Source: Pseudonocardia sp. SCN 73-27 (GTDB taxonomy: Bacteria > Actinomycetota > Actinomycetes > Mycobacteriales > Pseudonocardiaceae). From it: a DNA stretch of 34,778 nt. The translations under genes were made by a program, and so were the position numbers. The notes beneath the pieces were generated by a model. The model was not told the origin of the DNA, did no database searches, and worked only from the letters and a program-made list of their open reading frames with translations. The DNA lies in the NCBI GenBank assembly GCA_001725415.1, contig MEGH01000044.1, positions 1 through 34,778 on the forward strand, given 5' to 3'. Below are positions 1 through 34,778 of the stretch, piece after piece. The stretch's first letter is position 1. Each line of letters begins with the position of its first letter.

Positions 1-166
1 GTGGCCGCTGTACTTGGAACCGGAGTGGCAGTGGGACTTGAACATCGGGGGCCTCATTCGGTGTGGGGGTCGTCGTTCCGTCGAGGAGAACTCTGCCGTC
101 CACGAGGCCCCGAGGCGATCGAGTGCGCCCCCGTTCCCGAGGGGGCGAACCCGACTCCTGCGCCAC

Positions 167-202
167 GGGACCTTGGTCCCGGGCGGACGGGACCTCGGCA
201 CC
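167..202. promoter_or_regulatory. Pair of DosR-type boxes before the response regulator
   Basis: A perfect palindrome GGGACCTTGGTCCC occupies 167-180 and a weaker copy GGGACCTCGGCACC occupies 189-202, 22 bases (about two helical turns) downstream. Both follow the 6-2-6 layout of the mycobacterial Dos box (GGGACT-WW-AGTCCC). The first is identical, including flanks (CGGGACCTTGGTCCCGGGC), to the box before the histidine kinase at 12384. Autoregulation of the response regulator is inferred. Confidence 0.7.
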
Positions 203-243
203 CCGTTGCCGGGGCCGGAGGGGCGCTACCGTCGGCAGTGGAC

Positions 244-277
244 GCCACGGACAGGGAGGCGCCACGGACAGGGAGGC
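244..277 (+). repeat. 17-base perfect tandem duplication carrying the ribosome site
   Basis: The unit GCCACGGACAGGGAGGC occurs at 244-260 and again at 261-277. Each unit contains AGGGAGG, so the Shine-Dalgarno sequence of the following GTG start at 281 is present twice. The proximal copy is correctly spaced for initiation. Confidence 0.85.
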
Positions 278-280
278 TCG

Positions 281-925
281 GTGACCATCTCGGTGTTCCT
301 GCTCGACGATCACGAGATCGTCCGGCGCGGCATCGCCCAGCTCCTCGAGACCGAGGACGACATCGAGATCGTCGGTGAGGCCGCCACCGCGGCGCAGGCG
401 CTGGCCCGCATCCCCGCGACGCGCCCGGACGTCGCGATCCTCGACGTCCGGCTGCCCGACGGCGAGGGCGTCTCGGTGTGCCGGGACGTGCGGTCGTCGA
501 CGACCCCTCCCCCGGCCTGCCTGATGCTGACGTCGTACTCCGACGACGAGGCGCTCTTCGGCGCGATCATGGCCGGGGCGTCGGGGTACCTGCTCAAGCA
601 GGTCGCGGGCACCGACCTGGTCGGGGCGGTCCGGACCCTGGCGGCGGGCGGTTCGCTGCTCGACCCGAAGGCGACGTCGCTGGTCCTGGAGCGGCTGCGC
701 CGTGGCGAGGAGGCCGAGGACCCGCGGTACGCCGGGCTGTCGCCGCAGGAGCGGCGCATCCTCGACCTGATCGCCGACGGCATGACCAACCGGCAGATCG
801 GCGCGGAGATGTACCTGGCCGAGAAGACCGTCAAGAACTACGTGTCGTCACTGCTGCACAAGCTGGGTTTCTCGCGGCGCACCGAGGCGGCCGTCTACGC
901 GGAGCGCCGCCGCGCGTCCCAGTGA
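281..925 (+). CDS. devR: DosR/DevR-like NarL-family response regulator
   Basis: This is a 214-residue two-component response regulator with a receiver domain (about residues 1-120) and a C-terminal LuxR/NarL-type helix-turn-helix. The receiver keeps the acidic pair Asp9/Asp10, the phosphoacceptor Asp55 in AILDVRLPDGEG, and the Lys of YLLKQ. The DNA-binding segment contains GMTNRQIGAEMYLAEKTVKN, which closely resembles the corresponding stretch of mycobacterial DosR, including the LAEKTVKNYVS recognition helix. I chose the GTG at 281 because AGGGAGG precedes it and the receiver begins directly after it; longer readings add only low-complexity sequence. In the DosR family the phosphorylated protein activates hypoxia and NO-induced genes. 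A DosS-like sensor at 10576-12330 carries the same upstream box and is the likely partner, although about 10 kb away. Confidence 0.88.
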   Translation: MTISVFLLDDHEIVRRGIAQLLETEDDIEIVGEAATAAQALARIPATRPDVAILDVRLPDGEGVSVCRDVRSSTTPPPACLMLTSYSDDEALFGAIMAGASGYLLKQVAGTDLVGAVRTLAAGGSLLDPKATSLVLERLRRGEEAEDPRYAGLSPQERRILDLIADGMTNRQIGAEMYLAEKTVKNYVSSLLHKLGFSRRTEAAVYAERRRASQ

Positions 926-1045
926 CGCGGGACCTCCGCCGTCCCCGATCCGTGCCGTTCGGCCGCAGCGCCGGGCACCGCGCGGCGCCGACGATCGACG
1001 TGTGGTCACACGCGACCACGTCTCGACCCCTGGGAGGCAGTCGAC

Positions 1046-1495
1046 ATGGCCCGGACCGAGCGCCCCGCCCGCCCCGAGGCTGCCGACGAGGATCCGGCCG
1101 TCCGGTCGGTGATGTCGACGCACCTCGTCGGGATCGTGCCGGGCGCCTCGTTGCAGGTCGCGTTGCAGCTCATGGTCGCCCGCCACGTCCGGCACCTGCC
1201 GGTGGTCGACGGGCCGACCGATCGGCGCTGCCACCGGATGGTCGCCGAGACCGACGTGCTGCGCGGGCTCGTCGCGTCCCGCGGCCCGTTCGGGACGGCG
1301 TCGCTGCACGTCGACGACGTGGCGCGCACCGCGGGTGTGGTCCGGCCCGCCGACCGGCTCTCCGACGCCGCGCGCGTCATGCACGAGACGAGTGCCGACG
1401 CGGTGCTCGTCGAGGACCGCGGTGAGCTGACCGGGATCGTGACGGCCGGTGACGTCGTCGCGGCCGCGGCGCGGATGCCCCCTACGCACCGCTGA
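1046..1495 (+). CDS. CBS-domain pair protein (Hrp1-like)
   Basis: This small cytoplasmic protein of 149 residues consists almost entirely of two CBS motifs (about residues 18-75 and 88-146), for example VMSTHLVGIVPGASLQVALQ and DAVLVEDRGELTGIVTAGDV. Such stand-alone pairs bind adenine nucleotides or similar ligands. The mycobacterial analogue Hrp1 is a DosR-regulon member, which fits the adjacent DosR-like regulator. The start follows CTGGGAGG with good spacing. Its last 14 bases overlap the end of the convergent oxidase gene. Only weak Dos-like sequence is seen upstream (near 952-965), so its place in the regulon rests mainly on family and position. An inverted repeat GTGGTC/GACCAC lies at 1002-1019 in its leader. 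Confidence 0.82.
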   Translation: MARTERPARPEAADEDPAVRSVMSTHLVGIVPGASLQVALQLMVARHVRHLPVVDGPTDRRCHRMVAETDVLRGLVASRGPFGTASLHVDDVARTAGVVRPADRLSDAARVMHETSADAVLVEDRGELTGIVTAGDVVAAAARMPPTHR

Positions 1496-4301
1496 CGCGC
1501 GGGACCCCGACCGGGCGAGCCCGGTCGGCGAGCACCTCCAGGACGTGGACGTAGTCGTGCCCGGTGGCGCGGCTCATCCCGAGCTCGCAGGTGCGGTTGC
1601 AGGAGGCGTAGGCGTCGGCGTCGACACCCGCGAGCTCCCGGGCCTGCGGCGCGGTCGCGGCGGCGGTCAGCTCGGGGTGCAGCAGACCGCGGTCGCCCGC
1701 GAAGCCGCAGCAGTTCCACGAGTCGGGGACGACGACCTCGGCGGCGACGGCCTCCGCGAGCCGGCGCAGGGGGTCGACGATCCCGAGCTGTGTGGCCGAG
1801 CAGGTGGGGTGCAACACCATGCGCGGCAACGGTTGCGCGACGGTCAGCCCGGGCAGCAGCCGGTCGGCGGTGTACACGACGACGTCGACGACCTCGATGC
1901 CGCGGTACTGCTCGGGCCCGCCGGCGATCATCATCGCGAGACCCTCGGTGCACGACGACGCGTCCGACACGACGGGGATCTCCCCGCCGCGGGTGGCCGT
2001 CCACAGTGCGGGCAGGACGGCGGCGGCCATCGCGGCCGCGCCGTCGGGCAGGCCCTTGGACTTCCAGGGGGTGCCGCAGCAGAGCTTCGGCAGGTCGGCG
2101 GGGGCGGTGACGCGGATGCCGGCGCCGTGGCAGAGCCGGACGAACGCGGCCGCCGCGCCTTCGCCGGTGGGTCCGAACATCGCCCCGGTGCACGACGGGA
2201 ACAACACCACGTCGGCGTCGCCCGAGGCGAGCCCGCCGGGGGTCCGCTTCCCACCGCCGGGCAGGTCGCGTGTCCACAGTGGAACCTCGCCGACCTTGCG
2301 CATCGCTGCTGACACCGGGCCGGCCGCCGCGGGCACGGCCTTCGCGACCGAGAGCGCCAGCCCCAGCGTACGAGTCGTCGCACCCCAGTGCTTCGCAGCG
2401 AACGCCCAGCCGCGTCCCGTTGCCGCGGCGGTCTTCTCGGCCCGCAGCCTGCGGACCAGGTCGCCGGTGTTGATCGTGACGGGGCAGGCGGTGGAGCACA
2501 TGCCGTCGACGGCGCAGGTGTCGACGCCGTCGTAGTCGTAGTCCTCCTCCAAGGCGGCGACGAGCACGGCGTCGCCCGCGGCCCGGGCGCGCTCCAGCTC
2601 GCGGCGCAGCACGATCCGCTGGCGCGGGGTCGTCGTCAGGTCGCGGCTGGGGCACACGGGCTCGCAGAACCCGCACTCCACGCAGCGGTCGACCTCCTCC
2701 TCCACGGGCAGCGCCGACTTGAGGTCACGCAGGTGCGCGGTCGGGTCGTCGTCGAGGACGACGCCGGGTGAGAGCAGCCCCCGCGGGTCGCACAGCCGCT
2801 TGACCTCATGCATGACCCCGTAGAGGTCGTCACCGTACTGGCGGCGCACGAACGGCGTCATCATCCGGCCGGTGCCGTGCTCCGCCTTCAGCGTGCCGCC
2901 GTGGGCGAGGACGAGGTCCACCATGTCGTCGGTGAAGCGCCCGAACCGGTCGCGGCCCGACCCGGCGCCGAGCTCCTCGGTGAGCATGAAGTGGACGTTG
3001 CCGTCCTTGGCGTGGCCGAAGATCACCGCGTGGTCGTAGCCGTGCTTGCCGAACAGCCCGATCAGGCCCTCGCACGTGGGCAGCAGGTCGGGGACGGGCA
3101 CGGCGATGTCCTCGAGCAGCGCCGCGGTGCCCGACGGCCGCGCCTCCGCGACCTTGGCGTAGAGACCCTTGCGCAGCTTCCACAGCCCGGCCTTCGAGAC
3201 CGGGTCGCCGGACAGCTCGCGTGGCCCGTGCAGCGGCAGCCGGGCCAGCAGGGGTGCTGCTGCGGCACCGAGCTCGTCGGCCTCCGACGCGGTGTGCGCG
3301 CGGTACTCGACGAGCAGCGCGGCGTGCCGGTCGACGGTCAGGGCGCGCAGCCGGGGATCGGCGTCGGCGTCGGACTGCCCGACCCGCAATGACGTGGCGT
3401 CGAGGAGCTCGATCGTCGCCGGCCCGGAGGCCACCAGGTCGGGCAGCGCGCGGTTGGCGTCGGCCAGGTTGTCGAAGACGAGCAGCCCGGTGCGGGTGTG
3501 CGCGAGCACCGGGACCGTGCGCATCGTGATCGACGCGATGAACGCGAGCGTCCCCTCCGAGCCGACGATCAGGTGTGCGAGCACGTCGACGGGCCGGTCG
3601 TGGTCGAGGAACGAGTTGAGCCCGTAGCCCATGGTGTTCTTGAGCGAGAACAACGTCTCGATCGTCCGGCGGGCGTCGGCGTCGCCGCGGAGCCGGTCGC
3701 GCAGCCGGGAGAGCCCCGCCCACAGGTCGGGCTCGCGGGCGCGCAGCTCCTCGTCGGCGTCCGGGCCGCCGGTGTCGAGGACCGTGCCCGACGGCAGGAC
3801 CAGCTCCAGCGAGTCCAGCAGGGCGTAGCTGTTGGCGACGGTCCCGCACGCCATCCCGGAGGAGTTGTTGGCGACGACCCCGCCGAGCGTGCAGGCCACC
3901 TCGCTGGCCGGGTCCGGCCCGAGCATCCGGCCGTGCCGGGCCAGCCGGGTGTTGACCGCCCGCACCGTGGCGCCGGGGCCGACCCGCACGCGGGCGCCGT
4001 CGTCGAGGACCTCGATGTCGCGGAAGTGCCGCCGGGTGTCGACGAGGACCCCGTCGGTCACCGCCTGCCCCGACAGGCTCGTGCCCCCGGACCGGAACGT
4101 CAGCGCGACCCCGGTGGCGGCGGCCGCGGTGAACAGCCGCGCGACGTCGGCCGCCGACGCCGCGGTGACGACGGCCTGCGGGGTGCGTGCGAAGTGGGAC
4201 GCGTCGTGGGCCATGCCGAGCCGGTCGATCGCCCGCGCGCGCACGGCGTCCGGGCCGACGGCCGCGGCCAGGGCCCCGGTGAGGGCCGCCTCGGTGGTCA
4301 C
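1482..4301 (-). CDS. FAD-linked oxidase fused to Fe-S and CCG domains (D-2-hydroxyacid dehydrogenase type)
   Basis: This 939-residue fused flavo-iron-sulfur dehydrogenase combines a GlcD-like half with a GlpC/LldE-like half. The N-terminal FAD_binding_4 domain (about 30-210) contains GGTSLSGQAV and LGGVVANNSSGM, and an FAD-oxidase C-terminal domain follows to about 520. A [4Fe-4S] ferredoxin segment comes next (CVECGFCEPVCP near 540 and CAVDGMCSTACPV near 595), then two cysteine-rich CCG modules (LCCGTPW near 742, NCCGF near 863). Family members oxidise D-lactate, D-2-hydroxyglutarate or glycolate and pass electrons to the membrane quinone pool; the substrate here is unknown. The GTG at 4301 follows GGGAGA and opens directly into the conserved N-terminus. 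A GTCTCA-N3-TGAGAC palindrome at 4365-4379 suggests control by the AcoR-like regulator upstream. Confidence 0.85.
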   Translation of the reverse strand: MTTEAALTGALAAAVGPDAVRARAIDRLGMAHDASHFARTPQAVVTAASAADVARLFTAAAATGVALTFRSGGTSLSGQAVTDGVLVDTRRHFRDIEVLDDGARVRVGPGATVRAVNTRLARHGRMLGPDPASEVACTLGGVVANNSSGMACGTVANSYALLDSLELVLPSGTVLDTGGPDADEELRAREPDLWAGLSRLRDRLRGDADARRTIETLFSLKNTMGYGLNSFLDHDRPVDVLAHLIVGSEGTLAFIASITMRTVPVLAHTRTGLLVFDNLADANRALPDLVASGPATIELLDATSLRVGQSDADADPRLRALTVDRHAALLVEYRAHTASEADELGAAAAPLLARLPLHGPRELSGDPVSKAGLWKLRKGLYAKVAEARPSGTAALLEDIAVPVPDLLPTCEGLIGLFGKHGYDHAVIFGHAKDGNVHFMLTEELGAGSGRDRFGRFTDDMVDLVLAHGGTLKAEHGTGRMMTPFVRRQYGDDLYGVMHEVKRLCDPRGLLSPGVVLDDDPTAHLRDLKSALPVEEEVDRCVECGFCEPVCPSRDLTTTPRQRIVLRRELERARAAGDAVLVAALEEDYDYDGVDTCAVDGMCSTACPVTINTGDLVRRLRAEKTAAATGRGWAFAAKHWGATTRTLGLALSVAKAVPAAAGPVSAAMRKVGEVPLWTRDLPGGGKRTPGGLASGDADVVLFPSCTGAMFGPTGEGAAAAFVRLCHGAGIRVTAPADLPKLCCGTPWKSKGLPDGAAAMAAAVLPALWTATRGGEIPVVSDASSCTEGLAMMIAGGPEQYRGIEVVDVVVYTADRLLPGLTVAQPLPRMVLHPTCSATQLGIVDPLRRLAEAVAAEVVVPDSWNCCGFAGDRGLLHPELTAAATAPQARELAGVDADAYASCNRTCELGMSRATGHDYVHVLEVLADRARPVGVPRVSGA

Positions 4302-4331
4302 ATGGTCTCCCGTGGTGGTGGGTCCGGAGAA

Positions 4332-4379
4332 ACTGTGGCACACACGCGGCGGCCCTCGCCCGGTGTCTCAACCTGAGAC
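4332..4379 (-). promoter_or_regulatory. Palindrome and companion motif before the FAD/Fe-S oxidase
   Basis: GTCTCA-ACC-TGAGAC at 4365-4379 is a perfect 6-3-6 inverted repeat. ACTGTGGCACAC at 4332-4343 lies between it and the gene. The same two elements in the same order precede the AcoR-like regulator (8045-8059 and 8006-8017). I read it as an operator or activator site for that regulator. Confidence 0.55.
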
Positions 4380-4387
4380 GCGCCCGC

Positions 4388-5953
4388 TCACGCCGCGGCG
4401 CGGAACTCGCCGGCGATGTACTCCGCCTGCCGGATCGCCAACGCGACGATCGTCAGCGTCGGGTTGGCCGCGGCGCCCGTGGTGAAGACGCTGCCGTCGG
4501 AGACGAACAGGTTCGGCACGTCGTGCGCGCGGCCGAACCGGTCGACCACCCCGTCACCGGGGCGCCGGCTCATCCGGCAGGTGCCCAGGTTGTGCGTCGA
4601 CGGGTACGGCGGGGTCTCGATGACGCGGTTCGCCCCGACGGCCTTGTAGACGGCCGCACCCTGCCGGCGGGCGTGGTCGCGCATGGCCTCGTCGTTGGGG
4701 TGGTCGTCGAAGTGGACGTTCGCAACGGGCAACCCGTGCGCGTCGACGGTGTCGCGGGAGAGCGTGATGCGGTTGCTCTCCTGGGGCATGTCCTCGCCGA
4801 CGATCCACATCCCCGCGGTGTTGAGGTACCCGTCGACGATGCTGGTCAGCGACGGCCCCCAGCTACCGGGCGCGACGAACTTGGCGAAGAACGCCGGGCC
4901 GAGCGCAATCGTCTCCATGTAGTAGCCGCCGACGAAACCACGGTCGATGTCGAGCCGCGACTCGTCCCCGATCACGCCGGCCATCGTCTCGCCGCGGTAC
5001 ATCCGCACCGGCCGGTCGAACTGACCCCACACCGTGGCGGTGGTGTGGCGCATGTAGTTCCGTCCGACCTGGCCCGACGAGTTGGCCAACCCGTCGGGGA
5101 ACTGCGTCGAGGCCGAGAGCAGCAGCAGCCGCGCCGACTCGATCGAGTTGCCCGCGACGCAGACGACGGCCGCGCGCTGGCGGCGCAGGGTGCCGGTGCC
5201 GTCGACGTAGAGCACGCCGGTGGCCCGTCCGCGCGCGTCGTGCAGGATCTGCGCGACGTGGCTGTCGGGGCGCAGGTCGAGCAGACCGGTCTTCTCCGCC
5301 TTGGGCAGCTCGGCGACCAGCGTCGACCACTTCGACCCGTGTTTGTCGCCCTGGAAGTTGAACCCGTCCTGCACCGACGCGGGCCGGCCGTCGTAGGGCT
5401 CGGCGTTGGTGGCGTACGGGCCGGTCGCGTAGTCGCGGTACCCGACCTTCTCCGCACCGTTGGCGAACACCTTGTAGTTGTTGTTCGCCGGCAGTGGTGG
5501 GCGACCGTGCCGGTGCGTGACGCCCATCTTGATCTCGGCGCGGTCGTAGTACGGGTTCAGCTCCGAGAGCGTGACCGGCCAGTCGAGCAAGCTGGCGCCG
5601 TCGAGGTCACCGTAGGTCGAGCGCGCGGCCAGTTCGTGCGGCTTGAACCGCGGACACGCCCCCGCCCAGTGCGTCGACGTCCCGCCGACCGCCTTGACGA
5701 TCCACGCCGGCAGGTTCGGGAAGTCCTTCGCGATGCCCCAGCTGCCCGACGCGGTGCGCGGGTCGGTCCAGGCCATCTGGTCGAAGGCCTTCCACTCGTC
5801 GTTGTGGTAGTCGGCGCCGGTCAGGTGCGGACCGGCTTCCAGCACCACGGTCTTCAACCCGCGCCGGCACAGCTCGTTGGCGAGCGTCCCACCGCCGGCA
5901 CCGGAGCCGACGACCACCACCACGTCGGTGTCGTCGTGGTCGAAGCGGGTCAT
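4388..5953 (-). CDS. GMC-family FAD oxidoreductase (gluconate 2-dehydrogenase large-subunit type)
   Basis: This 521-residue glucose-methanol-choline oxidoreductase oxidises a CH-OH group using FAD. The Rossmann motif VGSGAGGG begins at residue 15, with ELCRRGLKTVVLEAG ending the first beta-alpha-beta unit. The C-terminus has the family His (STHNLGTCRMS, near 454) and NPTLT (near 496), the expected His/Asn active-site pair. The ATG at 5953 follows GGGAGG and overlaps the stop of the upstream small subunit (ATGA), so the two are translationally coupled. That pairing is typical of membrane-associated sugar or polyol dehydrogenases related to gluconate 2-dehydrogenase, but no cytochrome c subunit is present. 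No Tat or Sec signal is seen, so the product is probably cytoplasmic. The substrate cannot be told from sequence. Confidence 0.85.
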   Translation of the reverse strand: MTRFDHDDTDVVVVVGSGAGGGTLANELCRRGLKTVVLEAGPHLTGADYHNDEWKAFDQMAWTDPRTASGSWGIAKDFPNLPAWIVKAVGGTSTHWAGACPRFKPHELAARSTYGDLDGASLLDWPVTLSELNPYYDRAEIKMGVTHRHGRPPLPANNNYKVFANGAEKVGYRDYATGPYATNAEPYDGRPASVQDGFNFQGDKHGSKWSTLVAELPKAEKTGLLDLRPDSHVAQILHDARGRATGVLYVDGTGTLRRQRAAVVCVAGNSIESARLLLLSASTQFPDGLANSSGQVGRNYMRHTTATVWGQFDRPVRMYRGETMAGVIGDESRLDIDRGFVGGYYMETIALGPAFFAKFVAPGSWGPSLTSIVDGYLNTAGMWIVGEDMPQESNRITLSRDTVDAHGLPVANVHFDDHPNDEAMRDHARRQGAAVYKAVGANRVIETPPYPSTHNLGTCRMSRRPGDGVVDRFGRAHDVPNLFVSDGSVFTTGAAANPTLTIVALAIRQAEYIAGEFRAAA

Positions 5954-6387
5954 ACCGAGGCCTCCCGTCGACTCACGATGCGCGGGTCCGGCAACCAGTC
6001 CAGGTCGTCGAACCCCCGGTTCACGTACCCGCCCTGGTCGTATGACGGACCCTCGTAGCCGAGCAGGTCCCACACCTCGTGGTCGTCGTAGAGCGCCACG
6101 ATCGCGACGTTCAGGATCGCGGCGAGGAACGGGGTGTCGGCCACCCCACGCAGCACGAGTGCGGCGGTCTCCTCGTCGAGGGCGGAGAACGCGACCTCGC
6201 GCTGCTCGTCGAGATCGGCCAGGCCCTGCACGAGCAGGGCGTGCAGCCGGAGGTCGGCGGCGGCCGCGGCGAGCACCGCGTCGGCGGTGCGTTCGTACGG
6301 GCCTGCAGGGAACGTGGCGTGCGGGAATGCCGCCCGCAGCACGTCGACCAGCGTCGTGCGCTGGTCGTCGGACAGAAGCGTGCTCAC
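5950..6387 (-). CDS. Gluconate 2-dehydrogenase subunit 3 family protein
   Basis: This 145-residue small subunit belongs to the gluconate 2-dehydrogenase subunit 3 type. It is recognised by its helical body with an LNVAIVALYDDHEVWDLLGY stretch, its aromatic tail (YEGPSYDQGGYVNRGFDDLD) and its coupling to a GMC flavoprotein. In known complexes this subunit partners the flavin subunit and is often exported with a Tat leader; no leader is visible here. The GTG at 6387 follows AAAGGAG with ideal spacing; an upstream start would add a basic, unconserved segment. It is the first gene of the small-subunit/GMC pair, separated from the upstream regulator gene by a strong hairpin. Confidence 0.75.
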   Translation of the reverse strand: MSTLLSDDQRTTLVDVLRAAFPHATFPAGPYERTADAVLAAAAADLRLHALLVQGLADLDEQREVAFSALDEETAALVLRGVADTPFLAAILNVAIVALYDDHEVWDLLGYEGPSYDQGGYVNRGFDDLDWLPDPRIVSRREASV

Positions 6388-6424
6388 GATCAACTCCTTT
6401 GTGGACGAATGCGTGTGGCGAGGT

Positions 6425-6446
6425 CCCGCCCGGATGTCCGGGCGGG
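6425..6446. terminator. Hairpin between regulator gene and GMC operon
   Basis: CCCGCCCGGA (6425-6434) and TCCGGGCGGG (6437-6446) form a 9-10 bp GC stem with a tiny loop in the 78-base gap after the AcoR-like gene. There is no T-tract, as is common in actinomycetes. It could terminate transcription or attenuate read-through into the dehydrogenase genes. Confidence 0.6.
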
Positions 6447-6465
6447 GTGTCGTCATGGGGTGCGG

Positions 6466-7962
6466 CTACGGCGAGGCGGGGTCCCGGATGCCGTAGACCT
6501 CGATGCGGCGGTAGAGCGTGGCCCGGCTGATCCCCAGCCGGACGGCCGCCTCGGTCATCGTGATCCCCGGCTCGGCGAGGCAGCGCACGATCTCGTCGCG
6601 CTCGACGGTCTCGATGCGCGACAAGGATCGTCGCGGCGCTCCACCGGCCAGCTCCGCGGGCAGGTGCTCGACGTCGACGACGTCGGTGCGCGCCACGGCG
6701 GCCTCGACGACCCCGCGCAGCTGCTCGACGTTGCCGGGCCAGCGGAAGGCCAGCAGGCTGCGCTGCGCGGCGTCGGTGAACCGGACCTCGCGGCGGCGCT
6801 GTCTCGTCGCGAACGCCCTGGCCAGCGGGACGACGTCCTCGCGACGTTCGCGCAGCGGCGGCAGCTCCACACAGGTGTCGACGAGCGGGCGCAGCGCCTC
6901 GGGCAGCTCGCTCACGCTTCGGGCGGTGAACGCGATCCCCGGCCTGCCGCCGTCGGGTCCCCCGGCCGGCACGGTGCTGCGCAGCGTGCCGCCGAGCTTC
7001 GTCGCCACCCACGACGGGAGCTCGTCGACCTGGCTCACCACGATGCTCGTCGCGGCCTTGCCCAGCTCCGGCCCCCACAGGTCGAGCCACGCCGCCGTGT
7101 CCTGCACCGCGGGCGGGCGCGCCACCAGCACCCGGCCGTACGGGTGGGTCCGCGACAGCGCGTCGGTCAGCAACGACCGTCGCCCGACGCCGTCCTCCCC
7201 GACGACGGCGACCACCCGCCCCGCCGCCAGCGCGGCCTCCACCTCCGCCGACGCCGTGCGCCAGCCACGCGACCGCGGCGACACCGACGTGCCCGGCGGG
7301 CGCAGGAACACCCGGAACACCTGGCCGTGCGACGCCGCGCGCGGCACCCGGCCCCGATGGCGGGCCAGCATCATCGCCGCGGTGCTGCTCGCCGCGCTCT
7401 GGGCCAGCGCCAGCAGCAGCTTGTCCGACTGCTGCGCCCACGTCGTCAGGTTGATCGTGCCCGCCAGGTCACCGGACACCGGATCGAGCACCGGGGCGGC
7501 CGCGCACGTGTAGCCCCACAGCTCGCTGCAGAAGTGCTGGTCGGCGCGCACCAGCGCCGGGGCGCGGTCGGCCAGCGCGAGACCCAGCCCCGTCGTGCCC
7601 GCCTCGCGCTCTCCGTAGTCGAAACCCGGCGCGAGGTACACCGAGTCCAGGGCCGACAGCAGCGACCGCTCCCGGCACATTCTGTTGAGCACCACACCGT
7701 CGCCGTCGGTGAGCATCAGGCTGATCGGCTCGTTCGCGAGCGTCGACTGCAGGCCCTCGATGACGTCCAGGCCGCACCGGAAGAACAGCGACTCCTCGTC
7801 GACCGCGCCGCTGAACACGGGCGCGACCTCGTCGAGCGACGCACCGAACTCCGTGCTCCGCCGCCACGACGCGGCGATCCGGTCCGACACCACCGAACCG
7901 GCCGCGGCCGTGACAGGACGCGCGATCTGCTCTCGTTCCGAGAGCGGCGCCGACCCGTTCAT
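6466..7962 (-). CDS. AcoR-like regulator: GAF, degenerate AAA+ and Fis-type HTH
   Basis: This 498-residue regulator has AcoR/NtrC-like architecture. The N-terminal segment (about 1-200) resembles an AcoR GAF sensory region, with LMLTDGDGVVLNRM and GLGLALADRAPALVRADQHF. A reduced AAA+ domain follows (about 235-430) and a Fis-type HTH_8 ends the protein (TMTEAAVRLGISRATLYRRI). The P-loop is GEDGVGRRS, with Arg in place of the usual Lys, and there is no GAFTGA sigma-54 contact loop, so it is unlikely to be a classical sigma-54 activator. The family controls alcohol, acetoin or diol oxidation genes, consistent with the dehydrogenases that follow on the same strand. The ATG at 7962 follows GGAGGTGA. 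A palindrome at 8045-8059 upstream suggests autoregulation. Confidence 0.83.
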   Translation of the reverse strand: MNGSAPLSEREQIARPVTAAAGSVVSDRIAASWRRSTEFGASLDEVAPVFSGAVDEESLFFRCGLDVIEGLQSTLANEPISLMLTDGDGVVLNRMCRERSLLSALDSVYLAPGFDYGEREAGTTGLGLALADRAPALVRADQHFCSELWGYTCAAAPVLDPVSGDLAGTINLTTWAQQSDKLLLALAQSAASSTAAMMLARHRGRVPRAASHGQVFRVFLRPPGTSVSPRSRGWRTASAEVEAALAAGRVVAVVGEDGVGRRSLLTDALSRTHPYGRVLVARPPAVQDTAAWLDLWGPELGKAATSIVVSQVDELPSWVATKLGGTLRSTVPAGGPDGGRPGIAFTARSVSELPEALRPLVDTCVELPPLRERREDVVPLARAFATRQRRREVRFTDAAQRSLLAFRWPGNVEQLRGVVEAAVARTDVVDVEHLPAELAGGAPRRSLSRIETVERDEIVRCLAEPGITMTEAAVRLGISRATLYRRIEVYGIRDPASP

Positions 7963-8005
7963 CCTTCGTCACCTCCGAGGCCTCGGTGCGCTCATCAGCC
8001 CGTCG

Positions 8006-8059
8006 ACTGTGACACACGTGACCAGGCTGTCGCGCCGGCCGCGCGTCTCAGCCTGAGAC
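8006..8059 (-). promoter_or_regulatory. Palindrome and companion motif before the AcoR-like regulator
   Basis: GTCTCA-GCC-TGAGAC at 8045-8059 repeats the palindrome found before the FAD/Fe-S oxidase, and ACTGTGACACAC at 8006-8017 repeats its companion. The distance between the two elements differs by a few bases (21 versus 27). Autoregulation by the AcoR-like protein is inferred. Confidence 0.55.
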
Positions 8060-8081
8060 AAGATCAACTCTCGTCCGAGGG

Positions 8082-8095
8082 GGGCCCTTCGGCCC
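8082..8095 (+). promoter_or_regulatory. DosR-type box before the Acg-like nitroreductase
   Basis: GGGCCCTTCGGCCC is a perfect 6-2-6 palindrome with the TT centre seen in the other boxes of this window. It lies 76 bases before the start codon. It differs from GGGACCTTGGTCCC at three positions (4, 9 and 11), so the call is weaker than at 167 or 12384. Confidence 0.5.
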
Positions 8096-8170
8096 ACGAT
8101 GCCCGGCCCTCGGTCTCTCGTGCCACACCCCTCCCCCGACGACCCTGGAGGTCGGAGAGAGGAGCCGACG

Positions 8171-9145
8171 ATGGGGGCCACGAGCAGCGGTGTCGACGTC
8201 CACACCCTGGAGGAGGCGGTCCGGCGCGCGACGCGCGCCCCGTCGATCCACAACACCCAGCCCTGGCGGTGGCACGTGACGCCGGGCCGCATCGAGCTGC
8301 ACGCCGATGCCGACCGCCGGCTCGTCGCCACCGACCCCGACGGCCGCGACATGCTGGTCAGCTGCGGCGCGGCGCTGGAGTACCTGCGCGTCGCGCTCGC
8401 CGGCGTCGGCGCGGGCACCACCACGTTGCGCTTCCCCGATCCCGAACGCCGCGACCACCTCGCGACCGTCGAGGTCGTCGACCGGCACCCCGTGCTCGAC
8501 GACGCGAGCCTCTACGCCCAGATCGACCGTCGTCGCTCCGACCGCAGGCCCTACGACGGCGGCGCGCCCCCGCAGCTCGTCCGGTCGCTCGCCCGGCGGG
8601 CCCGCACGCTCGGGGCCGACCTGGTCGCCGTCGAGGGACAGGCCCGGGACCGGCTGATCCAGGCCCTCGACGACGCCGCGACGGGCCAGCCGCACCGTCC
8701 CGGCTACCTGGCCGAGCTGCTGGCCTGGACGCACCGCTACGCCGGCGCCCGCGACGGCGTGCCGTCCACCGCCGTCCCCAAGGCGGGTCCCGACGGCGAC
8801 GCCCGGCACCTGCACCGGTTCCCGACGGGCAGCCTGCCGCACCGCACGGCGCTGGGGCCCGACGCGGGCACCCTCTGCGTCGTCACCACCGCCGGCGACG
8901 ACCGGCTCGACCGGCTGCGCGCGGGCGAGGCCGTCGCCGCCGTGCTGCTGGCGGCCACCGCCGCCGGGTACGCGACCTGTCCGCTCAGCCAGGCCCTGGA
9001 GCTGGCGTCGACCCGCACCCGCGTGCGGTACACCGCCGGTGCGATCGGGTACCCGCAGCTGCTGATCCGCATCGGGCGGCCCGCCGAGAACTGCGGCCCG
9101 GTCCCCGAGACGCCGCGGCGCGCCACGTCGAACGTGCTGTTCTGA
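8171..9145 (+). CDS. Acg-family nitroreductase-like protein
   Basis: This 324-residue protein is of the Acg family, a nitroreductase-fold group represented in mycobacteria by DosR-controlled Rv2032. The hallmark RAPSIHNTQPWRWHV lies near residue 20, and the C-terminus has the expected ATAAGYATCPLSQALEL and AIGYPQLLIRIG blocks. Known Acg binds FMN but has an occluded site and is thought to sequester flavin rather than reduce nitro compounds; whether that holds here cannot be seen. The ATG at 8171 follows GAGAGGAG. The gene is divergent from the AcoR-like regulator and convergent with the universal stress gene, from which only 41 bases separate it. A Dos-like palindrome upstream supports regulon membership. 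Confidence 0.85.
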   Translation: MGATSSGVDVHTLEEAVRRATRAPSIHNTQPWRWHVTPGRIELHADADRRLVATDPDGRDMLVSCGAALEYLRVALAGVGAGTTTLRFPDPERRDHLATVEVVDRHPVLDDASLYAQIDRRRSDRRPYDGGAPPQLVRSLARRARTLGADLVAVEGQARDRLIQALDDAATGQPHRPGYLAELLAWTHRYAGARDGVPSTAVPKAGPDGDARHLHRFPTGSLPHRTALGPDAGTLCVVTTAGDDRLDRLRAGEAVAAVLLAATAAGYATCPLSQALELASTRTRVRYTAGAIGYPQLLIRIGRPAENCGPVPETPRRATSNVLF

Positions 9146-9152
9146 AAGCGCC

Positions 9153-9182
9153 GCTCTCTCCTGTACGGCTCTCTCCTGTACG
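9153..9182. repeat. 15-base perfect tandem duplication between convergent genes
   Basis: GCTCTCTCCTGTACG occurs twice without a gap (9153-9167 and 9168-9182) and fills most of the 41-base space between the Acg-like and universal stress genes. No coding or terminator role is evident. Confidence 0.85.
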
Positions 9183-9186
9183 CGGT

Positions 9187-10071
9187 TCAGGTCCCGCGCA
9201 CCACCGCCACCGGGCACGGCGCATGGTGCAACAGCCCCTGGCTCACCGAGCCCACCAGCAGACCCCGGGCCGTGCCGTAGCCGCGTGAGCCCACGACGAC
9301 CAACGCCGCGCCCGCAGCCGCACCGACCAGTGCCCGGACCGCGCCGTCACGCACGACCGACTCGCGGACCTCGACATCGGGGTACTTCGCCGTCCACGGG
9401 GTCACCGCGTCGGCGAGCACGCGCCGCTCCTCGGCGGCCACCGCGTCCCAGTCGACGTACGCACACAGCAGCGGGTCGATACCCGTCTCGATCCAGGCGT
9501 GCACGGCGACCAGCGGGGCGCCGTGACGCGCGGCCTCCTCGAACGCGAACCCGACGGCCGCCTCCTCGCCGGCCGACTCACCCACCCCCACCACCACGGG
9601 CGCGCCCGGCCTCACCGCCCGCCCGTCACCACGAACGACGACGACCGGGCAGCGGGCGTGCGCCGCGACCGACACCCCGACCGACCCGACGAGCAGACCG
9701 GTGAACCCGCCGTTGCCCCGGTTCCCGACGACGAGCGCCGCGGCACCCGCCGCCTCGTCGAGGAGGACCGTCGCGGGCGCGCCGCTGCGCACACGGACGT
9801 CGACGTCCACGCCGGGGGCGGCGGCGACCGCGGCCGCCGCGGCGTCGTCGACGGTGTCGCGGGCGGCGCGCAGCAGGGCACCGCGGGCGAGGTCGGCGTC
9901 GAACTCAGGGATGGCGCTCGTCGCGTAGCCCTCCCAGCCGACGGCCGTGACCACCCGCAGCGCGACGTCGCGGCGCCGGGCCTCACCGGCCGCCCAGCGC
10001 ACCGCCGCCAGCGCAGGACCCGATCCGTCGACGCCCACGACGACGGCGCCGTTCGCGGTGACAGCGTCCAT
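9187..10071 (-). CDS. Tandem-domain universal stress protein
   Basis: This 294-residue protein consists of two UspA domains. Each ends in the ATP-binding signature: GNRGNGGFTGLLVGSVGVSV in the first half and GSRGYGTARGLLVGSVSQGL in the second, and the domains open with VVVGVDGSGPA and PVVVGVGES. Tandem proteins of this kind (for example Rv2623 in mycobacteria) bind ATP, belong to the DosR regulon and slow growth under hypoxia. The ATG at 10071 follows GGAGGAA. Only 20 bases separate it from the PPOX-fold gene upstream, so the two are probably one transcript driven from the Dos-like box at 10536. Confidence 0.88.
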   Translation of the reverse strand: MDAVTANGAVVVGVDGSGPALAAVRWAAGEARRRDVALRVVTAVGWEGYATSAIPEFDADLARGALLRAARDTVDDAAAAAVAAAPGVDVDVRVRSGAPATVLLDEAAGAAALVVGNRGNGGFTGLLVGSVGVSVAAHARCPVVVVRGDGRAVRPGAPVVVGVGESAGEEAAVGFAFEEAARHGAPLVAVHAWIETGIDPLLCAYVDWDAVAAEERRVLADAVTPWTAKYPDVEVRESVVRDGAVRALVGAAAGAALVVVGSRGYGTARGLLVGSVSQGLLHHAPCPVAVVRGT

Positions 10072-10091
10072 GGTTCCTCCGGCATCCCGCA

Positions 10092-10499
10092 TCAGCAGGG
10101 GTGGACCGCGAGCCCGGTCACGCGTGCCGGGCGCAGCGCGATCGCCGCCGCCGTCGGGCCGCCGGTCCAGGGGCCGTGCAGCCGCGGGCGCAGCCGTACC
10201 GCCTCGGCCGGGGCCAGCTCGAACGTCTGCCCCACGGCCAGGACCGTCCACGCGCGGGCGGACACGTCGTCGAACCCGTCGGTCTCGAACGCCGCCACCG
10301 CATTACCGACGATCGCCCGCGCGACGGCCGCGTCGTCGACGGCGAACACGATCCCCCCGCGGTCCCACACGTAGCCGACGGGCCTGCTATCCGGCAGCGC
10401 TCTGCGGGTGAAGACGATGCGCCCGACCTGGCCCGTCGCGAGCAACGCGCGGCAGTCGACGGCGTCGATGTCGGCGAGGTAGCGGGTCGGTGCGCTCAT
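10092..10499 (-). CDS. Small PPOX-fold flavin-binding protein
   Basis: This 135-residue protein has the pyridoxamine-5'-phosphate-oxidase-like split barrel: CRALLATGQVGRIVFTRRAL at the start, a central GGIVFAVDDAAVARAI strand pair and WTVLAVGQTFEL later. Proteins of this size and type usually bind FMN or F420 and are frequent in actinobacterial stress regulons; the reaction is unknown. The ATG at 10499 fits the fold's N-terminus although its ribosome site is weak. It lies first in an operon with the universal stress gene, and a DosR-type box is centred about 43 bases upstream. Confidence 0.75.
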   Translation of the reverse strand: MSAPTRYLADIDAVDCRALLATGQVGRIVFTRRALPDSRPVGYVWDRGGIVFAVDDAAVARAIVGNAVAAFETDGFDDVSARAWTVLAVGQTFELAPAEAVRLRPRLHGPWTGGPTAAAIALRPARVTGLAVHPC

Positions 10500-10535
10500 C
10501 CCGCCAGCGTCACCGCCGGGGGTGGGGGGTGCGCA

Positions 10536-10549
10536 GGGCCGAAGGTCCG
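10536..10549 (-). promoter_or_regulatory. DosR-type box before the PPOX/Usp operon
   Basis: Read on the reverse strand it is CGGACCTTCGGCCC, a 6-2-6 near-palindrome with the same TT centre as the other boxes, 36 bases before the ATG. Two more copies in the window are perfect GGGACC/GGTCCC forms. Confidence 0.55.
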
Positions 10550-10575
10550 CATCCGGACCGGCGAGGGTCCCGTCG

Positions 10576-12330
10576 TCAATCGATCCGGGCCGACCAGGTG
10601 AGCCTGCTTCCGCCGGCCGCGGCAGGTGCGAGGGTGGAGGTGCCGCCGCGGCGTTCGGCCCGGCGTCGCAGGTTGGCCAGCCCGCTGCGCCGTCCGCCCT
10701 CGCCGGGGCCGCGTCCGTCGTCGGAGACGACGAGCTCGACGTGTCCGGCTGCCGGGTCGACGACGAGGTCCACCTCGACATGGGCGGCCCCGGCATGCTT
10801 GGCGACGTTGGTGAGCGCCTCGCGCAGCACCGCGACCAGGTCGTCGACGAGCTCGTCGTCGCCGGAGAGGGTGTCGGCGGGGCCGGTGAACCGCAGCGCG
10901 GGCCCGAACCCGAGCACCTCGGCGGCCTCGTCGACGACCCGCAGGACCGCGACCCGCAGCCCCTGCGCGTCGTCGGGCTGCTGCAGGGCGAAGATCGTCG
11001 TGCGGATCCGGGCGATGGTGTCGTCGAGGTCCCCGACGACGCCGCGCACCCGCTCGGCCTGCCTGTCGGCGACCGGGTCGCCGCCGAGGCGGGCGGCGAC
11101 GGCCTGCAGCGACAGGCCCGCGCCGAAGAGCCGCTGGATGACGTGGTCGTGCAGGTCGGCGGCGATTCGTTCGCGCTCGTCGAGCATCCGCAGCCGCTCC
11201 CGCTCGGCCCGGCCCTCGGCCAGCTCGAGCGCGATGGCGGCCTGGTTGGCGAACCCGGCGACGAGCAGCAGGTCGTCCTCGCGGAACACCGGCCGTCCCC
11301 GGCCGCGGACGACCGTCAGGACGCCCTCGGTGCGTGACGGCCCGGCCAGTGGGACGACCAGCATCGGGCCCGCCTCGAACCGGCTCACCGTCAACGCGGG
11401 GGTGAGGTCGGGCCGCTCGTCGGGCCCGGTGAGCCGCAATGCCGTCGCCGACGTGAACACCTCCCCGGTCACCGAGCCCTGCATCGGGTACGTCCGGCCC
11501 TGCAGCTCGTCGACGACGTCGTCGAGACCAGCGGCGCCGTCAGCGATGTCGACGCCCAACGTGCCCGGGCGGTCCGGGTCGGGACGCACCAGGACGGCGA
11601 GGTCGGCGCCGGCCAGCCCCCGGCTGCGTTCGACGATCAGCCGCAGCGGGCGCCGCTCCCCCGGTGCGTCGAGCATCTCGCGGGTCACGGCCGCGGTAGC
11701 GGCCATCCACTCGCCGCGGACGGTCGTCGCGTGGAACAGCCGCGCGTTGTCGATCGCGACGGCCGCCGTGGCCGCCAGGGCTCGGGCCAGCTCCTCGTCC
11801 TCCGCGCTGAACTCGCCGTGCTCGCTCTCGGTCAGGTAGAGGTTGCCGAACACCTCCTCGCGGATGCGGATCGGTACCCCGAGGAAGCTCCTCATCGCCG
11901 GGTGACCGGGCGGGAAACCCGACGAGCGCGGGTCGTCGGCGATGCGGCGCAGGCGGATCGGCGCGCCCTCGGTGATGACCGCGCCGAGCAGTCCGCGGCC
12001 GGCGGGGAGATCGCCGATGCGCGCCACCGTCTCGTCGTCGAGTCCGGTGTGGACGAACTCGGCGAGCCCGCCGCCGTCGGCCAGGACACCCAGGGCGGCG
12101 TAGCGGGCGCCGAGCAGCGTGCGCGCCGACTCGACGATGCGGCGCAGCACGACGGGCAGCTCCAGGTCACCGACGATCGCCTGGTTGGCCTGCAGCAACC
12201 CGCGCAGCCTGCCCTGGGCGGCCATGACCTCGCCCGCCCTGTCGACCAGCTGGCCGAGCAGCTGGTCGAGCTCCAGGCGCGGGAGGTCCGGAAAGGTCAG
12301 AGCCGGCTCGGCGTCCTCGTCCGGGGACAT
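10576..12330 (-). CDS. devS: DosS/DevS-like two-GAF sensor histidine kinase
   Basis: This is a 584-residue cytoplasmic sensor kinase with GAF-A (about 45-195), GAF-B (about 225-375), a HisKA_3 dimerisation helix with phospho-acceptor His394 in ADLHDHVIQRLF, and a C-terminal HATPase (LREALTNVAKHA, VSDDGRG). Size, order and sequence match mycobacterial DosS/DosT, including MRSFLGVPIRIREEVFGNLY. His143 in PPGHPAMRSF lies where those sensors carry their haem-ligating histidine, so haem-based sensing of O2, NO or CO is plausible; this rests on my recall of the family. The ATG at 12330 was chosen because it opens into the conserved N-terminal helix. The divergent DoxX-like gene shares the Dos box at 12384. 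The cognate regulator is probably the DosR-like protein at 281-925. Confidence 0.87.
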   Translation of the reverse strand: MSPDEDAEPALTFPDLPRLELDQLLGQLVDRAGEVMAAQGRLRGLLQANQAIVGDLELPVVLRRIVESARTLLGARYAALGVLADGGGLAEFVHTGLDDETVARIGDLPAGRGLLGAVITEGAPIRLRRIADDPRSSGFPPGHPAMRSFLGVPIRIREEVFGNLYLTESEHGEFSAEDEELARALAATAAVAIDNARLFHATTVRGEWMAATAAVTREMLDAPGERRPLRLIVERSRGLAGADLAVLVRPDPDRPGTLGVDIADGAAGLDDVVDELQGRTYPMQGSVTGEVFTSATALRLTGPDERPDLTPALTVSRFEAGPMLVVPLAGPSRTEGVLTVVRGRGRPVFREDDLLLVAGFANQAAIALELAEGRAERERLRMLDERERIAADLHDHVIQRLFGAGLSLQAVAARLGGDPVADRQAERVRGVVGDLDDTIARIRTTIFALQQPDDAQGLRVAVLRVVDEAAEVLGFGPALRFTGPADTLSGDDELVDDLVAVLREALTNVAKHAGAAHVEVDLVVDPAAGHVELVVSDDGRGPGEGGRRSGLANLRRRAERRGGTSTLAPAAAGGSRLTWSARID

Positions 12331-12383
12331 GCCCCGCGACGCTACCGAGCACCCCGCCCCGCAGCCATCCCCCCGGTCCGCGC

Positions 12384-12397
12384 GGGACCTTGGTCCC
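12384..12397. promoter_or_regulatory. DosR-type box in the sensor kinase/DoxX divergent promoter
   Basis: A perfect palindrome GGGACCTTGGTCCC, identical with flanks to the box at 167-180. It lies 54 bases before the kinase start and 109 before the DoxX-like start, so it could serve either or both. Confidence 0.7.
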
Positions 12398-12505
12398 GGG
12401 CCGGTCGTGACGTCCGGCGCCGCCCCCGGGCCGTTGCGCCGCAGCGACACCACCCCCGCGCGACGGACTCTTCTCGTGCACGACAGAGATCGAGGAGGGG
12501 TCACG

Positions 12506-13102
12506 ATGACCGTCACCCAGGGCCACCCGCTTCCGACGCGGGGCCACGCCGACACCCACACCACACCCGACCCGGCCGTACCGCCGCAGCAGGGCCGGAT
12601 CGCTCTGACGGCGCTGCGGATCGGGATGGGCGTCGTGTTCCTGTGGGCGTTCCTGGACAAGACGTTCGGGCTCGGCTACGCCACCGGCACCGCGAAGGCG
12701 TGGATCCACGGCGGGTCGCCCACCAAGGGGTTCCTCGGCGCCGTCGACGTCGGACCGCTGCAGACGCCGTTCCACACCATGGCGGGCGCCTGGTGGGCGG
12801 ACTGGCTGTTCATGCTCGGCCTGGCCGGCGTCGGTGTCGCGGTCCTCGTCGGGGTGGCGCTGCGGCCGGCCGCGGTCGCGGGCACGGTGATGCTGGCGCT
12901 GATGTGGCTGGCCGAGTTCCCGCTCGCCCAGCTCGCCGCCGACGGGACGCCCGCCGGGTCGACCAACCCGATCGTGGACTACCACGTGATCTACGCCCTC
13001 GCGCTGATCGTCCTCGCTGCCACGAACGCCGGCCGCTTCTGGGGCCTCGGCGCCTGGTGGGCGCGGCTTCCGATCGTCCGCGACCACGCCTGGGCGCGGT
13101 GA
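12506..13102 (+). CDS. DoxX-like integral membrane protein
   Basis: This 198-residue membrane protein has a short hydrophilic N-terminus and four predicted membrane segments, around IALTALRIGMGVVFLWAFLD, WLFMLGLAGVGVAVLVGVAL, GTVMLALMWLAEFPLAQLAA and VIYALALIVLAATNAGRFWG. Length and pattern fit the DoxX or thiosulfate:quinone-oxidoreductase small-subunit superfamily, whose members act in membrane redox processes and are often stress-linked. The ATG at 12506 follows GAGGAGGGG. The gene is divergent from the DosS-like kinase, with a shared DosR-type box. A long hairpin follows its stop codon. The exact function is unknown. Confidence 0.75.
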   Translation: MTVTQGHPLPTRGHADTHTTPDPAVPPQQGRIALTALRIGMGVVFLWAFLDKTFGLGYATGTAKAWIHGGSPTKGFLGAVDVGPLQTPFHTMAGAWWADWLFMLGLAGVGVAVLVGVALRPAAVAGTVMLALMWLAEFPLAQLAADGTPAGSTNPIVDYHVIYALALIVLAATNAGRFWGLGAWWARLPIVRDHAWAR

Positions 13103-13113
13103 CGCCCTGCCCG

Positions 13114-13151
13114 GTGCGGCCCGGACCGGGACCCCCGGTGCCGGGCCGCAC
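13114..13151. terminator. Long bidirectional terminator hairpin
   Basis: GTGCGGCCCGG (13114-13124) pairs perfectly with CCGGGCCGCAC (13141-13151), and inside it ACCGGG pairs with CCCGGT around a three-base loop, with one bulged G. It begins 11 bases after the DoxX-like stop and lies between convergent genes, so it probably stops transcription from both sides. Confidence 0.75.
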
Positions 13152-13235
13152 GACTGCCCGCCGACTTCGACAGCGGACTGGTCCGATCATGGTCGGAACC
13201 AGTCTCCGGTCGAGCTCGGCGCTGTTCCGCGTCGG

Positions 13236-13898
13236 TCAGGGCCGGTCCGCGACGTACCCCGGGACCTGGACCCCCGCCGCCAACTGTGGGCACGGCTGCG
13301 GTTCGCCCCAGGCCGTCGTCACCGGGAGCACACCCGCCCAGCACGTCGCGCCGGCGATGTCGTCGTCCTCGTCCCCGGGTGGGCCCGTCCGCACCTTGAC
13401 GCTCGCCTCCGTCGTGTCGACGGCGAGGAGCAACGTGGCCGCGAGTTCCCTGCGCGTCGGCTCACGGGCGTGGTCCCACGATCCCGGGGCCATGTGCTCT
13501 GCCAGCGCGCGCAGCCCGGCCAGCTTCTCCGTGTCGTCGTCGACCCGCCGGGCGCGACCGTGAACCACCGCGCACCGGTAGTTGACGGAGTGGCTGAACA
13601 CGGAGCGCGCGTAGACGATCCCGTCGACGAGGGTGACGGTCACGCACACCGGCTCCGCATCGGCGGCACGCAGGCTGGTGGCCGCTGACGAGCCGTGCAG
13701 GTAGAGGACGTCGCCGATCCGGCCGTAGCCGGTGGGCAGGACGAGCGGCGCACCGTCGACGACGACGCCGAGGTGGCACACGATCCCCGCGTCGAGGACG
13801 GCATGGAGGTCGCTGCGGTCGACCCGTGCCCGGTCCGGGTACCGACCGAGCCGGGCCCGCGGTGTCGACGACAGCGGAGTCGAATCGATTCGCGTCAT
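13236..13898 (-). CDS. PPOX-family flavin-binding protein (NimA-like)
   Basis: This 220-residue protein has the pyridoxamine-phosphate-oxidase/NimA-type split barrel. Characteristic blocks are CHLGVVVDGAPLVLPTGYGR, LYLHGSSAATSL and SVNYRCAVVHGRARRV. Relatives bind FMN and some reduce nitroimidazoles; others have no known reaction. The ATG at 13898 lacks a strong ribosome site, but the sequence upstream of it looks like promoter rather than coding sequence. It is the outermost gene of the left block, divergent from the aldehyde dehydrogenase. Whether it belongs to the DosR-type set is unclear, because no Dos box is visible before it. Confidence 0.75.
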   Translation of the reverse strand: MTRIDSTPLSSTPRARLGRYPDRARVDRSDLHAVLDAGIVCHLGVVVDGAPLVLPTGYGRIGDVLYLHGSSAATSLRAADAEPVCVTVTLVDGIVYARSVFSHSVNYRCAVVHGRARRVDDDTEKLAGLRALAEHMAPGSWDHAREPTRRELAATLLLAVDTTEASVKVRTGPPGDEDDDIAGATCWAGVLPVTTAWGEPQPCPQLAAGVQVPGYVADRP

Positions 13899-13957
13899 GT
13901 CCGGCAGCGTGCCTGTTTCATACCGTCGAGGGAAGTACTGCAAAGACCTGGAACACG

Positions 13958-14004
13958 TTGACCCGACTCCCGGACGCTCACTATGGTCTACCGGAAACGT
14001 TTAT
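13958..14004 (+). promoter_or_regulatory. Promoter with LacI-type operator before the aldehyde dehydrogenase
   Basis: TTGACC (13958-13963), an 18-base spacer and TATGGT (13982-13987) form a plausible sigma-70 promoter. Directly downstream, at the expected transcription start, is GGAAACGTTTAT (13993-14004) with a perfect AAACGTTT centre, a typical LacI-family operator core. The same element recurs in front of the other catabolic units in this window. Confidence 0.6.
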
Positions 14005-14055
14005 ATCGCCCGACGGCCTTCCGCCTGCGGCGAACCCGCGAATCGAGGAGCCAGG

Positions 14056-15483
14056 ATGCCGAACGCCGACCGCTTCTACATCGGAGGCGAGTGGGTGGCC
14101 CCCACGACGTCCGCCACGACCGGGATCGTCGACCCGTCGACCGAGCAGGAGATCGGCCGCGTCGCCCTCGGCGGCACCGATGACGTGGATCGTGCCGTCG
14201 CTGCCGCGCGCGCCGCCTTCACGACCTTCTCCGAGTCCACCGTGGACGAGCGGGCCGCCCTCCTGGAACGGGTGGTCGAGGTCTACCGGTCCCGCGCCGA
14301 CGACATCGCCGACGTCCTCATGACCGAGATGGGCGCCCCCGCGGGACTCGCGCACACCGCCCAGGTGGGCGCCGGCCTCGGCCAGTTCGCCACGGCGCTC
14401 GACACCCTTCGGAAGTTCGCCTTCGAGGAGACCCGCGGCACCACCCGCATCCGCCACGAACCGATCGGGGTGTGCGGTCTGATCACGCCGTGGAACTGGC
14501 CGCCCCTGCTGATCGCGGCCAAGGTCGGACCGGCGCTGGCCGCCGGCTGCACGATGGTGCTCAAACCGTCGGAGCTCGCGCCGCTCAACGCGGTCGTCAT
14601 CGCCGAGGTCCTGCACGAGGCCGGGGTGCCTGCCGGGGTGTTCAACCTCGTCCACGGCGACGGCCCGACCGTCGGCTCCGCCCTCGCGGCACACCCGGAC
14701 GTCGACATGATCTCGTTCACCGGCTCCACCCGGGCCGGTGTCGAGGTCGCCCGCAACGCCGCTCCGACGGTCAAGCGTGTGGCCCAGGAGCTGGGCGGCA
14801 AGTCCGCCAACATCATCCTCGACGATGCCGACCTCGCGACCGTCGTGCCCCGTGACATGGGCGACGTCGTCGCCAACTCCGGTCAGTCCTGCAACGCGGG
14901 CAGCCGGTGGCTCGTGCCGGAGTCGAGGCTGCCCGAGGTCGTCGCGCTGGCCAAGGCCGCTGCCGAGGCGATCGTGGTCGGACCGCCCGCCCACGACGGT
15001 GTGACCATCGGCCCGGTCGTCTCGCAGGCCGCCTACGACAAGGTGCAGCGGCTGATCACCGGCGCGGTCGACGACGGCGCCACTGTCGTCGCCGGTGGCC
15101 TCGGCCGTCCCGACGGGCTCGACACCGGGTACTACGTCCGACCCACCGTCCTCTCCGGGGTCACCAACGACATGCAGATCGCTCGCGAGGAGATCTTCGG
15201 GCCGGTGATCACCATCCTGACCTACCGCGACGAGGACGAGGCCGTCCAGCTGGCCAACGACACCGAGTACGGACTGGCCGGGTTCGTGTCCTCGGCCGAT
15301 CCCGAGCGTGCCCGGGCCATCGCCCGGCGGATGCGGACCGGGATGGTGCACGTCAACGGTGCAGGTCTCGACTTCGCCGGGGCGTTCGGCGGATACAAGC
15401 AGTCGGGCAACGGTCGCGAGTACGCGGACTTCGGGCTGCGCGAGTTCCTGGAGGTCAAGTCGGTGTTCGGCTACTCGGCCTGA
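14056..15483 (+). CDS. NAD(P)-dependent aldehyde dehydrogenase
   Basis: This 475-residue enzyme of the ALDH superfamily oxidises an aldehyde to the acid. The nucleophilic Cys lies in NSGQSCNAGSR and the general-base Glu in QELGGKSAN; TPWNWPPLLIAAKVGPALAA and SFTGSTRAGVEVA are the expected cofactor-domain blocks, and EEIFGPV is intact. The ATG at 14056 follows GAGGAGCCAGG. It is a single-gene unit ended by a bidirectional hairpin shared with the convergent CoA-transferase. The LacI-type operator in its promoter places it in the same regulon as the CoA-transferase and the NadV operon. A semialdehyde such as glutarate semialdehyde is a reasonable substrate guess from context, not from the sequence itself. 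Confidence 0.87.
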   Translation: MPNADRFYIGGEWVAPTTSATTGIVDPSTEQEIGRVALGGTDDVDRAVAAARAAFTTFSESTVDERAALLERVVEVYRSRADDIADVLMTEMGAPAGLAHTAQVGAGLGQFATALDTLRKFAFEETRGTTRIRHEPIGVCGLITPWNWPPLLIAAKVGPALAAGCTMVLKPSELAPLNAVVIAEVLHEAGVPAGVFNLVHGDGPTVGSALAAHPDVDMISFTGSTRAGVEVARNAAPTVKRVAQELGGKSANIILDDADLATVVPRDMGDVVANSGQSCNAGSRWLVPESRLPEVVALAKAAAEAIVVGPPAHDGVTIGPVVSQAAYDKVQRLITGAVDDGATVVAGGLGRPDGLDTGYYVRPTVLSGVTNDMQIAREEIFGPVITILTYRDEDEAVQLANDTEYGLAGFVSSADPERARAIARRMRTGMVHVNGAGLDFAGAFGGYKQSGNGREYADFGLREFLEVKSVFGYSA

Positions 15484-15530
15484 CCCGGCGACCGCGGCGG
15501 TGTCCACGGACGTGGTGTCCGAACCCGGCC

Positions 15531-15579
15531 GCGCAACCTCGTGGCTGTCCCGACCCTCGGGACGACCATGAGGTTGCGC
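15531..15579. terminator. Long bidirectional terminator between convergent genes
   Basis: GCGCAACCTCGTGG (15531-15544) pairs with CCATGAGGTTGCGC (15566-15579) with a single G-T wobble. Within it TCCCGA and TCGGGA (15548-15553, 15557-15562) form a second stem with loop CCC. It separates the aldehyde dehydrogenase from the reverse-strand CoA-transferase. Confidence 0.75.
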
Positions 15580-15607
15580 CCGGTCGAGAGGCCGCGGCTG
15601 ATCGAGG

Positions 15608-16729
15608 TCAGCCGGGCAGGGGCGGCGGGGCCGAGACGTAGCGGGCGGGTGTCGCCGACAGGCGGATGGGGTTGCGGGTCAGGTCGACCGTCGTTCCGTC
15701 GGGGCGGGGAACAGCGACGAGCGGGTCGAGGCCGAGGGACGCGGCCAGGCGGAAGGCTCCGGCGACGTCGTTGACCACACCGGCGGGCACCCCGGCGCCC
15801 GTCAGCCGCTCCGCCCACTTCGCGGCAGGTTCCTGCCGCAGCCGCTCCCCCAGCGCGACGGCGAGCTCGTCGCGATGAGCGACGCGGTCGGTGTTGGTGG
15901 CGAACCGGGGGTCGTCGGCCAGCAGGTCGAGCCCGAGCGTCGCGCAGAGCGACCGGAACTGCCGGTCGTTGCCGACGGCGACCGCGAGATCCCGGTCGGC
16001 GCAGCGCAGCAGCTCGTAGGGCGCGATGCTGGGATGCCGATTGCCCAGCCGGCCCGGAACCATCCCGGCGACCGTGTAGGCCGATCCCTGGTTGACCAGC
16101 GCGGCGAGCAGGCTCGAGAGCAGGTCGACCTCGACGTGCTGGCCTTCACCCGCGATGTCGCGGTGGCGTAGCGCGGCGAGGATTCCGACGGTTGCGAACA
16201 GCCCGGCGAGGACGTCGACGAGCGCGACACCGACCTTCTGCGGCTCACCATCGGGTTCGCCGGTGATGCTCATCAGCCCGCCGACGGCCTGCACGAGCAG
16301 GTCGTAGCCGGGCAGCGTGGCACCGGCACCGGCGCCGAAGCCGGTGATCGAGCAGTACACGAGCCGGGGGTTCGCGGCGCGCACCGCCCCGGGGCCGAGA
16401 CCCAGGCGGTCCATGACGCCGGGCCGGAAGTTCTCGACGAGGACGTCGGCGTCGAGCGCCGCCGCGCGGGCGGCGGCGACGTCGGCGGGATCGGCCAGAT
16501 CCCAGACGACGGCGGTCTTGTTGCGGTTGACGGACTGGAAGTAGGTGGCGGATCCGCGGTCGTCGTGCGGTGGACCCCAGGCACGGGTGTCGTCGCCCGT
16601 GCCCGGACGTTCGACCTTCACGACGGTGGCGCCGAGGTCGGCGAGCATCATCGTGGCGAAGGGCCCGGCGAGGACACGTGAGAAGTCCAGGACGGTGAGG
16701 GAGCCCAAGGCGGCGGGCGGGGTCGACAT
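15608..16729 (-). CDS. Class III (CaiB/BaiF) acyl-CoA transferase
   Basis: This 373-residue family III CoA-transferase moves CoA between acyl groups. It carries the N-terminal SLTVLDFSRVLAGPFATMML and LGATVVKVERPGTGDDTRAW, then VENFRPGVMDRLGLG and CSITGFG, all standard for the family. Known relatives include formyl-CoA, carnitine-CoA and glutarate/succinate CoA-transferases. With a glutaryl-CoA dehydrogenase in the same operator-defined regulon, glutarate activation is an attractive role, but this family's substrate cannot be read from sequence. The ATG at 16729 follows GGAGGT; the upstream extension would cross the operator. The gene is divergent from the cupin operon and convergent with the aldehyde dehydrogenase. 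Confidence 0.85.
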   Translation of the reverse strand: MSTPPAALGSLTVLDFSRVLAGPFATMMLADLGATVVKVERPGTGDDTRAWGPPHDDRGSATYFQSVNRNKTAVVWDLADPADVAAARAAALDADVLVENFRPGVMDRLGLGPGAVRAANPRLVYCSITGFGAGAGATLPGYDLLVQAVGGLMSITGEPDGEPQKVGVALVDVLAGLFATVGILAALRHRDIAGEGQHVEVDLLSSLLAALVNQGSAYTVAGMVPGRLGNRHPSIAPYELLRCADRDLAVAVGNDRQFRSLCATLGLDLLADDPRFATNTDRVAHRDELAVALGERLRQEPAAKWAERLTGAGVPAGVVNDVAGAFRLAASLGLDPLVAVPRPDGTTVDLTRNPIRLSATPARYVSAPPPLPG

Positions 16730-16740
16730 CGCACCTCCGA

Positions 16741-16785
16741 TGGAATGGTTTCCAGAAGGTAGGTGCGACAGACCGACGTCGTCAA
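16741..16785 (-). promoter_or_regulatory. Promoter with LacI-type operator before the CoA-transferase
   Basis: On the reverse strand TTGACG (16780-16785), an 18-base spacer and TACCTT (16756-16761) are followed at once by TGGAAACCATTCCA (16741-16754), an inverted repeat with five paired bases on each side. Operator position relative to the -10 box is the same as at the aldehyde dehydrogenase promoter. Confidence 0.6.
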
Positions 16786-16890
16786 GGACGACCGCCGGCT
16801 CGGGCCACGAAGCCCCTCTGACCAGCACAGCGAGGGGACAAGGGACCGGAACACCGCGGTCCGACCGCGCGAAACGCGCTGAACTGGGGC

Positions 16891-16931
16891 TTGACCGCAT
16901 GGTGCGACAGCTGCAAACTAGAAACGACTCA
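16891..16931 (+). promoter_or_regulatory. Promoter with LacI-type operator before the cupin operon
   Basis: TTGACC at 16891-16896 is a good -35 box; the -10 is weak (AAACTA at 16915-16920 with 18-base spacing). TAGAAACGACTC at 16919-16930 overlaps its end and is identical over 12 bases to a site before nadV. The rest of the 304-base divergent region (16730-17033) shows no gene. Confidence 0.5.
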
Positions 16932-17033
16932 ACCGCCTGCCGTTCCGCAGCGAGACCTCACCGGCACCGGCCGAGCATAAACCTTTCTCGGAATCCGGCC
17001 GGCGAGGTTGCGACCTCAGAGAGGAGACGCGTC

Positions 17034-17501
17034 GTGACGGACTACGACCCCGCCGCCCCCAACGCGCGTCGGTTCCCGCGGGTGATCGTGCCCGACGAGA
17101 TCGACAAGATGCCCGTGCTGACGTTCAACACCGGCATCACGACGAACATCTTCCTGTCGCGCGAGCGCGACGACGCCCGCTTCTTCCGGCACGGCTACTG
17201 CTACGGCGAGCCCGACCACCTGCCCTACCAGTGGGAGCAGCGCGACTTCGACGAGACGCACTACGTCCTCGACGGACACATCCACCTCGTGGTCGAGGAC
17301 GCAGCGGGCCGCACGATCGTGCTGGAGGCGGGCGTCGGGGAGCACATCTACCTGCCCGCGGGCTACACCTACCGGCTCGAGTGCAGCGGGGTGTCCTACA
17401 AGTTCTTCTGGACGTCCGGGCCCTCACCGAAGGTCGGCGTCGCGGACGCACCCGACTACAGCCGCGAGCTCACGGCGCTGCGCACCTCCGAGGGGAGCTG
17501 A
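17034..17501 (+). CDS. Cupin-domain protein of unknown function
   Basis: This 155-residue single-domain cupin opens with a short N-terminal segment (NARRFPRVIVPDEIDKMPVL). The barrel shows FDETHYVLDGHIHLVVEDAAG and VGEHIYLPAGYTYRLECSGV, which provide His/Glu positions capable of holding a metal. The second motif resembles EutQ-like and other small catabolic cupins. The GTG at 17034 follows GAGAGGAG. It heads an operon with only two bases before the next gene. Possible roles include a ring hydrolase, isomerase or small-molecule sensor; nothing in the sequence decides between them. Confidence 0.78.
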   Translation: MTDYDPAAPNARRFPRVIVPDEIDKMPVLTFNTGITTNIFLSRERDDARFFRHGYCYGEPDHLPYQWEQRDFDETHYVLDGHIHLVVEDAAGRTIVLEAGVGEHIYLPAGYTYRLECSGVSYKFFWTSGPSPKVGVADAPDYSRELTALRTSEGS

Positions 17502-17503
17502 TC

Positions 17504-18019
17504 ATGGCCGTGACCGCCAGCACCTGGCAGCCGCTGCGGGGCGACAAGCGTTGGGCCTACCTGTCGCGCGCGAAAACCATCCGGATCGCCACGGCGAACC
17601 AGGACGGCAGCATCTACCTGTCGCCGCTGTGGCTCGTCGTCCACGAGCAGCGGATCTTCATCCCGATCGACGCCGCGTCACGGCACGGCGTGAACGTCAC
17701 CGCCGGACGTCCGCTGTCGGCCCTGGTCGACCAGGGCGAGGAGTACGCGACGGTCAGCGGGGTCCGGATCACCGGGACGATGCAGCCGATCGACGACGGC
17801 GCGCTCGCGAAGACGTTGGCGCAGCTGGTGTTCGACAAGTACTTCCACGTCGGCCACCCCTACGCCGAGCAGTACCTGGAGTTCGGTGAGGTCGCAGGCC
17901 GGACGTACTACGAACTGGTACCCGACCGGATGATCGGCTGGGACATGCGGGAGATCAACGTCATCGCGATGCCGGAGGCCCGGGTGCTCCCGGACCACGT
18001 CGGGGACCGGCTCCTGTGA
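17504..18019 (+). CDS. PPOX-family split-barrel oxidoreductase
   Basis: This 171-residue protein has the pyridoxamine-phosphate-oxidase fold, with AKTIRIATANQDGSIYLSPL, WLVVHEQRIFIPID, RPLSALVDQGEEYATVSGVR and a C-terminal WDMREINVIAMPE. Such proteins bind FMN, or in actinomycetes often F420, and reduce small organic substrates or protect flavins. An F420-linked dehydrogenase is encoded in the next operon of the same regulon, so F420 is worth considering. The ATG at 17504 follows GAGGGGAGC, and the stop overlaps the next gene's GTG (GTGA). It is part of the cupin-to-ribokinase operon. Confidence 0.78.
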   Translation: MAVTASTWQPLRGDKRWAYLSRAKTIRIATANQDGSIYLSPLWLVVHEQRIFIPIDAASRHGVNVTAGRPLSALVDQGEEYATVSGVRITGTMQPIDDGALAKTLAQLVFDKYFHVGHPYAEQYLEFGEVAGRTYYELVPDRMIGWDMREINVIAMPEARVLPDHVGDRLL

Positions 18020-18780
18020 GCGCCGCGTCCGGCCCGCTGCGGGTGCTGTTCGCGGGCGAGTCGTGGATCAAGCACACGATCCACATGAAGGGCTTCGACC
18101 AGTTCCACAACACCGAGTACGAGGAGGGCGCGGGCGACTTCCTCGCAGCGCTCGACCGTGAGGGCTTCCGGGTCACCTACGTCCGCGGGCACGAGATCTC
18201 GGCCCGGTTCCCGCGCTCGGCCGTCGAGCTCGACGAGTTCGACGTCGTCGTCCTCTCCGACATCGGGTCCAACTCGTTCCTCCTGCCCGACGAGACGTTC
18301 CTGCGCTCGGAGCGCAGCGCGAACCGGCTCGCCGTGCTCCGCGACTGGACGCGTGCGGGCGGCGGACTCGTGATGATCGGCGGATACATGTCGTTCACGG
18401 GGATCGAGGGCAAGGCGCGGTTCGGGATGACGCCGCTGGCCGACGTCCTGCCGGTGCGGATGCTCGACCACGACGACCGGATCGAGGAGTCCGCGGGCGT
18501 CAAGGCCGACTTCGACGAGCCCGCGCACCCGGTCCTGGGAGGGACCCCCGCGGAGTGGCCGCCGCTGCTCGGGTACAACCGTCTGATCGCGAAGCCGGAG
18601 GCGACGACCGTGGCACGTGCAGGGGACGATCCCCTGTTGGTCGTCGGGCCGGCGGGCGAGGGCCGTTCCGTCGCGTTCGCCTCGGACCTGGCGCCGCACT
18701 GGGCGCCACCGGAGTTCGTCGGATGGCCGCACTACCAGAGACTGTGGGCGTCCATCCTCGGCTGGGCGGCCGGCGCCTGA
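18016..18780 (+). CDS. GATase1-like (DUF1355-type) protein
   Basis: This 254-residue protein of the class I glutamine-amidotransferase-like fold is recognised by LRVLFAGESWIKHTIHMKGF, FDVVVLSDIGSNSFLLPD and GGGLVMIGGYMSFTGIEGKA. The segment where a true amidotransferase has its nucleophilic Cys reads GGYMSF, so classical glutaminase chemistry is unlikely. Relatives are found in sugar and trehalose-type catabolic clusters without known reactions. The GTG start overlaps the preceding stop by four bases, so translation is coupled, and the LacI gene follows after 11 bases. Its conservation with cupin and PPOX genes would suggest a three-protein step in the pathway. Confidence 0.72.
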   Translation: MSAASGPLRVLFAGESWIKHTIHMKGFDQFHNTEYEEGAGDFLAALDREGFRVTYVRGHEISARFPRSAVELDEFDVVVLSDIGSNSFLLPDETFLRSERSANRLAVLRDWTRAGGGLVMIGGYMSFTGIEGKARFGMTPLADVLPVRMLDHDDRIEESAGVKADFDEPAHPVLGGTPAEWPPLLGYNRLIAKPEATTVARAGDDPLLVVGPAGEGRSVAFASDLAPHWAPPEFVGWPHYQRLWASILGWAAGA

Positions 18781-18791
18781 GGAGGTCTGCC

Positions 18792-19817
18792 GTGGTGTCA
18801 CGCCGTCGGCCCACGATGAAGGACGTCGCGGAGCACGCGAACGTCTCGATCAGCACGGTCAGCTATGTACTGAACGACAGCGGGCCCGTCGCCCCCGAGC
18901 GTCGCAACCGGGTGCTCGACGCGATCCGCCTGCTCGACTACTCCCCCAACGAGTCCGCACGCAGCCTCAAGCGGCGCTCGGCGTCGACCATCGCGATGGT
19001 CGTGCCCGACCTGACCAACCAGTTCTTCGCGATGGTCGCCGAGGGGGTGCACCGCGCCGCGTCGGCCGTCGACGTGCTCGTCGTCCTCGTGTTGCCCGAT
19101 GCCACGGAGCTGCCCGAGGAGAGCCAGGCGAAGCTGCTGCGCAGCCAGCGTGTCGACGGCGTGATCTACCTGTCGGGCACGGGGTCCATGCCCGCGGCCA
19201 TCTACGACCTTGCCCGGTCCGGCCCTGTCGTCCTGGTCGACGAGCAGATCCCGGGTCGCGACCTGCCCGCCGTGGTGTGCGACTCGCGCCGCGGCGGCCG
19301 TGAGGTCGCGGCGCACGTGCTCGGCCAGGACCACCACCGGCTCGCCGTGATCGGCGGCCCGCCTGCGCTGTGGACGGCGCAGCAACGTCTCGCCGGCTAC
19401 CGCGAGGCGTTCGCGGGCGCGGGGATCGACCCCGACTCGGTCCCCGTCCTCGCCGGCGACTACCGGCAGGAGTCCGGGTACGCCGCAGCCGCGGAGATCC
19501 TCGCGTGGCCGGAGTCGGAGCGGCCGACGGCGCTGTTGTGCGCCAACGACCTCATGGCCATCGGCGCGATGCAGTGCCTGCGCGACAACGGGCTCGACCT
19601 TCCCGGCGACATGAGCGTCGTCGGCTTCGACGACCAGCCGATCTCCAGCATGCTGACACCGGCGCTGACCAGCGTGCGCCAGCCGGCGTACGACATGGGC
19701 CACCGGGCCGCGCGGGTGCTGTTCGACCTGCTCGAGGGCAGGGAGCCCGACACCACCGGCCCGTTGCCCGCCGAGGTTCGCATCCGCGACAGCGTCGGCC
19801 CACCGAAGGAGCGGTGA
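18792..19817 (+). CDS. LacI-family transcriptional repressor
   Basis: This 341-residue regulator has an N-terminal LacI helix-turn-helix (TMKDVAEHANVSISTVSYVL) and hinge (SPNESARSLKRR), followed by a periplasmic-binding-protein-like sensor domain (STIAMVVPDLTNQFFAMVAE, VVGFDDQPISSMLTPALTSV). The GTG at 18792 follows GGAGGT; a second GTG three bases on is equally possible. It sits directly before ribokinase, with which it overlaps by one base, so an RbsR-like response to a sugar or ribosyl compound is plausible. Six operator-like sequences with a LacI-type core stand before the aldehyde dehydrogenase, the CoA-transferase, its own operon and nadV, making it the likely local regulator. Confidence 0.9.
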   Translation: MVSRRRPTMKDVAEHANVSISTVSYVLNDSGPVAPERRNRVLDAIRLLDYSPNESARSLKRRSASTIAMVVPDLTNQFFAMVAEGVHRAASAVDVLVVLVLPDATELPEESQAKLLRSQRVDGVIYLSGTGSMPAAIYDLARSGPVVLVDEQIPGRDLPAVVCDSRRGGREVAAHVLGQDHHRLAVIGGPPALWTAQQRLAGYREAFAGAGIDPDSVPVLAGDYRQESGYAAAAEILAWPESERPTALLCANDLMAIGAMQCLRDNGLDLPGDMSVVGFDDQPISSMLTPALTSVRQPAYDMGHRAARVLFDLLEGREPDTTGPLPAEVRIRDSVGPPKER

Positions 19818-20773
19818 TGACTGCCGACGACATCGTGGTCGTCGGCGCGGTCAACGTCGACATGGTGGTGACCGCGCCGCAGCTGCCCGGCCCCGGCGAG
19901 ACCGTCGTGGGCCCCGGGATGCGCCGGCACGGCGGCGGCAAGGGCGCGAACGCGGCCGTCGCCGCGGCACGGGTGGGCGGACGCGTGCACTACGTCGGGG
20001 CGGTCGGCGACGACGACCTCGGCGCGACGGCCCTGAGAGAGCTCGCGGCCGACGGCGTCCGCACCGGCGACGTGTCCGTGGTCGCACAGGAGGCCACCGG
20101 AGTCGCCCTGATCGTCGTCGACGAGGCCGGCGAGAACCAGATCGCGGTCGGTGCGGGGGCCAACGGACGGCTCGGCGCCGACGCGGTGGAGGCGGCCCTG
20201 CGGCGTCGACTGCCCACCGCCGGATGTGTGCTCGTCAGCACCGAGGTACCCGGCGACGCGGTCGCCACGGCGGTGCGTGCCGCGACCGCGGCCCGGGTGC
20301 GGTGCGTACTCAACCCCGCGCCGGTGATCCCGGCTGTCGTCGAGCTGCTCGACCTCGGCCCGGTGCTCACGCCGAACACCGGCGAACTGTTCGCACTGGC
20401 GGCCGCTGCGGGCGGCGGTACGCCGCCCTCGCGCGCCTCGCCGAGCTGCAAGGAGATCCTGACGTGCGCACAGGCCCTCGTCGGCAGGACTCGCGCGCCC
20501 GTGCTCGTGACACTCGGTGGCGACGGCGTACTCGTCGTCGGCAGTGACGGGACGTCGCGGCACGTCGCTCCGCTGCCGGTCGAGGTCCGTGACACGACCG
20601 GAGCCGGCGACACCTTCAACGGTGTCCTCGCCGCGGAGCTGGCCGTGGGCCGAGGGCTCGACGCGGCAGCACGGGCCGCAACCGTGGCCGCGGGGCTGTC
20701 CGTGAGGGCCATCGGCGCCAGGAACGGAATGCCGACGGCCGCCGCACTCGCTGCAGCGCTCGTGGACGCGTAG
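19817..20773 (+). CDS. rbsK: Ribokinase (PfkB-family carbohydrate kinase)
   Basis: This 318-residue sugar kinase carries the PfkB signatures: GGGKGANAAVAAARVGG near the N-terminus and DTTGAGDTFNGVLAAELAVG near the C-terminus, with NPAPVIP and TPNTGEL between them as in ribokinases. It would phosphorylate ribose to ribose-5-phosphate with ATP. The ATG overlaps the repressor's stop by one base. No ribose transporter is encoded nearby. The ribose may therefore come from inside the cell, for example from the nucleoside hydrolase at 28836, and its product is the direct substrate of the PRPP synthetase at 23424. Confidence 0.87.
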   Translation: MTADDIVVVGAVNVDMVVTAPQLPGPGETVVGPGMRRHGGGKGANAAVAAARVGGRVHYVGAVGDDDLGATALRELAADGVRTGDVSVVAQEATGVALIVVDEAGENQIAVGAGANGRLGADAVEAALRRRLPTAGCVLVSTEVPGDAVATAVRAATAARVRCVLNPAPVIPAVVELLDLGPVLTPNTGELFALAAAAGGGTPPSRASPSCKEILTCAQALVGRTRAPVLVTLGGDGVLVVGSDGTSRHVAPLPVEVRDTTGAGDTFNGVLAAELAVGRGLDAAARAATVAAGLSVRAIGARNGMPTAAALAAALVDA

Positions 20774-20818
20774 CGAACACCGGACAGCGGGAAGGAGGCG
20801 ACAACAGGTGGTCTTGTT

Positions 20819-20830
20819 AGAAACGGTTCT
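20819..20830 (+). promoter_or_regulatory. LacI-type operator upstream of nadV (site 1)
   Basis: AGAAACGGTTCT is a 12-base near-palindrome with five of six base pairs matching around a CG centre. It lies in the 444-base gap between ribokinase and nadV (20774-21217). I see no gene in that gap, only three operator-like sites and one good promoter. Confidence 0.55.
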
Positions 20831-21013
20831 GCCCAGCCTGCACTCCCGACGACGCAGCGCCGACCCCTGTCATCGACGCGACCCCGCACCGGTTTGGGCA
20901 TCGTCGCCCCGCATCGCACTGATCTGCAGGTTCCTACCGCGTACGAGGGCGGCGCCGCCGAGCGTCGCACCGGTGCTCGGCGCACGCTCCCCGAAATTCA
21001 CGAAGGAGGTGAG

Positions 21014-21041
21014 TTGACGGTCACACTAGAAACGTTAACAT
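21014..21041 (+). promoter_or_regulatory. Promoter with overlapping LacI-type operator for nadV (site 2)
   Basis: TTGACG (21014-21019), a 16-base spacer and TAACAT (21036-21041) make the best promoter in the gap. AGAAACGTTAAC (21028-21039) covers the spacer and -10 box, a position suited to repression. Transcription from here gives a leader of about 170 bases. Confidence 0.6.
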
Positions 21042-21186
21042 CGTGTTGCTGTACGCCTCGATGCCTGGTGGTCCGTCAGACGAATACGCAAGGCTGCTCG
21101 TCCGCGTAGAACCCCGGTTCCACGCAGCCAGGTCCACACCTGTTCCATCCACGCCGTGCCATCCCGGATCGGTACGGCAGGTCGGT

Positions 21187-21198
21187 AGAAACGACTCT
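21187..21198 (+). promoter_or_regulatory. LacI-type operator in the nadV leader (site 3)
   Basis: AGAAACGACTCT lies 19 bases before the nadV start, just upstream of GGAAGG. With the preceding T it is identical over 12 bases to the site before the cupin operon. A downstream site of this kind could act as roadblock or loop partner. Confidence 0.5.
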
Positions 21199-21217
21199 CG
21201 CGGAAGGTGAAGTGCCG

Positions 21218-22678
21218 ATGGGCTACCTCGACAACCTGATCATCAACACCGACAACTACAAGCACTGCCACTACCCGCTGTACCCGCCCGGCACCGAGTA
21301 CGTCTCGAGTTACATCGAGTCCCGGGGCGGCGAATGGCCGGTCACGCAGTTCGTCGGTCTGCAGGCGTACCTGCGCGAGTACCTCATGCGGCCCATCACC
21401 CTCGAGGACATCGACGAGGCCGAGTTCGTCGTCCGCGAGCAGGGCATGCACTTCAACCGGGACAACTGGCTGGGCATCCTCAACGACTACGACGGGTTCC
21501 TGCCCGTCGAGATCGAGGCCGTGCCCGAGGGCACCGTGCTCCCGGCACGCAACGTGCTGGTCCAGGTCATCAACACCGACCCGAAGTACTTCTGGGCCAC
21601 CAGCTTCTTCGAGACCGCCCTGCTGCGTGCGGTCTGGTACCCGACGACGATCGGCACCGTCAGCTGGCTGTCGAAGATGGTGATCAAGGAGGCGCTGGCC
21701 CGCACGTCCGACAACCCGCACCTCATCCGCAACACGCTGCACGACTACGGCGCCCGTGGCGTCAGCTCGCAGCAGTCGGCCGCGCTGGGCGGTCTCGCGC
21801 ACCTCGTCAACTTCGACCAGTCCGACACCGTCCCCGGCATCCTCGCCGCGAAGCATTTCTACAACGCGGGCAAGGTCTCCAACTCGGGCCCGAACTCCGA
21901 GCACGCCGGGTTCTGTGCGTGGGGCCAGGAGCACGAGGTCGACGCCCTGCGCAACATGCTCGACGTCTACGCCCCCGAGGGCTGCGCCCTGCTGCTGTCG
22001 GACACCTACGACCACGAGAACTGCGTCAAGAAGATCATCGGCGGCGAGCTGCGCGAGCAGATCCGCAACTTCCCCGGCCTCGTCGGGGTCCGGCCCGACT
22101 CCGGCGACATCGTCCAGGTCACCGCCGACACCACCGAGTGGCTGATGGACGCCTTCGGCTACGAGGTGAACTCGAAGGGCTTCAAGATCCTGCCGCCGTT
22201 CATCCGCGTGGTGCAGGGCGACGGCGTCAACTTCTACAGCCTCCCGCAGGTCTACATGGAGCTGGAGCGACGTGGCCTCGCCGCCGACAACGCCGTGTTC
22301 GGCATGGGCGGTGGCCTGCTGCAGCACTGGAACCGCGACACCATGAACTTCGGGCAGAAGGCCTCCGCGGTGTGCGTGGACGGGGAGTGGCGCGACATCG
22401 CCAAGAACCCGACCGGCGCGGCGTTCAAGGTCTCGAAGAAGGGCCGGCTCGCACTCAAGTACGAGAACGGCACCTACACGACGGTTCCGAAGGGCTCGAT
22501 CCCCGAGTCCGAGAACGTTCTCAAGCCGGTGTTCCGCAACGGCAAGCTGCTCAAGAAGTGGGACTTCACCGAGCTCATCGCCAACGCCGAGCGCGAGGTC
22601 CCGGAGTCGTACTACATCGACCACATCGGCCAGATGCGGACGGTGCAGAACGAGACCGCGGTCACGGCACCGGCCTGA
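21218..22678 (+). CDS. nadV: Nicotinamide phosphoribosyltransferase-like enzyme (NadV family)
   Basis: This 486-residue enzyme of the NAMPT family joins nicotinamide and PRPP to give NMN. Family residues are kept (human numbering from memory): Tyr14 (Y18), Arg180 (R196), Asp203 (D219), His229 (H247), and Arg292/Asp294 in GVRPDSGD (R311/D313). The base pocket differs: HDYGARG replaces HDFGYRG, and GPNSEHAGF replaces VPAAEHSTI, so a base other than nicotinamide is possible. The ATG at 21218 follows GGAAGG; a GTG two codons earlier is less likely. Three LacI-type operators precede it. It heads an operon with HAD phosphatase and PRPP synthetase, the latter supplying its co-substrate. Confidence 0.88.
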   Translation: MGYLDNLIINTDNYKHCHYPLYPPGTEYVSSYIESRGGEWPVTQFVGLQAYLREYLMRPITLEDIDEAEFVVREQGMHFNRDNWLGILNDYDGFLPVEIEAVPEGTVLPARNVLVQVINTDPKYFWATSFFETALLRAVWYPTTIGTVSWLSKMVIKEALARTSDNPHLIRNTLHDYGARGVSSQQSAALGGLAHLVNFDQSDTVPGILAAKHFYNAGKVSNSGPNSEHAGFCAWGQEHEVDALRNMLDVYAPEGCALLLSDTYDHENCVKKIIGGELREQIRNFPGLVGVRPDSGDIVQVTADTTEWLMDAFGYEVNSKGFKILPPFIRVVQGDGVNFYSLPQVYMELERRGLAADNAVFGMGGGLLQHWNRDTMNFGQKASAVCVDGEWRDIAKNPTGAAFKVSKKGRLALKYENGTYTTVPKGSIPESENVLKPVFRNGKLLKKWDFTELIANAEREVPESYYIDHIGQMRTVQNETAVTAPA

Positions 22679-22717
22679 GGCCGGCACCGACCGAGGATCC
22701 TCGAGGCTCCACCCTGC

Positions 22718-22761
22718 GACGCCGTCGCGGCACGAACCCCCTCCCGTGCCGCGACGGCGTC
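22718..22761 (+). terminator. Perfect 17-bp hairpin after nadV
   Basis: GACGCCGTCGCGGCACG (22718-22734) is perfectly complementary to CGTGCCGCGACGGCGTC (22745-22761), with a 10-base loop AACCCCCTCC. It sits in the 110-base gap before the HAD gene. It could be a partial terminator that makes nadV the most abundant message, or an mRNA-stability element. Confidence 0.7.
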
Positions 22762-22788
22762 CGTCCGACCACCGGGAGACCGCCGCCG

Positions 22789-23427
22789 ATGACCCACCTG
22801 CACGTCTTCGACATGGACGGAACCCTCCTACGCGGCGCAGGCTCCGTGGAGCTCGCCCGGCACCTGGGCACGTTCGAGGCCGCCGACCGGATCGAGCGGG
22901 CCTGGGGCCGCGGCGAGATCACCGACGTCCAGTTCTGGGAGCAGATGCTGCCGCTCTGGGCCGACGTCACCGACGAGGAGATCGACGCGGCGTTCGCCGC
23001 GTCGGCGTGGATCGACGGCGTGCGGGAGGTGTTCGCCGACATCACCGCGCGGGGCGAGCACGTCGCGGTGATCTCGCAGTCACCGCACTTCTTCGTCCGC
23101 CGGCTCGAGGCATGGGGTGCCCACCGCACGTTCGGCTCCGACGTCGTGCCACGTCGGCAGGCCCGCAAGGAGCACCTGCTCACGCTGCAGCACAAGGTCG
23201 ACATCACGCTGCGGCTGCTCGACGAGCTCGGCCTCGACGAGACCGACGCCGTCGCCTACGGCGACTCGACGTCGGACACCCTGCTGTTCGCGCACCTCAC
23301 CCACACCGTCGGGGTCAACTGCTCGGAGGTGCTGCGCGCCAGCGCAGCCGTCTGCTTCGACGGCGACGACATCCGCGGTGCCTACGCCCTGGGCCGCCGG
23401 CTGCTGGATCGGGAGCGTGTGACATGA
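22789..23427 (+). CDS. HAD-superfamily (SerB-like) phosphatase
   Basis: This 212-residue haloacid-dehalogenase-type phosphatase has motif I FDMDGTLL (nucleophile Asp8, acid/base Asp10), motif II VISQSP, a Lys in ARKEHLL and motif IV YGDSTSDTLLF. The helical cap between motifs I and II is typical of HAD-IB enzymes such as phosphoserine phosphatase, but a serine-specific role is not supported by context. Between a phosphoribosyltransferase and a PRPP synthetase, dephosphorylation of a ribonucleotide to a riboside is a reasonable guess. The start follows GGGAG. The stop overlaps the PRPP synthetase start (ATGA). Confidence 0.82.
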   Translation: MTHLHVFDMDGTLLRGAGSVELARHLGTFEAADRIERAWGRGEITDVQFWEQMLPLWADVTDEEIDAAFAASAWIDGVREVFADITARGEHVAVISQSPHFFVRRLEAWGAHRTFGSDVVPRRQARKEHLLTLQHKVDITLRLLDELGLDETDAVAYGDSTSDTLLFAHLTHTVGVNCSEVLRASAAVCFDGDDIRGAYALGRRLLDRERVT

Positions 23428-24440
23428 GCACCGTCATCGGTGCCCCGGAAGGCACGTGCATGCACCTCGGCTACCGCAAGCGGCTCATGCTCTTCTCCGG
23501 TCGCGCCAACCCCGCGCTGGCCGACGCCATCGGCCACGAGCTCGGCGTCGGACTCGGCTCGGTGACGCTCAAGACCTTCTCCAACGACGAGGTGTACTGC
23601 CGCTTCACCGAATCCATCCGTGGCGCCGACGTCTTCATCGTGCAGCCGATGTGCGGGAACCCGGCGACGGGCGTCAACACCAACGACGCCCTGCTCGAAC
23701 TGCTCGTCATGATCGATGCCGCGGTCGGCGCCAGCGCCCACCGCGTCATCGCCGTCACCCCCTGGTACGGCTACTCGCGCCAGGACAAGAAGTCCGAGGC
23801 GCGTGAGCCGATCTCGGCGCGGCTGGTCGCCCGGATGCTCGAGTCGGCCGGAGTGGACCGGGTGCTGACGATGGACCTGCACGCCGGCCAGCTGCAAGGC
23901 TTCTTCTCCCGCCCGGTCGACCACATGACGTCGCTGATGATGCTGGCCGACCATTTCGCCGGCCTGGACGACGACCTCGTCGTGGTGGCGCCGGACGCCG
24001 GCCGGGTCAAGCTCAACAAGCAGTTCGCGACCCGCATGGGTGCCGGCCTCGCGATCCTCGACAAGGAACGCCCCGCCCAGCAGGTCGCCGAGATCGGGCA
24101 CGTCATCGGCGACGTCCGAGGGAAGACCGCGATCATCGTCGACGACATCATCGACACCGCCGGCACCCTGCGGGCCGCAGGCGAGGCCGTCGTCGCGGCC
24201 GGTGCCCGACGGGTGTTCGCCGCCGCGACCCACGCCGTGCTGTCGGGCCGGGCGAACGAGAACCTCGCCGCCGCACCGTTCGAACGGATCGTCGTCACCG
24301 ACACGATCCCGTTGCGCCCCGGCGCACCCGACAACGTCCACGTCGTGTCCTGCGCGCCGCTGCTCGCCGCGACGATCCGCCGCATCTTCACCGACGAGTC
24401 GGTCAGCGAGGTCTTCGGCGGCAAGAACCACCTCTTCTGA
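23424..24440 (+). CDS. prs: Ribose-phosphate pyrophosphokinase (PRPP synthetase)
   Basis: This 338-residue class I-type PRPP synthetase makes PRPP from ribose-5-phosphate and ATP. Recognisable are FSNDEVYCRFTESIRGADVF, the catalytic-flap region PWYGYSRQDKK, MDLHAGQLQGFF, and the PRPP-binding loop IIVDDIIDTAGTLRAAG. Its length is slightly above the usual 310-330, with about ten extra residues at the start. The ATG overlaps the phosphatase stop, so the two are coupled. A housekeeping prs is normally elsewhere near glmU, so this is probably a dedicated second copy feeding the NadV-like enzyme; that assumes the rest of the genome, which is not visible. Confidence 0.88.
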   Translation: MSTVIGAPEGTCMHLGYRKRLMLFSGRANPALADAIGHELGVGLGSVTLKTFSNDEVYCRFTESIRGADVFIVQPMCGNPATGVNTNDALLELLVMIDAAVGASAHRVIAVTPWYGYSRQDKKSEAREPISARLVARMLESAGVDRVLTMDLHAGQLQGFFSRPVDHMTSLMMLADHFAGLDDDLVVVAPDAGRVKLNKQFATRMGAGLAILDKERPAQQVAEIGHVIGDVRGKTAIIVDDIIDTAGTLRAAGEAVVAAGARRVFAAATHAVLSGRANENLAAAPFERIVVTDTIPLRPGAPDNVHVVSCAPLLAATIRRIFTDESVSEVFGGKNHLF

Positions 24441-24485
24441 TTCCGCAGCTCTGCGTCCGTTCACCCCTCTGGAAGGACCCGCACC

Positions 24486-25529
24486 ATGCCCTCGTCCGAT
24501 CCGGTCGCCACCGGCGACGTCCGAATCGGCTACAAGGCCTCCGCCGAGCAGTTCGGTCCGCGCGAGCTGATCGAGTTCTCGGTCGAGGCCGAGGACCGCG
24601 GCCTCGACATCGTCGCGGTGTCCGACCACTTCCAACCGTGGCGACACCGCGGCGGTCACGCCCCCAACGCCCTGACCTGGCTCGGCGCCGCCGGGGCCTC
24701 GACCTCGCGTGCGGTGCTGGCCACGAGCGTCCTCACCCCGACGCTGCGCTACCACCCGTCGATCGTCGCGCAGTCCTTCGGCACCCTGGCGGTGCTCAAC
24801 CCGGGTCGCGTGGTTCTCGGGATCGGGTCGGGCGAGGCGATGAACGAGACCCCGGCCACCGGCGTGGAGTTCCCCGGGCCGAAGGAGCGCCGGATGCGGA
24901 TGGCCGAGGCGATCACCCTGATGCGCCGGCTGTGGACCGAGGACCGTGTCGACTTCGAGGGCACCTGGTACCGCACCGAGAAGGCGACGATCTACGACCG
25001 GCCCGAACGACCCGTCCCCATCTACGTGGCCGCCTCGGGCCCGCTCGCGGCCAAGCTCGCCGGCAGGGTCGGCGACGGGTTCATCTGCACCTCGGGCAAG
25101 GACCCCGAGCTGTACCGGACCCTGCTGGCCAACGTCGCCGACGGCGCCACCCAGGCCGGCCGCTCGCACGGCGACCTGCGTCGGATGATCGAGATCAAGG
25201 TGTCCTACGACCGTGACCTCGACACCGCGTACGACAACTGCCGCTGGTGGGCGGCGCTCGCGCTGAGCTCGGAGCAGAAGACCGGCGTCGAGGACGCCGT
25301 CGAGATGGAACGGCTCGCCGACGCGAACGCCGACAAGGCCCACTCCCGGTTCATCGTGTCCGACGACCCGGAGGACGTCGTCGAGCGCATCGGGACCTAC
25401 CTCGACCTCGGCTTCACCGACGTGGTGCTGCACGGACCTGGCGGGGACCAGCACCGGTTCCTCGAACAGTTCGCCGTCGACGTGCTGCCCGGGCTGCGCG
25501 AACGGGCGAAGATCGGGACGACCTCGTGA
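24486..25529 (+). CDS. FGD-like F420-dependent sugar-phosphate dehydrogenase
   Basis: This 347-residue luciferase-like protein is close to mycobacterial F420-dependent glucose-6-phosphate dehydrogenase along its whole length. It carries VSDHFQPWRHRGGHAP (His48 and Trp52, FGD1 His40/Trp44), GIGSGEAMNE (Glu117, FGD1 Glu109), and the three phosphate-binding positions Lys205 (TSGK), Lys265 (SEQK) and Arg288 (SRF), matching FGD1 Lys198, Lys259 and Arg283; numbering of FGD1 is from memory. It should therefore use F420 and a phosphorylated sugar or sugar-like substrate. In this operon the substrate might be a ribose-phosphate derivative rather than glucose-6-phosphate. The ATG follows TGGAAGGA; the stop overlaps the next gene (GTGA). 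Confidence 0.85.
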   Translation: MPSSDPVATGDVRIGYKASAEQFGPRELIEFSVEAEDRGLDIVAVSDHFQPWRHRGGHAPNALTWLGAAGASTSRAVLATSVLTPTLRYHPSIVAQSFGTLAVLNPGRVVLGIGSGEAMNETPATGVEFPGPKERRMRMAEAITLMRRLWTEDRVDFEGTWYRTEKATIYDRPERPVPIYVAASGPLAAKLAGRVGDGFICTSGKDPELYRTLLANVADGATQAGRSHGDLRRMIEIKVSYDRDLDTAYDNCRWWAALALSSEQKTGVEDAVEMERLADANADKAHSRFIVSDDPEDVVERIGTYLDLGFTDVVLHGPGGDQHRFLEQFAVDVLPGLRERAKIGTTS

Positions 25530-26992
25530 CCGGCCCCGTCGCCCTGCGCAGCCTCGTCGGTGGGAAATGGGTCGACCCGGTCGGTCCCGATCTCGTCGAC
25601 GTCGACCCCGCCCGGCCGGGCACCGTCGTGGCCCGTGGCCGGCTCGCGGGTCGGCCCGAGATCGACGACGCCGTACGCGCCGCCGTCGATGCCGCCGCGC
25701 CGTGGGCCGCGACGCCCTTCCCGGTGCGTGGGGAGATCCTCGCCCGGGCCGCGGCGGTCCTCGACGCCCACTCCGAGACGTGGGGCACCGAGCTGTGCCG
25801 GGAGGAGGGCAAGACCCGCGCGGAGGGCATCGGTGAGGTGCGCCGGGCCGCGGAGATCCTGCGGTTCCACGGATCGGCCGGCCTGCGCCCGGTCGGCGAG
25901 GTCTACGCCTCCCCCCGCCCGGACGAACAGATCCAGGTCGTGCACCGCCCGGTCGGCCCCGTCGCCGTCGTGACGCCGTTCAACTTCCCCATCGCCATCC
26001 CCGCCTGGAAGATCGCGCCGGCGCTGGCCTACGGCAACCCTGTCGTCTGGAAGCCGGCGAGCGCGGTGCCGCTGCTCGCGATGCGGCTCGCGGAGGCCCT
26101 CGTCGAGGGCGGGCTACCGCCCGGGGTGCTGTCGCTGCTGCTGATCGGCAACACCGACGCGCCCGCGCTGCTGGAGCATCCCGGAATCCGGCGGGTCACG
26201 TTCACCGGGTCGACGGCGGTCGGGCGGCGGATCATCGCCCGCTGCGGCGAGCTCGCCCGGCCGGTGCAGACCGAGATGGGCGGCAAGAACGCCGCCGCCG
26301 TTCTCGCCGACGCCGACCTCGACCTGGCCGTCGACCAGATCGTCGCCGGGGCGTTCCGCTCGACCGGGCAGAAGTGCACTGCCACCTCACGGGTCGCTGT
26401 CACGGATTCTGTCGCCGAGGAGTTCCTCGACCGGCTGCTCCGGCGGGTCGCGGCGATCCGCGTCGGCGACCCGGGCCTCGACGGCACCGACATGGGTCCG
26501 CTCGTCTCCACGAGTGCGCGCGACGACGTGCACGCAGCCGTCGAGGCCGCGACCGGTCGCGCCGGGGTACGGGTGCACTGCGGCGGCGACCGCTACACCG
26601 ACGCGCGTGCCGACGGCGCGTTCCTGCCCCCGACGGTCGTCGAGCTCGACGGCGACGACGCCCTCTGGCGCGACGAGCTGTTCGGCCCGGTGCTCGCCGT
26701 CCGGCGGGCCGCCACGGACCGCGAGGCGCTGCAGCTGGTGAACGACAGCGTGTTCGGCCTCTCCGCGGCCGTGTTCACCAACGGTCTCGACGCCGTCGCC
26801 ACCGCGATCGCGACGCTCGACGTCGGCGTCCTGCACGTCAACTCCGAGACTGCGGGCGCGGACCCGCACGTCCCCTTCGGCGGGGCCAAGGACAGCGGGT
26901 TCGGGCCGAAGGAGCAGGGCGCCGCCGCCCGCGAGTTCTTCACGACGACGACCACCGTCTACCTCCGGCCCGCCCGGCCGCTCGCCCCGTGA
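25526..26992 (+). CDS. Aldehyde (semialdehyde) dehydrogenase
   Basis: This 488-residue ALDH-superfamily enzyme has the catalytic Cys in STGQKCTATSR and the Glu in TEMGGKNAA, with VVTPFNFPIAIPAWKIAPAL and TFTGSTAVGRR in the cofactor domain and the FGGAKDSGFG C-terminal block. It resembles 2-oxoglutarate-semialdehyde and succinate/glutarate-semialdehyde dehydrogenases. The GTG overlaps the FGD-like gene's stop by four bases, so both are made together, which suggests that the F420 step and the aldehyde oxidation are linked. A glutaryl-CoA dehydrogenase gene follows 25 bases later, favouring a C5 semialdehyde substrate by context. Confidence 0.86.
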   Translation: MTGPVALRSLVGGKWVDPVGPDLVDVDPARPGTVVARGRLAGRPEIDDAVRAAVDAAAPWAATPFPVRGEILARAAAVLDAHSETWGTELCREEGKTRAEGIGEVRRAAEILRFHGSAGLRPVGEVYASPRPDEQIQVVHRPVGPVAVVTPFNFPIAIPAWKIAPALAYGNPVVWKPASAVPLLAMRLAEALVEGGLPPGVLSLLLIGNTDAPALLEHPGIRRVTFTGSTAVGRRIIARCGELARPVQTEMGGKNAAAVLADADLDLAVDQIVAGAFRSTGQKCTATSRVAVTDSVAEEFLDRLLRRVAAIRVGDPGLDGTDMGPLVSTSARDDVHAAVEAATGRAGVRVHCGGDRYTDARADGAFLPPTVVELDGDDALWRDELFGPVLAVRRAATDREALQLVNDSVFGLSAAVFTNGLDAVATAIATLDVGVLHVNSETAGADPHVPFGGAKDSGFGPKEQGAAAREFFTTTTTVYLRPARPLAP

Positions 26993-27017
26993 CCGCCACC
27001 CGTACTGGAGGCCATCG

Positions 27018-28187
27018 ATGCCCGTCATGACCGACCCGCTGGACCTGCTGTCGGTGGCCTCGCTGCTCACCGACGAGGAGCGCGACATCCAGCGCACGGT
27101 CCGCGCCTTCCTCGACGACCACGCCCGCCCGCACGTCGCCAGCTGGTTCGACGCCGCGACGTTCCCCAGGGAGCTCGTTCCCGAACTGGGCAAACTCGGC
27201 CTGCTCGGCATGCACCTCGAGGGCTACGGCTGCGCCGGCACCGACGCCGTCGGCTACGGGCTGGCATGTCTCGAGCTGGAGGCCGTGGACTCAGGCCTAC
27301 GCAGCTTCGTCTCCGTGCAGGGCTCCCTGTCGATGTACTCGATCCACCGCTGGGGCTCGGAGGAACAGAAGCAGGAGTGGCTGCCCCGGCTCGCCGCGGG
27401 CGAGGCGATCGGCTGCTTCGGGCTGACCGAGCCCGACGCCGGGTCCGATCCCGGGTCGATGCGCACCCACGCGGTGCGCGACGGGGGCGACTGGGTGCTC
27501 AACGGGTCCAAGATGTGGATCACCAATGGCGGTCTCGCCGACGTCGCGACCGTCTGGGCACGCACCGACGAGGGGGTCCGCGGCTTCCTCGTTCCCCGCG
27601 GCACCCCCGGGTTCTCCACGACCGACGTCGGCCGCAAGCTGTCCCTGCGTGCGTCGGTGACCTCCGCGCTGAGCCTCGACGACGTCCGGCTCCCTGCATC
27701 GGCGATGCTGCCGGAGGCACGCGGACTGCGCGGCCCGCTGTCCTGCCTGAACGAGGCCCGGTTCGGCATCCTCTTCGGTGCTGTCGGCGCCGCCCGCGAC
27801 TGTCTCGCCACAGCCCTCGGCTACGCCGACACCCGGGTCCAGTTCGGACGACCGATCAGCGCGTTCCAGCTGACCCAGAAGAAGCTCGCCGACATGGCCG
27901 TCGCGCTCAACGCGGCGATGCTGCTGGCCCTGCACCTGGGTCGGCTCAAGGACCGCCACCAGCTGCGTCCCGAGCAGGTCAGCGTCGGCAAGCTCAACAA
28001 CGTGCGCGAGGCGATCGCGATCGCCCACGAGTGCCGCACGATCCTGGGCGGCAACGGGATCTCCGGGGAGTACCCGCCGCTGCGGCACGCGGCGAACCTG
28101 GAGTCCGTGCGCACCTACGAGGGCACCGACGAGGTGCACACCCTCGTCATCGGCGAGACCCTGACCGGCCGGGCCGCGTACCGGTGA
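27018..28187 (+). CDS. gcdH: Glutaryl-CoA dehydrogenase
   Basis: This 389-residue acyl-CoA dehydrogenase belongs to the glutaryl-CoA branch: oxidative decarboxylation of glutaryl-CoA to crotonyl-CoA using FAD. Diagnostic stretches are GYGCAGTDAVGYGLACLELE, VDSGLRSFVSVQGSL and TYEGTDEVHTL. Glu368 is the catalytic base. Arg95 and Ser99 match the residues that hold the glutaryl carboxylate in human GCDH (Arg94/Ser98, from memory), which separates it from ordinary acyl-CoA dehydrogenases. The ATG at 27018 follows CTGGAGG. Its place after a semialdehyde dehydrogenase, and in the same regulon as a class III CoA-transferase, supports a complete route from glutarate semialdehyde to crotonyl-CoA. Confidence 0.88.
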   Translation: MPVMTDPLDLLSVASLLTDEERDIQRTVRAFLDDHARPHVASWFDAATFPRELVPELGKLGLLGMHLEGYGCAGTDAVGYGLACLELEAVDSGLRSFVSVQGSLSMYSIHRWGSEEQKQEWLPRLAAGEAIGCFGLTEPDAGSDPGSMRTHAVRDGGDWVLNGSKMWITNGGLADVATVWARTDEGVRGFLVPRGTPGFSTTDVGRKLSLRASVTSALSLDDVRLPASAMLPEARGLRGPLSCLNEARFGILFGAVGAARDCLATALGYADTRVQFGRPISAFQLTQKKLADMAVALNAAMLLALHLGRLKDRHQLRPEQVSVGKLNNVREAIAIAHECRTILGGNGISGEYPPLRHAANLESVRTYEGTDEVHTLVIGETLTGRAAYR

Positions 28188-28212
28188 CCGACCCCGAGCG
28201 GAGGAGACCGCG

Positions 28213-28803
28213 ATGACCGAGATCGGGAGCCTGTGCGTGTTCTGCGGCTCCAACACCGGGCGCGACCCGGCGTTCCTCGCCGGCGCCCAGCGCCTCGGCA
28301 CGTTGCTGGGCAGCCAGGGCATCACCGTCGTGTACGGCGGCGCGAGCGTCGGCACGATGGGGGCGCTGGCCGATGCCACGCTGGCCGCAGGTGGGCAGGT
28401 GCACGGCGTCATCCCCCGTCAGCAGCTCGGCGACGAGATCGCCCACGAGGGCCTGACGCAACTGCACGTCGTCGAGTCGATGCACGAGCGCAAGGCGCTC
28501 ATGGGTGAGCTCGCCGACGGGTTCGTCGCCCTGCCCGGCGGGCTCGGGACGCTGGAGGAGTTCGCCGAGGTGCTGACGTGGTCGCAGCTCGGCCTGCACG
28601 CCAAGCCGACAGGCCTGCTCGACACCGCCGGCTACTACGACCACTTCCTGCGGTTCCTCGACCACGCCGTCGACGAGGGTTTCGTGCGCCCCGCCGACCG
28701 CGGGATCGTGCTGTCGGGGACGGATCCGGCGACACTGCTGACACGGATGCGGGCGTGGGAGCCGGCGCAGGACCAGCGCTGGGAACCCGTCGAGAGCCCG
28801 TGA
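28213..28803 (+). CDS. LOG-family nucleoside-5'-monophosphate phosphoribohydrolase
   Basis: This 196-residue Rossmann-fold protein of the LOG/TIGR00730 family has the signature PGGLGTLEEFAEVLTWSQLG and VYGGASVGTMGALADATL. These enzymes cleave nucleoside 5'-monophosphates (classically cytokinin riboside phosphates or AMP) to free base and ribose-5-phosphate. The start follows GGAGG and lies 25 bases after the glutaryl-CoA dehydrogenase. In this operon it would return ribose-5-phosphate to the PRPP synthetase, provided that its nucleotide substrate is the product of the NadV-like enzyme. Confidence 0.85.
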   Translation: MTEIGSLCVFCGSNTGRDPAFLAGAQRLGTLLGSQGITVVYGGASVGTMGALADATLAAGGQVHGVIPRQQLGDEIAHEGLTQLHVVESMHERKALMGELADGFVALPGGLGTLEEFAEVLTWSQLGLHAKPTGLLDTAGYYDHFLRFLDHAVDEGFVRPADRGIVLSGTDPATLLTRMRAWEPAQDQRWEPVESP

Positions 28804-28835
28804 CCGGACCGGACACACCACGAGGAGGCCGCCCG

Positions 28836-29771
28836 TTGCCCGCCCCGATGATCATCGACACCGACCCCGGGGTGGACGATGCGTTCGCGATCGTCCTCGC
28901 CCTCTGCAGCCCCGAGGTCGACGTCCGTGCCGTCGTCGCGACGTACGGCAACGTCGGCCGGGAACAGACGTTCGTGAACCTGCGACGCATCCTCGCGCTC
29001 GCCGGGCGCACCGACGTCCCGGCCGCCGCGGGGTCGATCCGCCCACTCGTGCACCCGCAGGCCGAGACGGCGCCCGACTGGCACGGCGTCGACGGCCTCG
29101 GGTTGCGCGGGGACGAACTGCCCGCGCCCGGTCCCGGCGATCCGCGCCAGGGCGTCGAGCTGATGGCCGACGTGCTGCGCGCGGCCGACGAGCCAGTCAC
29201 GCTGGTGTGTCTGGGGCCCTTCACCGACGCAGCGCTGCTGCTCGCGACCAGGCCGGACCTCGTGCCACGGCTGGGTCGGATCGTCGCCATGGGCGGCTCG
29301 TTCGGTGCCGGCAACACCCGGGGCGCGGGCGAGTTCAACGTCTACGCCGACCCGGAGGCCGCCCACCGCGTCCTGACCCAGCACGACGTGCCCGTCACGC
29401 TCGTCCCGCTCGACCTGACGATGGCCGCCCGGGTCACCGGGGCATGGCTCGACGACCTCGCCCTCGCCGGGCCGCGCACCGAGTTGCTGGTGCGCACCGC
29501 GCGCCTGTATCGCGACACCTTCATCCAGCGGCACGGCAACGACTCGGTCGCGCTGCACGACACCCTCGCGGTGCTGGAGGCCGTGGTGCCCGGCAGCCTG
29601 CGCACCACGCCGTTCCCGCTCGCCGTCGCCTGTTCGCACGGCGCCGAACGCGGCGTGACGGTGATCGACCGCCGCGTCGAGGCGGGCGGCCCACCGGTGG
29701 CGGTCGCGTTGGACGCCGACGTCGCAGCTGCGACCGTCGAGGTGGGTCGCCGGATCCGCACCCTGGGCTGA
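28836..29771 (+). CDS. Inosine-uridine-preferring-type nucleoside hydrolase
   Basis: This 311-residue nucleoside N-ribohydrolase carries the calcium-binding signature IIDTDPGVDDAFAIV at the N-terminus, ATYGNVG, MGGSFGAGNTRGAGEFNVYA in the middle and the catalytic-site HDTLAVL near the C-terminus. It hydrolyses ribonucleosides to free base and ribose. I chose the TTG at 28836 because CGAGGAGG lies correctly before it; a GTG overlapping the LOG stop (28800) and an ATG at 28848 are alternatives, the last leaving almost no residue before the metal site. Ribose released here can be used by the ribokinase of the LacI operon. Confidence 0.84.
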   Translation: MPAPMIIDTDPGVDDAFAIVLALCSPEVDVRAVVATYGNVGREQTFVNLRRILALAGRTDVPAAAGSIRPLVHPQAETAPDWHGVDGLGLRGDELPAPGPGDPRQGVELMADVLRAADEPVTLVCLGPFTDAALLLATRPDLVPRLGRIVAMGGSFGAGNTRGAGEFNVYADPEAAHRVLTQHDVPVTLVPLDLTMAARVTGAWLDDLALAGPRTELLVRTARLYRDTFIQRHGNDSVALHDTLAVLEAVVPGSLRTTPFPLAVACSHGAERGVTVIDRRVEAGGPPVAVALDADVAAATVEVGRRIRTLG

Positions 29772-29784
29772 GCCCCGTCGGGGC
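29772..29784. terminator. Short GC hairpin after the nucleoside hydrolase
   Basis: GCCCCG-T-CGGGGC starts at the base after the stop codon. The stem is short (five pairs with a three-base loop) and there is no T-tract, so termination is only tentative. Confidence 0.35.
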
Positions 29785-29789
29785 GACAT

Positions 29790-30015
29790 GTTCATCAGGG
29801 CGAGCGCCGGCTGATCCGCGCCCGCGCCGCCGACGAGCTGGGCAACCTCGTCCACGCGACGACCGTACGGAACTTCGACCCCGACATGGCGACCGCGGCC
29901 GACCTCGTGATCGCCGAGGTCGACGAGATCGTGACCACACACCTGTTCGTCGACGCCCTCGTCCTCGGCGCGGCAGCCCGAAGATCGTCGACGCACGACC
30001 GCGCCGTTCACCGTG
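29790..30015 (+). pseudogene. Decayed 3-oxoacid CoA-transferase subunit A fragment
   Basis: Between the nucleoside hydrolase and pcaD an open frame without a start reads RRLIRARAADELGNLVHATT, then RNFDPDMATAADLVIAE and VDEIV. This matches the distal part of PcaI/AtoD-type subunits (GNLVY, ARNFNPLMATAA, VIAEVDEIV). Near 29970 the similarity jumps to another frame, where RRTTAPFTVA resembles the subunit's C-terminal tail. The N-terminal CoA-transferase portion and subunit B are missing, so I read this as a truncated and frameshifted remnant. A 3-oxoadipate CoA-transferase would be the expected next step after PcaD, so the fragment is probably a relic of the catechol pathway. Confidence 0.68.
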
Positions 30016-30796
30016 GCGCTTCCGGCCGTCTGCGCCCGACCCCGGCGCCGACCTGGTCGAGCAGCAGTGCCGTCACGGCGTCGGCGGACTCGAGGTTGGG
30101 CAGGTGCGCACCGGGCAGCACCCGCAAGCGCGCCCCCGGGATGCGGGTGGCGATGTCGGCGACGTGGTCGGGTGGCGTGGCGGGGTCGTCGGCTCCGGCG
30201 ACGACGGTCGTCGGCACGGTCACCGCGGCGAGTGCGTCGCGCATGTCGAAGGTGCCGACGGCCTCGCAGCAGGCGGCGTAGCCCTCGGCGGAGGTCGCGC
30301 GGAGCATGTCGAGCAGCGCGGCGACGCGTCCCGGACGGTTGCGCGCGAGATCGTCGGTGTACCAGACGCCGGCGCGGGAACCGACCATCGTCGACGTCCC
30401 GCCGGCGCGCACGGCCTCGGCACGGGCGTGCCACGACGGCGGGTCCGGGAACCGGCACGACGTCGCGACGGCGATCAGCGACAGGATGCGTCCGCTGTGG
30501 ACGGCGAGGTGTTGGCCGATCGCCCCACCGAGGGAGACGCCCGCGTAATGGAACCGGTCGACGCCCAGGTCGTCGAGCGCGGCGAGGACGCCGTCGGCGA
30601 GGTCGGCGACGGTGAGCGGGCCGCCGGGGTCGGGTGAGCCGCCGTGGCCGGGCAGGTCGAACCGCACGGTCCTGACCTGCGCCGCGAGCACGGGCAGCTG
30701 GTCGTCCCACACTCCGGTGTCGGTGCCGAGCGACGGGCCGAGGACCAGCACACCGTCGGCGGGGCCGTCGACGACGGTGTGCAGCCGCAGCGTCAT
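30008..30796 (-). CDS. pcaD: 3-oxoadipate enol-lactonase
   Basis: This 262-residue alpha/beta hydrolase has the nucleophile elbow GVSLGG, oxyanion region LGPSLGTDTGVWDDQLP, an acid-containing loop VVAGADDPATPP and the catalytic His in LPGAHLPNLE, all as in PcaD enol-lactonases. It would hydrolyse 3-oxoadipate enol-lactone to 3-oxoadipate after CatC. The ATG overlaps the stop of the FAD synthetase-like gene (ATGA). It is the last gene of the reverse-strand catechol operon. The following step, a 3-oxoadipate CoA-transferase, is represented only by a decayed fragment. Confidence 0.85.
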   Translation of the reverse strand: MTLRLHTVVDGPADGVLVLGPSLGTDTGVWDDQLPVLAAQVRTVRFDLPGHGGSPDPGGPLTVADLADGVLAALDDLGVDRFHYAGVSLGGAIGQHLAVHSGRILSLIAVATSCRFPDPPSWHARAEAVRAGGTSTMVGSRAGVWYTDDLARNRPGRVAALLDMLRATSAEGYAACCEAVGTFDMRDALAAVTVPTTVVAGADDPATPPDHVADIATRIPGARLRVLPGAHLPNLESADAVTALLLDQVGAGVGRRRPEAPR

Positions 30797-31575
30797 GGCA
30801 TCACCGGAACAGCGCGGTCGAGGAACGCGACCTCGATCCGCGCGTCCGGCTGCGGCATGTGCAGGACCACGCCGCAGTCGGCGCGCACGTCGGCAACCGT
30901 CGCGTGCCCGCGGACGCGGACCCGGTAGCGGCCGGGCGCGGGCAGCAGCGTCGAGCTGCGGAAGAGGCCGTCGACGCACCGCCCGACGACGGTGTGCGGA
31001 CGCCCGAGCACGGTGGCCGCCGAGGCAGGGTCACCGGCCCGCAGCAGCTCCCGCACGCGCGTCGACGAGCAGCCCGCGAGGAGCGCGACGCTGTGGACGG
31101 CGTACTCGTGGCGCGGCCCGAGCCGGCCCAGCAACCTGACGTCGCCGGCGCCGCGATGGCCGAAGCGGAAGTCCTCACCGACGACGACGTCGGTGGCGCG
31201 CAACGCGTTCACCAGCACGTCGCGCACGAAGTCGACGGCGGGTGTGCGGGCCATGGCCTCGCAGAACGGCAGGACGAGCACCGCGTCGGCGCCGTGCTCG
31301 TGGGCGAGTGCCACGCGCCGATCGAGGTCGGCCAGGGGCGCGGTGTCGCGTCGCGGGCCGGCGACCGTCGCGGGGTGCGGGTCGAACGTCGCGAGCACGA
31401 CGGGCCGCCGGCGCTCACGCCCGATCTCGACGGCGTGCGCGATGAGCCGCGCGTGTCCACGATGGACACCGTCGAACACCCCGAGCGCGACCACGGACCG
31501 TCCCCGGTGCCAGGGGATCGCTGCGGTCCCGTCCCAGCGGACGGGTGCCGGCGGCGCGGCCGCGGCGGCGGTCAC
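30793..31575 (-). CDS. Stand-alone FAD synthetase-like (RibF N-domain) protein
   Basis: This 260-residue protein carries the FMN adenylyltransferase domain of bacterial RibF: ALGVFDGVHRGHARLI (nucleotide-binding GxFDGxHxGH, residues 31-41), VLATFDPHP, VVGEDFRFGHRGAGD and SSTRVRELLRAGD. The usual C-terminal riboflavin kinase domain is shortened to about 60 residues and lacks the GFPTAN-type motif, so it should make FAD from FMN but not phosphorylate riboflavin. A housekeeping RibF is normally about 310 residues and is encoded near truB/rpsO. The GTG overlaps the catC stop and the stop overlaps the pcaD start, placing it inside the catechol operon, where it may supply FAD to the upstream flavin monooxygenase. 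Confidence 0.8.
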   Translation of the reverse strand: MTAAAAAPPAPVRWDGTAAIPWHRGRSVVALGVFDGVHRGHARLIAHAVEIGRERRRPVVLATFDPHPATVAGPRRDTAPLADLDRRVALAHEHGADAVLVLPFCEAMARTPAVDFVRDVLVNALRATDVVVGEDFRFGHRGAGDVRLLGRLGPRHEYAVHSVALLAGCSSTRVRELLRAGDPASAATVLGRPHTVVGRCVDGLFRSSTLLPAPGRYRVRVRGHATVADVRADCGVVLHMPQPDARIEVAFLDRAVPVMP

Positions 31576-31850
31576 CGGATCGCCGACGGGTGCGGGCACA
31601 GCGGCGTGACCCGGACCGTCATGTAAGGGAACAGCGGCAGGCCCCAGAGGAGGTCGTGCAGCTCGTCGGTCGAGCCGACGTCGAAGACGCTGACGTTGGA
31701 GTACTGCCCGACGACCCGCCACAGGTGCTTCCACTTGCCCTGTTCCTGCAGGTCCTGGGAGTACGCCTTCTCCTCGGCGACGATCGCGGTGCGCTCGGCC
31801 GGGTCGAGGTCGCGCGGGATGTCGACGTCCATCGTGACGTGGAACAGCAT
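31572..31850 (-). CDS. catC: Muconolactone delta-isomerase
   Basis: This 92-residue protein has the small, sequence-conserved CatC fold: MLFHVTMDVDIPRDL at the start, AEEKAYSQDLQEQGKWKHLW in the middle and LPLFPYMTVRVTPLCPHPS at the end. It converts muconolactone to 3-oxoadipate enol-lactone and forms decamers in known cases. Length is as usual for the family. It begins five bases after the catB stop and overlaps the FAD synthetase-like gene by four bases. Confidence 0.93.
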   Translation of the reverse strand: MLFHVTMDVDIPRDLDPAERTAIVAEEKAYSQDLQEQGKWKHLWRVVGQYSNVSVFDVGSTDELHDLLWGLPLFPYMTVRVTPLCPHPSAIR

Positions 31851-31855
31851 TCTCG

Positions 31856-32980
31856 TCAGTCCCTCCGGAAGGCCCGGACCTTGTCCGGGTCGAGCTCGAC
31901 GCCGAGCCCCGGACCGGCGGGCAGGTGCAGGTGGCCGTCGGCGTAGCGCAGGGGTTCGACGGCCATCTCCTCGGCCATCAGCAACGGCCCGAACAGCTCG
32001 CTGCCCCACGTCGCACCCGGTGCGGCACAGGCGAAATGCAACGACGCCGCAGTACCGACGGGCGACTCGATCGACGTCGCACCGTGCGTCGGGACACCAG
32101 CCGCGGCGCCGACGGCGGCGATCTCCAGGCTGGCCCGCAGCCCGCCGCACTTGGTGGTCTTGACGGCGAAGACGTCGGCGGCGCCGAGGCGGGCCAGCCG
32201 CAGCGCGTCGGTGGGGGTGCGCAGCGACTCGTCGGCCATGACCGGGATGGGCAGCCGAGCGTTGATCTCGGCCAGCGCCTCGATCTCGTTGCCCGGCACC
32301 GGCTGTTCCACCATCTCGACGCCGGCCTCGGCCAGCCGCGGGAGGTGGGTGAGCGCGGTGAGCCGGTCCCAGCGCGCGTTGAGGTCGACGCGCACGCCCG
32401 CGACCCCGGCCAGCTTGTCCGCGACGGCCTCGACCCGCGCGACATCGACGGCCGGGTCGAGCGCACCCATCTTGAGCTTGAAGGTGCCGTGCAGCCCGGC
32501 ATCGAGCTTGGCCAGTGCCTCCTCGACGACGACGGGTGCGGGCTCGGTGCCGAGCGCCCACGTCACCGGCACCGACGTGCGGACGGCACCGCCGAGCAGC
32601 GCGTGCACCGGCACACCGAGGGCGCGCGCCCAGGCGTCGTGCAGCGCGACCTCGACGGCGGCCTTGGCGAACAGGTTGGCGGCGACGACGTCGGTGACGT
32701 CGCGCATCAGGGGGCCGACCTCGTCGACACGCCTGCCGAGCAGCACCGGCGCGACGTATCGCTCGACGATCACCTGCATGGTCTCGACGGACTCGCCGCC
32801 CCACCACGGCCCGGCCGGCACGACACCCTCACCGGTGCCGGTGACGCCGCCCGAGGTCCGGACGAACACGTACAGCACGGGCTGGGCGTCCATGGCAGCG
32901 CGGGCGAACCGGTGTGGCCTGCGCAGCGGGACGTCCACCACGACGGTCTCGACGCGGTCGATCCGCAGGTCGTCGTTCAC
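31856..32980 (-). CDS. catB: Muconate cycloisomerase
   Basis: This 374-residue enolase-superfamily enzyme of the muconate-lactonising subgroup has catalytic Lys168 and Lys170 in TFKLKMG, metal ligands Asp199 (RVDLNARW), Glu225 (VEQP) and Asp250 (VMADES), and Lys274 in VKTTKCGG. These positions are one residue off the Pseudomonas CatB numbering, as recalled. It converts cis,cis-muconate to muconolactone. The GTG at 32980 follows GAGAGG. It lies between catA and catC in the operon, with a strong hairpin in the gap after catA. Confidence 0.9.
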   Translation of the reverse strand: MNDDLRIDRVETVVVDVPLRRPHRFARAAMDAQPVLYVFVRTSGGVTGTGEGVVPAGPWWGGESVETMQVIVERYVAPVLLGRRVDEVGPLMRDVTDVVAANLFAKAAVEVALHDAWARALGVPVHALLGGAVRTSVPVTWALGTEPAPVVVEEALAKLDAGLHGTFKLKMGALDPAVDVARVEAVADKLAGVAGVRVDLNARWDRLTALTHLPRLAEAGVEMVEQPVPGNEIEALAEINARLPIPVMADESLRTPTDALRLARLGAADVFAVKTTKCGGLRASLEIAAVGAAAGVPTHGATSIESPVGTAASLHFACAAPGATWGSELFGPLLMAEEMAVEPLRYADGHLHLPAGPGLGVELDPDKVRAFRRD

Positions 32981-32999
32981 TTCGGAGCCTCTCGGGGGT

Positions 33000-33031
33000 G
33001 GGCCGGTCCCCGCAGCCGCGCGGACCGGCCC
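33000..33031 (-). terminator. Intercistronic hairpin between catA and catB
   Basis: GGGCCGGTCC (33000-33009) and GGACCGGCCC (33022-33031) form a perfect 10-bp stem with a 12-base loop in the 66-base gap. Inside an operon it more likely tunes the relative amounts of CatA and CatB messages than fully terminates. Confidence 0.55.
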
Positions 33032-33046
33032 GGATGAACGGGGAGG

Positions 33047-33895
33047 TCAGGCGCGCTCGAGCACGAAGTCGTACTCGACGCGCAGCCGGCCGTCGGAGCC
33101 CGGCGCCGGGTCGAGGACGAGGTCGTCCTTCACGGCGTTGGCGACGTCGTCGTCGAGGTACTCCCCGCCGGTGAAGTACAGCTGGGTGGTCACCGTGCGG
33201 TGGCCCTCGGCGCGCACCATGAGGTGCAGGTGGGCGGGCCGCCACGGGTGCCAGTCGGCGTTCTCGATGAGCGTGCCGGTCGGCCCGTCGGTCGGGATCT
33301 GGTAGGGCGCGGGCAGGATCGTCGTGACCTCGAAACGGCCGTCGCCGTCGGTGGTGACGACGCCGCGCAGCAGCCCGTCGGGCAGGTGCGGCGCGAAGCC
33401 GGAGTAGAAGCCGTCGGCGGCGTTCTGCCAGATGTCGATCTCGGCGTCGGCGAGCGGCGTGCCGTCCAGCGCCCGGACCTGGCCGGCGAAGACGAGTGGG
33501 GTGCCGGGCTCGTCGTCGCGCATCGGCAGGGTGCACACGGCCGGGAGCCGCGCCTGGCCGGGCAGGAAGTACGGGCCCTCGATCGAGCCCACGGTGCCCT
33601 GCTGCGACTCCGCCGCGACCTGCTCCACGACGTGCTCGACGAAGACGTCGAGGAACAGTGGCCATTCACCGCTCTCGCCGAGCGCCATCAGCCAGCGCTT
33701 CGCGGCCTGGAACTCGGGGTAGGTGACCTGATGCTCGCGGATGACGTCGTGGACGGCGCCGAGCACGGCGCGGGCGACGGTGTCGAGCCGCTCCTGTGAC
33801 GTGGCGGCCTGGCCGTGGCGGGCCGTCGCGTCGCGGACGGCCCGGCTGGCGCTCGCGCCGGACGCGGCTGCGGTGGGGCTCTCGATGGTGGTCAT
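33047..33895 (-). CDS. catA: Catechol 1,2-dioxygenase
   Basis: This 282-residue intradiol dioxygenase has an N-terminal helical dimerisation segment (about 30-105) and a beta-sandwich catalytic domain. Iron ligands are probably Tyr164 (DGFYSGF), Tyr198 (APYQIP), His222 and His224 (RPAHLHLMV), with spacings like those of known enzymes. It opens catechol to cis,cis-muconate with O2. A hydroxyquinol dioxygenase is the main alternative, but CatB and CatC in the same operon favour catechol. The ATG at 33895 follows GAGGAGAAG. It lies 23 bases after the monooxygenase gene. Confidence 0.9.
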   Translation of the reverse strand: MTTIESPTAAASGASASRAVRDATARHGQAATSQERLDTVARAVLGAVHDVIREHQVTYPEFQAAKRWLMALGESGEWPLFLDVFVEHVVEQVAAESQQGTVGSIEGPYFLPGQARLPAVCTLPMRDDEPGTPLVFAGQVRALDGTPLADAEIDIWQNAADGFYSGFAPHLPDGLLRGVVTTDGDGRFEVTTILPAPYQIPTDGPTGTLIENADWHPWRPAHLHLMVRAEGHRTVTTQLYFTGGEYLDDDVANAVKDDLVLDPAPGSDGRLRVEYDFVLERA

Positions 33896-33918
33896 CGCTT
33901 CTCCTCGGTGGGTGCGCG

Positions 33919-34778
33919 TCAGCGGCGGTTGCTCAGGAACGAGACGTCGTCGTTGCCGATGAGGTCGGGCACGGTCCACCCGTCCAGGTCGTACTCGGCC
34001 AGGCACTGCTCGGCCAGCCCGGTCATCGCGGCGGTGTGGCCCTGGGCCTCGGCGGCGAAGAGCAGCTCTGCCTTCACGTTCTCGTGGTTGCCGGAGTAGT
34101 TGCGCTCGTAGAGCTCGTGGCGGCCACCGAACTCCGAGCCGACGGCGTCCCAGAGCGCCTTCATCACCTTCACACGGTCGACGGCCTCGTAACCGTTGGA
34201 CCCGCGGACGTACTTGTCGAGGTAGGGCCGGACCTCGGGCGTCTTGAAGTCGACGGAGTGGGAGTTGAGGTAGATGAGCCCGGACGCGACGTCGGACTCG
34301 ATGATCTCCTTGATCCGGGGGTAGGCCTGGATCATCAGCATCCGGTAGGTGAGCCCGTAGTCGAGCTTGGGCAGCAGCGCCCCGTTGGTCCAGCCGTCGG
34401 GGTTGCGGGCCATGGCGTCGGCGAGGGCATAGAAGGTGTTGCGCCAGCCGATGACCTCACCGACGCGGGTCTGCACGCCGCGGAAGTCCTTGCTGCCGGT
34501 GATCTCCAAGGCCTTGAGCAGCAGCCCGGCGATGAAGTCGATCTTCGTCGCGAGCCGGATGCAGCCGTGGAAGGTGAAGCGCGGGATGAAGCCCGAGACG
34601 GGGAAGAACCCGTTGATCTTCTCGATGTCCCCGTAGAGGAAGACGTTCTCCCACGGCACGAGGACCTTGTCGAAGACGAAGACGGTGTCGTTCTCGTCGA
34701 ACCGTGACGACAGCGGGTAGTCGAACGGGCTGCCCATCACCGCAGCCTGCTGCGAGTAGGAGGTGCGGCAGATCAGCT
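33919..34778 (-). CDS. HpaB/PheA-type FADH2-dependent aromatic hydroxylase, C-terminal part
   Basis: This is the last 286 or so residues of an HpaB-family monooxygenase whose start lies beyond the right edge. The frame is open to the edge ([20 protein letters not shown]). Recognisable family blocks are [35 protein letters not shown] and [18 protein letters not shown]. Members use reduced FAD delivered by a separate reductase to hydroxylate phenols. As the first visible gene of a catechol ortho-cleavage operon, phenol 2-monooxygenase activity (phenol to catechol) is most likely, with 4-hydroxyphenylacetate 3-hydroxylase as the alternative. No flavin reductase gene is visible in the window. Confidence 0.87.

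Follow-up and report, generated by a model that had tools for sequence, protein, structure and literature searches.

Pyridine is an industrial pollutant. Its breakdown is reported to follow two product routes, one through glutaric dialdehyde and one through succinate semialdehyde. We know of no genes for the glutaric dialdehyde route, and to our knowledge its start on the ring without hydroxylation is unsettled at the gene level. The pyr cluster of Arthrobacter sp. 68b, reportedly described by Casaite in 2020, is said to comprise an LLM monooxygenase, a flavin reductase, an aldehyde dehydrogenase, an amidohydrolase and SSADH, with PyrA and PyrE acting directly on pyridine. Related chemistry is known elsewhere: the picrate and nitroaromatic systems reduce an electron-poor ring by means of an F420H2-dependent reductase coupled to a source of F420H2, and mammalian imidazoleacetate phosphoribosylation (EC 6.3.4.8) places phosphoribosyl on an N-heterocycle in a catabolic route, the riboside being excreted. 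N-substituted pyridinium is a good hydride acceptor, the neutral pyridine ring a poor one.

We analysed a window (the whole stretch of DNA, 34,778 nt) from Pseudonocardia sp. SCN 73-27 (Bacteria; Actinomycetota; Actinomycetes; Mycobacteriales; Pseudonocardiaceae), assembly GCA_001725415.1, contig MEGH01000044.1, positions 1 to 34,778 of the forward strand. Judged from sequence, its central cluster probably encodes the breakdown of pyridine, or of a closely similar compound, with a phosphoribosyl group as activating handle. The window aldehyde dehydrogenases, CoA-transferase and glutaryl-CoA dehydrogenase (GCDH) would have glutaric dialdehyde, glutarate and glutaryl-CoA as substrates, as the first route needs, but the published description names no phosphoribosyl or F420 step in the part available. 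The pyr cluster shares aldehyde dehydrogenases with the window and, as its parts are reported, has the same parts as type-B relatives on Rhodococcus plasmids (see below); the window differs in its F420 and glutarate enzymes, and no type-B-group LLM monooxygenase, amidohydrolase or SSADH is found among its Pfam/NCBIfam-assigned genes. The F420 pairing of the nitroaromatic systems would recur here, although phosphoribosylation would be what makes the ring electron-poor, and the reductase belongs to the PPOX family. As with imidazoleacetate, phosphoribosyl would sit on a catabolic N-heterocycle, but here the pathway would open the ring and reuse the handle.

From these families we infer a base, a set of ring reactions and an order of steps. 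PRPP synthetase would make PRPP, from which the NadV-like enzyme would transfer phosphoribose onto the ring nitrogen, giving N-phosphoribosyl pyridinium. FGD would generate F420H2 from glucose 6-phosphate, which the PPOX-like protein would spend on converting the cationic ring into a dihydropyridine. Water addition by the cupin and/or the GATase1-like protein, followed by ring opening, would yield glutaric dialdehyde and phosphoribosylamine, the latter decaying to ammonia and ribose 5-phosphate for recycling into PRPP. Two aldehyde dehydrogenases would carry glutaric dialdehyde to glutarate, the CoA-transferase glutarate to glutaryl-CoA and GCDH glutaryl-CoA to crotonyl-CoA; HAD, LOG, nucleoside hydrolase and PfkB kinase would recover dephosphorylated ribosyl units. 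If true, a nucleotide-forming handle would join oxygenation and CoA-thioester formation as a way of activating aromatic rings in aerobic degradation, with a NAD-salvage enzyme family recruited into catabolism.

Composition and recurrence of the gene set

Pfam and NCBIfam profiles and PDB sequence searches recovered, on the + strand at 17034–29771, the families that the first-pass annotation had named: cupin (a weak match only), PPOX-like, GATase1-like (PF07090), LacI, PfkB ribokinase-like, NAMPT/NadV, HAD-IB, PRPP synthetase, FGD-like LLM, aldehyde dehydrogenase, GCDH, LOG and nucleoside hydrolase. The set extends farther upstream than had been proposed, to an aldehyde dehydrogenase (14056–15483, + strand) and a glutarate-type CoA-transferase (15608–16729, − strand), both of which recur in related loci. 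Catechol genes downstream (30008–34740) were rejected as pathway members; they lie on the opposite strand without an operator site, and their proteins have no strong matches near nadV in other loci.

The set is conserved elsewhere, recurring at 65 loci across the species genomes of GTDB, two of which hold only part of nadV, from Actinomycetota to Gamma- and Alphaproteobacteria. What recurs is a core of NadV-like phosphoribosyltransferase, HAD phosphatase, GATase1-like protein, LacI regulator, PfkB kinase and PRPP synthetase; LOG, nucleoside hydrolase, FGD and GCDH, listed with the core at first pass, are accessory and not universal. Within the family nadV is patchy (15 of 297 genomes, this one counted). 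The core is accompanied by either of two ring modules, and no locus combines them. Type A, that of the window, has the cupin and F420 PPOX-like protein, in some loci with FGD, F420-biosynthesis genes, glutarate CoA-transferase and GCDH; the mark of type B is an LLM monooxygenase, often accompanied by an amidohydrolase. At chosen identity thresholds of 50% (cupin/PPOX) and 50% (LLM), 29 loci are type A and 15 type B. Accessory counts apply within locus bounds set by contig ends and 10 kb: in type A, FGD is found in 9 of 29 loci, GCDH in 9, LOG in 6 and both aldehyde dehydrogenases in 6.

Types A and B match the two reported pyridine routes. Twelve plasmid records carry nadV at an identity of at least 60%, and the six examined comprise three type-A-like (H2, H8, H11) and three type-B (H1, H4, H7) clusters. 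The cluster moves between very different bacteria. Two Rhodococcus plasmids add SSADH, formate dehydrogenase and amidohydrolase to type B. With R. pyridinivorans queries, neither SSADH nor formate dehydrogenase was found near any of the 15 type-B loci from GTDB; SSADH matches are confined to locus L061 and the plasmids, and flavin reductase occurs in 3 of 15. Rhodococcus PD04, which grows on pyridine as sole carbon and nitrogen source, has its type-B cluster on a plasmid, and this presence of the same core in a pyridine-grown strain supports the handle pathway. We found no documented glutarate-route pyridine degrader carrying type A, and a literature search, with most subscription papers beyond its reach, found no link of phosphoribosyl or F420 to pyridine catabolism.

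We put at even chances a broader proposal: two mobile ring-opening modules would both branch off from pyridine ribotide, made by a specialised phosphoribosyltransferase, the reductive one using F420H2 and leading to glutarate, the oxidative one using a flavin monooxygenase and leading to succinate and formate, while ribose 5-phosphate is recycled. These genes suggest, for each of the two pyridine routes, a definite first step that experiments can probe, could explain the old puzzle of how pyridine is attacked, and make an altered NadV with a PPOX or LLM gene a genetic marker for seeking pyridine degraders.

An altered base pocket in the NadV-like enzyme

The window NadV (21218–22678, + strand) is full length, with NAMPT_N and NAPRTase domains (PF18127, 76.7 bits; PF04095, 126.3 bits), and exceeds the PRK09198 cut-off (511 against 405 bits). 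It shares the fold family, length and D219, R311 and H247 equivalents of nicotinamide-salvage NadV/NAMPT, but differs in base pocket and gene context. In place of F193, V/I242, A244 and V/I309 (human numbering), which we take to line the salvage pocket, cluster NadVs have Y193 and N244 (64 of 64) and G242 and G309 (61 of 64 each), none of which occurs in seven references; all four positions differ jointly in 58 of the 64 cluster NadVs, and in 0 of 7 references. These counts, like the NadV tree, use a cupin and PPOX threshold of 45% and include plasmid sequences and the window. A separate comparison of base pockets took in only NadV matches from locus L029 onward with over 380 query residues covered. 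The difference from salvage enzymes supports the handle pathway. Type-A and type-B NadVs have one common pocket, with no residue separating them, and the tree shows at least eight A/B switches (a quick search, two phage references omitted, 19 of 72 inner branches weak).

The same handle might instead serve another base, a substituted pyridine (amide, hydroxy, methyl or amino) or a different azine, which would also be why pyridine-type degraders have the cluster; this is possible though rather unlikely. D219, R311, Y18 and H247 equivalents are retained in 64 of 64 cluster NadVs, and since D219 presumably binds the carboxamide of nicotinamide, unsubstituted pyridine is not an obvious substrate. 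Other pockets again are found in more distant homologues (56–64%), some of them neighbours of a CinA-type amidase and an OMPdecase-like gene, which suggests that different members of the family may take different bases; two to four nadV matches occur in several genomes of the genus. Against this, PD04 lives on pyridine itself, the A and B enzymes share their pocket, and the downstream enzymes add up to an unsubstituted C5N ring, both in the type-A C5 glutarate set of the window and in the SSADH, formate dehydrogenase and amidohydrolase of the two Rhodococcus plasmids.

Proposed ring reduction and glutarate arm

Ring reduction was first assigned to the F420-dependent dehydrogenase (24486–25529, + strand), an assignment we reject. 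This protein falls just below the TIGR03554 cut-off (417.6 against 420 bits), matches FGD1 (5lxe, 393 bits) and by eye aligns equivalents of Lys198, Lys259, Arg283, His40, Trp44 and Glu109, which we take as FGD site residues. Because it resembles FGD1 and has the residues of the sugar-phosphate site, the role of F420H2 supplier suits it better, which makes the PPOX/FDOR-like protein (17504–18019, + strand) the likelier reductase of the ribotide ring. The latter exceeds the PNPOx_N cut-off (Pfam, 40.7 bits) and scores 34 bits against TIGR03618 (cut-off 79); 26 of 28 homologues match that profile at E up to 0.001 (best 3.7e-13). The adjacent 155-aa cupin-like protein (17034–17501, + strand; Cupin_3, E 0.001, under cut-off) is conserved with the PPOX gene. 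FbiC is present in 7 of 7 type-A proteobacterial genomes and 0 of 2 type-B ones, and this company of F420 genes into proteobacteria supports the F420H2 step; the pathway, if correct, would give a reason for F420 in scattered proteobacteria. Five of nine type-B-like genomes have some CofH match, three over cut-off and one below at 279 bits. These matches count against the handle pathway, as do the low TIGR03618 score of the PPOX-like protein, the modest accessory counts in type A, the scarcity of SSADH, formate dehydrogenase and flavin reductase near type-B loci, the lack of a documented type-A degrader and the nadV upstreams devoid of an operator.

Aldehyde dehydrogenase 1 (475 aa, NCBIfam) is a candidate glutaraldehyde or glutarate semialdehyde dehydrogenase, with counterparts of at least 52% identity in 15 of the 29 type-A loci and 0 of 15 type-B loci. 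The CaiB-type CoA-transferase, a candidate succinyl-CoA:glutarate enzyme, scores 344.5 bits against NF052585 (succinate--glutarate CoA-transferase), under its cut-off of 750 yet the best of seven matches; its PDB neighbours include formyl-CoA transferase and succinate--hydroxymethylglutarate CoA-transferase, and it occurs in 11 of 29 type-A and 0 of 15 type-B loci. Aldehyde dehydrogenase 2 (25526–26992, + strand; NCBIfam, Pfam) is a candidate (semi)aldehyde dehydrogenase. The acyl-CoA enzyme (27018–28187, + strand) matches GCDH 3swo at 602.9 bits, and the six best PDB matches are all GCDH by name, one 'putative'. It falls under the cut-off of NF045552 (glutaryl-CoA dehydrogenase Acd; 194.8 against 470 bits); by eye its alignment holds the acyl-site Arg and the catalytic YEGT glutamate, presumably the GCDH hallmarks. 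That this enzyme is a GCDH, with no genome match closer than 39% identity over its length, and that a glutarate CoA-transferase relative adjoins, both support the glutarate outcome. The main line first suggested, an N-heterocycle phosphoribosylated, reduced with F420H2, opened and degraded to glutarate, survived the tests run, among them the conservation in other genomes that had been set as its first refuting condition, with the FGD role and the universality of the accessories corrected.

Proposed ribosyl handling and the shared operator

The GATase1-like protein (18016–18780, + strand; Pfam, 317.8 bits) belongs to the core of both types (28 of 29 type A, 15 of 15 type B) and is a proposed ribosyl-handling enzyme; elsewhere such proteins adjoin LacI, PfkB/ribokinase and phosphotriesterase. 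Further + strand genes are the PfkB ribokinase-like kinase (19817–20773; TIGR02152, 245 bits, cut-off 299.65), the HAD-IB phosphatase (22789–23427; TIGR01488, 66.8 bits, over cut-off 45; in 26 of 29 type A and 14 of 15 type B) and PRPP synthetase (23424–24440), a second genomic copy 48% identical to the other, with prs in range of nadV in 22 of 29 type A and 14 of 15 type B. The LOG-type nucleoside 5'-monophosphate phosphoribohydrolase (28213–28803, + strand) exceeds the TIGR00730 cut-off (180.7 against 96.35 bits), matches 5zbj (219.9 bits) and aligns PGGxGTxxE, which we take as the LOG motif, but stays under the narrower NF058542 (130 against 300). The nucleoside hydrolase (28836–29771, + strand) has RihA/RihC-type matches below cut-off. 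The enzymes of the closed ribosyl cycle drawn at first pass are present; because plain hydrolysis of the reduced ring would yield ribose 5-phosphate directly, the cycle of phosphatase and N-glycosidases may be a side loop or an inducer source.

It is quite unlikely that the ring is attacked directly, with NadV and HAD making only pyridine riboside as LacI inducer and the ribosyl enzymes clearing the signal. The regulator (18816–19817, + strand) best matches CytR and RbsR (both below cut-off), whose effectors are presumably nucleoside or ribose, and the frequent HAD phosphatase fits riboside formation; direct PyrA/PyrE action on pyridine, as reported for Arthrobacter 68b, would require no handle and counts against the handle pathway. 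The second PRPP synthetase and the kinase suggest flux rather than a trace signal, and as hydride acceptor a neutral ring is poor where a pyridinium is good. Ordinary NAD salvage, with NadV making NMN from nicotinamide and placed by chance in a catabolic island, is highly improbable: complete NAMPT domains and the PRK09198 score would suit it, but the pocket differs, the catabolic context repeats in many loci, and none of the 15 cluster genes is an NMN adenylyltransferase, which, or a Nudix gene, adjoins 3 of 7 reference NadVs. In the handle pathway, too, the LacI inducer may be a riboside.

The operator link proposed at first pass was borne out: the window holds five TTAGAAACGWT-like sites (2 mismatches) where 0.77 would be expected, a number reached by 0 of 100 shuffles. 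A genome-wide regulon was rejected: own-genome counts of the 12-base form AGAAACGNTTCT equal those of a reversed-pattern control (149/144 against 137/137). At 2 mismatches, AGAAACGNTTCT occurs in 57 of 71 examined 400-base nadV upstreams (14 lack it), at 3.45 per kb against 0.28 per kb across the same loci. In the window, + strand sites precede aldehyde dehydrogenase 1 (GGAAACGTTTAT, 13993–14004, operator-like; minus-strand pattern match 13996–14006) and the cupin operon (AGAAACGACTCA, 16920–16931, operator-like). Three more follow on the same strand, AGAAACGGTTCT (20819–20830) and the operator-like AGAAACGTTAAC (21028–21039) and AGAAACGACTCT (21187–21198), the last about 30 bases upstream of nadV, a position comparable in many loci.

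Gene content of the window cluster

The window (72% GC) comes from a genome of 6.95 Mb in 99 contigs. Its nadV shares 98% identity with that of Pseudonocardia sulfidoxydans NBRC 16205, which makes a Pseudonocardia host probable. Family searches of the window proteins recovered the enzyme families that the first-pass annotation had named at 17034–29771 (plus strand), and that observation as a whole emerges stronger than it had been stated. The set is larger by two genes, an aldehyde dehydrogenase (14056–15483) and a CaiB-type CoA-transferase (15608–16729), whose best curated match is a succinate–glutarate CoA-transferase (344.5 bits, below the cut-off of 750). In a PDB search with the acyl-CoA dehydrogenase, the top six entries all bear the name glutaryl-CoA dehydrogenase (GCDH; in one case qualified as "putative"), and the best of them scores 602.9 bits; on one NCBIfam GCDH model it scores far below the cut-off. 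Judged by sequence, this protein is a glutaryl-CoA dehydrogenase, with a next-best match in its own genome at 39% identity.

The LLM protein falls just short of the model for F420-dependent glucose-6-phosphate dehydrogenase (FGD; 417.6 bits, cut-off 420) and matches FGD1 (PDB 5lxe) at 393 bits, conserving residues that we take to be sugar-phosphate ligands. It is thus FGD-like and should make F420H2 from glucose 6-phosphate. Two FGD-like paralogues lie in the same genome (54% identity, and 53% with two internal stops), FbiC is encoded elsewhere, and the window PRPP synthetase is a second genomic copy, 48% identical to the other. The small PPOX-like protein is a candidate ring reductase. Its own score against the F420 family TIGR03618 is low (34 bits, with a cut-off of 79), but 26 of 28 homologues match that model.

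Two module types around a shared core

The gene set proved to be conserved in other genomes, as its proposed joint function had implied, with 65 loci among 84,980 species genomes scanned. These belong to many Pseudonocardia, other Actinomycetota, Solirubrobacterales MAGs, five Gammaproteobacteria MAGs, one cyanobacterium (Elainella, with a 64% nadV copy) and Alphaproteobacteria (a Rhodobacteraceae MAG, Pseudodonghicola, Methyloligella and an Acetobacteraceae MAG). Within the family, the window kind of nadV is rare and patchily distributed, occurring in 15 of the 297 genomes, its own included. In Pseudonocardia dioxanivorans CB1190 (loci L034 and L052), one region holds two near-identical nadV genes, separated by ~22 kb, and also a nadV fragment, which points to a duplication or rearrangement not long ago.

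Gene maps resolve a core of nadV, had (HAD phosphatase), gat1 (GATase1-like, PF07090), lacI, rbsK (PfkB ribokinase-like kinase) and prs (PRPP synthetase), joined by one of two modules that never co-occur in a locus: cupin plus PPOX in the window-like type A (29 loci) and an LLM monooxygenase in type B (15 loci). Rhodococcus sp. PD04, a strain able to grow on pyridine, is of type B; the environmental strains P. sulfidoxydans and Rhodococcus sp. JS3073 are of type A. At the thresholds chosen, 21 of the 65 loci carry neither module, and several of these are short or truncated contigs. Core genes are present in most loci of both types (nadV in 28/29 type A and 15/15 type B; had 26/29 and 14/15; gat1 28/29 and 15/15; lacI 28/29 and 13/15; rbsK 21/29 and 14/15; prs 22/29 and 14/15), with nucleoside hydrolase less frequent (17/29 and 7/15) and LOG scarce (6/29 and 2/15). 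Taken singly, FGD, GCDH, LOG and the pair of aldehyde dehydrogenases are absent, within range, from the majority of type-A loci.

Genes for F420 biosynthesis or FGD accompany 12 of 29 type-A loci versus none of 15 type-B loci, and GCDH or CoA-transferase genes 11 of 29 versus none of 15 (Fisher p 0.003 and 0.008, both optimistic because related loci were counted as independent). Sampled F420 genes were confirmed on curated models (the CofG and CofH domains of FbiC, CofC, CofE and CofD). Each of the seven proteobacterial genomes that carry a type-A locus has a CofH above cut-off, and so does that of L057, a locus whose contig ends before PPOX; neither of the two type-B alphaproteobacterial genomes gave a CofH match. 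Among all nine type-B-like genomes tested, five have some CofH match, above cut-off in three (actinobacteria). In two of the seven proteobacterial genomes (loci L078 and L089) the sole CofH above cut-off sits inside the nadV cluster; of the two copies in Methyloligella, one is in the cluster and the other lies elsewhere. Type-A-like clusters on plasmids of the Rhodococcus strains ZPP, DK176 and JS3073 include FbiC, CofC, CofE and 6-phosphogluconolactonase, the expected partner of an FGD acting on glucose 6-phosphate; of these, JS3073 alone has an FGD-like gene near nadV.

The operator link proposed by the first-pass annotation is real: the window holds five sites versus 0.77 expected, a number reached by none of 100 shuffles. 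The 12-base near-palindrome AGAAACGNTTCT (up to two mismatches) lies upstream of nadV in 57 of 71 regions examined, in both cluster types, at ~12 times its density in the same loci at large. Across the source genome, it shows no enrichment over a reversed-pattern control.

NadV pocket and history

We compared 64 cluster NadVs (at least 68% identity) with seven reference NadVs, using human NAMPT numbering. Three of the references come from phages and four from plasmids; two adjoin an NMN adenylyltransferase/Nudix gene and one a NUDIX gene. Cluster NadVs have Tyr193 and Asn244 throughout, and Gly242 and Gly309 in 61 of 64 each, whereas the references have Phe193, Ile/Val242, Ala244 and Val/Ile309. 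Equivalents of Asp219 and Arg311 persist in all 64 cluster proteins, which speaks against a simple reading. At every alignment position the 29 type-A rows and the 18 type-B rows have at least one residue in common, and the NadV tree (a quick search, some branches weak) requires at least eight changes between module types. Thus one kind of NadV, with a common pocket, has been combined repeatedly with either module, as expected if it makes a common intermediate.

Eight more distant rows (below 68% identity) have different pockets. At loci L053, L081, L082, L083 and L085, distant nadV copies (56–64%) have a CinA-type NMN amidase, an OMPdecase-like gene or both nearby, and Pfam confirmed one example of each; such enzymes could convert NMN to nicotinate ribotide and then pyridine ribotide, a possible nicotinamide entry. 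The plasmid nadVs of Rhodococcus ZPP (L096) and DK176 (L097) have another pocket (Ala191, Glu219, His244 and Met245) and adjoin two cupin/PPOX pairs as well as genes for F420 biosynthesis; they may apply the same strategy to a different base.

A candidate pyridine pathway and the flanking genes

We lean towards a pathway in which pyridine is degraded on a phosphoribosyl handle; its full form, with pyridine ribotide feeding both ring modules, we judge evenly balanced. NadV would join PRPP and pyridine into an N-phosphoribosyl pyridinium, whose positive ring would be a good acceptor of hydride from F420H2 in type A, or a good target for reduced flavin and oxygen in type B. In type A, hydrolysis of the 1,4-dihydropyridine ribotide would give glutaric dialdehyde and phosphoribosylamine, the latter decaying to ribose 5-phosphate and ammonia, as expected from general chemistry. 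Two aldehyde dehydrogenases, the CoA-transferase and GCDH would complete the route. The main line of the original interpretation (phosphoribosyl handle, F420H2 reduction, glutarate) is supported, with details corrected, among them the role of the FGD-like LLM protein, which would supply F420H2, the PPOX-like protein being the likelier ring reductase. Since hydrolysis would yield ribose 5-phosphate directly, the likeliest roles for the HAD phosphatase, LOG, nucleoside hydrolase and kinase are to salvage dephosphorylated by-products or to supply a riboside inducer for LacI.

The low PPOX score counts against this scheme, as does the absence of FGD, GCDH, LOG or the two aldehyde dehydrogenases from most type-A loci within range. 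Also against it, we found no type-A locus in strains known for a glutarate route, and PyrA/PyrE reportedly act on pyridine directly. Our literature search found no paper joining phosphoribosylation or F420 with pyridine breakdown; its coverage of subscription papers was poor, and we do not claim that the link is unpublished.

Outside the clusters, two examples on Rhizobium and Pantoea plasmids (loci L129 and L130) show PF07090 GATase1-like genes together with LacI, ribokinase/PfkB, phosphotriesterase-related and ABC transporter genes, a putative uncharacterised catabolic module of ribosyl type. Such company fits a ribosyl-handling role for gat1.

Upstream in the window, 278–13102 encodes a LuxR-type response regulator, a CBS protein, a nitroreductase-like protein, a universal stress protein, a GAF histidine kinase and, by eye, a DoxX-like membrane protein, together resembling a DosR/DevS-type hypoxia island. 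Downstream on the minus strand (30008–34740), family searches identify a 3-oxoadipate enol-lactonase, a RibF-like protein, muconolactone isomerase, catechol 1,2-dioxygenase and an HpaB-type monooxygenase, the genes of a catechol ortho pathway that includes a flavin gene of its own. A cycloisomerase-like gene is visible by eye within this group, and the HpaB-type gene is truncated by the contig end.
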